Source: Lepidostoma basale (Eukaryota; Arthropoda; Insecta; Trichoptera; Lepidostomatidae). From it: 64,000 bases of DNA. Under the pieces are notes generated by a model. It ran no database searches. It worked only from the letters and a program-made list of their open reading frames with translations, and had not been told where the DNA came from. The position numbers were made by a program, and so were the translations under genes. The stretch covers positions 1,054,001 through 1,118,000 of the forward strand of contig JAHDVF020001034.1 in the NCBI GenBank assembly GCA_022606425.2, read 5' to 3'. This document shows, one piece after another, positions 1 to 64,000 of this stretch (position 1 is its first letter; each line of letters opens with the position of its first letter).

Positions 1-284
1 CGGTTTATACACGGTTATTCCGAAAGCTTTTGTAAAAGTCAAATGCAGGCAATTAAAGAGTCGAAACTATATGTCTTGGTATACAAATTTACGAATATTA
101 ACCTTTAGACAACTAAGCAAATGATACTTTATATGTCATCGCTACGCGGCAGGCACATTCTTCGTCGACACATTTATAATACAATGTCGCTTTTAAAACG
201 ATATTTTACTACAAACCATATCGTTATAGCAATAATTGATTATATTAGTATCTTTCTAGAGCATGTTCTGAAAGAGTGATTAAT
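1..284. other. AT-rich non-coding sequence
   Basis: No open frame with coding character, no repeat shared with the rest of the window and no RNA gene seen. Probably intronic. Confidence 0.5.
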
Positions 285-420
285 ATAGTCGCAAATAAAG
301 TACCAACAGGAAATCGACCTGCAGGAAGACCACCTAAAAGATGGCAAGACAGTTGGACATCTGCATCCCAGGAACAGGCTCCGAGATATAACAGGACACA
401 GTCCTAAATAAAGCAGAAGT
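285..420 (+). mobile_element. LINE-B 3' fragment
   Basis: The plus-strand frame reads NRPAGRPPKRWQDSWTSASQ, the GRPPKRW...SW-S-SQE ending of a non-LTR retrotransposon ORF. The same ending is better preserved at 50200-50570. Only the last ~40 codons are left, so it is a 5'-truncated dead copy. Confidence 0.7.
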
Positions 421-1309
421 ATCTTTCTAGAACATCAAAACACAAACTCGAGATCCTAATGCGCACGACTAACTCATCTGACTAAAGTCAGTCATAGCTG
501 GCAAAGGGTTAAAATATTTATCCGTAGAACTTAATATAGCAACCATTTCCTCTTTCGACAACATTTTAAATATCATTTGAAAAAATACACGTGTGCCACA
601 AAGAAAAAAAAAACGAAATGTGCTTTACCTATATCCGAATTAAATTATAACCTTGAAAGTGTGGCATACACACATATATTTTTTTTATAGATATTGAATT
701 CTTAGAAAACATGAAGGCCATAAATATTTCAAGATAAAATGTAGAGAAAAGAATAAAATATAAAAGATTTCAACGGCAATAATTTTCCACTAAGGGAAGC
801 GGGTTTTTCGTGAAAACACCCGTAGAAAAGTTTTAAATTGTACGAATTACGGCGCCTTTTGTATTTTCTGAGAGTGTTCGATATATCCTCTCGAAGAGCA
901 CTTCAAAAAACGTCCATTGTGAGAGCGATATCACGTTATTTTCCCCGGTAGGAACGGAGCGGGGAAGAGAGAGCAGACCGCGAGGAAACCCTTTGCGGGC
1001 AACAGATAATATTGAAAGTGGGCCGAGGGCGGGGAGGCCGGGCGGGGGGCGGGACTTCTAAAAAGCTTTATCGCTAAATTGTGATTTGTGGTAATGTGCC
1101 GGAGGTCGCCAGATTTCAGGAGGGAAGACAACACGTGTCGGATTAGAGGGGATGATACTTGAAGTGAGACGCGAGACAAATAATTGGGAATGAATTAGTA
1201 GCGACTACTTCAGAGGAATTCTTTAGTTGCATAACCATGTTACGTTAGTTTTTTTTATGTAGCTAGTGTTTCGAAGGCCGTCGCAGTCTCAATATTTCGG
1301 ATGCATACA
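421..1309. other. Non-coding, with a GC-rich island at 940-1180
   Basis: Mostly AT-rich. The island at about 940-1180 holds G runs and an 82-codon minus-strand frame, but codon use looks like low-complexity GC sequence and there are no splice-like borders. It may be regulatory; no function is visible. Confidence 0.35.
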
Positions 1310-1475
1310 CATAAACCAACCATCACGCCGTCTCTCCGAAGGGGAAGGCAAAAATAATGGACCGTCACACTGTTGTTTCCAGACATACTACTCTTGATTT
1401 ATTAACATTCATACAACGAGTCATGCACGCAAGTCGATATCTCCGACTCTTCACGTGACCGACATTTAGTAATGC
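1310..1475 (-). mobile_element. LINE-A 3' end fragment
   Basis: Read on the minus strand, this encodes the end of the LINE-A ORF (ACMTRC-like, then SAYP-GE) followed by a short aacc/aacca tail on the plus strand. Several bases have been lost. About 165 bp remain. Confidence 0.75.
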
Positions 1476-3029
1476 TAAAAAAAATATCTTGCCAATCGAG
1501 ATCATTCACATACACAACAGACAATATTTAAAAGTAATAATGAAATATAACGGTGTTTTTAAGAACTTAAATAAACACCATTGTTTTTTAAAAGTAGAAT
1601 TCTCTTGCATTCATTCTAGTATGAAAGATATTTTCAATATTATGATCTGATTAAGTACCAGGAAAGTATGTAACATCATCTAAATCTGAATAACGTAGGA
1701 GACTAGGAAATAAAAGATGCGCTGGATGGATATGGGGGTAGCTAATCCGTCCCGGGTAAAGCGGAATGGAAAGATGTGGATATAAAACTTTTGAAGGCAG
1801 TCCAGGCCTTTTCGAGATGCTCTGCTTATGATGAATGGCGTGAGCTATTTTTAAGAATAAAAATATGGTATAAAGTGGTATAGAGTCTAGCGTTTTGTGA
1901 GGAATCACATCCATTTATGAAACAATCGGGTTAAAAAATACAAGATTTATTTTAAATTCAACCGGCCGCTTATTGATTGTATCTTTCGTCAGGACGATCA
2001 CAAGTATATATGAAAGACACAAGTATGATGTAAGGCAAACAAAAGTGTCTTTTATTATACTTATGAACGGAGCACTTCGATGGTATACATCAAGAACGAA
2101 CGACCATGGGTAGATGCAGTGTGAATGGGATTACTGAAAGAGGAAAATACTGGAATTTAAAACCAAATTAATAAAGTTTACGATGCACGTCACGATTTAA
2201 AAAAGGAGAAGCTCGAGAGATATGTCATAATAGAACAGTGTGCAGTCCATTATTTCTGCCTACCACACTGGCGAAATCGTGTGTAGGTTGGTTATTAGCC
2301 CCGACAAAGATCCGGATAAAATCGAAACCGGTCAACTGCAATAAATATGAGGTGGTTGAATTTACTTATTTGAAATCGTTATAAAATGTATAACGGCCGA
2401 ACAACTATAAAATTAAACCACAACAATTCACCAGAGCGACGTGTAATTTCGTATATAATATTTACAAATGTCGTGAAATGGATACAAATAAATGTCAACG
2501 ATGCGATAAATGTCGCCGATTTCGCGTTACGAGCACTCCTCGTTTCTTCCGCGTATGGCATCACAATAAGTCATAAATTCGATTCATTTAGCGGAAGTAA
2601 TCGCGGGTGGCAACAAATAATAACAAATCTCCCGCAGATCCTTTACTCGATACGGGGCCGCGGAGTCGCGGTAGCGTTTGCGTGCCACCGAATTCATTAC
2701 TAGGATGAGTTTAAACTATTCACGGTTGCTAACATACAACAGTTGCAGTATTGAATTATTCCAACGTCACATCAAATAGAATAATTAATACAGCCGATTG
2801 TTTAAGCCTAGTACGGAAGCATTCCAGTGGTATTAATGCAACTGAGCATCCAATTATTAATAACATTAAATACTCTCGGATGAAGCACTAAATTTATGGT
2901 GTCGCATTATTTGTTTATTAGAGCCAATCGAGCTCTGATAGGTTAACAAAACAAACTGTTTGTTTTGTTACCCTGGACGAAATTCTGGTGGGAGCGATAC
3001 CGATGCATTTAAAAAAAACTATATAGGTA
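1476..3029. other. Non-coding; GC-rich stretch 2500-2705; small palindrome 2945-2969
   Basis: There is no recognised gene. A 105-codon plus-strand frame at 2386-2703 runs through a GC-richer stretch and is mirrored by a minus-strand frame, so I treat it as chance. At 2945-2969 a short perfect palindrome built on AACAAAACAAAC is present. Around 1660-1910 is a unique 87-codon minus frame without family resemblance. Confidence 0.35.
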
Positions 3030-3195
3030 TTTTTTTAAATCACATTCTATATATTTGTTCATTATCATTGATGTAAAAAGTCATACGTCCGTTTACTATT
3101 AATTTAAAATTATAGTATTGTTGGAAATGTGTGTTTTATTATATTTTATGCGACTGACATGTTTCACCGTGCGAGTACATTATCAAAACTCAATT
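3030..3195 (-). repeat. Ribozyme-like element family H5, decayed copy
   Basis: The minus strand reads TTGATAA, a poor stem, GAAAC, ATGTC. It is followed by the family-specific AT-rich flank (attatattttatg on plus), which recurs near 45200, 49070 and 58540. Stem II no longer pairs well. Confidence 0.5.
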
Positions 3196-3350
3196 TGTTT
3201 TATCTTAAAATATAAACTGTCCCCTTACTAAATCAATAGCCTTAAAGCAATAAAACACCCTCAACTCAAAACTTCCATCTAAAAAATCCTTTTAAAATGT
3301 ACCCATTGATATGTCTATTGTTATGTCCCTGGTACTCGCCAAGTTAACTA

Positions 3351-4904
3351 TACTAGAGCCGCTCAGAAGTGAGTCTTGGGGCCATAAATCATTTCCCTAT
3401 GTCTATCTCGCTTGCACTTACGGGCCTTATGGAACGGTTTAGGGATGGGCGTAACAATAAAATAAATATATCGATAAGTAACGTTTATTATCGTATCTTG
3501 TTCATAAACTTTAACGAGTTAACAAAGTTTTGATATTAAACTTTATTTATGGGTTTTACGTGCGTTTAAATTAGTATGAAATTAGTGACTACCAGATACT
3601 AAATTAAATACCAGTAAAAACAGAAAAATTGTTTAATTTTAAAATTTGTATACCGTATGTCTATAAACCCAGAAAGAAAGTTAAGTATAAAAAACAAAGT
3701 AGATCATATTGTGGCCCTTAAAAGAGCCGTTTATATTACAAAAAAATGTATCAATCCTCATCGGAGTCTTCTTCATCAGTGATCGACGATTATAACTGAG
3801 GGCTCTTCAAGTATATTTAGGAATGCGGAAAACCATGCCATATATGTATCGCCATCCATTTCTGTGTGATAATCAGCATCCTTCGATTTTACCGCTTTAA
3901 ATATTAGCTTCGCTTCTGGAACAAAGCCAGTCCTTGCGGAACCAGCATGGCAAACTATCAATCTTTGACCTTTTCCTACAGGCTGATTCTTGAAACCTCC
4001 TTCATCGTTGCTTCCAAGCCACATACGCTTTCTTGAATGGTTTTGATTAATCCATGTTTCATCCAGATAGAAACGCGGCCGCTGATCGTTAGTTCTTCTA
4101 AGTAAATCCAATTTCCTTAAAAAGTCCATTCTGGCACAAACAATATCTGTTCTTTCCATTAAATATTTACGTCCTTCGGCATTTTTCTTATACTTGAACC
4201 CAATCTCCTTCATGAGTGTTCTCATCGAAGTTTTTCCGCATTTAAAATCAGGTAATTGCTCTCGGTATTTTTCTAATATTTTCGCCACGGACGGATACTC
4301 TCCACCATCATAAAATGAACCTACAGTCCGCTTCAATACACTTTTATCAAAATCGTCAATATTGGTGACAGTTTCTTGTTTCTTAAAATTTGCTCTCGGT
4401 GTACAGGGGCTGCTTGATTGCAATAATTCAGTCTTTATTCGGTCCACTGTCACTCTACTCACACCACAAATAAACGCGGCCATTTCACGTGGTTTGTTGA
4501 AATTAAGAGAAGCCATTTTATTCGGATCACTTTTCAATTCATTGACAAACAAGAATACGTTGTGAATCACTGTTCGAGTTTGAGGGCTAATATCGCCATG
4601 TAATTTCTTCAAATCAATGTTGGAAAATAAAGTATCCATAGTGCGTAACGAGTGGTGACACACGAATGAATTCATTTAATTGCAGTAAACACATTTATAA
4701 CAAAAAAGCACTGCATTCGGTAAAAACCAATCATTAGTGACTCATCGTACATATCATAACGTACATATCATTACAAAATCATTATAGTGACTCATCGACA
4801 CCACGAGAGCAGGTAGCCGTATACCGATAACAGTCCTGGGGCTTCCCATCCCTATTTCTATTGACATTTATGGCCCCACGACTCCGTTTTAAACGGCTGT
4901 AGTA
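3351..4904 (-). mobile_element. Tc1/mariner-type DNA transposon, internally deleted
   Basis: The imperfect terminal inverted repeats start with TACTAGAGCCG (left) and, reversed, TACTACAGCCG (right). Both continue to a shared block GGGGCCATAAAT. A TA dinucleotide flanks each side (3349-3350 and 4905-4906), the target duplication of this superfamily. The only gene is the minus-strand transposase remnant at 3776-4675. Total length is 1554 bp. The terminal repeats have diverged, so this is not a recent arrival. Confidence 0.9.
3776..4675 (-). pseudogene. Tc1/mariner (DDE_3-type) transposase, C-terminally broken
   Basis: This is a 299-codon frame. In this superfamily the protein cuts the element out and joins it to a TA site using a DDD/DDE triad. 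An N-terminal helix-turn-helix-like part (about residues 75-100, with FICGVSRVTVDRI) is followed by a DDE domain. The first acid lies in RFYLDETWIN (about residue 205), then GKGQRLIVCHAG, and the second acid in VIIVDH at the very end. The frame then stops. One base out of frame, the next codons read DEEDSDED and stop, an acidic tail. The simplest reading is an internal deletion that removed the third catalytic residue and shifted the frame. The start is the Met at 4675; a second Met twelve codons later (MDTLFSN) is equally possible. It cannot be catalytically complete. Confidence 0.88.
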
Positions 4905-4969
4905 TAGCACATTTAATATATGTTTCTAGGTTCTTCCACTCAATTTGAAATAATTTTGGTTAGTTTATA

Positions 4970-5095
4970 TCACTCTCCCGATGATGAAGGTGTAGGGCTT
5001 CGAAACATGCCGAGAAAAATAAACTCCGAAGTGGAAAATACAGTGTTTTAATTCATAAAAAAATCGTCATTACCAAAACTGTTGATAATGGCTTA
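4970..5095 (+). repeat. Ribozyme-like element family H1 copy
   Basis: Core CCGATGA (4978-4984), one spacer base, stem GAAGG...CTTC, GAAAC (5002-5006), then ATGCC where ATGTC is expected. The family tail GAGAAAAATAAACTC follows, then aattcataaaaaaatcgtc. The cleavage triplet is mutated, so it is not expected to be active. Confidence 0.6.
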
Positions 5096-6739
5096 ACAAA
5101 GGAAAATCATGTAAGAAGCGACTCCTATAAGATATAATAACATTTGTGAAAAGGGTATGTTATATTATCAGAAGCAATAACAACTTTTAACCCAATTTTT
5201 ATCAACACTGTCAGTTTTCGCACGTAACCTAAGAAACGCGCAATCACAAAGAAAATGTAAAAAATGTAATTGCTAAAAATATCGATTGAGTCGTATACAA
5301 ACGACATCCCCTGAGGTCCGACTACTGGCTAAAGCCTCTGACTTGTTATCTGGGTGAATGGAAAACACAAAGAAAACTTTTTTTACGTCTAATTGGGGAG
5401 CACGTTAAAAATCTATGCGCAGTGAGAGACGGTCGTTTTCCACGGCTTGTTAAGTAGTTATATCAAATTTCAGACACGCCGAACCATTACGAAAGCAAAA
5501 TTTTCGTTTAAAAAAAAAAACGATTAATAACTTTCAGATAAAACTATGCGTACAAAAAACGTGAAATAATAATTAATTACAAGATTATGAAGATAAATTA
5601 TATTTCTACCGTATAAAGTCCATATAAATTGTTTAGCGGTTCATAAAATTTTATATTCAAAGTTATCCTTTTGCTCCTGATGGAAACATTTTATGACATA
5701 TTTATTTTAGTACATAAATAAAACAAGAAAAAAGGCAAACCATAGGGTTTACTACGCATACTTGAGACCATAAAAGATCAATATTAGATATTATTGATGG
5801 GTATATAAACATTATATTATTGAGACGTTTCGTGTCGAGTCGAAAAACACATAAAACTTTCTATATAAAAAGGATACGGGAATTTTAATATGTGCCTATA
5901 AAAAGCTACAATAAATTAATGTAATTAAATTATCAACTGAAAGAGCGTTTTATGGTGCTCAGTTCCACTCGTATTATTTGAGTAATATAAACGACAAAAT
6001 AGGAGAAGTTGTGAAATAAACTAAAATCAGCGATCCCCGGAGTACGAAGCCCAGATATGAAAGACACTCCGAAAGTTAGGAATGATTCAGTGGTCACCGG
6101 GAGCGAGCAACAAATGATAGCAGAAGAAAGGCAGAAAAATGGACGCGATACATCTCGCCGTCGGAGGAGAAATGGCCCAAGTTTCCAGGCACAATGGCGA
6201 TACATTTTTGTTAGAGGAAAGTTTATCGTTTACCCAAATACATTATACCTCCCGGGCGGACTGCGGGTATACGAGGAGCACTGCCGTACTGTAGAGCGAG
6301 CTGCACACTAAAAAGTATTAGATTAATCTCTAACTCGAGATTAAACAATATTGTAGGAATATGTAACAAGAAAGTAAAACCTGATTATTGAAAAAAGTCT
6401 GATCGAATGTTAGAAAAAGACAAACGTAAAGGTGAACGGATGACATTATCCAACTTGCGGGTGGCAACAGATAGCCGAATATAGAAAATGATAGAAGTGG
6501 TGGAGAAAAACTGTCTGAAAAGAAGCAGAAGATATGAAAATAATATCATCCAATAAATTATATCAGAGGCATTTTATTAAAGAAATATATGTCATAAACA
6601 GATCCAAACGAAATTTAGCAACATTTGTGTTATACTCGTAGATAATTTTAGGACTTATGTCAATATTTAATTTTTTTTTGATAAACTTGAATTGTTCTAT
6701 GGAAATCCACAATGATGATGTCTTTATGAAACACAGGTT
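5096..6739. other. Non-coding intronic sequence
   Basis: AT-rich, with a slightly GC-richer patch at 6030-6310 carrying overlapping short frames on both strands. No domain, splice pattern or repeat membership was recognised. Confidence 0.35.
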
Positions 6740-6905
6740 TTATCACTATACATTTATTTTGCTAGACATGTTTCAAAAGATTTATGCCTCCATCATCGGG
6801 TGAACAATACATAAATGCTAGTTTTTATCGTTCTTCCGATGATGAAGGTAAAAAACATTCGTACGACGAAAAAAATAAACTCAAAAGTTGAAAAAAGTGT
6901 TTTTG
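6740..6905. repeat. Inverted pair of H1 ribozyme-like elements
   Basis: The minus arm (6765-6799) reads CCGATGA, T, GGAGG...TTTT, GAAAC, ATGTC. The plus arm (6836-6867) reads CCGATGATGAAGG and then loses the GAAAC box. The arms face each other, and each ends outward with an H1 tail (aataaactcaaaagt-like). Confidence 0.65.
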
Positions 6906-7504
6906 TTAACATACGAGTACAAACTTTTTCCAACAACCAAAACTTCATTTGACATTTTAAGATAAAACAGCATATATAACTCATTTTTGTTGTTTACAAG
7001 ACATAACAATTGTTAAATATTTTTAGCGAAACGCCACAGATATTCTAGTACAACGATAATAATATAAATACAATACAATTTTTGTAAAATATCTTGTGAG
7101 CACAAAGGAAAAATATTTATTTTATAACTTGTTAACAGTATAGCAAATCGCATTTCAAACGTTAAATATGAGTTTTATAGATAAAAAGAAATACTCTAAA
7201 AAATGGTCCCAAAATGATTCCAGATTGAATAATAAAATGGATTGAATTATTCGAGAGAAACGCAAAGGAAGATCAAAAACATATTATTCAGCCATCCGAG
7301 CTAAGGACCGGAGGGAAGTACCTACCGAGAATATTTCAATTTATTATTCCCGGCTTTCTCCCTTTCATTGCCATTTAAATCCACTCACCCATTATTTGAA
7401 TGACACGTTAACCCCTCTTTCGAACAATTTGGCGGGCACAATATTCGCGACTCTTCGGCGAGAAAAATAATTATTACAAAATATTAGCTGCGACAGGTTT
7501 TAAT
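6906..7504. other. Non-coding intronic sequence
   Basis: AT-rich, nothing recognised. Confidence 0.35.
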
Positions 7505-7640
7505 AAGGCCTTTTGCAACACCGAGGTCCCAGGTTCGATTCCTGGCGATGACAGTGTGAAAAAAATCACATTCCCTCTGTTCTGGTAGAATTCACGTGAC
7601 AATAAAAATGGTGATAGACTATCATGAAAATCAATAGCTA
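7505..7640 (+). mobile_element. tRNA-derived SINE, 5'-truncated
   Basis: Contains the B-box-like GGTTCGATTCC and then the family body: attcacgtgacaataaaa, tggtgatagacta. The same order is seen in the fuller copy at 31811-31990. The A box is missing. Confidence 0.75.
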
Positions 7641-8054
7641 AAAATGTATGCCATAATTGGGTTCAAATAATATATACAAAAATGTGGATATCAACGGAAA
7701 ACTGTCACATTAAAAAGGCACAAATGGCATCCCAAGAAAGATGTTAATAGACTACGTTGCAAACCAATCCCTAGGATTGAAACTTAATTAAACTTAAGAA
7801 AAAATCCAGTACCTAACACGTATCCAATACTAACAGGATGAAATTGAAGACAATGTAATGAGAGTATGTAAAACCATTATTTACTATTCAATTAGTGAAC
7901 TAATTTATCCGGGCACATGGGTGAGAATATTTTACAAGATTACTAACATAGGCACACTTGTAACAAACAAATAACTTATAATTATGTACCCGTCAACTCC
8001 AAGTTCTCAATTTAAGCATAAACTGGAAAGTCAACAAATTGTTGTATAACGTTA
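7641..8054. other. Non-coding intronic sequence
   Basis: AT-rich, nothing recognised. Confidence 0.3.
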
Positions 8055-8808
8055 TCTACATATAAATAAAACACAATCTGGGTTGTGTGTGTCTCCTTCT
8101 TTCTCGGTGATTCCTCATCAGATCCTTCTGTATCTTGGGGAATGGACTAAGTGGAATTTAGCGGTCGTCATAGGCATATTTTCGTTATTAATCGAGCTCT
8201 AATTAACTTTATAAATTAATCAATTAATTGAAAATTTTCGTAGTGCAAACGAATATAGACCTTAATGTTCGTATCACCTGAGTATCAATCTTTTGAGTCT
8301 ATATTCGTTTGACACGGTCTGGAGAGAATTCAGTCTCCATGTAATTTTGTGTAGTGGCAACAATGTGTTTTGCTTTCTGACAGTCCAATATATTGCGTTT
8401 TACTTTGGGATGTATAATACTTAATACGTTTTACTTATTACGTACTAAAATAATTGGTTGTTTAATTGGTACAGTCTATTTTATTGGCCATATTTTAATG
8501 TACATTAATGCAGACAGGTAATTATACTTTTTAATTTTGGCGAGTATAATTTTTACGCGTCATGTTGAGGTTATGAACGAAATTTTATTTTTTCGTGTGG
8601 CTGAAACTTATTCGTTTCTCTTACGTTCGACGGTGATTACTTAATGATATTCGTTTTCTAGAGTTCTAGCCGTTCGATTGGTCACGTGGTCTCTGAACTG
8701 TCAATCTCTTTGTACGTCGTAATATTTTGTAGGTATGAAGTTTCGGTACTTTTAGGTTATGAAGTTTCTGGGATTAAAAATATTCAATGATAATTAAATT
8801 GCTTTCAG

Positions 8809-9189
8809 GTTATTTCAAAGGATGATAGCGAAAATATAAAATATTGGACGTCGAAGCTCTACAAGAATATGAAGAAACTTGCTTCCGTAAGTATAATACA
8901 ATATTTATATTTCTAATTCATAAATATATTTTCAGTTTATTCTATTTTGCTGTTTTCTTTTTACGCATACTTTGGTCAGGGAAATTGTTACATTACCACA
9001 GCAACGGTAAGAAAGTTCTAATGATATACAATATGAATTACAATATGAATGAATGACACAATTCTTATGACTTTTTCCGTTTATTTCTAGGAAAATAAAG
9101 TAACGGATCAGAGATGGGACGAAAATTACCGATGCAGCGTGCAAAATAACTTCGTTAAAATGGAATTAGATCAATCAAACAACGGATGA
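8809..9189 (+). CDS. Three-exon gene-like unit carried by Helitron copy 1
   Basis: Three short exons keep one reading frame: 8809-8886 (after TTTCAG, before GTAAGT), 8980-9006 (after GGTCAG, before GTAAGA) and 9091-9189 (after TTTCTAG, ending TGA). Lengths are 78, 27 and 99 bases. The joined peptide is 67 residues and starts within a codon series, not at a Met. Exon 1 reads VISKDDSENIKYWTSKLYKN and more; exon 2 reads GNCYITTAT. Exon 3 looks derived from a LINE tail, because a related block (KVADAA...KWNGIGH) occurs at 10600-10700. The whole arrangement, including all splice sites, is conserved in Helitron copy 2 (38372-37992, minus). Helitrons often capture host gene fragments, so exons 1-2 may be such a capture. 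I do not recognise the source, and no promoter is visible. Confidence 0.4.
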
Positions 9190-9448
9190 TCAGTGAATTA
9201 GATGTACTCTGGAGTGGCGAATGAGAACCGGCTCATTTTTACATTACACAATATCACATTTGCACAAAACATTCATATGTTTAGAGAAACAAAACTCTTG
9301 ATTTTGTTGTCCATGAAAATCACATCAGAGCCAATAAAGTAAGTTTCTACGATCGTGATTTCGCTGTTGTCACATGCACCTTTCATGACTAAAAACATTG
9401 TCAAAGCGCCCTTGAGGTGAGCTATTCACGAAAACGGCGATTATACAA

Positions 9449-9979
9449 ATTAAACAAACAAACAAACCATCACGCCGTTTCCCCACAGGGGTAGGCAGAG
9501 AGAATGGACCATAACACTACTCTATCCTGGCAAACCTCTCTAGCTTCCTCCACATTCATACGAGTCATACACGCATGTCGATTCCTCTGACTTCTAACAT
9601 GACCAACCTTTAAAATCTGATTAATTTGATTAATTTGTAGGTTTTATCAGTTTTATCGTTTTTATAAAGAATTTTGACAGGTGTGCAAATAAATTTTTCA
9701 TTTGTTCCAATGACAATTTGAATAATTTCTTCAACATAACACTACTCTATCCTGGCAAACCTGTCTAGCTTCCTCCACATTCATACGAGTCATACACGCA
9801 TGTCGATTCCTCCGACTTCTAACATGACCAACCTTTAAAATCTGATTAATTTAATTAATTTGACAAATTAATCAGATTAAAAGGTTTTATTAGTTTTATC
9901 GTTTTTGTAAAGAATTTTGACAGGTGTAGAAATAATTTTTTCATTTGTTCCAATGACAATTTGAATAATTTCTTCAATA
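9449..9979 (-). mobile_element. LINE-A 3' end inside Helitron, with a 225-bp tandem duplication
   Basis: A LINE-A end (aaacaaacaaacaaacc tail on plus, then the reversed SAYPxGE end) is followed by AT-rich Helitron sequence. A block starting at 9510 is repeated from 9735. Helitron copy 2 carries the same LINE fragment once (34845-35010), so the insertion is older than the split of the copies and the duplication is private to copy 1. Confidence 0.8.
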
Positions 9980-10309
9980 TTATTTTTAAGTTCTTGCTGG
10001 TTAAGTGCCTTATTACAGATAATTTAAAAAATGGTGGATACGTGTAACATAACTTAAATAAACACAAAAGTCCGGATCGTCCATGTCAACATGTGCAACA
10101 TTGAAAAAAACATTATGTGTTATTACATTATGTGCTAAATTAAAAAACAGTGGATACGTGGAACATATTATAAATTAAATAGACAATATGTGCACCGTCT
10201 AAAAAGAACATTTTGTGTAAAATTATTTTTATTTTGTTATTTTATTTTATATCATTGTATTTTATATTATTTGTTTTAGATTTATTTTGTGGGTGTTGGA
10301 CGATCGAAG

Positions 10310-10480
10310 TGTGCGCGGGAGATGCCTATTGGTGGCGATGAGGTTCGCAACCCATCACACCGCGCCTCCCGCGGGGCGAAAAGAGAAGGATGGAGTGCCG
10401 CATCAGTAAAAGTGTGACAGTCCATTCTCTCTGCTTACACTTTCGGGGAGACGGCGTGATGGTTAGTTAGTTAGTTAGTT
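10310..10480 (+). mobile_element. Variant LINE-A end inside Helitron
   Basis: Reads ...SILSAYTFGETA and stop, then gatggttagttagttagtt. Upstream it differs from ordinary LINE-A copies (MPIGGDEVRNPSHRASRG). The same variant occurs alone at 28446-28600 and in Helitron copy 2 at 34197-34390. Confidence 0.75.
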
Positions 10481-10619
10481 AATTTGACAAATTAGCCTAA
10501 TTATTATTATTATTATTATGCATATAGCATGAACTGCCTTTTATAGTGTCCGCCTTATGGCAATTCAATTTTTTTTAATTCCAGGGCTCAACATTGATGA
10601 ATGAAAGATCGGACCAAAG

Positions 10620-10980
10620 TTGCCGATGCAGCGACTAATGTTTAAATGGAATGGGATCGGTCATAAAGCAAGGACAACGGGTTATAAGATCTTCTGGCCT
10701 GGAGTGGCGAAAGAGAAACAGCTACACAAATTCTGGCAGATCACAAGCAAGATGGTCTGATGACATTAAACGAGTGGCAGGAGGTCAATGGCGCAGAGCG
10801 GCGAGGGATACAGTTGTGGAAGTCGGGAAGGGAGGCTTATGTAGTATTATCATCTATATTACTATTCCACGCCAGCGGACTCGCAGTGCCGAAATCACGA
10901 TCGTAGAAACTTACTTTATTGGCTCTGATGTGAATTTCATGGACAACAAAATCAAGAGTTTTGTTTCTTTAATATAATGA
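10620..10980 (+). pseudogene. LINE-F RT tail fragment inside Helitron
   Basis: The frame contains WRKRNSYTNSGRSQARWSDDIKRVAGGQWRRAARD across two short stretches. This is the RWSDDIKRVAG...W--AA-D ending of a non-LTR retrotransposon ORF. The end is shortened and runs into Helitron sequence. The matching copy is on the minus strand at 33615-33941, with one residue different near the end. Confidence 0.75.
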
Positions 10981-11174
10981 ATGTTTTCTGCAAATGTGAT
11001 ATAATATTGTTTATTTGATCATTAAATTTCATATAAAATATTCAAAAAATTGTTTTTCTATTACATTAGTAATATGTATTCAAGTTTATAATTCATTGTA
11101 TTTTTTGAATATATATTGGGTTTATTTATGTACTCGAATTTAGCAATAGCGAAGCGTTGCCGGGTCAGCTAGTT

Positions 11175-11364
11175 ATAAATATAACTTCACATCGTATTTG
11201 TACAACACTTTTCAGACATGTTTCGGTTGTGTCCGGACTTTGTCGATGCACAAATTTCAACATTTTAAAATCAAAATTTGTATTATACTTCGACAAAGGT
11301 TGGGTCACAACCGAACCATGTCTGTGAAAAGTGTTGTAAAAATACGAAGTGTAGTTATATTTAT
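11175..11364. repeat. Inverted pair of H6 ribozyme-like elements
   Basis: The left arm (minus, 11215-11246) has GAAAC-ATGTC. The right arm (plus, 11289-11322) reads TTCGACAA, AGGTTGGGTCACAACC, GAACC, ATGTC. Both end in the tail gtgaaaagtgttgtaaaaat. The pair abuts the 3' end of the Helitron by two bases. The core boxes are degraded. Confidence 0.55.
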
Positions 11365-11439
11365 TCAAATATGAATCCACAACACAAAGTGAAGTCGAAT
11401 ATAGAAGCAATTAATATGCAATTTTTACTCAGCGGTGCT

Positions 11440-11525
11440 TTACACTGACGGGACAAGACAGGGACGAGTGGAGAGAAATGGAAGAGGCCTATATCCAGCA
11501 GTGGAAGGAAGAAGGCTAAAGAAGA
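11440..11525 (+). mobile_element. LINE-F C-terminal remnant
   Basis: The frame reads GQDRDEWREMEEAYIQQWKE, then EG and stop, followed by agaagacac. This is the EAY-QQW ending typical of one arthropod non-LTR family. Only about 25 codons remain. Confidence 0.75.
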
Positions 11526-11925
11526 CACAGAATAGAACACATCACTCAAAATCTTTCACGCGTGTAAAATATATGGCTATTAATTCTACTCGTTGGGAAC
11601 ATAACTATTCATATTAATCACGGTGAAATTAATTATCACGTGAAGGATGAAGATGAAAATTGAGAAAACCTATTTAGCCGCCTGTCGCGACAGGGCAAAT
11701 CATTTTATACGAGATGGCAGCGCCAAGACGTTTCGGAGATAATTTAAATTCTACCAGACACAAAATGAAAGACAGGTCACAATTTCCACTTTGCTAAACA
11801 AATCACACGTCTGCTCACATATTTACAGAAAATTTTGGAGGAAAGAGCACATTAAACAAATGATACAATCATTACAAAATACTCTTGAATTCAAAATATT
11901 CGACACTTGGGTATTTATCTATTTA
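11526..11925. other. Non-coding intronic sequence
   Basis: Nothing recognised. Confidence 0.3.
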
Positions 11926-11927
11926 CA

Positions 11928-12430
11928 TTCTTCTTCTTAAAGTGCCCTGTCAGGTCCCCCCGACGTTGGCGATCACTGGTACGATGGTAAATTCTTCCCT
12001 ATCCTGCGCTGTCCGGAATAGCTCCTCCACAGTTTCGATTCCTGTCCATTCCCTCACATTGCGCAGCCAAGAGATCCGCCTTCTCCCTGCCCCCCTCCAC
12101 TTTTCCCTTCAAAATCAGATGCAGCAGGCGATATTTATCTCCTCGTAGAACCTGACCCAGATATGAAATCTCGCGGACTTCGATCAATGTCAGCAACTCT
12201 CTATTTACTCCTGCACGTTTCGGGACTTCTGTGTTCGTAACTCTGTCTGTCCATGGGATCTTGAACATTCTTCGGTGAAGCCACATTTCAAATGCCTCTA
12301 ACCGGTTCATTGTATTTACTTTTAATGTCCATGTCTCACACCCATATAACAGAACAGACCACACATAACACCTTAACACCCTCTGTCTTAGTTTTAAGTT
12401 GACATTGTCATTTCAAAAGAGTGACTTCAT
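11928..12430 (-). pseudogene. LINE-C reverse transcriptase C-terminal fragment
   Basis: Minus-strand frame of 126 codons (12379-11999) begins MLRCYVWSVLLYGCETWTL, the end of the RT thumb region. It continues LEAFEMWLHRRMFKIPWTDR, VTNTEV, ISYLGQVLRGDKYRLL and then frameshifts. The true end (a GGT-stop near 11960) and a GAA-rich tail (ttcttctt on plus) follow. It is a 5'-truncated, frameshifted copy. It lies just downstream, in the host-gene sense, of the exon at 12504-12691. Confidence 0.88.
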
Positions 12431-12503
12431 TTTGTTAAATACTGTTCTTCTATATTATGATTCTAATTCCGTAAGTTTATTTTTTTAATGCAAAAATACT
12501 CAC

Positions 12504-12691
12504 CCCAAAAGCACTAAACCGCTTGGTCCGCCTCGGGTGCGGGTTGTTGAGGAAGACCTCCGATTTAGGACGGGGCGGCTTCTTAGGCCGCATGATGACG
12601 CGCGCCTCTTCCCTGATATCCTCGTCCAGCAGCTTGGAGTCCGAGGACACGGACAGCTGCCGCCGGACCCGGTCGTGGTCTCCTGCCCAGT
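12504..12691 (-). CDS. Eip63E: Internal host exon, likely PFTAIRE-type cyclin-dependent kinase (CDK14/Eip63E), N-terminal to the kinase domain
   Basis: On the minus strand, an acceptor (TTGTTCCAG) precedes 188 bases that are open in one frame, followed by the donor GTGAGT right after 12504. The exon adds 2 bases plus 62 codons and ends in phase 0. The peptide begins WAGDHDRVRRQLSVSSDSK, has an acidic patch LLDEDIREEARVIM, a basic proline-rich stretch RPKKPPRPKSEVFL, and ends RRTKRFSAFG. Third codon positions are strongly GC, unlike the surrounding DNA, which fits selection on a real exon. KSEVFL...KRFSAFG resembles what I remember of insect CDK14 proteins, whose next residues would be a GDSPFG-like segment leading into the kinase domain. 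Those kinases bind cyclin Y at membranes. The exon itself is well supported; the family name is an inference from memory. The gene is known for very long introns in flies, matching this setting. Confidence 0.7.
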
Positions 12692-12825
12692 CTGGAACAA
12701 GCGCAAACAACAAAAACATCAGTTACCATTACACATTTACAACATTCGGAATTTGAATACAAATAAACTGGTAATCCACTCTGTTTCAAGATAAACAATA
12801 TTAAATGTTTAAATTTGTAACACAG

Positions 12826-12972
12826 TTATTATGTATCACAATGTATTTATGAGTTTCGCAAATCTATGTTGGCATCATCAGGTGTTAAAACCTGATGATG
12901 CCAACATAGGTTGGCGAAACCGCTGTCGAGGTAAACTCATATAAATAAATTGTGATACATAATAGCAGTTTT
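12826..12972. ncRNA. Inverted pair of H2 hammerhead-ribozyme-like elements
   Basis: The plus copy (12892-12927) has a perfect CTGATGA core and one spacer T. A 6-bp stem GCCAAC/GTTGGC with loop ATAG follows, then GAAAC, loop CGCT and GTC. This fits a type I hammerhead with a two-pair stem III; cleavage would follow 12927. Stem I is weak: one G-C pair, then a 3x3 loop, then UAA/UUA. The minus copy (12849-12881) keeps CTGATGA and GAAAC but its stem II is mutated. The outer flanks (gtatcacaatgtatttat and its complement) pair, so the whole element is a hairpin. Confidence 0.55.
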
Positions 12973-13149
12973 TCAAATTAAAAAAAATTCAAATAAACTG
13001 GTGACGTTTTTTAAAGATTTTTCAAAAAGAGTACAAAAGAATGACACTACTTAAAAAAAGTATAAATAATAAATATTTTAACTTATTGAACGCTAAGGCA
13101 TTAACGCTGTAGAATTCCATAGTATTATACTTTGTAAATTGAAAAACTT

Positions 13150-13335
13150 TGTTTAATCCACTATTTAATAAAAAAATATTTAAAAAACACGATATGTTTC
13201 GGAGAATACCTTCACCTCCATCTTCAGGTGTAAAAATATAATCAAATATAAAATATTATATTTTTACACCTGAAGATGGAGGTATCCTCCGAAACATATC
13301 GTGTTTTTTAATATTTTTTATTAAATAGTGGATAA
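13150..13335. ncRNA. Inverted pair of H3 hammerhead-ribozyme-like elements
   Basis: The plus copy (13270-13300) has CTGAAGA, one spacer T, a 5-bp stem GGAGG/CCTCC with loop TAT, GAAAC, and ATATC. Stem I is the best in the window: ACAC before the core pairs with GTGT after the triplet, and beyond a T-rich internal loop ATATT pairs with AATAT. Position 7 of the core is not conserved in hammerheads, so CUGAAGA is acceptable. The minus copy (13191-13227) keeps the same core, GAAAC, ATATC and ACAC/GTGT. The arms meet over an AT spacer, making a nearly perfect palindrome of about 180 bp. Confidence 0.6.
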
Positions 13336-13739
13336 AATATAATTTTCCAATTTCCAAAGTATAGTAAATATTTTATGTAGCTTTTTGAAAAACAATATAT
13401 AAAACAGTATTGTATAAAATAAATGAAGCCTCAAATCAAATAAGTCGCATGGCATCAAATTCAGCTCAAACGTTTGAATATAAACAGTAAAACCAAGCAA
13501 TGACTACACGTGAAATTAAAGATGGAATCTTTTTCCAGCTAGGTTTTAACTTAATAATTTAACGTTCATACTTCAGACCCAAAACTTTTGTCTGCTGCGA
13601 AAAATTTTCTTTTAAAAAATCGAATCAAAGATTTTTTCTTCATAATTTATTCGGACTGACACTGTTTTTTACTTTCCGAATGCTGCATAAATTATAAAAG
13701 CCGTACTGAATATTTATTTTTGGATCTCTAGTGTGAATA
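13336..13739. other. Non-coding intronic sequence
   Basis: AT-rich, nothing recognised. Confidence 0.3.
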
Positions 13740-14150
13740 ATTGAGTACGGCGTCCCTCGCGTCCCGTGATCCGAAGACCGGGTCCCGGCGGGCGCCGCGG
13801 CGCGTCGCATTTCTCGCTAAATCATTTTACAGGTGAGCCACTTAGGACCTACGCTCACACCGCACGATCCCCCAGCGCGGCAGAGTACATCCGAAGGAAA
13901 TCATTCTACTACTTCGAGAACGAACGTTACATGTTTATATGGAGCAGTTTTCAGCTGGAAGATTTCAGTCAAGTTCACATCGACGCTGTGTCAAATCGCG
14001 CGTTTTACTACGATTCGACTATTTTCCCGATCCCCTCGGTACGGGATGCGGGGGCCCCTATGCGATTTATGTTACGTTTGAGATAAAGGGTCGCCCCTAC
14101 GGCTCACCGCCAACACCTCCGGGTACAAATCTCCAGGTATAAATAATGGG
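13740..14150 (+). other. GC-rich island, possible non-coding or first exon
   Basis: A sharp rise in GC. A CATTTTACAG acceptor-like site lies before 13832 and a CTCCAG|GTATAA donor-like site at 14134. No frame is open across the whole interval: two frames stop before the donor, and the third has stops near the acceptor. From the Met at 13939 that third frame is open to the donor. It could be a first coding exon on the plus strand or an untranslated exon. I do not recognise the peptide, and chance open frames are common in GC-rich DNA. Confidence 0.2.
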
Positions 14151-14230
14151 CGAGTGGACGAATTTGATATCTGAAATCCTTGCTTCTCTTATACAATATT
14201 TTAAAATAGACCGGGCACTCATTTTGAATA

Positions 14231-14555
14231 TAACTAACTAACTAACCATCGCGCCGTTTCTCCGGAGGGGTAGGCAGAGAGGATGGATCGCCACATTATT
14301 CTATCCTGGCATAATTCTCGGGCCTTTCCTACATTCACACATCGTGTCATGCACACTCGTTGATTGTTCCAACTTCATACATGGAAGCCTTTCAGTAATT
14401 GATTAATTTGGTCATACCATGTCTTTGGTCATATCTTTCTTAATTTTATTCATCACGCATTCATCCGCCTTATATTCCTTTCTTACATCATCATTAAATA
14501 TTTTATCATACATTGTTTTGAACATGTTAATCAACTTCTTAATTAAATTGTAAAT
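14231..14555 (-). mobile_element. LINE-A 3' fragment
   Basis: The plus strand begins taactaactaactaacc (the tail), then the reversed SAYPSGE end and about 300 bp of ORF end (TWYDQI-like region at 14410-14440). Truncated where the H7 pair begins. Confidence 0.85.
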
Positions 14556-14730
14556 TAAACACTTGTTTTTCACCACTTGAGTATTATATTTTACACGACT
14601 AGTTTCGGAAGCTACAGATGCTTTTTTTGCAGACAGTTTATATTGAAACCTGTAGATGGAAGCTTCTGTAGCTTCCGAAACTAGTCGTGTAAAATATAAT
14701 ATTCAAGTGGTGAAAAACAATAGTTTTCTT
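14556..14730. ncRNA. Inverted pair of H7 hammerhead-ribozyme-like elements
   Basis: The plus copy (14650-14686) has CTGTAGA, a spacer T, a 7-bp stem GGAAGCT/AGCTTCC, GAAAC, and GTC. The stretch ACTAGT (14680-14685) is self-complementary like the ACATGT of other families. Stem I can form about ten pairs with internal loops (upstream TTTATATT with downstream AATATAA). One core base differs (A6 to U), which would be expected to impair cleavage. The minus copy keeps the GAAAC/ACTAGT/GTC part only. Confidence 0.5.
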
Positions 14731-15125
14731 TACAATTTAATCATGTCCTACCACAAAGTGAAAGCCAAAACAATAAATAACAAACACTTAATTTTTGCAT
14801 GGATAAAAAAAGGAGCTAAAATGATAGTTTTAGATTCATATAATATATAATTCAATCGAAATGATTACGCACGTAATATAACTTAAATTATAATGCATTA
14901 TTTGCGTAATGAAACTAAACCGCATTATCAATTTTTTTCCAAGTGCCTATTTTACTTCAACCATTAAAATACGTAACAGTTAAAAGGCATACCGTAAAAT
15001 CAAATTAATGATAAACGAATAATAGAAAACTTTATCGTAGAATAAAAATAACACTATAAGGCGATTCAAATTCAAATATAAAAATGTTCCATATTACAAA
15101 ATGCATTTATTTGAAGAAAAAAAAA
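14731..15125. other. Non-coding intronic sequence
   Basis: AT-rich; a 64-codon frame at 14656-14850 overlaps the H7 element and is treated as chance. Confidence 0.3.
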
Positions 15126-15455
15126 GAACACCATAGACAAACAGCTTAAGCTGTTCGGAGGATAATGTGAACTCCTGAGTCAGTGTCAACCGGGAATGGC
15201 ACCAGCTTATATATCTGAACTCTGCATCAACGAGAACCTGAATGCTAGACATTCGTAGGTAGGAAAGGCAGATTGACTGTGCCAAAACGCTGTCCAAGCA
15301 TAAACTTTGGCGACCGAGCCTTCGCGGTAGCCGGCCCTTCAGCCTGGAACAATCTTCCAGCAGACCTTAAGTGCATTGAGAATCAATCAGAGTTTAGATC
15401 GAGATTCAAAACGCACCTTTTCAAATTATCATTTCCTGACAGGAAGGGCTGAACG
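15126..15455 (+). pseudogene. LINE-E RT C-terminal fragment
   Basis: Across several frameshifts the plus strand encodes a segment ending AWNNLPADLKCIENQSEFR, then SRFKTHLFKLSFPDRKG and stop. This is the AWN-LP...FK-HLF ending seen in CR1/L2-like retrotransposons. The part before it (APAYISELC) is also typical. Several frame changes make it dead. Confidence 0.8.
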
Positions 15456-16209
15456 ACTACGTCAGATGCAGCGCTCATACTAAATACGTTTATTATTATT
15501 GTTATCATTATTATAATTATTTTTATCTAGTCGATAAAACGCAGCATCTTCCACAGCGCCCTTCAAATGAGTATTTCATAAAAATGGCGCTCTATTAATT
15601 ATCCAATTTATTATTATTATTAACACAAACTCCCGGAAACAAAACAAATACATAGTAAAAAAAATATATTATTCGCATGAAATATATGATATATCAAGTA
15701 TATTTTACAAACTATGAGTTTTTTTCGTTGCCAGTAACCTATACGAGTATAAGGAATGGAGGAAAAAATGAGAAAAGTCAGCAGTTGTGTGAAATTGTGA
15801 GTAAGTATTTCATCCGTGTCCCTCGCGTAGTTGTCTGCGAAGCCGCAGTTTCCCACACGGCGCGGCGGATGCGGCCGCTATTTTATCTGGAGATTTAGAA
15901 GCAGGAATCTGGCGCCCCCGGAGGCCGTGATTGAAGCGCCCCGCGAGCGGAACACACAGATAAATAAGACTTTGCAGCGCCGATCTATCGCCCCGGATAG
16001 GACGATACATTCCGGGAAGTCACGTTTAGGGAGTCGGGGGCGCAGATGTCTTGTAATAAACTGGAAAATTTCGAATGCCGAAACCATTTTACAATTTACA
16101 TTAATGGCGTACATAGAGACGTTGCTGTAATAGAAGAATATAAACATGTCAGGGTATGAGACAAGCTTTCAATATAACGAAGGTATTGAACATACGGGGT
16201 GTTCTAGAC
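15456..16209. other. Non-coding, GC-rich island 15830-16060
   Basis: The island has frames open on both strands but no splice-like borders or recognised motif. It may be regulatory. Confidence 0.3.
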
Positions 16210-16987
16210 CAGTGGTCGGCAATCTGATTTGTTAAAAGAGCCAAATATTAGTAATACAAAGTTTTAAATTTTTATTATCTAACTAACTAACTAACTAACA
16301 ATCACGCCGTCTCCCCGAAGGGGTAGGCAGAAAGAATGGACTGCCACACTTTTCTTTCCTGACATATTTCCCTCGATTCCTCAACATTCATATATCGTGT
16401 CATGCACGCGCGTCGATTTCTCTGACTCCTTACATGGCCGACATATAATTTTTTTACCATTCTTTCTTCATTCATTCTTTACATATTTCCAAACCATCCT
16501 TATGATCCTTCATTATTTTGTTCATAACACCATCATTCGCACCGCATTCACTTCTTATATTTTCATTCGACACTATCATACACAGAGTATCCACACATTC
16601 GTCTAAGAGATCTCATTTCTAATGCATTTATTCTACTTTCATCCTTCTTTTGCCAGTTCCATGCTTATTATCGATTATCTTAATTCGATTAAAACTAGGT
16701 TCGCTGAATAAAGCTAGATTTATACTTTGTAATAATCTTAATCATAAACATATTTTTTTTTGACATTGTCGTGTTTAATCTGACCAAAGACCTTTTTCAT
16801 TGAACATTTCCTTGGAAAGTTTAGAAAATTCGGGTAAGCTTGTAATGGTATTTTAATTTCATGCAGGATTTCTTGCATATTCTTGCCAATCAGACTGATT
16901 GATTTTTGTGTACAAATGTTATTTAAATTTAAAAAAATGGATTTTAAACGTGCCCGTGGTGGAAGAGTCGCAGTTTGCCGACCTCTG
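16210..16987. mobile_element. hAT-type non-autonomous element, split by LINE-A
   Basis: The left end CAGTGGTCGGCAA and the right end (reversed) CAGAGGTCGGCAA are inverted repeats. They are flanked by 8-bp duplications TTCTAGAC (16202-16209) and TTCTAGGC (16988-16995). The same family is at 30235-30624. A LINE-A copy (16276-16680, minus) sits inside. Confidence 0.85.
16276..16680 (-). mobile_element. LINE-A copy nested in hAT element
   Basis: Starts on plus with ctaactaactaactaac, then the reversed ORF end of about 390 bp up to the SWxWQK-like region. It forms an inverted pair with the related LINE-A copy at 17600-18057. Confidence 0.85.
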
Positions 16988-16995
16988 TTCTAGGC

Positions 16996-17599
16996 AGTTA
17001 TAGAGCATTATTTCGTTACCGTATCCTGTGAGACTTTAAGACCCACCACTGTCAAGGACCCCTTGACGAGTATTTTAACGTACAAGTGCATCCTCCTTAC
17101 GTGATGATTTATCGTTAGTTAAATACACGAGGAAACATTCATAAATTTAAGTTATTCCTAATAAAGTACTGTAAGTGATAAAATAACTTAATATGTGATA
17201 TTCCGGTGTTTTGAACATCCAAAGACGCGTTTACGTATAAAATAACACTTATTATCATCTGAGCGAATGAATAAACAATTATAAATGGTGGTAGTAAAAA
17301 TATGTAATTAATTTCCAATTATACTTTACTGGGTAATCCATGTTATGTTGTTTGTACTCTCCAGACACAATGCAAAAAATAAAACATTATAACTACGTGA
17401 TATTAAACATATAATTATTTGTATACTTTGCGTTAAGTTTGCAGATAAGAAATTATTTATTTTAAACAATAGAATAAATGTATCCGGGTAGCACAGTGGA
17501 GGTGGATCACAATCATTGTAATTTATTAATTTTTTAAATATGAAATTTATTAAATTTTTAAATTAAAGAAATGTATATTTAAAAATGTATGTGTAGTAA
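16996..17599. other. Non-coding intronic sequence
   Basis: AT-rich, nothing recognised. Confidence 0.3.
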
Positions 17600-18057
17600 T
17601 ACTGGCAAAAGAAGGATGAAAGTAGAATAAATGCAGTAGAAATGAGATCTCTTAGACGAATGTGTGGATACTCTGTGTATGATAGAGTGTCGAATGAAAA
17701 TAAAAGAAGTGAATGCGGTGCGAATGATGGTGTCATGAACAAAATAATGAAAGGATCATTAAGATGGTTTGGACATATGGGAAGAATGAATGAAGAAAGA
17801 ATGGTAAAAAAATTATATGTTAACGATGTAAATGGAACCAGAAATAGAGGAAGACCGAGGAAAACGTGGCACGATCAAATAAATGAAATATTGAATGTCG
17901 GCCATGTGAGGAGTCAGAGAAATCAGCGTGCGTGCATGACACGTTGTGTTGAATGAATGTTGAGGAATCGAAAGATGTACGAGTATGTCAGGAAAGAACA
18001 GTGTGGCGGTACATAATTTCTGCCTACCTCTTCGAGGGGACCGCGTGATGGTTAGTT
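17600..18057 (+). pseudogene. LINE-A C-terminal ORF copy with tail
   Basis: A 104-codon frame (17642-17956) reads MRSLRRMCGYSVYDRVSNEN, then LRWFGHMGRMNEERMVKKLY, NGTRNRGRPRKTWHDQINEI and ends after RNQRACMTRCVE. A one-base shift there breaks the frame. The rest of the ORF end (SAYLFEG-like) and gatggttagttagt tail follow. This is a good reference for the family: the C-terminal segment after the RT domain of a non-LTR retrotransposon. Confidence 0.9.
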
Positions 18058-18534
18058 AGTCATGTATAGTATAATTTACCTCAAATATAATCCTATAGGT
18101 TGTCAAATCAACAGAACATGTAAAGATAAGTGGGAGATTTACATGCCAGGCGATAGAAAGTCTATGTAAACCGCCGGGGTGTCAGAATGTGTGTGGAAAC
18201 GTCAGCACTTTGACAGTTCCATACACCCCGGTACACGAATTTACCCAACAAACTTTAAAAGCCGTCACCGGCAGCCTAATATTCACAGTACTACACGCTA
18301 ATTTTGAACTTCATACGAGTTAAACGCGAAACTTAAAGCGCTAAAACATCATCTGCAAAAATTAGAACGCGGCCCAAGTGAAGTGAACGGGGGTGGAAAA
18401 TCTTCAATTAAAAACTTGATCACGTGATATGACTGTGACTCTTAATTGATATCCGCTTAATACTTAAATATTTTATTTTAATTAACGTGATTGGAACATA
18501 TGACTAGGACTGGAACATACGATATAAATCTTTC
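18058..18534. other. Non-coding intronic sequence
   Basis: Around 18165-18240 there is a short imperfect inverted repeat built on caccccgg / ccggggtgt. Nothing else recognised. Confidence 0.3.
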
Positions 18535-18650
18535 TCTTCCTTATTCTTCTTCTACCGGTGTCGTGTCAGGTCCCCCCAACGGTGGCGATCACTGCAGCAG
18601 ATGCATCTCTGTCCTTTGCCACTTGGAACAGTAACAGTCCTAACAGCATA
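18535..18650 (-). mobile_element. LINE-C 3' end fragment
   Basis: Plus strand: ttcttcttctaccgg, then tcaggtccccccaacg and gtggcgatcactg. This is the reverse of the LINE-C end (SDRHRW-like, then GGT-stop, then GAA-rich tail). Confidence 0.75.
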
Positions 18651-18719
18651 TCTCGCTTAGATGTTATTTCACCTAGACAACCCTACCTCCAGTACTTATT
18701 ATCTTGTATACTTTGTTGG

Positions 18720-18905
18720 TAAAGTTACGAATCTAAAAAATCAAAATAGGTACACTTGTACCTTGTAGAATAATTAATATATTACATATGTTAATAAGTG
18801 ACGATTTATTTTTACCTTCCAGAAGTGCTGTGTAATTATAAGAGAGGGACATGTTTCGTCTTGCTAAGGCACTATCAAATGTACATTTGATTCTACCCAA
18901 GCAAG
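18720..18905 (-). repeat. Ribozyme-like element family H5, decayed copy
   Basis: Minus strand 18878-18848: TTGATAG, T, GCCTT-AGC-AAGAC, GAAAC, ATGTC. Stem II has two mismatches. Confidence 0.45.
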
Positions 18906-19099
18906 CACTATTACATATAATGTAAAATGTTTTTTTTTTTTAAATCCTGAATTTTAAACAATTACTGAAAAGTTTTACATCATTGTTTAAGAAACAATAA
19001 ATATGAAATTTTTCGTAAATATAAAATAATATAAATAGCATAGATTTTTAATTATATACATTTGCGCATTAATAATTTTCACAGCATTTTGGTATGACC

Positions 19100-19190
19100 C
19101 GTTTATAGTTTACCCAATTATAAAGGTGTAAAATATATGAAAAACATGTCGAGAAAATTTAAATCAAAAGTGAAAAAATTCGTCAAGCCA
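19100..19190 (+). repeat. H1 ribozyme-like element, decayed
   Basis: Reads AATTATAAAGGTGTAAAAT, then AAAACATGTCGAGAAAATTT. The tail and triplet are recognisable; the core and stem are lost. Confidence 0.45.
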
Positions 19191-19990
19191 AATCGTAAAA
19201 AATATTATAACTAATCCGATAAAACTAATAATACTTCCAAATGGAAGAAAAGAGATTCAATTTCAATAATTTATGATAATCCAATTCAAGATAAATAATG
19301 ATAATTTGGAAGGAACTATCGAAATCCAAGTCCCAAAATCACTTATTGCTATTGAAATCAGAATATCGGATAATATATAGAAAACGGCCCAATCAAATCT
19401 CGTTAATCCTAAATTATGACTACGGTAAATTTGGCTATCGAGTCGCTGAAACTATCCCCGTTGACGGTGGCAGTTTCTGATAACAATTGGGCACAAAGGC
19501 GGCCCCAGTCAATTAATGGGGCTCGGGCCAGGGGGGCGGAACTAGGCCAGGGGGCGGGGCGCGTCAGATTCGCGGGACCAAGTAGGTACCTACCAAGTGC
19601 AATGTACTGGCTCTCAAAAACGCCGTACAAAATATTCTTTGATATTTACAAAGCGAGCGTGTTGAGGGACAATGGATGACGCTCTACATTCACGGACGTT
19701 CCGGAGCGAATTGACGCAGTCTACTTAATAGCGCTTGTTAAAAATTAATTTGGAAATTTATTACTTTGAAGTAACAATAAAACCATGACGCAATTCTTAA
19801 GTTACGAGTATACTTATGCGTACGGATAAATGTATACAATAATAATTAAATAAAACTCCTGGAATACCTGTAATACCAATATTTAAATTCAGAAAAATTT
19901 CCTTAAATATTTGAAGATTATTTTTGTATAGAATCATGTTTACCACCCCTGATCTGTATGTATATAAAGGACTAAGTTAACAATAGTGTC
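19191..19990. other. Non-coding, GC-rich island 19480-19690
   Basis: The island carries overlapping frames on both strands (19409-19679) with G runs. No splice-like borders and no recognised motif. Confidence 0.3.
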
Positions 19991-19994
19991 ACCA

Positions 19995-20125
19995 GTCTGT
20001 CGATGCCAGCGAGCCTGGCGAAACCGGTCGCTGTCTAAGAGACACAAGTGGAAGTAGTTAAAAAACATCGGTTTATTTAATTATTATTTAAAATAAACTT
20101 CCATCAAGAGATTTCAGTAAAATCA
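19995..20125 (+). repeat. H2-variant ribozyme-like element
   Basis: CTGTCGA (19997-20003), T, stem GCCAG/CTGGC, GAAAC (20020-20024), loop, GTC (20033-20035). It shares its downstream part (gagatttcagtaaaatc) with the copy at 44464-44693. The core base A6 is changed. Confidence 0.5.
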
Positions 20126-20442
20126 TTTGATTATATTAAAAATGTATACAATATTAAACAATATTTGAAACATTTTATTGTACAGTGCAGAAGGGTACCC
20201 ATCGCTTACCCGTGGCTGTTATAGGGCACAGCGGTCATTCGTCAGCCTCAATGGTTTACTTCCAGGGTCTGTCCCCCGTACATCCGGGACCGACGTTAAC
20301 AGTTATATAATTTAAACAAATCAAAGGGACACCAGACCACATTTAAGCTATACTAATATTTTTTGCCTTCTATTATAGCGTAAAATTTTGTTAGCTGGTT
20401 ATAAAAAAAGAACAGCTACAAACGTTACAGCTTTTATACAAA
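20126..20442. other. Non-coding intronic sequence
   Basis: A GC-richer stretch at 20195-20300 has no recognised content. Confidence 0.3.
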
Positions 20443-20645
20443 ACAAACAAACCGTCCCGCAGTTTCTCCGGCAGGATAGGCAGAGCGAATAAATTGCCAC
20501 ACTACTTTATCATGACATGCATCCTCCATATTCATACAACGAGACATTCACGCACTTCGATTCTTCTGATTTCTAAAATGGTCAACATTTCAAATTTGAT
20601 TATTTAGTTATGCCATGTTTTCCTCGACTCCGTAGTCCATTCATA
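20443..20645 (-). mobile_element. LINE-A 3' fragment
   Basis: Begins acaaacaaaccgtcccgc on plus; the reversed ORF end follows with a TWHN-like segment at 20612-20640. Confidence 0.75.
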
Positions 20646-21584
20646 CTGTTATGGTAAACTTTATTAAACATTATTTCTATCAGTATACAATTTTTTATAT
20701 ATACGGGACAACGATCACTTTCCACGACTGTCAAATATGGCGGTCAAAAAAATCGAAAATAAAACGTACCCTGTATTGAAAAGGTTAAATAAGTATATTT
20801 CTTTCTTCCAACCAAGAATTTTAAATCATAACATAATTAATATTTATAAATATAATAAACCTAAAAATATATACACATTTTTGAAATACTTCTTTACTAA
20901 CCGACCGCTAGACCAAACATTTTTTCTTTTACATTTTCTCGTAAATCGTGCTATTGAGATGATAAATGATTTTTTTATGACCGTGCATTTTTCGAGAGAT
21001 TATTATTTACATAATGTTTATACTATAACGATACGGATGCTGGATATCTCGGCAAGAGTGTATGACGCCAGGCGTCTAACCAAAACATTTATTTTCGGAA
21101 CATGTGATTAAATATTACAATAAGCACGTGTTATTAATGGATCAATCACACATAATGCGCGTCAAACACACAATAACGCAATTTCAATGTGAATTAATAA
21201 CAAAAGTCTGCGATAAAGAAAGGTGTGTTAAGAAAAAACATATTGGTACGAAAGAAATAAAATGCAAAGAAATAAGCAAAATGATATCACACAAAGCCAA
21301 ACCTTTGAATGGGGGAACAATGTCACACCTGAGAACAGTGAAGAAACAATGTTAGAAAACCGAAGAGAGGGAATAAAATTCAATCGATTTGAAAGGCGAT
21401 GTCGCTATTTTTTTAGACGAAATTCGACATCCTTTGTTCTGTGGAAAAAGTCACCGACGAGACACCCGCGTGACGTAATAAGCTTTCAGTTAGGGATGTG
21501 TGAAAGGGGAGAATTATTTTTAAAATATAACTATTTTATAATGTATTTTATTTTATTGTTATACATAGTTCTAATATATAATAG
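20646..21584. other. AT-rich stretch with an uncharacterised 124-codon frame
   Basis: The frame at 20737-21111 (+) starts MAVKKIENKTYPVLKRLNKY. It is rich in K, N, I and Y, as expected from AT-rich DNA, has no recognised domain and no splice context. I regard it as chance but list it because it is the longest non-repeat frame in this part. Confidence 0.2.
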
Positions 21585-21958
21585 ATGATGAATGCGAATA
21601 AGTTCAAAGAAATGATTTTCGAAAAAGAAGAAAGCATGAAAATCAATAACATTAACGTGAAAAGTGAAAATCTGGAACAAGTGGATAAATTCGTTTATTG
21701 AGGAAGTGTATTTACAAAGGATTGGAGAGTGGAAAAGAATATCGAAAGGTTTGGGGCAGGATACAGAGTAAATGGTGCACTTAAAATTGTAATCGCAAAC
21801 AAAAGCCTGTCCAGAAAAGCTACGACGCCAATGCACAGTGGTGTTCTTGTGTCGACCCGTATGTATGTAAGTGAATCATGGAAGTGGCAAAAGAAGGATG
21901 AAAATAAAATATATGCAGTAAAAATGAGATCTCTAAGTCAAATGGGTGATACATAGTT
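21585..21958 (+). pseudogene. LINE-A RT thumb/connection fragment
   Basis: The frame begins MNANKFKEMIFEKEE and continues through a stop to VFTKDWRVEKNIERFGAGYR, VNGALKIVIANKSLSRKA, SESWKWQKKDENKIYAVKMR. These match the segment after the RT catalytic motif, including the SW-WQKK motif. It lacks the 3' end and tail, so it is an internal fragment. Confidence 0.8.
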
Positions 21959-22489
21959 TCCCGATGCTTTCCTCATTCGAATATAGCAGGTTATTTGAAC
22001 CCAATTAGGTTATTTGAACCCAACCAGAGATAATTATGGAACATAAACCATTTTTCAATTTAAATGGGAAAATAATAACATGAACAAGATTATGTTTCAA
22101 AAAAATAATTAGAAATTTCATAAATATTATTTTAAACAGATATTAAATACACATTTTGATAGTTACAGAGATACCCATTATAAAAATAATGTATTTATCC
22201 TTCGTATTAAAAATTTGCATGCTCGGGTTTCAGTTAGATCAAATTTAATGCAATATAAAATGATTTTTTAAATAAGAATTATTACAATATCATGAAATGA
22301 TGAAAAAAAATCAATATTAAATACCACTGTTACCCTATAATTAGATGTCACCATGCATTATCGAGTGGCAGTCGAGATTCAATATCTTGGTGTTAAATGT
22401 TTATATACGTGTTGTCTATTAAGACAAGAAAAAAACGAATTATTTTAAGGTAACTATATTAATTAAAAATATTATAAGAATGATAGCAG
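21959..22489. other. Non-coding intronic sequence
   Basis: AT-rich. A 15-base direct repeat (aggttatttgaaccc) stands at 21989-22021. Confidence 0.3.
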
Positions 22490-22700
22490 GCAAGATTTTA
22501 AGAGATCACTGAACATATTATAAGATGGAGTAAGCGAAGGAGGCATGTCCAAAGAATGGACACCACCAGACTCTCTTATTTCGCACTGCATAATCAGCCT
22601 CACGGGACTCGTCCTCGTGTAAAACCTCCTAAAATATGGAAGGACTACTGGGAATCCTCCTCGCAAAGGGAGCAATCCTCTGGAGAACAGACAAGATAGG
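22490..22700 (+). mobile_element. LINE-B 3' end fragment
   Basis: The plus strand encodes IRWSKRRRHVQRMDTTRL, then NQPHGTRPRVKPPKIWKDYW, ESSSQREQ. This is the end of the LINE-B ORF in a frame with few breaks. Confidence 0.75.
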
Positions 22701-23150
22701 TCTATAGAAAGGAAAAATAGTAGAATATACATTTTAAGTAAACATTGCTTAAAATAAACGGATGAAACATAACGCCCCCCTAGAACGGGAGCTAGCCCAG
22801 CTAGTAATGGGAGGTACGAAAACCATGGAATTGGGAAATGATTAATAAATAAATAAAAACATTGAAATTTTATATGTTAATAATAGAAATATAACTTTGA
22901 ACAATATCGAAATTTTAGAAATTAAAAGCAATTAAAAATAAAGAAAATATTATAAATAATCAAATAAATTTAACGTCAAGTCCAATCTTTGATTTATTTC
23001 CTTTGTTGAAAGTAATAACCTGAACCACAATAAGAACTTTAATTTATTATTTTAAGTCGAATCATAATATTTGTTATAACAAAAGCATAAACTTTCCAAA
23101 ATAAATCTTTATAACATCTGTCAGATTATGTAAACATTTTTATAATATTT
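22701..23150. other. Very AT-rich non-coding sequence
   Basis: Nothing recognised. Confidence 0.3.
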
Positions 23151-23151
23151 C

Positions 23152-23540
23152 AAATATGTATCTTTATAATATGTATCACTGAAGAAGGACTGATTGTCCG
23201 AAACATGTCTATGTAATTTTAATTTTTTAAACGTAAGTGTTGTATATACAAAGTGTATAAAAAAGAAAAAGAGAAATTATTAATTTAAATGATATATTCA
23301 AAAAACTATTTTTTCGACATATTCCATAATTTTGGAAATAGACATATAAAGATACATATAATATGTATCACTGAAGAAGGACTGATTGTCCGAAACATGT
23401 CTATGTAATTTTAAATTTTTTAACGTAAGTGTTGTATATACAAAGTGTATAAAAAAGAAAAAGAGAAATTATTATAATAATTTTAATGATATATTCAAAA
23501 AACTATTTTATCGACATATTCCATAATTTTGGAAATAGAC
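23152..23540 (+). ncRNA. Tandem dimer of a 192-bp unit with one hammerhead-like motif per unit (retrozyme-like, family H4)
   Basis: Two direct copies, nearly identical in sequence, spaced exactly 192 bases motif to motif. Each has CTGAAGA (23179-23185; 23371-23377) and one spacer A. A 4-bp stem GGAC/GTCC with loop TGATT follows, then GAAAC, ATGTC. ACATGT is self-complementary and would give a six-pair stem III between two molecules or two units. Predicted cleavage follows 23209 and 23401, releasing a 192-nt RNA. Stem I is weak (one bulge, two G-U pairs). Both units then share taagtgttgtatatacaaag and aaagaaaaagagaaattatt. Copy 2 ends at 23540. Tandem repeats of a few hundred bases with a type I hammerhead per unit are the known form of metazoan retrozymes. 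Confidence 0.6.
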
Positions 23541-24164
23541 GTCTGAATAATGACTTCTCGGTATACATCCTGTACATTCAGCTGAAATTACTGCAAGAGA
23601 TTTGATTGTTTGAACGATTTTTGAAATAGCAGCGCGCATTTCTTTTGATAATAAAAAAAATAGGATGACGTACTAAGCTGTTAGTCGTACAGATGAAATT
23701 TGTGTACGATAAAGAGGCGCGATAACTCGCTCTCCCCGCAACCTCCCCCGACGCTCGCCCTTGCGCCGGGCCCGCTGGGGCGCTATTATGTAATCCGCTT
23801 CTTAGGGGCAATAACATGATTCGGAGAGATAAGGGGCGAACACTGAATAAAAACCTATTTCTCTGGGTAGAATATTCAAATGTATCCCAGATGTACGACT
23901 CAAAATGTCATACTGAAGCGTTATGAAAAGAAAGCTTATACTACGGTGGCAACGGGGAGTGACAAATCAATCCCCAGCCTTTTAATGATATTGAAACTCA
24001 GTTCTAAAAATAAATGCTGACGATTACATTTTATAAAAAACATCACGAAATATAATATTCTCATTGAATTCAATATTTGGGAATAATACCGAGATGAAGC
24101 CATTGGAGGATGATAGCAACCAAAACATCAATAGATCGCGTGAAGTACACCAGAATAAGGTAGA
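23541..24164. other. Non-coding, GC-rich patch 23700-23830
   Basis: A short GC-rich patch with a minus frame rich in A, G and R. No recognised motif. Confidence 0.3.
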
Positions 24165-24355
24165 TATATGAGGCTAAGTATATTATTAGATGGAGTAGAC
24201 AGCAAAGGAAGAGCTAGTACTGTCGTGTTCAAAGAATGGACACCACCAGATATTGCACTATATAATCAGCCTTACGGGACTCGTCCTCGTAGGAGACTTC
24301 CTAAGGGATGGAAGGACATCTAGGAATCCAGCAGCAACTCTATGGAGAACAGACC
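24165..24355 (+). mobile_element. LINE-B 3' fragment
   Basis: Encodes RWSRQQRKS, VQRMDTTRYC and GMEG-like remnants of the LINE-B end, with stops. The hAT element at 24364 starts just after it. Confidence 0.65.
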
Positions 24356-24363
24356 ATCTATAC

Positions 24364-24671
24364 CATAGGTTTCCAATCTCTTCTGGGCCACCGCCCCCTT
24401 TACCAGAAAAATAAACATTCAACGCCCCCCTCCCACAAAAGTTATTCCAAAAAAGGGAAAATGATTACAATACATACAATAACAAAATAAACCGATATTT
24501 AAGTTTAATTTGCTTTATTAGTACCTACGTGATTAGCGTGTTTTTTTTTGTTTTTTTAGAGTATATTTTTTTATCTGTCCACGCTCCCTATTTTTTCTGG
24601 GTCTTCTACTGCCTTCCTGAAAGTCTCAAACGCCCACAAGGGGGCGTTTTCGCCCACTTTGAGAACCTAGG
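24364..24671. mobile_element. hAT-type MITE (second family)
   Basis: A perfect 8-bp duplication ATCTATAC flanks it (24356-24363; 24672-24679). The ends are CATAGGTTTCC and, reversed, CCTAGGTTCTC. The related copy at 52684-52949 has its own perfect duplication. Confidence 0.88.
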
Positions 24672-24679
24672 ATCTATAC

Positions 24680-25640
24680 CATCGTATACCAATCTATCGA
24701 TATCATCAACAACATCTTGAAAAATCGTTTTATATATGATTGAAGGATCTGATTGAATTAAATTTGTTTTTAATGATGATGGTCGCTCTGCTGAGATTAT
24801 GTCGAAAAAATAATATTAGGATTTATGGGGTAACTTAACAAAGAAAGAACGCTCATAAATAAAACGTTAAAACGGTTTATGAGATTTAAGAAAAGGCCTC
24901 AAATAATTAATCATTTCAACGAAACCCCGGCAAAGTTAAACAGTGGAGTTCCCTAAGTGCTGTAGGAAGAGAGAGAGCGGGCGGCGAATGCCTTCTGGAA
25001 AGCCCAGAAGGTAACTCGAATTGGAAATGTAAATAAGGATGCTAAGTTTAAGGATGGGCTCTCCGTATATTCAATAAGGCGGGTACGGTTGTATTACGAA
25101 CTTCCTTCAGTCGAAGAGTAAAACTGGGAAAAACATAAAAAGTCGAAACTGTCCAATATTTATAGTGCCGACTGCCAGAACTCCTCCCGCAGTTTGAATA
25201 CTATCGACTCTATTAATGCAACAGTCTTACTTTCTCGATATTTATTCAAATTTATGTTAAATTATTAAGATTATATTCTGAATTATTAAGAATAAAAACA
25301 AAGTTTTTCTTTCACTTGTATTAAATTCAACACCTTCATCATAAAAATAACGATACAAACTGAAAAAATCTCATATTTTGGCATTCACTTAGTGTTGTGA
25401 ATTCACATTGAATAAATATTAGAAAACTCTGCATACACCAATTATATAATAATAAATTGCATAATTTAAATTGTGCCATTTTTTCATAAATATTCCATGT
25501 TACAAATTTGTTATAAAATATACATAGATGTTAAGTATAAGGGCTGCGCTTGACGGGGTCGAACAACATTTAATATGAATCACCATCCAATACATTTGTG
25601 AAAATAAAAGTTTTCATATTTTATCTAAAATTTTATATAT
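24680..25640. other. Non-coding intronic sequence
   Basis: Nothing recognised. 24950-25200 is moderately GC-rich. Confidence 0.3.
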
Positions 25641-25720
25641 TTGTATCATTGATGAAGGTCTTTTACCTTCCATAGACGTCTAAATAAATAAACTGATGAA
25701 ATAAAAGAGTTTGGATTTAT
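25641..25720 (+). repeat. Possible decayed ribozyme-like element
   Basis: Reads TTGATGAAGGTCTTTTACC, then TTCCATAGACGTC. The core and stem resemble family H1, but the GAAAC box is gone. Confidence 0.3.
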
Positions 25721-26095
25721 AAATGTCTGATTAAGGGTTTGTAGCGTTAATGCATTAATTTACTGTTTCATACTGCTTTCTATTAGTTTTATTATTAAAG
25801 GGTGTGACATGTTACTCGTGTCGCTTTCGTAAAATATAATAAACTTTTAACTTCTAGAATGGACGGTTCCATCAATATTAAATACTCAAGTTTATCAAAA
25901 TATATATTGTATTTTAATGACTACATAAAACATTTAAAACTTCTTTATTGCACTGCCACACATAGACAATAAAAATATCTATAATTTAGAATTTTTATTT
26001 AGTATAGTCATTTTTTGTTAGCTTTGATACCAAATTTATCAAAAATCTTTATTTTTTAACATAAAGCGTTAACACTGGATTTCCCAAAAATTATT
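25721..26095. other. AT-rich non-coding sequence
   Basis: Nothing recognised. Confidence 0.3.
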
Positions 26096-26097
26096 TT

Positions 26098-26225
26098 TTA
26101 TGAATTAAAACTGTTTTTTCCCACTTCTGAGTTAATTTTTCTCGACATGATTCGAAGGATTAACAACTTCATAATCTTCCAAATATATCGACAAAAATAA
26201 AGTCAAATGTGGAAAACAAAGAAAT
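26098..26225 (-). repeat. H1 ribozyme-like element, decayed inverted pair
   Basis: The minus strand keeps CCTTCGAATCATGTCGAG and the AAAAATTAACTC tail. A plus-strand tail (cgacaaaaataaagtc) follows at 26189. Confidence 0.5.
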
Positions 26226-26784
26226 CTATTTCATAAAACGTCAATCATTTCTTGATTAAAAGTTAATATAGATTCAAGTTTATCACGAAAATACTTTAAT
26301 GAAAACTCAGTTAAATTTACCGGATACAAGTAATCATAGGATACAGAATTCCTAAAGAATAGAAAATGGATAATGATGAATGACACGGCGGAGTGAGGGG
26401 TCCACGAGTCAGAGCACAGCGGATGGAGTCGGTCTGCGATGAACGGAAGTATACTAGAGTCCCGCAAAAGTGTCCAAAACAACGAAGGAACTCTAGGAGC
26501 TTTTCATGCAATATTCATGATTGCGAGTGAAACTTGCGGATTCTCCGGAGTCGTTTTAATAAGCTCCGAAAGCGACACGCCTCGGGTCCAAACAACGGCC
26601 ACCAGGACTCCGTACGTATGAGGAAAATCGGCGATCATTTCAGAGGGAAAGATAACTTTCAGGGTAACAAATGCGAAGACGCAAAAATCAAATGACATAA
26701 ATATGAATTTTAGGTGTGAACCTGAGTGATTTGAAAGATCTATCTCCAAAGTGATTTATGTGTTCAAACAAATTAATTGTTTTT
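26226..26784. other. Non-coding, mildly GC-rich 26380-26620
   Basis: Short frames on both strands; no family recognised. Confidence 0.3.
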
Positions 26785-27150
26785 ATTTTTATTTTCAAAA
26801 CAAATCAAATCAGTTTATTAACTCAAAAGACATTACAAACCGCAAAATGTTTAAGGCATCTATTGAGTTCAGGTAAAATATTATAAAAATACAACATAAT
26901 ACCAGGAACGCATTAGAGATTGGTCGACATTAGGAAGACAAGATACTTTCTAAAGTCAAGAGTATTTGTCCCCTGAACGTACCTTCACTAATATGAAAGA
27001 CGTCGATCTCCGAGGAGACCGCGTTCAGCAGACTAATTGCTCTTCCCACCGGTGTCACCAGGGGCAGATTGGTTCTGGTGGCCGGTAGGTAACACAATCT
27101 GTGCTGTCGCTGTCGAAGAAATCTATCAGGATAAATTAAAAGACTGTTTT
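26785..27150 (-). pseudogene. LINE-D (jockey-like) 3' end with UTR
   Basis: Minus frame reads RFLRQRQHRLCYLPATRTNL, PLVTPVGRAISLLNAVSSEI, the end of a jockey-like RT ORF. The 3' UTR follows to about 26785. The same ending is at 29225-29410 and 59760-60545; the UTR part recurs at 52025-52150. Confidence 0.85.
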
Positions 27151-27300
27151 AGGCTTTACACCTCTATCATCGGGAGAACAATGTAAGTTGATTGTAAGAC
27201 CTGACGATGCTAACATCGGTTAGCGAAACATCTATCGCGACTAAATATAATCAGTTGTGATATTCCTAACAAAGTTTTTTTATTTAAGCAGTTAAAAATT
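27150..27300 (+). ncRNA. H2 hammerhead-like element with an H1 remnant
   Basis: CTGACGA (27201-27207), spacer T, 6-bp stem GCTAAC/GTTAGC with loop ATCG, GAAAC (27225-27229), ATC triplet ending 27236. The stem differs from the 12892 copy (GCCAAC/GTTGGC) by a compensated pair, which supports selection on pairing in the ancestor. A reversed H1 core (ctatcatcggg) lies just left. Confidence 0.5.
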
Positions 27301-28445
27301 TTGAAATATCAAAGTGTTTCCGCCAAATAAATGGATTATCAGAACAGTGTTAACTAACTAAAATAATTTCAAACCAAATACAAAAACCTTGGAACATATG
27401 TAATATGTGTTAGTTAACTTAGGCAGAGTACTAGGTACATAACATTATATTGAGATCAAAAATGGAAAAAAACTGTTTTAATTCATAAAAAATTCGTCAT
27501 TATGGAATTCCACGATGTTAACGCCTTAAGTTTATCTAAAATTAGATAAATTGTTGACAAACAAGACAATATTTCGTTCTAAAACAAAAAAATAACATTC
27601 CCTTGCAGTGACGCTAATGAAAATAAATAGATTAACGCCCAAAACGGGTATCACCATATTATACAGTTTTGTTTTCGGGGATGTAAATTTTACGAAGAAA
27701 TCTCGCTCAGAATGGCTTATATTAATCATTTCATTTTGTTACGTCAGTTTCCCGACGTCAGCGGAATACTAACGGGTTTGTTTTCTACCGCGGCTTGTAA
27801 AACGGAAGGATACAATAAATTCGCCGGCACCGAGTGATGCGATACAGCGGGACCAAAAACTTCACCGGAGAACAATGCCCGGCGAGATATTAATATAATA
27901 AATTAATGAAAGCTCACAAACCGGCCGCGGAGAACAATGCGACGCGGAGGGGATAGCCGTATTCTCTGGGATAAGAGTCATCTCAATTATTTGTAGAATT
28001 CCGGATAGGTACTAATAGAAAATAATTTATTATGACAAAGGATTTATAAGGGCGACGCGTGTCCATCTCGATATTAACAGGATAAGAGTTAATCTCGAGA
28101 AATTGCCGCGGGGCAGAAAATTATTTGCAGCAGCGAACACCAGCTTTTGGAATATCAATTTCTATCCCAGGAAAGCTCAAAGTTTCGTTAATATCGTTTT
28201 GATAAACCAGCAACTGGATGAATCTTAAATTCTCGGGTATTATTGAAATTCGTACACTCTCCTAAGTTAAAAATAGTATTAATTCGTAGAAAATTAAGAA
28301 AAAAAAAATCGCTACCTCGCTGTTCTTCTGCTCGTTATTTACAACGAACTTCTTTCTACCTTGAGATTTAAAATTTAAAAAATAATGTATTAATTCGGAA
28401 TAAAAATATTACAATGTGAAAAAGAATTTTCTATACATATTTAGT
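27301..28445. other. Non-coding; H1 tail 27455-27530; GC-rich 27760-28140
   Basis: The H1 tail reads ttcataaaaaattcgtcatt. The GC-rich part holds no frame with splice-like borders. Confidence 0.35.
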
Positions 28446-28600
28446 TATAACTAACTAGCTCACCATCACGCCACCACCCTGAAGGGGTAGGCAGAAAGAA
28501 TGGACTGCCACACTTCTCTTTTCGCTCCCGCGGGAGATGCGGTATGCTGGGTTGCGAACCTTATCGCCACCTATAGGCATCTCCCGCATATAAATCTAAT
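28446..28600 (-). mobile_element. Variant LINE-A end
   Basis: taactaactagctcaccatc tail and ORF end on plus, then cgggagatgcggtatgc and catctcccgc. It matches the variant carried inside the Helitrons (10310-10480, 34197-34390), so the variant exists outside them. Confidence 0.75.
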
Positions 28601-28699
28601 TAGTTCATGTCGCATATAGCGTAACGCATCCATTGATCTATAATTAATATATTTTTATAACCTTATTTTGTTTTTTTACACAGGATAAATTTACTGTGA

Positions 28700-28810
28700 T
28701 TTTAATTTAGTGATAGTTATACTTGAAGATGGAGTATATCTCTCAAACATTTTGTGTTCATTTATTGACAATAAAAAAGTGGTTTATACAAAGTGTTAAA
28801 TTTTCGTTCG
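28700..28810 (+). repeat. H3 ribozyme-like element, decayed
   Basis: Reads TTGAAGATGGAGTATATCTC, TCAAACATTTTGTGTTCATT. This is the H3 order with several core mutations. Confidence 0.5.
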
Positions 28811-29224
28811 AATTTAACAATGGAATTCCAGAGATACCCTTTAATTTTTAACAAAAAATAGTATTGTTCACTTGAAGATAATAATTAAAACTGTGATGAT
28901 ATTTTATAGAGGATAAAATTTATATAAAAAAACATAAGTAATGTACGAGTGTAGTAAACTGAATGTTTGCATTAAATGAAATGTCGATGAAAATTTTATA
29001 TAAAAGGCACGAGAAAATTATAAGTCCAGTGAAACAAAATGTCTTTAAATGAAAAACAAAACTTGAATGTTACACAAATATCACAAATATTACAGATGCT
29101 TGAATCTAAGTCGTCTGCAACATTACAATTACATTATAAGAATTATTTTTTAAAAAAGGACATAAGGACTACGCATCAGAGATAACAATCACAACATTGA
29201 TATTGCATCCCTGTCTTATTACTC
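28811..29224. other. AT-rich non-coding sequence
   Basis: Nothing recognised. Confidence 0.3.
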
Positions 29225-29410
29225 ACACTATCACTAAATATGTCAACCTCCAAGTGCGACCCGATTTAACAATGAGATTGCTCTACCCACGGGCATAACC
29301 ATTGGCAGGTTGGATCTGCAGCGTGTCAAATAAAACAATCTGTGCTGTCTTTGACGAAGATCAGGGACAAATAAACAGATATTCATGTTTAAATATGAGC
29401 AATATCGCTG
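29225..29410 (-). pseudogene. LINE-D RT C-terminal fragment
   Basis: Minus frame: LFVPDLRQRQHRLFYLTRCR, SNLPMVMPVGRAISLLNRVA. Same ending as 59934-60239. Confidence 0.85.
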
Positions 29411-30226
29411 AGAAATAATGATACACTTCAAAAGAGAATAAGATATTAAAATTGATATATTTCTGTAGCGCAGCGATATAATAGGAATGAATTTAATATC
29501 GCCTCAAGAAGCAAGAGCGCTTAGAATAATTAGTCGGCACCCGCCCGCGCGGAGGTCGGGCGGGGCGGGGCGATGCGGGGCGGGGAGGGCGCCGTTCGGT
29601 GGGAAATTCGGGATAATGTTTGACAAAGGAAAACGCGAAGCTGAGGTGTGTTTGACGGCGCGGGATGCGGAACACGGGAAGAAATTGCATTACCAGGTCA
29701 CCGAACATTCACGGGGGAAACATTCCGAGAAATTGTGCGGGGACCTAGCGAACCGCCGTCGAAGAGTTGACTTCTGACTACACGCAGAATGAGATTCTAT
29801 GAAAATAAAGGAATTTACTTCACACCTCAAAAATACAATTTTTTTTAACAAAATAAAACGTTGAACTAAACTTAGCGAGCCTTCTCTATTGAACAAAGTA
29901 TTGTATTTAACAACTTGAGAGAATATTGTAAAAAATACAAGCATATAAACTTACTCCTTATTAAGGTAATAAATTTTGTTTTGTATTCTTAAGACAATAC
30001 TGTATTAATGATGCGTGTGTTTTTTATAAAACTCCGAAGTTTTGAGATACTGTGGAATTAATTTCATCATTATGAAATTTTACGGAAAACATGGCATCAA
30101 TCAAATTTTAAAGGTCCGTCATGTTAGAAGTTAGAAAAGTTATCATAAGTACGTAAAAAACACTAATACCAAATAAAATGTGGGATGGGTATTATCCACA
30201 AACAAAAATAGAAGCAATACTGAATA
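29411..30226. other. Non-coding, GC-rich island 29530-29780
   Basis: A 96-codon plus frame (29487-29777) is mirrored by a minus frame; composition explains both. Possibly regulatory. Confidence 0.3.
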
Positions 30227-30234
30227 CGTAAAAG

Positions 30235-30624
30235 CAGTGGTTGGCAAACTTCGTATGTATATTAAAAATCAACGTATGAATATTAAATTTCTTTTAAGAA
30301 CCAAATTTCTTGAACTCTTTCAAGAACTTTGTTTTTGAAGTCGGTAAAAAAAGTTAACTGAATAAAACTAGATATCATCTTATTCATTAATCAATATAAA
30401 AAAATTATTTTCATAATTTTTATTTTATTAAATCAGTTTTTTTTCGGTTTTTAATTTCATGTACGATTCCAGGTACCATTCAATAACACTGATTGAATTT
30501 TGTTTTTAAATCCTATAAAATTAAAAAGAAAAAATGTATTTTAAACGTGCCCTTCGTACAAAGGCCGCACTCAATGTAGGAAAGAGTAGGATTTGGCTCA
30601 CGAGCCGCAGTTTGCCGGCCACTG
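30235..30624. mobile_element. hAT-type MITE (first family)
   Basis: Ends CAGTGGTTGGCAAAC and, reversed, CAGTGGCCGGCAAAC. The flanking 8-mers are CGTAAAAG and CGTTGAAG (two differences). The subterminal part (aaacgtgccc, gagccgcag) is shared with 16210-16987. Confidence 0.82.
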
Positions 30625-30632
30625 CGTTGAAG

Positions 30633-31389
30633 AAACATCGGATCGTGTCCCCGAAGTGAGTAATCCGAAAGTAAAACAGCCCCCGGCACGGAGAAGAGCA
30701 TGACGGAACGTTTCAGGAGAAACAAAACAAAACTAAACGGACAAGAGCTTTTTCGGATAACTATTAGGACTTCAATAGCGGGAAGCGATTCGCAACTGCG
30801 GCAGGGTAAATTTCGCCAAAACGCAATACACCATACGTGAGATGAAAGTACCACCAGCGCCCACAGTATGCGACTCGACGGTTTCAGTCAAGCACACATT
30901 ATCTCGATGTTGAATCCGCCGTGAGGGAATGAGCTCTTAACGCCATTATTCGCAGATGCGTGATCCCCGGGAAGTGGAATAGATAGTGATAGAGTGAAAT
31001 ATAGAACGAGAGGGTTGTTATTCACAGAGCAGCGATATTTAAGGGTGGTACGAGAATAAATCCAATAGTATTGCCCGTTGTTTTTGACTACCCTACTAAA
31101 AATACCGATATATGCCCGAGATTTAAGTGAACGACATCGTAAAATAAATCTTACGTAAGGAAAGAAGTAATTTTATTCGTCCTATAGCGCAAATCTTCAA
31201 GATAAACCTCTCTTAGCCAAAATTGGATATTAAAATTATATAAACAGTGCATTCTTTTGGCCGAAACACTATGATACTTAAACACGTTGCGATACTTAAA
31301 ATATAAAATTAAAAAACTTTGTTTATGCATCACAATTAAACAAATATAATTTAATTTAATTTAACAGTTTAAAATTGCATATTTAAAAA
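30633..31389. other. Non-coding, GC-rich patch 30640-30990
   Basis: A 113-codon minus frame (30854-30513) spans the hAT border and so cannot be a single gene. Nothing else recognised. Confidence 0.3.
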
Positions 31390-31548
31390 AAAAATGTCGG
31401 CCACGTGTGTTGAAGAAATCGACGTGCGTACATAACACGATGTATGAATATCGAGGAAGCGAAATAAGTACCTAAGTCAGGAAAGAACAGTGTCGCTTTC
31501 TATTCTTTCTGCTTACGTGAAGCCGGCGTGATGGTTAGTTAGTTAGTA
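31390..31548 (+). mobile_element. LINE-A 3' fragment
   Basis: Starts gtcggccacgtgtg and runs through the ORF end to gccggcgtgatggttagttagttag. One segment of the SAYPSGE end is shortened. Confidence 0.8.
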
Positions 31549-31810
31549 TTAAAAAATACTAGTTTGATTCTTAGAAAAGTAGAACAAAACTAAGGGGCGA
31601 AAAATATTAATTAACAAAACTAATACAGACAAAGGAAAGATCAAGGGATGGCGTGGAGTCGGCAGGAGACGAATTATGTGGCTGCAAAAAAATGTTAAAG
31701 TACCGGCCAATTTCAAAAGAGGAGTTGTTCGCGAAGATAGCCTCTTCTCAAGTAATAGTCAACATCAAGAGACGAACGAGGAAGAAGAAAGGAAACAAGG
31801 AAGAAGAAAG

Positions 31811-31990
31811 ATGACCTTCGTGGCAGAGTGGGGTACGGCTATGACTGCCACACCGAAGGTCCCGGGTTCGATTCCCGGTGATAACAATGTGATTGGCACA
31901 CTGTCTTTGGTCTGGTGAAGAATTCACGTGACAATAAAATGGCGATAGATTAGCTACTAAACATTTCAAGAGAATCAATAGGTAAAAACA
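31811..31990 (+). mobile_element. tRNA-derived SINE, most complete copy
   Basis: A box TGGCAGAGTGG (31821-31831) and B box GGTTCGATTCC (31865-31875) are spaced as in an internal pol III promoter. The tRNA-unrelated body follows: cactgtctttggtctggtg, aattcacgtgacaataaaat, ggcgatagattagc. It ends near caataggtaaaaacaac. Confidence 0.8.
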
Positions 31991-32394
31991 ACTTGTATAA
32001 AGTAATTAAGTTAAAACGTCCTGTTATATACATTAAAAAAAAAAAAAAAATGGTGGTAGCATTCCACAAAAGCTTTGTAGCAGATTTTATCTTACACTAA
32101 AGTCACGTCACTTCCTAATGGGATATGTAACCTAATAATGTTGTAACATATTTCATACATTATTTAAAACATAAGTATAATACTTAATCCAGAAAGATGA
32201 TTAGAAAAAAAAAAAACGGAAAATTCACAGGCAAACTCGTATAATTAAAAATGAAATATTGACGGGAAAATCTGAAAATAACGAGATGTAACCTTCGTTA
32301 AGGGACCTGCACGGTGAAATTAATGATGCAATTAGCTATTTGTTCAGATCCTGTGTTGGGCAACCCGTTATTCCATATAAATAATGATATCATT
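31991..32394. other. Non-coding intronic sequence
   Basis: Contains A-runs (32034-32050, 32205-32216). Nothing recognised. Confidence 0.3.
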
Positions 32395-32520
32395 ATATCA
32401 AAATTGTTTCTTGAAACATTTATATATTTATTGTTTCTTGAACAATGATAATATAAAATATAATAAAACTCCTGGAAGACAAGACGTTTTCATTCATATT
32501 AATTTTGAATCTTTATCTCC
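32395..32520 (+). repeat. H5 family tail fragment
   Basis: Shares ttattgtttcttgaacaatgat and aatataataaaactcctgga with the flanks of the H5 pairs at 45112-45370. The ribozyme-like part is absent. Confidence 0.5.
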
Positions 32521-32934
32521 TCATCAAAAAAAATTACATCACATCGTTTTTGTTGACATACTTCATATTGATAATTATTTATTAATGTATATTTCTTCTT
32601 CTTCGTCTTTATTATTTTGTTGGAAAGCTTTTGACATCATTACAGCCCGAGCCAAATCGACGTAAAGGCTGAAAAAAAATAACATCAAAGGAAAAATAAA
32701 TAGAAACATGTGAATAGAAATATGACAGTTATCTCTTTGTTGCTCTTATCGTAAGGGTATTCACAAATTTGCTATAATTGCATCCAAAGAGATCTATCTC
32801 CTTTGCCGCCAGATTTAAAAAGATGAATGAATCGCTTTCAATACAGGAGAATTTCGAAGCGCCTCTGTTTGGCAATTTGGATATTATGTAGACCTTGCTA
32901 TCTGTTTACACAGTATATGACGACCCTATTTATA
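32521..32934. other. Non-coding intronic sequence
   Basis: Nothing recognised. Confidence 0.3.
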
Positions 32935-32940
32935 TTAACG

Positions 32941-33015
32941 ACCCTCGTGGCCGAGTAGTAAGTACTTTGACTGCCAACCCGAAGGTCCCGGGTTCGATTC
33001 CCGGCAATGGCAGTG
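32941..33015 (+). mobile_element. tRNA-like SINE head
   Basis: A-box-like TGGCCGAGTAG (32948-32958) and B box GGTTCGATTCC (32991-33001). It does not fold into a full cloverleaf, and LINE-B sequence follows, so I read it as a SINE head rather than a working tRNA gene. Confidence 0.6.
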
Positions 33016-33054
33016 TGGTTGTCATTTTCACAAGTTGTCAAGGGACTCACGATA

Positions 33055-33215
33055 AGTCGTAATGTTTTCATTTCTGCTATTCTAATGAGATGTTTCGTTC
33101 TGACAGTGTCTGCTCTTGCTTCGATTCCGTAAGTCGTTATGGGCCTGATGCATGTTTTGTAGATCCTGACTTTGCTTTCCCATGATTATTGTCCCAAACA
33201 AAGTCCCTCAGATAT
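33055..33215 (-). pseudogene. LINE-B RT thumb fragment
   Basis: The minus strand reads SKVRIYKTCIRPITTYGIEA, RADTVRTKHLIRIAEMKTLR. This is the part immediately before the segment preserved at 50200-50570. Confidence 0.8.
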
Positions 33216-33614
33216 TTGGTGCTTTATTAGTTAGTTTTTAATTTCATTATATATTTATGTATATATTTATGTATACATATATGTATATTTGTGTATATTT
33301 ATTCCACACTAGCTGACCCGGCAACGCTTCGCTATTGCTAAATTCGAGTACATAAATAAACCCAATATATATTCAACAAATACAATTAAAGTTCAATAAC
33401 AATTCGTTTATTTATTGGATTAAATGCCATGTGTATGGATGCAAAAATGTGTGTCTATATCTTTAAAACAAAGTTTCAATCCAAGCAAACTCGCTGTGAA
33501 TTATAAACTTGAATACATATTACTAAGGTAATTGAAAAACTATTTTTTGAATATTTTATATGAAATTTAATAATCAAATAAACAATATTATATCACATTT
33601 GCAGAAAACATTCA

Positions 33615-33941
33615 TTATATTAAAGAAACAAAACTCTTGATTTTGTTGTCCATGAAATTCACATCAGAGCCAATAAAGTAAGTTTCTACGATCGTGATTT
33701 CGGCACTGCGAGTCCGCTGGCGTGGAATAGTAATATAGATGATAATACTACAAAAGCCTCCCTTCCCGACTTCCACAACTGTATCCCTCGCCGCTCTGCG
33801 CCATTGACCTCCTGCCACTCGTTTAATGTCATCAGACCATCTTGCTTGTGATCTGCCAGAATTTGTGTAGCTGTTTCTCTTTCGCCACTCCAGGCCAGAA
33901 GATCTTATCACCCGTTGTCCTTGCTTTATGACCGATCCCAT
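33615..33941 (-). pseudogene. LINE-F tail inside Helitron copy 2
   Basis: Same 108-codon frame as 10651-10977 with one residue changed (GGF for GGL). It carries RWSDDIKRVAGGQWRRAARD. Confidence 0.75.
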
Positions 33942-34196
33942 TCCATTTAAACATTAGTTATTTTACACGCTGCATCGGCAACTTTGGTCCGATCCTTGAT
34001 TCATCAATTTTGGGCCCTGGAATTAAAAAAAAAAAAATTTGAATTGCCATAAGGCGGACACCGAAGAGACGCATAAGGCAAAATTTAAATTTCCATACAA
34101 TGAATGAATTACAACTGTTTTTCACTTGTTTGCTGAAGATATTCTTCATATAAAAGGCAGTTCATGCTATATGCATAATAATAATTAGGCTAATTT

Positions 34197-34390
34197 GTCA
34201 AATTAACTAACTAACTAACTAACCATCACGCCGTCTCCCCGAAAGTGTAAGCAGAGAGAATGGACTGTCACACTTTTACTGATGCGGCACTCCATCCTTC
34301 TCTTTTCGCCCCGCGGGAGGCGCGGTGTGATGGGTTGCGAACCTCATCGCCACCAATAGGCATCTCCCGCGCACACTTCGATCGTCCAAC
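34197..34390 (-). mobile_element. Variant LINE-A end inside Helitron copy 2
   Basis: Counterpart of 10310-10480 at the same place in the element; tail aactaactaactaaccatc on plus. Confidence 0.75.
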
Positions 34391-34844
34391 ACCCACAAAA
34401 TAAATCTAAAACAAATAATATAAAATACAATGATATAAAATAAAATAACAAAATAAAAATAATTTTACACAAAATGTTCTTTTTAGACGGTGCACATATT
34501 GTCTATTTAATTTATAATATGTTCCACGTATCCACTGTTTTTTAATTTAGCACATAATGTAATAACACATAATGTTTTTTTCGATGTTGCACATGTTGAC
34601 TTGGACGATCCGGACATTTGTGTTTATTTAATTTATGTTACACGTATCCACCATTTTTTAAATTATCTGTAGTAAGGCACTTAACCAGCAAGAACTTGAA
34701 AATAATATTGAAGAAATGATTCAAATTGTCATTGGAACAAATGAAAAATTTATTTCTACACCTGTCAAAATTCTTTACAAAAACGATAAAACTAATAAAA
34801 CCTTTTAATCTGATTAATTTGTCAAATTAATTAAACTAATCAGA

Positions 34845-35015
34845 TTTTTAAGGTTGGTCATGTTAGAAGTCGGAGGAATCGACATGCGTGTATGACTCGT
34901 TGTATGAATGTGGAGGAAGCTAGAGAGGTTTGCCAGGATAGAGTAGTGTTATGGTCCATTCTCTCTGCCTACCCCTGTGGGGAAACGGCGTGATGGTTTG
35001 TTTGTTTGTTTAATT
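34845..35015 (+). mobile_element. LINE-A end inside Helitron copy 2
   Basis: Counterpart of 9449-9625. Here it is a single copy with a GTTT-type tail (ggtttgtttgtttgtt). Confidence 0.8.
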
Positions 35016-35219
35016 TGTATAATCGCCGTTTTCGTGAATAGCTCACCTCAAGGGCGCTTTGACATTGTTTTTAGTCATGAAAGGTGCATGTGACAACAGC
35101 GAAATCACGATCGTAGAAACTTAATTTATTGGCTCTGATGTGAATTTCATGGACAACAAAATCAAGAATTTTGTTTCTCTAAACATATGAATGTTTTGTG
35201 CAAATGTGATATAATATTG

Positions 35220-35405
35220 TTTATTGATATACAGACAACCGTTGTTAACATTTTATGCGATAATTTGAAAAGGTGGGTTTTTAGGTGATATTTAAAGTCT
35301 GTCGGATTGTCAATGCATCTGAGGCGTGCAGGAAGCATATTTCAGGCGGACGAACCTACTACTGTGAAAGCCCGAGCAACACAAAATTCAGATATATAGG
35401 TGGCA
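35220..35405 (-). pseudogene. LINE-E C-terminal end within Helitron copy 2
   Basis: Minus strand: RAFTVVGSSA, stop in place of the usual Trp, then NMLPARLRCIDNPTDFKYHL, KTHLFKLS. This matches AWN-LP...FK-HLFKLS at 15330-15450. A shorter second copy lies at 37670-37800. Confidence 0.75.
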
Positions 35406-35479
35406 CGTTTGGGAATGTGCTTAATTATTGTCTATAAACTGTAAATTTAAAAACCTTACCTGAAATTAATAATGGAATT

Positions 35480-35990
35480 TTCATATATGAATGAAAACTA
35501 CTAAAAGTAGCTTATGTGTAATGTAAAAATGTAAAAATGTAATGTAAAAATTACTTTTAAGTTGATCAGATTGAAGTTTTTGGTTCGACATCATTATTAA
35601 ATCATTAGGGAGTTTATTAAATTCTGTAGAGGCTATAAATTGTAAGGATTTTACACCGAATCGAGTTGAACGCAATGCTTCTTATTCTGTGAGCGCGTAT
35701 CATGTTGGTGTACGTCCGTATTGAATATTGGTCGAGTATTAGAGCGCGTTGATGACTTTATTATTTGTATTATAGTTTTAGTGATCTCTAATTTTGGATG
35801 GATTTGAAATGGAATTATTTTCGTCTGAGAATATAGGGCCCTTACATGAGTGTACCACGGTAGACGGAAAATATTTCTAACAGCCCGATTTTGGATCACC
35901 TGAATCTCATTAGCTTTCTTCTTTGTAATAAAGCCCCAAATACAGGAAAGGTAAGACAGATGAGAATGTATCATGGAGTAGTAAACATAA
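35480..35990 (-). pseudogene. Non-LTR RT fragment within Helitron copy 2
   Basis: A frame of 107 codons reads MIHSHLSYLSCIWGFITKKK, IQVIQNRAVRNIFRLPWYTH, with a frameshift to FGVKSLQFIASTEFNKLPND. The order HSHL-YL--WG, QNRA, LP is the C-terminal part of jockey/CR1-type RT ORFs. Confidence 0.8.
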
Positions 35991-36104
35991 ATTGTCTATA
36001 TTCTTATGTAACGAATTAAACCAATTAATCCAATTTAAACCTGTACATACCATTCCAAATTAGTTCATAAAGATAACAACATTGTCTTGTGATACGCATA
36101 TATC

Positions 36105-36255
36105 GAAGTGTGGGATCCATCCTCTGGACATGCGAACTCCAGTATCTTCTGCGTTGTTTTCCCCATCCTCTGCACATGCGCAATCCATTATCTTCTGCGT
36201 TGTCTTCCCCATCCTCAAGCAAATGAAATAACCTGAAATCAATTTCATTATCTTT
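36105..36255 (-). mobile_element. LINE-B fragment within Helitron copy 2
   Basis: Minus strand contains RGWGKQRRRYWSSHVQRMDP, the RW-KQRRRYW--HVQRMD segment of LINE-B, with a short internal direct repeat just before it (two copies of a block around gcgcatgtgcagagga). Confidence 0.65.
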
Positions 36256-37455
36256 GAATATTTTAAATCTCAGCATAATGTAGAATTTAATGGTCAAAAA
36301 TGGAATATTACTGGACTCTTCTAACTGAGGCAGCTAATGCTGCATATAAGGATATGTTTACCTATCACAGCATTTGTTTTCAGAGAAAAACTAAAACAGC
36401 TGAAGTAACTCATAGTGTATTTGGGTATGTGTGCTGCTGGAATTACTCAGTGGAATGGAAAATAAAGAAGAATTGCAACATGCAGATGCACCAATATGGC
36501 TCATTATCAAAATAATTTCAATCCCAATACAAAAATATCCCCATTAGACCAGTGGTCTCTCACAACCAGGCAATTATTTTATCAAAACTTAATATCTAAT
36601 CCCAAAGATATAGATTTTCGCCCTGCCAGAACAATTTTACATTAAAACAACATTATTAAAATAGATTATACCAATTAACTAATTATTACACAACGAAACG
36701 TCATAACCTAAAATGACACGTAAGTAAAACGAATAAATTGATATTGTATATCATTAGAACTTTCTTATCGTTGCTGTGGTAATTTTAATATTTCCCTGAC
36801 CAAAGTACGCGTATAAAGAACACCTTTATGTTTGAATTCATCAAATGTCATATTAATTGTATTTTAAATAACTAATTAAAATCATAATAATTAAACAACA
36901 TTAATAAAATAGCGCAATACCATTCAAAATTCTGCCAGTTGTTTCTCGCCCGCTACTCCAGGGTGCATCTTATCATCCGTTGTCCCTGCTATATGACCGA
37001 TTCCATTCCGATCTCTGATTAATTAATATTGTTTCCTAGAAATAAAAAAAAAATAATATTGGAATTGGCATAAGGCGGACATCGAAGAGGCGCATATGGC
37101 AAATTTTCAACTTCCATACAATTAATGAATTCCAAGTGTTCACTAAGCAGTATATTTAAAAAAAATACTCGAGGCTCTTGATCGAGCATTGCAAGAGTTG
37201 CGTGGAAATGTGTTAATATTATATGTAGGAGATTTTAGAAACTTTACCTGAACGGCAAAAATAACTATCAAAAACTATGCTAATCAATGCAGTTATGATT
37301 GTGCTAAAGAAATAACAAAAATTTTACAAAAGCATTCATTACAACCAGACTCCTTCATATAAATTGTCTATATTCTTATATATACAAAATAAACCAATTA
37401 ATTCAAAATTTAAACCTGTACATATCAAAATATAAACATTGAACTTACGGAACTG

Positions 37456-37950
37456 ATAATCGCCGTTTTCGTGAATAGCTCACCTCAAGGGCGCTTTGAC
37501 AATGTTTTTAGTCATGAAAGGTGCATGTAACAACAGCGAAATCACGATCGTAGAAACTTACTTTATTGGCTCTGATGTGAATTTCATGGACAACAAAATC
37601 AAGAATTTTGTTTCTCTAAACATATGAATGTTTTGTGCAAATGTGATATAATATTGTTTATTGATATACAGACAACCGTTGTTACCATTTTATGCGATAA
37701 TTTGAAAAGGTGGGTTTTTAGGTGAGAATTAAAGTCTGTCGGCTTGTCAATGCATCTGAGGCGTGCAGGAAGCATATTTCAGGCAGCCCGAGCAACACAA
37801 AATTCAGATATATAGGTGGCACGTTTGGGAATGTGCTTAATTATTGTCTATAAACTGTAAATTTAAAAACTTTACCTGAAATTAATAATGGAATTTTCAT
37901 ATATGAATGAAAACTACTAAAAGTAGCTTATGTGTAATGTAAAAATGAGC
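37456..37950 (-). repeat. Internal direct repeat of Helitron copy 2
   Basis: This ~490-bp block repeats 35020-35530 in the same direction (from aatcgccgttttcgtgaata to gcttatgtgtaatgtaaaaa). The interval between the two holds the extra LINE material, so part of the element was duplicated. Confidence 0.8.
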
Positions 37951-37991
37951 CGGTTTTCATTCGCCACTCCAGGGTACATCTAATTCACTGA

Positions 37992-38372
37992 TCATCCGTT
38001 GTTTGATTGATCTAATTCCATTTTAACGAAGTTATTTTGCACGCTGCATCGGTAATTTTCGTCCCATCTCTGATCCGTTACTTTATTTTCCTAGAAATAA
38101 ACGGAAAAAGTCATAAGAATTGTGTCATTCATTCATATTGTAATTCATATTGTATATCATTAGAACTTTCTTACCGTTGCTGTGGTAATGTAACAATTTC
38201 CCTGACCAAAGTATGCGTATAAAGAAAACAGCAAAATAGAATAAACTGAAAATATATTTATGAATTAGAAATATAAATATTATATTATACTTACGGAAGC
38301 AAGTTTCTTCATATTCTTGTAGAGCTTCGACGTCCAATATTTTATATTTTCGCTATCATCCTTTGAAATAAC
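37992..38372 (-). CDS. Three-exon gene-like unit in Helitron copy 2
   Basis: Exons 38295-38372, 38175-38201 and 37992-38090 on the minus strand have the same lengths (78, 27, 99) as in copy 1, with AG acceptors, GTAAGT/GTAAGA donors and the same TGA. Conservation of all four splice sites and the frame in two separate copies means it was intact when they diverged. Whether it is translated is unknown. It has no obvious start codon, so an upstream exon or no coding role is possible. Confidence 0.4.
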
Positions 38373-39128
38373 CTGAACAATTTAATTATCATTGAATATT
38401 TTTAATCCCAAAAACTTCATAACCTAAAAGTACCGAAACTTCATACCTACAAAATATTACGACGTACAAAGAGATTGTGACAGTTCAGAGACCACGTGAC
38501 CAATCGAACGGCTAGAACTCTAGAAAACGAATATCATTAAGTAATCACCGTCGAACGTAAGAGAAACGAATAAGTTTCAGCCACACGAAAAAATAAAATT
38601 TCGTTCATAACCTCAAATTGACGCGTAAAAATTATACTCGCCAAAATTAAGAAGTATAATTACCTGTCTGCATTAGTGTACATTAAAATATGGCCAATAA
38701 AATATACTGTACCAATTAAACAACCAATTATTTTAGTACGTAATAAGCAAAACGTATTAAGTATTATACATCCCAAAGTAAAACGCAATATATTGGACTG
38801 TCAGAAAGCAAAACACATTGTTGCCACTACACAAAATTACATGGAGACTGAATTCTCTCCAGACCGTGTCAAACGAATATAGACTCAAAAGATTGATACT
38901 CAGGTGATACGAACATTAAGGTCTATATTCGTTTGCACTACGAAAATTTTCAATTAATTGATTAATTTATAAAGTTAATTAGAGCTCGATTAATAACGAA
39001 AATATGCCTATGACGACCGCTAAATTCCAATTAGTCCATTCCCCAAGATACAGAAGGATCAGCTCAGGAATAACCTCAGAAATAGTCGACACACACCCGG
39101 AAGATCGCCTTTTATTTATATAGATAGA

Positions 39129-39400
39129 TGTATAAGTGGTTAAAATGAAAACTTCCTTCCAAAACCGTGTTTCTTTAAAGAATGGTTTTCACTGTGTTTC
39201 CTAAGATCCGAGTGTCTATGGGCTATACATATTCGCATTTATCTCACAGCCGATGTAACTCTGGTTTTAACTAGCCAATAATGAAGTTCGTAGGTGAGCA
39301 AAAAAAAAATTATCAAATGTTATATTAACAATTGATTAAAACGAAACATGAAACTCAAATAAAATTTATGTAAAATTTTACGTTTTAGTAATATTTAATA
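39129..39400. other. Non-coding intronic sequence
   Basis: Nothing recognised. Confidence 0.3.
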
Positions 39401-39519
39401 TAGTGTTTATACATCATTGTTTAATACAATAATAATATTAAATACTTAGATGAATATGATATAAACGCTTAAAACTAAAAATAAATAACATGGTACAACG
39501 GTGAAGTACCTTAGCAAAC

Positions 39520-39625
39520 ACAACACATATCACATTCATTACCCTGATAATGGAGACTGCAACGATCTCCGAAACGTCGGTCGAGAAGGAGTTATCACAC
39601 GGTGTTACCCAAAAACACATCAAAC
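39520..39625 (+). repeat. H8 ribozyme-like element
   Basis: CTGATAA (39544-39550), spacer T, stem GGAGA/TCTCC, GAAAC (39571-39575), GTC (39576-39578). Stem III is reduced to the self-complementary ACGT. Core G8 is A. Confidence 0.45.
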
Positions 39626-39659
39626 ATATTGCTGCCAACCGTGAAAATCTACGCAATTA

Positions 39660-41060
39660 AAAAGAAATAAGTTCGCATATGAATATTATTGGTAATAGTA
39701 ATATAAAACAACATGGGTCTCTTGATCACACTAACAGCAACATGAGAATTTATTTATAGAAAACACAAAATAGAAATAATTGTATTGCGAAATGATATAA
39801 AAAAAAGTACGCTTTGTGGACTTAAAAGAACTTTGAGAATAAAACACAGCATTAAAGATTCAAGTTCCAAGAGGCGCCGTAAACACGAGGATTGAGCTAC
39901 TGAATAAAAAGGGATGACATTTAGCACCCGCGCATACATCATAAACTCGGGCAGAATACGGACGCCACGGAAGGGACCGCGGGAACAAAGGAAACAGTAG
40001 AGTACTCGCGTGAAAATTAACATAGAAATTCACATAAAAATACTTGTACAATTTTCAGCTTATTTTATTTGGACTCTTGTTATTTCCCACAAAAACACCC
40101 ACTCCGCGAGATTTCGCGAGAGTCGGAGCTTATAAATAAAAACGGCGAAGAGTAATAGGGCCTCGCGAACAAAAGGATGGCTAAAGCGCCGGAGGTACAC
40201 GGTAAAATGTGTAAGGAAGTGCGCGATCTCTCCATTCTGCGGTGGTCGGGCTATACGTGCTTTCGTGGATTCCACACAAATAGCCATTCTCTTGTACAAA
40301 TCCTTTTATATAACGCTATTTTTTCATTATAAAATAAGTATTGCGTGTCGAACAAGTCATCCCAAACAAACAAACAAACAAAATGGCTTTACAAGTAAGG
40401 ACAGAAGCAAATGAATGTTTACTTCTACATATTATTTTACTGCTCTTTTTACTGCTCTTATCACACCCGTCACAGGTGGTGTAAAACACAAAATAATGGC
40501 ATATAATTTCAAACACCAACAACGATATAAATTTAAGTAGTAATTAAGTGTAAAGATGTATAAGAGGGTGTTGTTAAACAAACTTTTAGTACCGTTGAAG
40601 ACTCCTTAATTTACAATACGATAACTTGATACAGATCGGTGTATTCCCGCCGCCGGCTCCGGAGCAGAAATGATAAAGTCCCGCTGGAAACGGGAGAAGC
40701 AGGGGGGGGGGGACGTGACCTGAACAGGTGATGAATAATAATGGCAACTGGAGCATCCCACGTGAGCGGGCGGGAGAGGAGGGACCAGGACACAATAATA
40801 GCCGCAGTAGGCAGGCACGTCCAGAGAAGGAATCATTACACCTTGTATTTGAATAGTATCTATGAGCTAAGCGGGAACTTTGACGAGCGTAATATTTAAT
40901 ATTCAACCCAACATTTCACGATTTTTTTTTAAATTTTAACAAAAGCAATATTTTTAGTACAATATTAATTGCAAAATAAAATACAGATTTTTTTTAAAAA
41001 TTCATATACCGATTTCAATAAAAATATGTAGCAAATTTACTAGAAGGCTAAATTTGACGA
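39660..41060. other. Non-coding with three GC-rich patches
   Basis: Patches at 39880-40030, 40080-40310 and 40620-40850 carry overlapping short minus frames in more than one reading frame, and a G10 run (40701-40710). No gene recognised. Confidence 0.3.
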
Positions 41061-41064
41061 TATT

Positions 41065-41290
41065 TTATGAATTAAAACACTGCTTTTTTCCACATTCGAG
41101 TTTATTTTTCTCGACATAAACGGGAGAACGATATAAACGATAACAGTTTATATCCTTTCCCCGATGATGAAGGTGTAAAGCCTTCGAAACGTATCGAGAA
41201 AAATAAACTCAAAAGTGAAAAAAAAAAACTGTGTTATAATTCATAAAAAAATCGTCATTATGGAATTCCACTGTGATAACGCCTTAAGTT
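41065..41290. ncRNA. H1 ribozyme-like inverted pair
   Basis: Plus copy: CCGATGA (41160-41166), spacer T, 5-bp stem GAAGG/CCTTC with loop TGTAAAG, GAAAC (41185-41189), ATC ending 41194, then GAGAAAAATAAACTC. The minus arm keeps the tail and GAC but has lost stem II. Core U4 is C. Confidence 0.5.
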
Positions 41291-42465
41291 TTATTTTAAA
41301 AGCTAAATTTAATAATATTTCATAATTTTTCTTTCTTTCTTCTTCATTCATAATATATATTACTATTAATACACCCAATGAATGATTAAGCATGATATAA
41401 ATACTTACCTGGCAATGTAGTTTTTATATATTTATTTGGAAATTTCGTTTTTTTTAAACTCAAAATGTGTCTAAAATGGCAGTAATCGAAACAGGTCAAC
41501 CAGCGACCAAATGTCAAAGTAAAACTTTTTTTTTTGTAAACTAGAGCCACAAGGGATGGCTTGTGTGCCTTAATATATAGATGTGAATGTAGAGTGTAGC
41601 GTACAACAAAAATATGTATGAAATTCAAATAATCTATACAATATTTTAGCAGATTTTTCTATTTGTAGCAAATCTGCCACATCGTGAAATGAAGGGTTAA
41701 TACGACCGCCATTTCGAATTAAATCATACAAACAAGTAACTGCAGAGATACAAAAGAAGATATTTCCCCCAATAATCGCCACCACAAGGGATGAATAAAT
41801 ACACGCTTGAATAAAGGATTCCAAGAATTCAGAACGTTCAAATAAAGTGAAATAGGTATTTCCGCCGAAATAACGGGGAGAAAACCGAGAATTGTATTTA
41901 CAAAGGATAAAATAGTAGATTTAAAAATAAAATAAAAAGAATGCAGAATTGTATCAGTTACCTTTGAAACGGGAAATCATCCTCAATCAGAAAAATACTT
42001 CGGCAGATAAAATTTGTCTGGACCCTCCCGATCGAACATAAAGGATCCAATTTACAATTTCCTGTAGTCAAAATTGAAAGGTTTTTCCCAGAGCACCCGA
42101 CCCGACCTGCCTATTTTCGGTCGTGAAAATATGAGCAGACATTATTTGGGCAAACAAGTCTGAAGCCCGAAGTTGCTGTAACCAAATGTAATGAACATCA
42201 CGTAGCTGGTGAAGGGGTTTGTGAATTTATATTGGTTATGAATTTTTTCCGCAAACGAATGATGAGAAAAAAAAACTTACCTGTCGGGATATAAAATTTT
42301 ATTCCATCCTTGTGAGAACACGACCTTGCGTTCAATAAAATTTAAAGCCAAAATCGTTTCCGATAAAAAAAATATTCGGGTTTAAGAAAAATTTCCTAAA
42401 CGAAGCAAAGATTCAGGAATCTGTAATTCTGGTATGTAGCGGTGAACAATAACATACAGTATACC
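41291..42465. other. Non-coding intronic sequence
   Basis: AT-rich; the part 41850-42150 is somewhat GC-richer. Short frames only. Confidence 0.3.
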
Positions 42466-43445
42466 AACTAACTAATTAACTAACCATCACCCCGTCTCTC
42501 CGAAGGGGTAGGCAGTTAAAATAATGGATCGCTATAATGTTATTTCCTGACTTAATTCTCTCACTTCCTCCATATTCATATATCGTGTCATGCACGTATG
42601 CAAGTACGTCGATTTCTCGGACTCATACGATATGGTTGAAATATAATATTTGATTGAGTTGATTTTCCTCTATTTCTTGTTCCGTATACATCATCGTTAA
42701 TGTATACTTTCTTTACTATACTTTCTTCATTCATTCATTCCATGTATCCGGACCATCTTAATGAATATTTATGTTTTTGTTCATAACACATCCATTCACA
42801 CCGCATTCATATAAGACACTATATCGTATAAAGATTTACCATACATACGTCTAAGATCTCATTTCTACTGCATGTTTTCTACTTTCGTCCGTATTTTGCC
42901 AATTTCCTTGCTTCATGTCCATACTTAAGAGTCAGCACAAGAACGCCATGTACACTGCCATCTTAACTTTTTTGAATAGACTTTTATTTGCGTTGACAAC
43001 TTTGAGTACACCATTATTTACTTTGTTGCCTGCCCCAACCCTTCATTCAATACCCCTTTCCAGTGGTCTATCCTTTGTAAAGATGCTTCCTAAATATACA
43101 AATTCATCCATTCGTACCAGATTTTCACCATTCACGCTAATGCAGTCATGCTTTCTTTTTAATCGAAAATCATTACCTTAGACTTGTTCACATTCATCAT
43201 CAGATCATTTCGCATGCATACCTCATACATACTAGTCACCAGGACTTGTAGTTCATGCTCGTTTTCTGCAAGTAGGACAGCGTCTTCCGCATACAATAGA
43301 CAGCTAACTGACACTCCGCGCATTTTGGCACATACATCCAACCCTTTCAGCTCTTTCATACATGTGTCCAAATATAGATTAAATTTAATAACCACGGGGG
43401 ATACTACGCAACCATTTTTGACATATTCATTATTATTTTTTTTTT
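42466..43445 (-). pseudogene. LINE-A, longest copy, reaching the RT catalytic region
   Basis: Minus strand. The 5' part (frame 43497-43159) reads NGCVVSPVVIKFNLYLDTCM, SCLLYAEDAVLLAENEHELQ, MMNVNKSKVMIFD. This is the RT palm, with YAED in place of the catalytic YADD. After a frameshift come SVNGENLVRMDEFVYLGSIF-like and SW-WQ-type segments. Then follow the ORF end and a tail read as ctaactaattaactaacc on plus. RT makes cDNA at a nicked target. This copy is truncated, frameshifted and altered at a catalytic Asp, so it is dead. It is the best template in the window for assigning the family to a clade. Confidence 0.9.
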
Positions 43446-43446
43446 T

Positions 43447-43590
43447 ACAAATATTTGTAGACAAATACTGGATTTTTACCCATTGCGGGTTAATCATTTT
43501 TTTAAAGGGTTAATTGTATCTCAATACAAACGAAGTAATTTAATTGTATCCAAATAATTTACATCTTCGTCTCTATTGAGATACAATTAA
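43447..43590. repeat. Deletion derivative of the palindromic MITE at 61021
   Basis: aattgtatctcaatacaaacgaag and its inverse enclose a short core (43507-43590). The 60 bp to the left (gtagacaaatactgg, cattgcgggttaatc) also matches 60960-61020. Confidence 0.7.
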
Positions 43591-44205
43591 TATTTATTAA
43601 TATCAAACCAGACTGGCAGATCTCCATTTGCTCTGACACTAGGAGTGCTTTCTGTGTATAGCGACATAATTGCCGTGATCGGTTTTGTGCTAATTCCATA
43701 TTCAGACAAAATTTATTCCACCTAACATGAAACAGTTTAAACGAGTTAGATCGGTTTATATTAGAAACCAGAAAGTTGCAATAGTTTAATGAATCATAAA
43801 ATCCTCGCCGGGGTGAAACCATCAGTGCAGCAGTAATAGTTAAGAGGGCCATAATAAAAGAAGACGAGCAAAGAACACCAATTTATCGAATGAGAAGCGG
43901 TGCTGGTTCGGGTTCTATAAAAGAACAAACAGAGAGAGGGATGAGCTAACAAAGTTGTCCAATTAGCGGGGAGCCTTTACGGAATCTCTAATCGTTACAT
44001 CCGCACTGCGCGCTTTTAGTGTTACGGCCGCCACTTCTGCTCGCTTTTATTAGACGCCGGCCCCCTCGGCCGGCCGATCGTTCAAATCGTCAATCGTTTG
44101 TGTTCAGTCAAGAACATTCATAATAAAACAACGACGAAACAATTGAGAAGCTAAAATGCGAAAATAACTCAACATACAAATAATATATATTCATTTGAAT
44201 AAATA
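43591..44205. other. Non-coding; GC-rich 43960-44110
   Basis: A 97-codon minus frame (43852-43559) is partly repeat-derived. Nothing recognised in the GC-rich part. Confidence 0.3.
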
Positions 44206-44279
44206 GAATAACACTGTGTATTTTCGCAACACTTTATTTAAATAAAAAAATTGAGTGTTGTGAAAATACAAAGTGTTAT
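44206..44279. repeat. Inverted pair of H6 tails
   Basis: ataacactgtgtattttcgc and its inverse gtgaaaatacaaagtgttat are present. The sequence matches the H6 tails at 11175-11364; the ribozyme-like part is missing. Confidence 0.5.
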
Positions 44280-44376
44280 CCTTCTTCTTATTCGTCTGCT
44301 TATGGACCTTTGGACTGTTCCTGAAATCAGACTGGTCTCTCTTGGGAGGTTGACTCCCAACTATCTCTACATCTTG

Positions 44377-44780
44377 ACCTTTTTTTCTAGATGAAGCATT
44401 CGGACGCTGTCATTGAAATGGGGACACTCTGAAAGTGGAAAAGGGGTCAGAACGTATGAGGAAGTCTGTCGATGCCCACGAGCCTGGCGAAACCGGTCGC
44501 TGTCGAAATAAAGACAAAAGTTGATGTAGTTCCTTATCGAAATGAGATTTCAGAAAAATCCTCGGATTATCATGAAAATTATACACCGTTTAAAAAAATT
44601 AATTAAATAAAAATAGAGAAATTATTCGAAAACGCTCCGAAAGCTGGTACATGTTACCCGTTTCTTTAATATTCGTGTGTAATGATAAATATAACCTTTT
44701 TTTCAAGATGAAGCATTCGGACGCTGTCATTGAAATGGGGACACTCTGAAAGTGGAAAAGGGGTCAGAACGTATGAGGAA
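44377..44780. repeat. 87-bp direct repeats flanking a 230-bp H2-variant ribozyme-like element
   Basis: 44377-44463 and 44694-44780 are nearly identical (for example gaagcattcggacgctgtca, ggaaaaggggtcagaacgta). Between them, starting at 44464, is the H2 variant: CTGTCGA (44466-44472), stem GCCCA/CTGGC (one mismatch), GAAAC, GTC (44502-44504). It is either an insertion with an unusually long duplication or a 317-bp tandem duplication. Confidence 0.75.
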
Positions 44781-45110
44781 TGTTCCCGGCAAACGAGAGT
44801 AAAATGTCACGTGTGATTCGCTAGCCGCGTACTGCGACACGGGCCGGGGATGAGACTTTAAGAAAACAACGGCAAAAAAGTCCGCAAGGTGGAAAAATAG
44901 GTCACGTAAATCGAAAACTTTATACGGACGCTCAATTTATTCTAAAACCAATATAGTATTTCCTCTTAGTAAACCACGACGCCATTAGTAATACGTGATT
45001 AACCCTTCAATTTATGTTTTTATTTTTTATTGTAACAAAAACCAAAATTTTTAGTGATCTAATACAAAATATAATATAATATTTAAAAAAAACTATTTTT
45101 AAATTATATA
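44781..45110. other. Non-coding intronic sequence
   Basis: Nothing recognised. Confidence 0.3.
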
Positions 45111-45111
45111 T

Positions 45112-45370
45112 TTGTTATTTATTGTTTCTTGAACAATGATGTAATACTCCTTATTAAATAATTAATACGAATGATTACGTCAGTTTTCTAGTAGTTTTAT
45201 TATATTTTATGGGAATGACATGTTTCGCCCTTCTAAGGCATTATCAAATGTCTCCCTTCCAAGGTATTTGATAATGCCTTAGAAGGGCGAAACATATCAT
45301 TCCCATTAAATATAATAAAACTTCTAGAAAACTAACGTTTAACATTCATGTTAATTATATATTTGTTTAT
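45112..45370. ncRNA. Inverted pair of H5 ribozyme-like elements
   Basis: Minus copy 45217-45247: TTGATAA, T, 5-bp stem GCCTT/AGGGC (one G-U), GAAAC, ATGTC. Plus copy 45268-45298: same core and stem, GAAAC, ATATC. C3 and G8 of the usual core are replaced by U and A, keeping a pair. The flanks tctagtagttttattatatt and aatataataaaacttctaga are inverted, so the locus folds back. Confidence 0.55.
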
Positions 45371-46435
45371 TTATATACATAAATGGGTAAACATGTGTTT
45401 GTAGCAAATTTACTAGGAATGTAAATTTAATAATATTTCATAATACATTTTATTATTATAATACATACATAAGTGGCTGCAAAAGTGATTGAATAATATA
45501 GTAAAGCTAAATATGTCTACTGTACTACATGGCACGTGTTACAAGAAACTGTTTTTTTTTTCTTCTTTTTTTCTATTGTTTTGTGTTTATACCACTTTGT
45601 AAAATAATCAGTCTTCAATTGTTTTTTTTAACTAGCGCCACTAGCGTTGGCTGAGTACCCTAAGGTAGATGGGAATGTAGAGAGAAGCGTGTCAAATATT
45701 CTATACAAATATTAGTAGATTTTTCGGTTGGCACCTTGCTACACCATTAAATGAAGGATTAAAAGGACATTCAGTCAGACATTGTTGCCCTTAGAGGTCG
45801 GAATAAACATATTTTGAATTGCGTCACTCAATTTAAAGGAAATATTCTGAATTAGTAGTTAATACAGCAGTGGCACGAATACAGTGTGATCGCCCGGCGC
45901 CCTCGCATATATTTGTATACGGAATGATATAGACAAATAGGACTTGTCACGAGTAATTCCCTCGGAGGCCGGGGGCCGGGAGCCCAGGACGACAATGGTC
46001 CCGGGCATGCGAGCTTAATGTCTCAGCTACTTACACAAACAAGAACACTCAACTCCGCGCTCCTCGAGATCGAAGCTTCGACTGAGTGTAATAAATGTTT
46101 GATATTAGAAAATGTTGATTCTGAGAACCTTATTGCTTTAATGCACTTGAAAAAGGACGGGAAACGAAATAAAAATCGGAAAAATATACCTGTGGGACAC
46201 TTTTCAATATTTTATTTGAATGAGTATCGAATGCTTTATAACATTATTACATATTTATTGAACATAATCTATATCTTATATATTTAATAATAAAAGTAAA
46301 GTAGCTTGCATTTCGTGAACATTCTACAACATTTTATGCATTTTAGTTTACACAGCAAATAATGTTTACAATTGATGTTTTAAATTTTTCTTAGAAAGCA
46401 TTAGATATTTTACATATATAAATATTCATATATAA
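45371..46435. other. Non-coding; GC-rich 45880-46080
   Basis: An 89-codon frame (46018-46287) starts in the GC-rich part and runs into AT-rich sequence. No family recognised. Confidence 0.3.
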
Positions 46436-46570
46436 AAATTCGATTCCCGGCGAGGGCAGTGAAATTGTCACACTGTCTTTGGTCTGGTGTAGGATTTATG
46501 TGACAATTAAATGGCGATAGATTAGCTTCCTATCACTTGTCACGAGAATCACTATGATACTTACCAATAA
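46436..46570 (+). mobile_element. tRNA-derived SINE, 5'-truncated
   Basis: Begins at the B box (TTCGATTCCCGG), then cactgtctttggtctggtg, gtgacaattaaatggcgata, gattagc. Same family as 31811-31990. Confidence 0.8.
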
Positions 46571-46749
46571 TATACCCTTTACATCGATTTGGCTCAGGCT
46601 GTCATGATGTAAAGAGTGATTCAACAAAATAATAATAAAAATTAAAGACAAAAAATGTTCTATTTAACCACGGAATGGTAATTAGGAAACCAATTTGTTT
46701 CGCTTGTACCCACGCTTGATCAGGGCAATATAAAAAACTAAAGTCCTAA

Positions 46750-47095
46750 CTAACTAACTAACCATCATGTTGTCCCACCAAAGGAGTAGGCAGAAATAAT
46801 GGACTGCCACACTTTTCTTTCCTGACATACTTCCCTCGATTCCTCAACATTTATACATACATCGTGTCATGCAAGCACGTCCATTTCTCCGACTTCACAC
46901 GTGGTCGACATTCAATATTTGATTTATAAGATCGTGTCTATGTCTAGTTCCATTTAGATCGTTAACATAACTTTTTTAACATTATTTCTTTCCATGTGTC
47001 TAAACCATTTTAATGTTCTTTTAATTATTTCGTTCATAACTCACTTATACATTATCTATAATTCTTATATTAATATAACTATAACTCTTTAGCCG
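46750..47095 (-). mobile_element. LINE-A 3' fragment
   Basis: ctaactaactaactaacc tail on plus, reversed ORF end, decaying to the left part of the C-terminal domain near 47090. Confidence 0.8.
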
Positions 47096-47916
47096 CAATT
47101 ATAACAACATTCTGTGGTTAAAAAAAAGTTTTTCTTCCGTTTATTATATTTATAAATTGATGTTACTGACTTAATTTACGTATTTTATGAACACTTGTCA
47201 TAGCATTATTAAAGGATATTAAAAAATGTCATATTACTGGCATCTTAATCATAAACAATCAAGATTCGAAAAAAGCATATTAAAATTAATTAATTCGGAG
47301 GAATTCTGAAGTATTTTAAATCATTAAATGATTTTTAGTGTTAGTGAGGCAGTGTTCATAAAAAATATATTACAAATTCTGGAAAGAGCCTCGCTAACGC
47401 CAACATATTTGGGATCCTACGTTTTTTATCACTTAGTTTCATATCGATATTGTATTTTTGTTTACCGTTTTTGATGGATGTCTCATTTGTGTACAAGAAA
47501 AATAAATAAATTACAAAATAAGGTGTGTATTAACAAATTATTAGATTCGGGGATTCCCAGAGCAGAGCTTTAGTTCGATACAGCATGCAATATGAATCTC
47601 GCTCTCCGGGTCGCCACACAGAAGCCAGTACCTATCAAAGATCGTTAGTGAATCCTGAAAGCCCAGGGGGAAACCCAACGGGCCCCTTGTCAGTCCTGAG
47701 ATAATACATTTATATCCGCATGTAGGACCGCACTCTGTCAAATTTAAAACATTAGGGGATCGCGAATACACAAAGTGACGGAAAGGGGAATTCACGGCTA
47801 AAGGAGAAAATATACTCTAAACACTCGATGTACGGTATTGGGTACCCAGTGACGCGCGAGTTCAATCATGTCGCGACTGTGGCGCGGGCAAGAAAAGTGT
47901 ACATTTCTAAAAAAAA
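47096..47916. other. Non-coding; GC-rich 47550-47800
   Basis: An 84-codon minus frame (47795-47541) has no recognised domain. Confidence 0.3.
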
Positions 47917-48520
47917 CTTACTAACGACCACGTCGCGTCCCCGAAGGGGTAAGCAGAGAAAATAGACCCCAAAACTTTCTTTTTCTGACATACATTCTCA
48001 ACATTTAGCCTCACCTGGCCGACATTTAAAATTTGAATGATATGATTGTGTCACGTTTTCCACGGTCTTGTTCCGTTTACATCGTTAACATATCCTTTCT
48101 TTATCATGACGATTTTTTTTAAGAATTACTGTTCCACTTTTGAGTTTATTTTTCTCGACATGTTTCGAAATCTTTACACCTTCATCATCAGTAACGATAT
48201 AAAAATGTTTATGGATTCGTCATTATGGAATTCCATAGTGCTTTTCCAATAGTTTTCCCAAAATTTATTTATCATTATTTCTTCATTTATTCTTTCCAAA
48301 TTCGTTCGTGTCCAAACCATATTACTGACCCTTCCCTTTTTTTGTTCATACACTTTCATTCACACTGCATTCACTTCTTATATTTCTCATTTGACACTAT
48401 CATCGCAGATTTACCACATATTCATCGAAGAGGATTCATTTCTATTGCATTTATTCTACTTTCATCCCTTTTTGCCAGTTCCATGCTTCACTTATTTTTT
48501 TCGTACTCATTTTATATTAA
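47917..48520 (-). mobile_element. LINE-A copy interrupted by an H1 element
   Basis: The reversed ORF end begins near 47920 (cgtcgcgtccccgaaggggt) and runs to 48107. It resumes at 48276 and continues to the MRS/SSW region near 48480. The interruption is the H1 element at 48108-48267. Confidence 0.82.
48108..48267 (-). ncRNA. H1 hammerhead-like element inserted in LINE-A
   Basis: Minus strand motif 48191-48157: a perfect CTGATGA core, spacer T, stem GAAGG with TTTC (one G-U), GAAAC, ATGTC. ACATGT is self-complementary. The flanks are TTTATCAT on both sides (48100-48107, 48268-48275), an apparent 8-bp target duplication. The element is about 160 bp. Stem I is weak. Confidence 0.6.
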
Positions 48521-48930
48521 TCGATTTTTAATTCATAATAAAATATTTTACAGCTTATTACAATTATTTTATTTGTAGCTTTTGCCCTAAATCAATTTAA
48601 AATACACGTCAATTTAAATGGATACTCAGAGTTCAGCACCGTAAAGCGAGTGTTAAAAGATCCCTTGCAATTGCAACACAGAACTAGCAGTTTTGGATAT
48701 AATGATTGTGTAAAAAGACCTGCTTCGATTGCTGAGCATGCCACTGAAACTGAAATTTTGTCAATATAAATAACCTACCTCTTATCTTGTATCGTATTGT
48801 GTATTGTACGAGTATATTATATTTGAAGAGGACGGATTCTAGGAAATTGTTTGCAGGGGTTCGTGAATTGAAAGAATCCGATTATATGTTTGGGAGACGA
48901 TAAACACAAAAACATCATTCATATTTTAGG
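48521..48930. other. Non-coding intronic sequence
   Basis: Nothing recognised. Confidence 0.3.
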
Positions 48931-48931
48931 T

Positions 48932-49200
48932 ACATGTATTGTTATTTGCACAATGATGTAAAAGTCCATATTAAATTATGAATACAAGTGAAAACGTCTG
49001 TTTTCTGTCAGCACCTGTAAAACCACATCGCGAAAGCATCTGTCAGTTTGTTTTCAAAAAGTTTTATTATATTTCATAGGAATGATGTTTCGCTAAAGCA
49101 TTATCAAATGTCTTTGATATTGATTGATCAAATGTCATTTGATGATATCATAGCAAGGCGAAATAAGTCATTTTCATAAAATATTATAAAACTTCATGAA
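48932..49200. repeat. Inverted pair of H5 elements, decayed
   Basis: Minus arm near 49083-49110 (GAAAC, TTGATAA); plus arm TTTGATGATATCATAGCAAGG, CGAAATAAGTC (49138-49169). Flanks as at 45112-45370. Confidence 0.5.
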
Positions 49201-49374
49201 AACAAACTGAGAGATCCTTTCGAGGTGTGAAGAAAGGCTGGACATATCCTGGACAGCGAGAAGAACGAACTAGTCGATACTTGACCAGCTGGGAAGGTGT
49301 GCTCTAAGAGAGTGTTAATATATTTTTGTCCCCGGAGAGATCGGGAAAACATTAAAAAAAAACTAATAATGGGC

Positions 49375-49550
49375 AAAGTAGAGGGAAAGCGACCACAAGG
49401 ACGGCCACTGATTCGCTGGTCAGATCAAACTAGGGCACTGACTGGCCTCTCAATAGCTGGAGCATAGAGACTGACTGGTGATAGGAGCGCATGGCGAGCC
49501 ATGGTGCATAGTTTACGGGAAGGACCCGATTCTCAATTATGAGGCATGCG
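49375..49550 (+). mobile_element. LINE C-terminal fragment (LINE-C relative)
   Basis: Plus frame: GKVEGKRPQGRPLIRWSDQT, RALTGLSIAGA, then RSAWRAMVHSLREG and GMRLKK. A GRP--RW-D ending with an -AWRA-V- motif. Confidence 0.75.
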
Positions 49551-50199
49551 ACTAAAGAAAAATATACATTTTCATTGATATTAATGAAATATTTTATATG
49601 TGTATATATGTAGTTCAAACTCTTGAACTATACAAAAATATACGTAAAAAGCTTTTACAATAAAAGTTTAATACTTAAAATATAATTAGGAATGTAAGGC
49701 TCTCTAAAAAGTCAATATACACAAAATATGGTACGAGATTTCAAATGAGTCAAAGATGAAGTAGAAATAAGCGCCTACTAGATTTTTTTTAAATATAAAT
49801 CTCAAAGACCTTCAGCGGAAAAGTTTTGATGAAAACGCCGAAGAGAAATATTAAATTGCGAAATCCAATTTCGACAAGAAACAACGCGGGCTCAATAAAA
49901 CTAAAATTAAGTCGGAATCACTCAACCCAACTCCGGGACAACACCTGAACATCTTTGATATCAAATACAAAGTTACGCGGAGATGAGGATAATCTAAAGA
50001 AGATCAAACAATGAAATAAATGAAGAGGGAAGAACGATAATGGCAACAACATTTTTTGTAGAAATAATAATTTCGATAAACAAAATTACAAATACAAATT
50101 TTGTAACTCGATTTATTTATTTAATTTCAAAATGCCTAATTCTTCATTTTTCAATCGAACTTACTTCAAAGGGCAAAAACCTATAATCATTTAAGTACT
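49551..50199. other. Non-coding intronic sequence
   Basis: Nothing recognised. Confidence 0.3.
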
Positions 50200-50570
50200 C
50201 TATCTTCTTAGGGTATATGGAGATGGAATCGAAGCAAGAGCAGACACTGTCAGAACCAAACATCTCTTAAGAGTAGCAGAAATGAGAACATTGCGACCTC
50301 TTGTGGGGAGAACCCTTAGAGAAATGATACCCAATGAAGAAATTCGCAAATCCTCCAAAATTGAAGACATAGTGAGATGGAGTAGACAGAAAAGACGATT
50401 CTGGAAGGACCACATCGAGATCGTGATGCACGAGAGTCCAGAGGGCCGTCGACCACCAGGACGACCACCAAAGAGATGGAGAGAAGGCTGGTCGTCTTCA
50501 TCACAGGAAGAAAGTTGATATCCTGCATAAACAGATCGCAAGATCTACAATCAGAAGAAGAAGAAGAAAT
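50200..50570 (+). pseudogene. LINE-B C-terminal ORF end with GAA-rich tail
   Basis: Frames read GIEARADTVRTKHLLRVAEM, RTLRPLVGRTLREMIPNEEI, RKSSKIEDIVRWSRQKRRFW, KDHIEIVMHESPEG, RRPPGRPPKRWREGWSSSSQ, EES and stop. A short frameshift lies at the start (about 50260-50280). The tail is agaagaagaagaagaa (50554-50570). This is the best LINE-B copy here. Confidence 0.88.
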
Positions 50571-50639
50571 ACATTTATTGTTACTTTAACAATAAAACAT
50601 ATTTCCATAACAAATAATTTATATTTAATATGAAGAGAT

Positions 50640-50860
50640 GTTTATTTTTAGTAAGACACTTGATATGAATGGGTAAAGTGAAGGGACGTCGGGGAGTTGG
50701 TAGAAGGCAGCTGTCCTGACTGCGGAACATCAAAGAGTGGACAGGAATAACAAGAGTTTAGAACCTGTGCCAAGTGACGCAAGAACGAGATGCCTTTGCT
50801 GCAGTGATAGCTCACATTGGGGGGACCTGACACGGCACCGAAAGAAGAAGAAGACACATT
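50640..50860 (+). pseudogene. LINE-C 3' end with GAA-rich tail
   Basis: Reads GKVKGRRGVGRRQLS, stop, LRNIKEWTGI, then VTQERDAFAAVIAHIGGT and stop, followed by gaaagaagaagaaga. This is the true C-terminus of LINE-C. Confidence 0.85.
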
Positions 50861-51609
50861 AATCATATAATGACACAGGAAGGCGAATCATGTCATTCCC
50901 ATAAAACATATATTTTTAAAAATGTCTAGAACACGAATGACGTTTTCGTAAAAAAAATTAAATACAAATTAACTTATTACAAGTCATTATTGCTTTTCAA
51001 TTGTCTTTGATTGTACATATGCTATTGACTAATAGACATAATATATTTAAATGTATACTATTTTATACACAGTATGCGCGCATCGAATACACGGTATCTC
51101 CATAGTATTGTCAACAAACAAAAAAGTAAGCTTAGAACGGCGTTGTTACTAAATAATGAAATTAGCATGAATATTGTAGAGCGTACACTGTTCCGAAGGA
51201 TCCGTGTATCTGCGTCATGAAACAAATTTATTTTAAAAGACCGAATAAAGTATTCAGAACACGCGATGGTCATGACTTTAAGAGGAGAATCGATTGACGA
51301 GAGATGAAGATAGACCGTGCCGCCCCGTGTCCTGTGACCGGCTGGCCGCTAGCGAGGCGATCAGTGTCGTGTTCCGAGCACAATGGCCGCCCGTCTTTAT
51401 GGCCGTACGTTGGATCCCATTTCTTCCTCGGCGCTCGTGACCACATAAGCGTTGTTTGCGACCTCATTGAAGAATGCTAGCTCAGAATGATAAATCTGTT
51501 AAGCATTACGGCTTCAGAGGTAAGTAATGTGTCTCAATATAGACATAGTATAACATTGTATAGATTGTTCCGTGTTATTGATAAACGTTTGCGATTTTTA
51601 CGACTTATG
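50861..51609. other. Non-coding; GC-rich 51270-51460
   Basis: Nothing recognised. Confidence 0.3.
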
Positions 51610-52008
51610 ATAGAGTGAAAAAAGTTATGATAGAGTGTCGAATGAAAATATAAGATGTGAATGCGGTGCGAATGATGGTGTCATGAACAAAATAATGAAA
51701 GGATCATTATGATGATTTGGACATATGGAAAGAATGAATGAAGAAAGAATGGTAAAAAAATTATATGCTAATGATGTAAATGGAACCAGAAATAGAGGAA
51801 GACCGAGGAAAACGTGGCACGATCAAATTAATTTAAATATTGAATGTCGGCCATGTGAGGAGTCAGAGAAATCGACGCGCGTGCATGACACGATGTATGA
51901 ATGTTGAGGAAGCGAGAGAAACATGTCAGGAAAGAAAAGTGTGGCAGTCCATTCTTTCTGCCTACCCCCTCGGGGAGACGACGTGATGATTAGTTAGTTA
52001 GTTTTTTA
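51610..52008 (+). mobile_element. LINE-A 3' copy
   Basis: Closely related to 17600-18057 (YDRVSNENIRCECGANDGVM, MERMNEERMVKKLYANDVNG) with a small frameshift after DQIN. It ends cctcggggagacgacgtgat and gattagttagttag. Confidence 0.88.
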
Positions 52009-52024
52009 CAAAAAAGTTTTCCTA

Positions 52025-52150
52025 AAGATGATTTTCAAATCAAATCAGACATTACAAACATATTTAAAGTTTAAGGTCCCTATTTGAGAACATGTAAAAT
52101 ACCAGGAAATCATGATGGATGGTCCAAATTTAGAAAAACAAGATACTCTT
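52025..52150 (-). mobile_element. LINE-D 3' UTR fragment
   Basis: Shares caaatcaaatcag, cattacaaa, ataccaggaa and acaagatactttctaaa-type blocks with 26790-26960. A LINE-A copy follows directly. Confidence 0.65.
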
Positions 52151-52380
52151 TAAAATCAAGAGGAAGCCGAGGACGACCGAGGAAAACATGGCATGACCAA
52201 ATTAATCAATTACTAAAATGCGGGCACATTCGAAATCGGAATAATCGACGTGCATGCATGGTACGATGTATGAATATAGAGGAATCCCGAGAGGTATGCC
52301 AGGACAGAGCACTGTGGCGATCCATCCTCTCTGCCTACCCCTCCGGGGAAATGACGTGATGGTTAGTTAATTAGTTAATT
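52150..52380 (+). mobile_element. LINE-A 3' copy
   Basis: Frame: GSRGRPRKTWHDQINQLLKC, RRACMVRCMNIEESREVCQD, RALWRSILSAYPSGEMT, stop, then gatggttagttaattagtt. An uninterrupted C-terminal end, the cleanest in the window. Confidence 0.9.
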
Positions 52381-52529
52381 AACTATAATTATGCAACAAG
52401 GTGCGATATTATTGACGTAACTTTCCGTAAGAATGATAATAGCATCAAGAATATAACTTAATATTATAATATTTCTTCTATATTTGCTATCACTTTGTGT
52501 TGTGGATTCCAACTGAAATATTCTTTTGA

Positions 52530-52620
52530 AAATATTGTATTTCCACAACACTTTTTTGGACTTTTAACAAACATGTTTCGGGCCATAGGCGCCATTTCTC
52601 AGTGCAGAAATTTTAACAAT
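52530..52620 (-). repeat. H6 ribozyme-like element, left arm
   Basis: Minus 52602-52569: CTGAGAA, AT, GGCGCC..., GAAAC, ATGTT. Partner arm at 53050-53135. Confidence 0.5.
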
Positions 52621-52683
52621 ATCGATCCAATCGTTACTTACATACTAAATGAAGAAGGGGGGGGGGGGGAGTAAGGTCTAGAG

Positions 52684-52949
52684 CCTAGGTTCTCAAAGTG
52701 GGCGATAACGCCCCCTTGTGCGCGTTTGAGACTAGCAGATAAAAAAATATAGTCTAAAAATACAAAAAAAACACGCTAATCACGTAGGTTACTAATAAAG
52801 AAAATTAAACTTAAATATTGGTTTATTTTGTTATTTTATGTATTTTAATCATTTTCCCATATATCGAATAACTTTTATGGGAGGGGGGCGTTGAACGTTA
52901 ATTTTTCTTGTAAAGGGGGCGGTGGCTCAGAGAAGATTGGAAACCTGTG
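52684..52949. mobile_element. hAT-type MITE (second family)
   Basis: Perfect 8-bp duplication GTCTAGAG on both sides (52676-52683, 52950-52957). Ends CCTAGGTTCTCAAAG and, reversed, CACAGGTTTCCAATC. Related to 24364-24671, inverted relative to it. A poly-G run lies just left (52657-52669). Confidence 0.9.
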
Positions 52950-53049
52950 GTCTAGAGGTAGGGGTAATTGTTATTTAATAAGAACTTGACTCCACCCCTC
53001 TTAATTTAGTATAAGTAACGATTTAGTCTCATTATATTATTAAAATTTC

Positions 53050-53135
53050 TAAACTGAAGAAAGGCGCATGTGGCCCGAAACATGTTTGTGAAAAGTGCTA
53101 AAAAGTGTTATGAACATACAATATTTTCAAAAAAA
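53050..53135 (+). ncRNA. H6 ribozyme-like element, right arm
   Basis: CTGAAGA (53054-53060), short GG/CC-based stem, GAAAC (53077-53081), ATGTT. ACATGT is self-complementary; GTT is an allowed but weak cleavage triplet. Tail tgtgaaaagtgctaaaaagt. Confidence 0.45.
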
Positions 53136-53604
53136 ATTATTAAAACATACCATTTATTGAAGATTGTGATCCATAGTGGAAGATAAGGAGAATATTCTGA
53201 ATATATCAGAAACGATTAATCTATGATTAAAGAAAATATTTTTTAATACTGAAATTGCTGAATAAAATATGAATGAACTTTTTCCAAATATGTTTTCAGG
53301 CCTTTGACATTCTGCGCCAACAAATAATTTACAAAAGAACGAAATTGTGACAAAGTCAAATAAGGCCAATAAAAAAAGAATCCTGTACAAATTTCATCCG
53401 TAATTTTTTCAGTCTTAGAAAACTTTTATGGGGGTGAAAATGCGGTAGGTTTATTCAAATTACAAAAATAATTCAAATATAAACTAAATAGTTATGTTAA
53501 AAACAGCGTAAAGTAAAAAAAACGCTACTTAATGTTTGCAAAAGAAAATATAAAATCATTTAGTTTTTTAAAAAATCATAAAAATTCTTAAAAATTTATA
53601 AAAT
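53136..53604. other. Non-coding intronic sequence
   Basis: Nothing recognised. Confidence 0.3.
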
Positions 53605-53825
53605 TAGCTTAACTAACTAACCATCATACTATTTCCCAAGAGAAAACCGCTATACTCTTTTATCATGAACTAACTAAATAACCATCACGCCGTCTCTCCA
53701 GAGGGGTAGGCAGAAAGAATGGACCGCCACACTGTTCTGTCCTGACATACTTCTCTCGAATCCTCTACATTCATACATCTTGTCATGCACGCACGTCGAT
53801 TTCTCCGACTCGAGAGCAGAATGAA
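53605..53825 (-). mobile_element. LINE-A 3' ends, two in a row
   Basis: ttaactaactaaccatcata (first tail) then gaactaactaaataaccatc (second tail) and the reversed end reading RRACMTRCMNVEDSREVCQD, WRSILSAYPSGETA. Confidence 0.82.
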
Positions 53826-54275
53826 TACGGTGGAGATGAGATCCCTTAGACGAATGTGTAATAAAACGATGTACGACAAATCAGGATGAAATGAAGAGCG
53901 AAAGAGAGCATTATGCACCAAAATATGAAAGGATCACTACGTTGGTTTGTACATATGAAACGCATAGATGAATAAATAATGATTAAAAAAGTGTAGTGGA
54001 GTCGAGGAAGACCGAACGAAGTCATGACATGACCAAATTATTCAAATATTGAGGGCCGGTCATTTTAGAAGTCGGAAGAATCGACGCGATGGGAAGGAAC
54101 CTAGAGAGGTGTCACAGGATGGATTAGTGTGGGGTTCAATTATCTCTGCCTACCCTTTCGGAAACGGCGTGATAGTTTGTTGTTATATCAGGAAAATATA
54201 GTGCGGCTGTCCATTCACTCTGCCTACACCTCCGGAAAACGGCGTGATGGTTAGTTAGTTAGTCAGTTAGTTAAT
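53815..54275 (+). mobile_element. LINE-A copies, decayed, two tails
   Basis: A plus-strand copy (MRSLRRMCNKTMYDKSG-like, then RGRPNEVMT-like) ends ggaaacggcgtgatagtttg at about 54180. A second short end closes with acggcgtgatggttagttag at 54240-54275. It is head to head with the copy at 53605-53825. Confidence 0.75.
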
Positions 54276-55621
54276 ATTAAAGCAATTAAATGATGTTAAA
54301 GGAAAAGTAAACATATAAAAAGTCGGAGAACATAAATCCAAGTAACATAGCTCGGGAGTTCGAGCTATTAAAAAGTGCGTAGGAAGCGAATCGGCCGAGT
54401 TTACTTGTTTTTCATTTAACGGGGCTTTATCCCCAAAAAAAGTGGTGCCTAACACGGAATGCCTGCGAAATAAAAATGATATATGACGGCGACAAACTGG
54501 CAAGCGGCGGGCGGGGACATAAGGATTGTATTGTTTCAGCGGAGACCGCTTACATGTACCGACAAAGGGGAGCGGGGGAGGTTTTTTCCCCTAAATAATA
54601 AAGTGATAAAGAAAAAGAAGAGATATAACGAGGGAAGGGGTGTGAATGCCACTCCACTTAGGATATTTCTCGTTCTGCGGGAAAAGTCACAATCGTTTTT
54701 GTTACTTATCCAAAAAATAAATGTTGATTTTTACTTCGACAAAAATCAAAAATACACAAACAATATAAAAATAATATAAACCGGAAAATACATTAACAAT
54801 AGATTTTTTACAATAACACATGGCACGCTTAATAGAAAACTGGCTTAACTCAAAAAAGCAAGTTTTGCTTAATCTGAAATGTGTCGGTGTTTTAACAAAA
54901 ACAGTCGAAAAACACGTAAGACTGGATAGCGTTAACATTGTGAACGATTATCGTACGTACAAATGGATAGCGTTAACATTGTGAAAAATAGATATATAGC
55001 GTTAACACAAGCCTCTGTCTAATGTTAACTCAATTATAACGTAAACCATAATCGGTCGGTTTACTATTAAGCGTGCGACATATCAGTTCTTCTAGAGGGG
55101 CAACGAATGTGCCTCCACGTGTGGCGTTTCTAAAATATCCGGCGTCCCTGGAAACGACAAAAGAGGAGAGATATGGTACTTTTAAGGCCATCTTTACAAA
55201 ACTAGTTTGCCATTGGCACGACGAAGAAGAAGTTCTTCTGTTTTTCACATCCTATTAAAAAAAAAATCATTTGTCAGTTACACGAAACAATTTCCTCGCA
55301 ATTGTTACACAATCAAAGCACTGATGGTTCGGTGCCAAGAGTTTCATATTCCGTCGACTTGAAAAGGTGAGAAATATCGGTCAAGTAAATAAATATTTTT
55401 TATACTTTATTACATGATCCAAGTCCTAATTTTATACTGGTAACCAGTGATATGCCTTTAAATGGCGTCGGAATTACTCACCATATTCGCCAAAGGAATT
55501 CGAAGCATTCATCGATAAATACAAGTCCGAATAAATTACAAAAAAAACCTAGTGACCTCGTAAAAAATAAATATTGTATAAAAAAAATACATATTCTAGG
55601 TATCCTGGCTCCGCAACATAA
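54276..55621. other. Non-coding; GC-rich 54480-54590; tandem repeat 54923-55008
   Basis: A ~22-bp unit (tggatagcgttaacattgtg) appears at 54923 and 54964, and a partial third at about 54992. A unique stretch 55030-55258 has mirrored frames on both strands (61 and 72 codons) without recognised domain. Confidence 0.4.
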
Positions 55622-56395
55622 AGGACTTCTTCTTCTTCAAATGCCCTTTCGGGTCCCCCCAACGTTGCCCCACCTCGTCGAACTTGTCCCTGTCCTGCGC
55701 CGCTCGGAACAGCTCGTCCGCACTTCGGATGCCGGTCTACTCCTTCACGTTTCGCAGCCAGGACATCTGTCTCCTACCGGGCCCTCGGCGTCTCTCAATT
55801 TTCCGTTCCAAAATCAGTTGGAGAAGGTGGTACTTTTCTCCACGCAGTACATGACCCAGATGTGAAATCTTTCAACCTTTATAGTTGATAAAAGCTCCCT
55901 GTCAACTCTAGCTCGCCTCAGGGCTTCGGTATTGGTAACCATGTCTGTCCAGGGAATTCTGAGCATTCGGTGATAGAGCCACATTTCAAATGATTACAGT
56001 CTATTCATTGTGTTGACTTTTAAGGTCCACGTTTCACATCCATACAATATAACATACCAAACATAGCATTTGATCATTTTTGGCAGAGTTTCAAATTTAT
56101 GTTATCATTGCAGAAGAGTGATTTCATTTAATTAAATATAGCTCTAGCTGCCTCAATTCTGCATTTTATCTCTACATCTGGGTCAAAAGAATATGTTAGT
56201 ATGCTGCCGAGGTATTTACATTTTTTCACCCTTTCAAAGTTACGACCGTTCAAATGCAATACTGACCCACTGTAGTCAAGCCGTCCGAATGTCATCCATT
56301 TGGTATGACTGACATTTATTGTTAGCCCCGATCTTTCACCGGACTCGTCAATAAGATTAAGGAGGTCCTGAACTAACTAGATCAAAAAGCGTTGA
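55622..56395 (-). pseudogene. LINE-C copy spanning RT end to 3' tail
   Basis: Minus strand from 56390: DESGERSGLTINVSHTKWMT, then KCKYLGSILTYSFDPDVEIK, a degraded thumb, IPWTDMVTNTEALR-like, YHLLQLILERKIERRRGPG-like, ending before cttcaagaagaagaagtc. The YLGS motif after the palm is typical of non-LTR RTs. Several stops and frameshifts. Confidence 0.85.
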
Positions 56396-56429
56396 GACAG
56401 AGACCCCTACTCTCAAGATAAGATAAATA

Positions 56430-56482
56430 TAGTCAACTTCGGGAGGACCTGACATGACACGGACAGAAAAAGAAGAAGATAA
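56430..56482 (+). mobile_element. LINE-C terminal scrap
   Basis: gtcaacttcgggaggacctg, acatgacacgg and aaaaagaagaagat: the LINE-C stop region and tail, in the opposite direction to the copy beside it. Confidence 0.65.
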
Positions 56483-56870
56483 ATATAGCAAAAACTGGTT
56501 TGTAAATACATCATTCCGTAGTCTCTATCAGCAATTATGGCTCTAATATGTTTTTATTTTTAGGAATGTCCATCATTAAAATAATTAGCATTCCTTGGAG
56601 TGGCAGTAAAGAATGTCGGGTAGTTAAGATGCAATGTGAGAAATGGTGCATTGTACGAGAATGCCGCATGCATCAGCCGGTCTGACCGGGTGGAAACCGC
56701 CCGCCCGGGGAGTCCCAATACCCCTTCCCCTCGCGGCGAACATTGGTCCATTCTGCGGGATGCATAAACCAGACACGGTCTCGAGTAAAACTTCACTGTG
56801 CATCTACAACTAGATAACCGTAAAACAAGCACACCTTGTTACTTAGCCCATCGGCTTACTCGACACGATA
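56483..56870. other. Non-coding; GC-rich 56630-56780
   Basis: A 90-codon minus frame (56832-56560) has no recognised domain. Confidence 0.3.
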
Positions 56871-56879
56871 GGACTACTT

Positions 56880-56965
56880 TTTAAGAATTAAACCACTGCT
56901 GTATTCACTTCGAGTTTACTCTTCTCTAAAGGCTTCGAAGATATTATGCCTTGATGATCGGAAAA
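56880..56965 (-). repeat. H1 ribozyme-like element, decayed
   Basis: Minus: CCGATCATCAAGGCATAATA, CTTCGAAGCCTTTAGAGAAG, then the tail AGTAAACTCGAAGTG. The GAAAC box is damaged. Confidence 0.45.
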
Positions 56966-57104
56966 ACATGTTTTTCATAAATATTCAAAAACATATTTAA
57001 AAGAACACTGTGTTTTTTTCCCATCTTTATTATAATTGTTTACAATATTGTGTGTAGTTTCTTTCCCTCCTAATAATTTTGTATATAAACTAAGTCTCTC
57101 TGAT

Positions 57105-57222
57105 GTATTTTTTAGTTGATTTTAAGACCTGACGATGCTAACATCGGTTACCAAAACAGCTTTCGCGACAAAATATAATCAATTGTGATATTTATAACAA
57201 AGTTTTTATTTATTTGAACAGT
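57105..57222 (+). repeat. H2 ribozyme-like element, decayed
   Basis: CTGACGA (57129-57135), T, GCTAAC/GGTTAC, then CAAAAC instead of GAAAC. The tail (tcaattgtgatatttataac) matches 27240-27290. Confidence 0.5.
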
Positions 57223-57224
57223 TA

Positions 57225-57396
57225 AACATCGGTCTCCACCAACGATTTAAAACAGTTGTTAACCAAACTTCGTTTGACGTAGCTTGTGGATAAACGCGAA
57301 TCCACAGCCGCGAGTGTTTATCCACAAGCTACGTCAAACGAATTTTGGTTTACAACTGTTTTCAACTGTTTTAAACCGTTGGTGGAGACCGATGTT
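57225..57396. mobile_element. Palindromic MITE with TA target site
   Basis: Left arm AACATCGGTCTCCACCAACG; right arm its inverse, ending GGTGGAGACCGATGTT. The arms cover nearly the whole 172 bp around a ~20-base centre. TA flanks both sides (57223-57224, 57397-57398), as for Tc1/mariner-type MITEs. Confidence 0.82.
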
Positions 57397-57704
57397 TATC
57401 ACAGTGTGGCACGCCTTTTAATAAAAAATATTGTTCAACATAGAATTCTATTTATTTATTGAACCACGGCGTGTAGCTCCCATTTAAGCATTAAATATTT
57501 AAGTAAACTTCAGTTTTTTAGACGTTTTATTATATTTTGAACACATGAAATTGGAAATTGTCCTGAGAAATTCAAAACATGTTATTCCCCTGTAATATTA
57601 TATAATGAAACTTCTTGAAAATTCACGTTATCATAAATCATAAATATACTATCAAATATGCTTAAATACGTTCCTATAAAAATCATCACACCGTACGTCC
57701 GAAA
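57397..57704. other. Non-coding intronic sequence
   Basis: An H5-like flank (gacgttttattatattttga) at 57518-57545; nothing else. Confidence 0.3.
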
Positions 57705-57835
57705 AATAACTTATCATCACACCGTCTCCCCGAAGGGGTAGATGGGAAGAATGGACCACCACACTGTTTTTCCTGACATACTTTTCTCGCTTCTTTAACA
57801 TTAATAGATCGTGTCATGCACGTACGTCGATTAAA
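57705..57835 (-). mobile_element. LINE-A 3' fragment
   Basis: catcacaccgtctccccgaa and ggggtagatgggaagaatgg, then the reversed CMTR-like region. Short. Confidence 0.75.
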
Positions 57836-58449
57836 TAAAATGTAGTTTCAAATAACAATAAATAAATTGCAATATTTGTTTGTGGTCGCAGTTCAGTACG
57901 AGTGAACGCATATGGGAGACTAATAAACCCCAGACACGAGTGGGACGTACACAGTCTACGGTATGATCGCGGCATGCCCCGAATAGCGAGAATTCTCTGC
58001 GGGAGTGCTCCGAGTGTGGCCGTACAAATACAGACACGTCGGGCGTACTTGATGCCTGCCATAAGCCGCTAAAAGCTCAAATTTACTACGGTCATAACAC
58101 GACTGTATGGTCGATATAAAACAAAAACTTAATTTTTCCCGCCAACCCGCGCCAATGCGCTCATAGAAACAGACATTGCAGGACAATTGAAACATCGCAT
58201 GCAATCATACAATTTCATATTGAAATGAAAAAATATGCTATTTGGATGTGAGCATATATGTGATATGAACACAACTTTTGTAAACAATATTGAATAGTCA
58301 TAATAGTAGAACAAAAGAATAGTTCGCAGATTCAGCATTTAAACGAATTTATCCCTCTAATAATAAATGTAAAATAAAAATAATAACACTAATTATATTA
58401 CATTAGAAAGATTATACGAGTATACATAATTTGATCCGTCACCACGTTT
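57836..58449. other. Non-coding; GC-rich 57890-58060
   Basis: Overlapping minus frames in more than one reading frame; composition effect. Confidence 0.3.
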
Positions 58450-58680
58450 ACATAATAGTTTTGATAGTTTCTTGAAGAATGATGTTAATCTCTATATGAA
58501 ATAATTCATTCGAACGAAAACATCTATTTTTTAGGAGCTTTAGTTAATTTTATGGGAATGACATATTTTGCCTTTCTATGGCATTATCAAATGGCTTAGC
58601 AAGTATACAGATGTCATTCCCATAAAATAAAATAAAACTTCTAGAAAAGAAACGCCTTTATTTGTATTAATTATCAAGTT
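58450..58680. repeat. Inverted pair of H5 elements, decayed
   Basis: gggaatgacatattttgcct on the left and atgtcattcccataaaataa on the right, with H5 flanks. The stems are lost. Confidence 0.5.
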
Positions 58681-59037
58681 TAAAGCATAGGAAAAAAATC
58701 TAATTTATATGAAAGAAAATATACGTTTTCTTGTAGTTTTTATGATACCATGTGTGTTACTATTATATATAAATATAGTATTATCAAATGTCATTTGATA
58801 ATAAATCAGTCAGCCTCTATTAATATAAATATAAAAAAATACATACGTATGTACCAGTAGTTATTCAATATAATATTTAATGCCACACACCTTTTATTTC
58901 ATGACATGTATACTTTCTTCTAAGGATCTAGATCGGAAATGTAAAGTGAAATATTCATATAAATAGCGACGATAATAATTAATATTTCTGAAGAACGTCA
59001 CAGTAACTGAAGCTTACACCGGTTCATTAAATTTCTT
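58681..59037. other. AT-rich non-coding sequence
   Basis: Nothing recognised. Confidence 0.3.
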
Positions 59038-59235
59038 ATTCTTCTTCTTTTAAAGTCCACCATCCATTCGGGCTACATGGTCCCTCCAGTATCTTCTTCT
59101 GGATAAACTCCACTGAACGATATCCTTTATTTCGAAAGTTTTTCTTACATCTGCGTCGCGGACACGATCTCGGAGAGTTTTTCTAGTAATTGATCTTAGG
59201 ACCTTCATCTCCGATGTTCTTAAACTTCTTGAACA
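59038..59235 (-). pseudogene. LINE-B C-terminal fragment
   Basis: Minus frame: TSEMKVLRSITRKTLRDRVR, DADVRKTFEIKDIVQWSLSR, RRYWRDHVARMDGG, then stop and a GAA-rich tail (ttcttcttctttta on plus). Matches 50280-50420. Confidence 0.85.
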
Positions 59236-59759
59236 AATTAAAAGATAGTTTAGATTATCTGTTATACGCTAATTTAATGAGGCATGGATAAAAACCACGC
59301 TTTTTAAAAACAAATGATTTCCCTAAATATTTCAATTCAACGATTTTTTTAGTATGCAAAGAATCATTTTAACAACCGGTATCATGAAAGAGGAAAATTT
59401 TTATCACGTTCATTATCAGCCGTGATATTGAATTATCAAACAGGAAAAGAGCCTATCTAAATTCCCCGAAAAAGAATATTATTTAACGAGTGATGGCTAG
59501 TTAGCGAGATGACGTAAGCTCTCGGGGATGGGCAGCGGGGGAGGGCGGGGGGCAACCGGAACACCGGAAGCACGTGTGAACGACACATATTGTTTGCCGA
59601 CAATACCGTGGCCGCCAATTTAGGTCCAAAATGTGGCACCTAATAATTGGATTAACTTTTTTGCGCGGACGTTAACGAAGCAACGTAAAAACGACGCAGA
59701 CCGTAAAATATACAATTTTCTCTACTACAAAAAAAGGTGCGAACGATCAATGAAAATTT
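59236..59759. other. Non-coding; GC-rich 59500-59640
   Basis: Nothing recognised. Confidence 0.3.
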
Positions 59760-60545
59760 CATTTCATTTATTTATTTATTTTAAACATATCTAAAGCATT
59801 ACAGATTTTTTTTCCCAATACACTAAAGATACAAGTTAGAGATACACAATAATAAGTAATACATAATAAATTAATAAAAAGAGCGAGAAACATAAGATGC
59901 ATGACAAATTAATAAAATAAATATACCATACAATTATAATAAAGATAGTACTTCCCTCAGATGAGCCAAACTATCACAAAATATGTCAAACTCCGAGGTG
60001 ATACGATTAAGCAAAGATATTGCTCTACCTACCGGCATAACCATTGGCAGGTTGATTCTGCATCGTGGGAGATAAAACAATCTATGGCCCCTTTGTCGAT
60101 AATTATCAGGGACGAACAGACCTACGTCACTCAGGATTTCTAAGTTGTGCATACAACCGCCTATCAGTCGAAAGAAATGGACACCCAAGTGAATGTCTCG
60201 TCTCCTCTCGAGTGACTGGTAGCCTAGCATCCCTAGCAAGAAATCAGTTGGAAAGAGCCACCGGTAATATCCATACTCCCTAAGATAGAGGTATCGCAGA
60301 ACTTTTTCTGCACCCTCTCCACCATCAGGGAATATCGAACCTCATGCGGCGCCCAGATAATGGAACTAAATTCCAACCGACCTCTCACCAGAGAGTTATA
60401 CAGCAGCTTCAGCACCTGAATATTACGAAAGATCTTGGCGTTTCTAATGACAAAACCAAGCATTTTGAGGGAGCTATTACATAGTGAAGTTATGTGAAGA
60501 CTAAACGACAAGCGAGCATCGAACAACACATGAAATGAAAGCATA
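59760..60545 (-). pseudogene. LINE-D (jockey-like) C-terminal ORF and 3' UTR
   Basis: Two overlapping minus frames. 60544-60233 reads FDARLSFSLHITSLCNSSLK, MLGFVIRNAKIFRNIQVLKL, LYNSLVRGRLEFSSIIWAPH, VERVQKKF. 60239-59934 continues with SLERRRDIHLGVHFFRLIGG, RQRGHRLFYLPRCRINLPMV, MPVGRAISLLNRI and the C-terminus. A frameshift at about 60236 separates them. The order LYNSLVR-LE--S--W-P, VQKKF, RR-R-LFYLPRCR, NLPM---GRAISLLN is that of jockey-type RT ends. The UTR extends to about 59760 with an A/T-rich end. Confidence 0.9.
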
Positions 60546-60960
60546 CGGTCCGTTTGTTTATAAAATTAATTCAAAACACGCGGTACCTGTAAGATCATTG
60601 ATTATTAATTTGGCACCATTTGTTGCGAACGTCAAATAATTAGAAAGTCAGCGTTATGATTGATTCCCGAAAATACTGTCGGATATGAATAAAACTCGAA
60701 ATAATAGAATGTAATCAATTACAATGCCTTTGTTACGAGAAAAAAAAACAAAGGAAAATACAATAAGCAGCTGCAGAGTATAAAAACGCAGTAATCTCGA
60801 TTTAAGATCAAGGTCATTTGTACAAGAGCAAATAATGCGGGAAACTTTTTATAGACGTTCGACGACAAATAAAAAGAAAAATTCATTACAATGCCTCCTA
60901 GATATAATAACAACACTTCTACAGCAACACAATTGCTAATAGAACAATTCATTTTCTTTA
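60546..60960. other. Non-coding intronic sequence
   Basis: Nothing recognised. Confidence 0.3.
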
Positions 60961-61020
60961 ATGTATACAAATACTTGTAGACAAATCTGGATTTTACCTA
61001 TTGCGGGTTAATCATTTTTA

Positions 61021-61466
61021 AGGATTAATTGTATCTCAATAGAGACGAAGATGTAAATTGTTTTTTGGAAACAGAAACAGTCGAGGCGTTTACAGGACTT
61101 ATAACCTGTCATTGGTTTGGTTAAGCGATCGCTTTATGTTAACAACATTCCCCATTCCGCCCTTCTTACGACCACCACGTCTGACAAATTTTTTGAAAGA
61201 TGTATATATGCTACTATGTTAAGAAACACTTCACATTTTTTAGATCAATCTACACTAGCGCCATCTATTAAGATTATATGTAAGCATTAAGTAAAAAATT
61301 CTTATTAATGCAATGTGAAAGGCTTGAAAGGGAATGTTGTTAACATAAAGCGATCGCTGAACCCAACCAATGACAGGTCATAAGTCCTGTAAACGCCTCG
61401 ACTACCATATTCTGTTTCCAAAAAAACTATTTACATCTTCGTCTTTACTGAGATACAATTAATCCT
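61021..61466. mobile_element. Foldback MITE with ~135-bp terminal inverted repeats
   Basis: Left repeat 61021-61153 begins AGGATTAATTGTATCTCAAT; right repeat 61330-61466 is its inverse. Internal landmarks ggcgtttacaggactta and taagcgatcgctt are mirrored. The ~175-bp centre is unique. A shrunken copy is at 43507-43590. Superfamily not assigned; no clear target duplication seen. Confidence 0.82.
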
Positions 61467-61899
61467 CAAGAACAATTCATTGTCTATTTTGTGGCAATCG
61501 ATGCGAGACTGGTAACTTCGGTGCTATTTGAAAATATTATAGAATAATCTATGCACATGTGTGCAGTGTTAGTACCAATCGAGTTCAATTTTGCATATAT
61601 TTTTTAATCTACAGAATGTGAAACCGTTTGAAAGGGGTCTCGCCCCCTAACCGCCTTCTCTGACTCCCCTATTTGTACTGAAATTTGAACTCTGGGTAAG
61701 CTAATTTAAAGGCGAGTGTTTTCTTTTTCCACCGAGTGAGTGCAATGCCTCACCGAAGTGTAAACACGCCGCTCGCTGTTTTATTTTGAAATTTAAGCTT
61801 TTTGTTTAAAAAGGACTAGCACGAAGAATGACTCAGATTTCGGATAAAACTAAATGACTGTTTGAATATCGAACCCCATCGATGTAAACTTATGGTACA
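61467..61899. other. Non-coding intronic sequence
   Basis: Nothing recognised. Confidence 0.3.
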
Positions 61900-62200
61900 T
61901 ACAAGAAAAAAACACCACACCGATTCCCCGGAAGGGTAAACAGAGAAAATGGACCGCCATACTACGCTATCCCGACACACCTCTCTAGCTTTCTCCACAT
62001 TTACACAGCGAGCCGTACACGCATGTCGATTATTCTGATTTCCAACATGGCCAATATTTAAAATTGTATCAATTTGATCATGCCATGTTTTCCTCGGTAT
62101 TCCTCGAGTACGTAATTCATTCATTCACACCATACTTTATCAATTCTTTCATCATCCATGCGTTCCATATACATGTAAATTTCTGACATCCATCTTCTTC
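61900..62200 (-). mobile_element. LINE-A 3' fragment
   Basis: Minus frame: ELRTRGIPRKTWHDQIDTIL, NIGHVGNQNNRHACTARCVN, VEKAREVCRDSVVWRSIFSV, YPSGES. The tail is lost (aaaaaaacacc on plus). Confidence 0.85.
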
Positions 62201-62214
62201 TTCCTGACGCTATC

Positions 62215-62455
62215 CCAACTCATCGTCTGTATTGACTGTGGAGGTCGGCTCTTCTCGATCTCAGGCTGTACCTCCCTCGGTTCTGGGTATCGCCCTCACA
62301 CAAGCCATTTCTCTGCAAGACGCTATTGCACTGAATCATCCACGTGTTCCTAGGTCTTCCTCTGCATGGTTGACGAGGAAGATTCACAGACAAAGCTCTA
62401 TTTAGTGTGTGATCTGGTGGTCTCCGTTTTATATGCCCGTACCATCTCATCTGCC
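62215..62455 (-). pseudogene. LINE-G C-terminal fragment
   Basis: Minus frame: MRWYGHIKRRPPDHTLNRAL, then CRGRPRNTWMIQCNSVLQRN. RWYGH--RRPPDH...GRP---W is the post-RT segment of another non-LTR family, seen once here. No (TTAG) tail. Confidence 0.8.
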
Positions 62456-62639
62456 TTTTTTCTAGCTTACTAGTTTACCATTACTCGTGTACGTCTATAA
62501 GGGATCTCATCTTTATTAATTTCATTAAGGACATATTCATCTGCCTAGTAATAAACATGCCGGATAGACGCCAAATATCCGACATCAGATATCCGGCGAA
62601 ATCACTATCCGTTTAATCACTAATAAATATGTCAAACAA
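62456..62639. other. Non-coding intronic sequence
   Basis: Contains a small inverted repeat around ccggatagacgcc / gatatccggcg. Nothing else. Confidence 0.3.
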
Positions 62640-62822
62640 AGTCAACTCAATGAGCGGACTAGAAGCATTTGAAATGTAGGTCTATCGCCGAATGCTCAGA
62701 ATTCCCTGGCCAGACATAGTTACCAATACCGAAGTCCTGAGGCGAGCAGGACAGGAACAGGTTCGTCGAGGTGATCGCCAAAATTGGGGGGACCCGACAG
62801 GGCACTTGAAGAAGAAGAAACC
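62640..62822 (+). mobile_element. LINE-C fragment with internal deletion
   Basis: Joins LEAFEM-like and MLRIPWPDIVTNTEVLRRAG to the 3' end (gatcgccaaaattgggggga, gacagggcacttgaagaaga). The middle of the C-terminal segment is missing. Confidence 0.8.
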
Positions 62823-64000
62823 AAGTAGGAGTATAATATTTACCCATCATATAACTTTATATATTATCAAACAATGACGTGTTTATCGGGGTTCCAGGAA
62901 ATTAATAATAATAAAAATCTCTGGCAGCTGCGACCACCAGAAGCGATACGCGAGATTATAAAGCCCGTATTATCAGCATCCTCGCGCGCTAGGAGCAGGA
63001 GCAGCGCACCATCACATATTATGACCCGCATCATCAAAACAGCGGGGTAATTAAAAGGGGCGCAATTATAAAACGACGAGACCTTTTGTTTCGTTACTTT
63101 GCCATGAATTAATAAATTCTATCCTAATAAACCCGGGATGAGGACAATGGAATTATTTTGATCTTTGGGGGGTTTCAAAGCATCAAATTAATAAAATATA
63201 AAATAATGCTCACAGCAAGGGAGGCGATGCAAACTCGATGTTCATACAGGATAACGTAATAATGAAACAAATTAAAACAAAAGTATAGGATTCAATTACG
63301 TCTTGTTTATACAACTTACTTTTGAAAATATAATTATTTCTAGAATGTTTATGTTTTCCTTAAATTTGAAAATTAATTAATATTTTGGTAACCATAATAT
63401 TATAAACTTACGAATCTCTTTAACATTAATTTATTTCAATACAAAAGAAAAGCAATCCAAACAAAAATAACCATAAACGATATTCGATACAACACGGAGA
63501 ATATTGCTCGTATTTTAGTAAATTTTGAGATTTATTGAGTTAGTAAACATTACGAAAGAAAACACCAACTAAAATATAAGAGAATATTCACAAAAGTAAG
63601 TTTTATCGGTGCCTATTAGAAGGCAATGTTATTATATAAGTACCGACCGCATTATACTCAATTCGCAGATAACATTGAGTAAATTTGCAAAGGAATATTT
63701 CGTTTTATTACGTTCAAACATCGATTTAATTCTGAACAAGTTTACAATATATTGCGCCCACCTTTACTGTGTTTCTCTAAGGTTAATAGGGACAATTGTA
63801 TAACAGACCCACAAAACTAAATATATTGCCGAGTGTATACACAAGAAAATATAAAACAAACAAGTTGTGATATTTGATGTTTACACAAGAAAATGTTTTA
63901 ATTGTCAAAATATAATATCATAATCCCTCAGAGAAGCCTAAAACAGAATCACAGACTTGCCTAAGCAAGTATTGAACGCAAGAAAGCGGCAAAGATTATA
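62823..64000. other. Non-coding; GC-rich 62920-63070
   Basis: Nothing recognised to the end of the window. Confidence 0.3.

Follow-up and report, generated by a model that had tools for sequence, protein, structure and literature searches.

Head-to-head short elements with a minimal hammerhead-like motif in Lepidostoma basale and their probable origin as Penelope-like insertion ends

Two short palindromic elements at positions 12849-13300 of a 64,000-nucleotide stretch of the Lepidostoma basale genome (the window, meaning the whole of the DNA that was analysed) contain a motif that resembles a hammerhead ribozyme. The same order of parts, namely a CUGANGA-like core, one base, a stem II hairpin, GAAAC, a very short stem III, and GUC or AUC, is common to about ten groups of short elements, in keeping with a first-pass annotation that had counted at least eight families. 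The locus raises the question of what these elements are, how they came to share this motif, and whether the motif takes part in their spread.

The motif and its distribution in the window

Read from the palindrome centre outward, an arm consists of a short leader, CTGANGA, one base, a hairpin, GAAAC, 2-4 nt, GTC or ATC, and AT-rich sequence. The motif at 12892(+) is CTGATGA-T-GCCAAC.ATAG.GTTGGC-GAAAC-CGCTGTC, and the motif at 13270(+), which has a second copy on the opposite strand at 13227(-), is CTGAAGA-T-GGAGG.TAT.CCTCC-GAAAC-ATATC. A hairpin-plus-GAAAC scan and a motif scorer located the order at these three places and at 14650, 19997, 23179, 23371, 27201, and 39544, and further at 41161, 48191(-), 6799(-), 4978, 45268, and 45247(-), among which are all four loci named at first pass (12892, 13270, 23179, and 48191). 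Most motifs have GUC or AUC, and one extra base separates A9 from stem II; the textbook hammerhead has no base at this place.

The earlier claim of a hammerhead-like order at many loci is borne out by the scorer, which gave 15 window matches at 22 or above, 9 of them at 32 or above, the top score among 40 dinucleotide shuffles being 30. A check with covariance models, as the annotation had proposed, went both ways. The Rfam hammerhead models matched nothing in the window at the gathering score, and still nothing, there or in four short stretches, when the limit was set at E≤10. A model trained on four sequences (from groups B, E, and H) matched 23 window sites at E≤0.25, some of them in G, J, A, I, F, and C; the 12892 copy (E=0.88) and group D (E=1.3) missed this cut-off.

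Single matches can arise by chance in AT-rich DNA, as suggested by the 20 loci found in prokaryote and viral collections, nearly all of them stemless. Loose-pattern scans gave 0, 0, 1, 0, and 0 loci in viral contigs and 19 in prokaryote genome contigs, all but L007 being without a matching stem II or other support. For the set as a whole chance is refuted and its probability is negligible, as no shuffle matched the top nine window scores, flanks are homologous, and a 26-mer of group B has 2678 exact matches in the genome (1362 and 1316 on the two strands; 768.8 Mb in 1572 contigs) against 0 for the reversed pattern. The L007 locus lies in a contig filed as a Zoogloeaceae MAG, in which G+C shifts from 56-63% to 36-41% (1800-6691); the AT-rich part, with one hammerhead-like motif and a CCCC/GGGG stem I, is likely eukaryotic sequence in the bin or a chimera.

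The elements of the window differ in core, layout, and preservation. Element A1, at 12760..13002 including a flanking 13-nt duplication CAAATAAACTGGT (12760-12772, 12990-13002), has its palindrome at 12808-12983, a 34-nt extra stretch on the left only, and the group A motif with the intact core CTGATGA at 12892..12927 (+). The B element, at 13070..13375 with an 11-nt duplication TAAATATTTTA (13070-13080, 13365-13375), is a unit that recurs genome-wide; its untailed arm has the motif at 13270..13300 (+) with the intact core CTGAAGA, and its tailed arm has the motif at 13191..13227 (-) and a tail at 13081..13122 (-) that starts ATGGAATTCTACAGCGTTAATGCC. The C element (14538..14793) has a palindrome at 14542-14741, a 7-nt flank CTTAATT, a motif at 14650-14686 (+) with core CTGTAGA, and a tail at 14742-14786 (+). 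Group D motifs, with core CTGTCGA, are found at 19997..20029 (+) and 44466..44498 (+), and group E forms a direct tandem of two 192-nt units at 23165..23540 (+), with motifs at 23179 and 23371 and both cores intact. Group F has a motif at 39544..39582 (+) with core CTGATAA, and a group J end at 28698..28837 (+) has core TTGAAGA and ATGGAATTCC.

Group G is represented by three pairs, G41 at 41047..41310 (9-nt flank GCTAAATTT, motif 41161(+), tail to the right), G6 at 6686..6951, and G26 at 26085..26254 (tail to the left), and by single ends at 48078..48215 (-), with motif 48191(-) and core CTGATGA, and at 4954..5092 (+). Of the H pairs, H45 (45102..45367) has a 15-nt flank match, motifs 45247(-) and 45268(+), core TTGATAA, and a tail to the left; H58 (58501..58674) also has its tail to the left, and H49 (49024..49229) and H57 (57482..57667) are decayed, the latter with no tail recognised. 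An I pair with the degenerate core TCGACAA and a tail to the right is located at 11175..11364, and a possible mixed pair at 27090..27314 sets a G-like end (27090-27189, -) against an A end (27176-27314, +, motif 27201). An I/K pair at 52479..53135, with its tail to the left, has about 450 nt of other sequence between its motifs at 52566-52602(-) and 53054-53090(+); within this sequence, a block at 52670-52970 flanked on both sides by GTCTAGAG looks by eye like a hAT-type insert with an 8-nt duplication.

Other features of the window were observed alongside these elements. A strong foldback at 57223-57398 (arms 91-93% complementary), without a hammerhead core, adjoins an A end, and an element of about 458 bp at 61015-61472 has inverted ends of about 140 nt each and contains GAAACAGTC, which as far as seen resembles the motif by chance only. 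Foldbacks at 13194-13297, 45212-45303, 57222-57397, and 11192-11347 look like microRNA precursors to Rfam and could feed small-RNA pathways if transcribed; the matches are below cut-off and caused by the foldback, and microRNA precursors were rejected as an identity. An open frame of 299 aa at 3776-4675(-) is transposase-like by eye and has no Pfam match at E≤0.01.

Links among the groups and to Penelope-like elements

Searches with nhmmer using 18 arms gave 44 window clusters at E≤0.1, with the one direct tandem of group E, no close tail-to-tail pair, and 12 pairs that lie close together head to head. One of the 12 may be mixed (G/A at 27.1-27.3 kb; weak, with E=1.2e-3 for the G-like half), and a wider pair at 52.5/53.1 kb is additional to them. 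Outside the arms, one side often has an extra 30-45 nt starting at or near ATG, and ATGGAATTC is common to this outer stretch, or tail, in B, G, and J, with CACAAAGTGA contained in the extra stretch of C, I, and the 52.5-kb element. The families do look unrelated, as noted at first pass, but weak nhmmer links connect some of them (J-B, E=9e-4; B-C, 4.5e-3; A-D, 1.7e-2), and B, G, and J share a tail sequence.

Coding evidence comes from the genome at large, as no open reading frame (ORF) of a Penelope-like element (PLE) was found within the window by simple motif search. The GIY-YIG family (PF01541) has at least 62 genome matches above cut-off, and frames at L101 (758 aa) and L103 (494 aa) contain both RVT_1 and GIY-YIG, with GIY-YIG alone noted at L105 (219 aa). 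The D motif of the window also ends these PLEs with reverse transcriptase (RT) and GIY-YIG, lying about 390 nt downstream of the PLE stop codon and followed by the tail ATGAACTTCCATCAAGAGATTTCAG 97 nt after the probe start, and the opposite side of D PLEs has an inverted, tail-less D end. Spacers of B elements match a PLE endonuclease end (48% over 40 aa, E=4e-10; 36% over 55 aa, E=2e-4), with no Pfam match to the two short fragments. The D ends thus belong to PLEs and some B elements contain the final part of a related endonuclease gene, and the earlier pointer to Penelope-like elements was right. Homology, layout, and tails suggest that the remaining groups are most likely PLE insertion ends as well.

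Independent ribozyme families are ruled out by the cross-group links together with the PLE bodies. The number of families in 64 kb, which had seemed remarkable, looks instead like related, diverged PLE ends in a PLE-rich genome, as the copy number of the B 26-mer illustrates. The palindromes might otherwise be terminal inverted repeats of MITE-like DNA transposons moved by a transposase, with the hammerhead-like stem incidental or a transposase site, and short palindromes, target duplications, and defined ends would suit such elements. This is extremely unlikely, since target matches vary in length and sequence, ends are asymmetric, and fillers differ between copies, and it is contradicted for B and D, the ends of which adjoin PLE coding sequence.

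One tail per pair and a two-sided origin

In the window, the extra stretch lies inside flanking matches and on one side only in A1 (13-nt match), B (11), H45 (15), G41 (9), and C (7). A scan for flank duplications of at least 7 nt in the expected geometry gave matches in 7 of 11 window elements (null 9.85%), and matches of at least 9 nt in 5 of 11 (null 1.65%). Tail homology contradicts the side that the flanks point to in I and H58, so only A1, B, C, G41, and H45 were used, which leaves 5 of 11 with a flank match and 4 of 11 at 9 nt or more. Tail homology was tested for both sides of 13 elements against up to nine tails and was found on one side only in 9 of the 13 at p≤0.01, with about 2 chance matches expected, the G6, C left, and mixed-pair matches being weak and the probes having been cut from sides picked by eye; C matched on both sides (weakly on the left), the mixed pair weakly on one, and A1 and H57 on none.

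Tails were also counted for group B across the genome. Eight B loci were collected by motif alone (L021-L028), 30 by similarity to the B element of the window (L029-L058), and 12 by matching a longer single arm (L059-L070), leaving out two duplicates (L056, equal to L031, and L059, equal to L023), and all were compared in one frame u, with the core at u=252 and L023 as the yardstick. Head-to-head pairs make up 46 of the 48 loci, L026 and L027 being without a partner, and exactly one tail was found in all 46 pairs and two tails in none. The one-tailed query used for L029-L058 may have under-sampled tail-less pairs, and the match of the second arm ends early in L045, L058, L062, and L066, where absence of a tail rests on no match; 6 of the 8 loci collected by motif alone are one-tailed head-to-head pairs. 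At L026, a D end is followed immediately by a B end that points the same way, which may represent a PLE inserted beside the tail of another. Among 100 places listed for the B 26-mer, five opposite-strand neighbours less than 1 kb apart, counted by eye, were all head to head.

The two arms of a B pair end at different, fairly fixed positions. Tailed arms reach u 390-412 in all 46 pairs (the yardstick L023 matching to its end), and untailed arms end by u 367 in all 46 and at u 347-357 in 36, the untailed arm of L025 being in two pieces with the outer one ending at u 354. Target matches of at least 9 nt were found in 19 of 46 pairs against 2.3% of mismatched flanks, with none found in the rest, and matches of at least 11 nt in 12 of 46 against 0.2%. 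Inner ends of the short class are mostly at u 227-238, that is, 14-25 nt upstream of the core, and the two ends are separated by fillers of 0-25 nt, many end pairs abutting with nothing between. Since the fillers mostly vary from copy to copy, the majority of palindromes would seem to have arisen independently and not from one founder.

Group D agrees with group B. A single tail is present in 12 of the 13 distinct D pairs, L082 is without any tail, and no pair has two; L101/L102 (4.9 kb in common, including flank), L076/L099, and L092/L096/L104 were each counted once, and L090 (several ends) and L083, L087, L093, L094, L097, and L100 (one recognised D motif) were left out. Target duplications of 13 nt at L103 and 9 nt at L105, with arms 99.8% and 99.5% identical, respectively, indicate that D was recently active.

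These observations are best explained if the motif is a minimal type I hammerhead-like structure in the pseudo-LTR (pLTR) of PLEs and the short elements are PLE insertions that retain two ends through two-sided priming, a reading that is probably correct. In the Poseidon PLE PAc of Anolis carolinensis, the PLE protein acts on both strands of the target, cutting and extending each, and the RNA has two internal start sites with the tail between them (PMC11167929). By analogy, the PLE enzyme would cut both target strands and prime a cDNA on either strand, the tailed cDNA beginning at the distal start site and the untailed one at the proximal site; one tailed and one untailed end are what two-start-site reactions on opposite strands would leave. 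Each cDNA would reach the 5′ end of the RNA, often 14-25 nt upstream of the core, or stop elsewhere, and the two would be joined with few filler bases. Two short cDNAs would give a palindrome of about 280 bp with one motif per strand, and one cDNA that runs into the coding region would give a larger element that has one end in inverted orientation. This step probably does not require the motif to cleave.

An alternative, proposed in PMC3846280, is self-priming, in which the end of an antisense PLE transcript folds back and serves as primer on the same molecule, and the resulting head-to-head hairpin is then integrated. Self-priming would account for the head-to-head palindromes, for the near-identical arms of L103 and L105, and for three long B pairs the inner ends of which nearly coincide (L061, 49/52; L063, 33/32; L070, 69/65). 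It would also account for arms being slightly more alike within a locus than between loci (0.893 vs 0.881; 3 of 2000 permutations), with 48 uncommon bases shared by arms of one locus against 28.5 expected. The shared changes and matching inner ends, which weigh against the two-sided model, are also compatible with one RNA used twice, and self-priming predicts neither a fixed stop about 45 nt short of the other end, nor the very unequal arm lengths that are frequent in B (L021, L060, L064, and L068), nor a mixed pair such as the weak one at 27.1-27.3 kb, and it is rather unlikely.

Stem pairing, the catalytic core, and known systems

Stem II pairing is kept despite differing sequence, as had been claimed at first pass. 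In the 23 covariance-model matches (22 distinct), 91.6% of cells pair, and covariation is 0.717 against 0.177 ± 0.040 when shuffled (0 of 500) and 0.043-0.253 in slid controls, in an alignment that was fitted to the covariance model and is biased in its favour. Across ten representatives, partly found by having the stem, 0 of 20000 partner permutations reached the observed pairing. The stem II covariation supports the conserved RNA fold that the annotation had proposed, with a minimal type I hammerhead layout. For stem I, the inner four pairs gave 24 of 40 paired against 17.6 expected (611 of 20000 permutations), and a free duplex search gave no signal (7377 of 20000).

Conservation of the core is less even. 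Cores are intact in groups A, B, and E, including 59 of 77 B arms that were not selected by motif, and are altered in G (mostly CCGATGA), H (mostly TTGATAA), and C, D, F, and I as given above; CTGTCGA is the D core of the recent pairs at L103 and L105 as well as of the two window copies. A hammerhead is impaired by changes at U4 and A6. Broken cores in several groups, including recently mobile D copies, suggest that classical self-cleavage is probably unneeded for mobility. In PAc, cleavage is lost when C3 and G8 are changed, and mutants of this kind retain the ability to insert (PMC11167929). Mobility here is thus very probably independent of a classical active core, and, with several groups lacking an intact core, an active ribozyme is only a candidate for the set as a whole.

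The stretches after GAA (ACAUGU, ACCGGU, and ACUAGU) are self-complementary, as expected of motifs acting as dimers, and a dimer mechanism of minimal hammerheads is described in the available text of PMC6155905. Head-to-head motifs lie on opposite strands of a transcript and would pair together, so only direct tandems such as E could be expected to dimerise within one RNA. Group E, with its intact cores, would suit elements of the retrozyme type that spread by way of circular RNAs cleaved by active hammerheads, metazoan retrozymes being direct tandem repeats of type I hammerheads according to the part of PMC7229834 available. Metazoan non-LTR retrozymes also resemble the present elements in having type I hammerheads in short non-coding repeats, and amphibian motifs are likened in weak stem III and palindromic loop (same source). 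Except for group E, the elements here are head-to-head pairs, 12 against one tandem in the window, and have broken cores in several groups, tails, and PLE bodies. The retrozyme reading fits at most the tandem at 23165-23540 and is very unlikely for the set.

Related systems are also found among PLEs. In the available text on endonuclease-containing Penelope of Adineta vaga (PMC3846280), an inverted pLTR stands beside the element with head-to-head palindromic junctions, a 31-bp tail is optionally present on one inverted pLTR, target duplications are 8-10 bp, and pLTR and tail cover the ORF start, all listed as likenesses. By this analogy the tail here, about 45 nt against a criterion of 30-40 bp for PLE tails, would be the start of the ORF, and no translation beyond the tail into a PLE ORF was found in the loci examined. 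Unlike the A. vaga elements, many elements here consist of two ends only, with no ORF between, and there are 59 pairs in which the presence of one tail can be tallied; a hammerhead is unmentioned in the available text of PMC3846280. PAc likewise is a PLE with a hammerhead-like motif near the ORF start; stem II marks the beginning of its ORF, and RT initiates 111-118 nt further in (PMC11167929). Here, in contrast, the ATG of the tail lies about 75-120 nt beyond the motif in groups where seen. Joined two-sided products are absent from the main text on PAc (PMC11167929).

Minimal hammerheads in PLEs are already known; the anatomy here is unusually clear and countable. Minimal type I hammerheads of PLEs were reportedly treated by Cervera and De la Pena in 2014 and by Lunse et al. 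in 2017. As far as the available texts of PMC6155905 and PMC7761336 go, such motifs have little or no stem III, are proposed to act as dimers, are found in PLE pLTRs, are carried by all available PLE sequences, and are dispersed by the thousands in animal genomes. Setting the 2014 and 2017 papers aside, the available portions of the open-access literature neither state an exactly-one-tail rule nor present head-to-head pairs of ends without an ORF as a major class.

The in vitro study of PAc leaves the later steps of PLE insertion to be validated (PMC11167929). A genome with very many small insertions that preserve the target duplication, both cDNA starts, and the join is a direct record of products, and the one-tail regularity is a sharp prediction for in vitro work. 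Insertion here may always be concerted and two-sided, with one subunit starting at the distal and the other at the proximal site, the one-tailed pair being the primary product and coding elements the cases with a long cDNA, a proposal with about even chances of being right. If it is true, the thousands of minimal hammerheads dispersed in animals would largely be debris of short two-sided insertions in which the ribozyme core is dispensable, which offers an origin for them and urges caution against reading each one as an active ribozyme.
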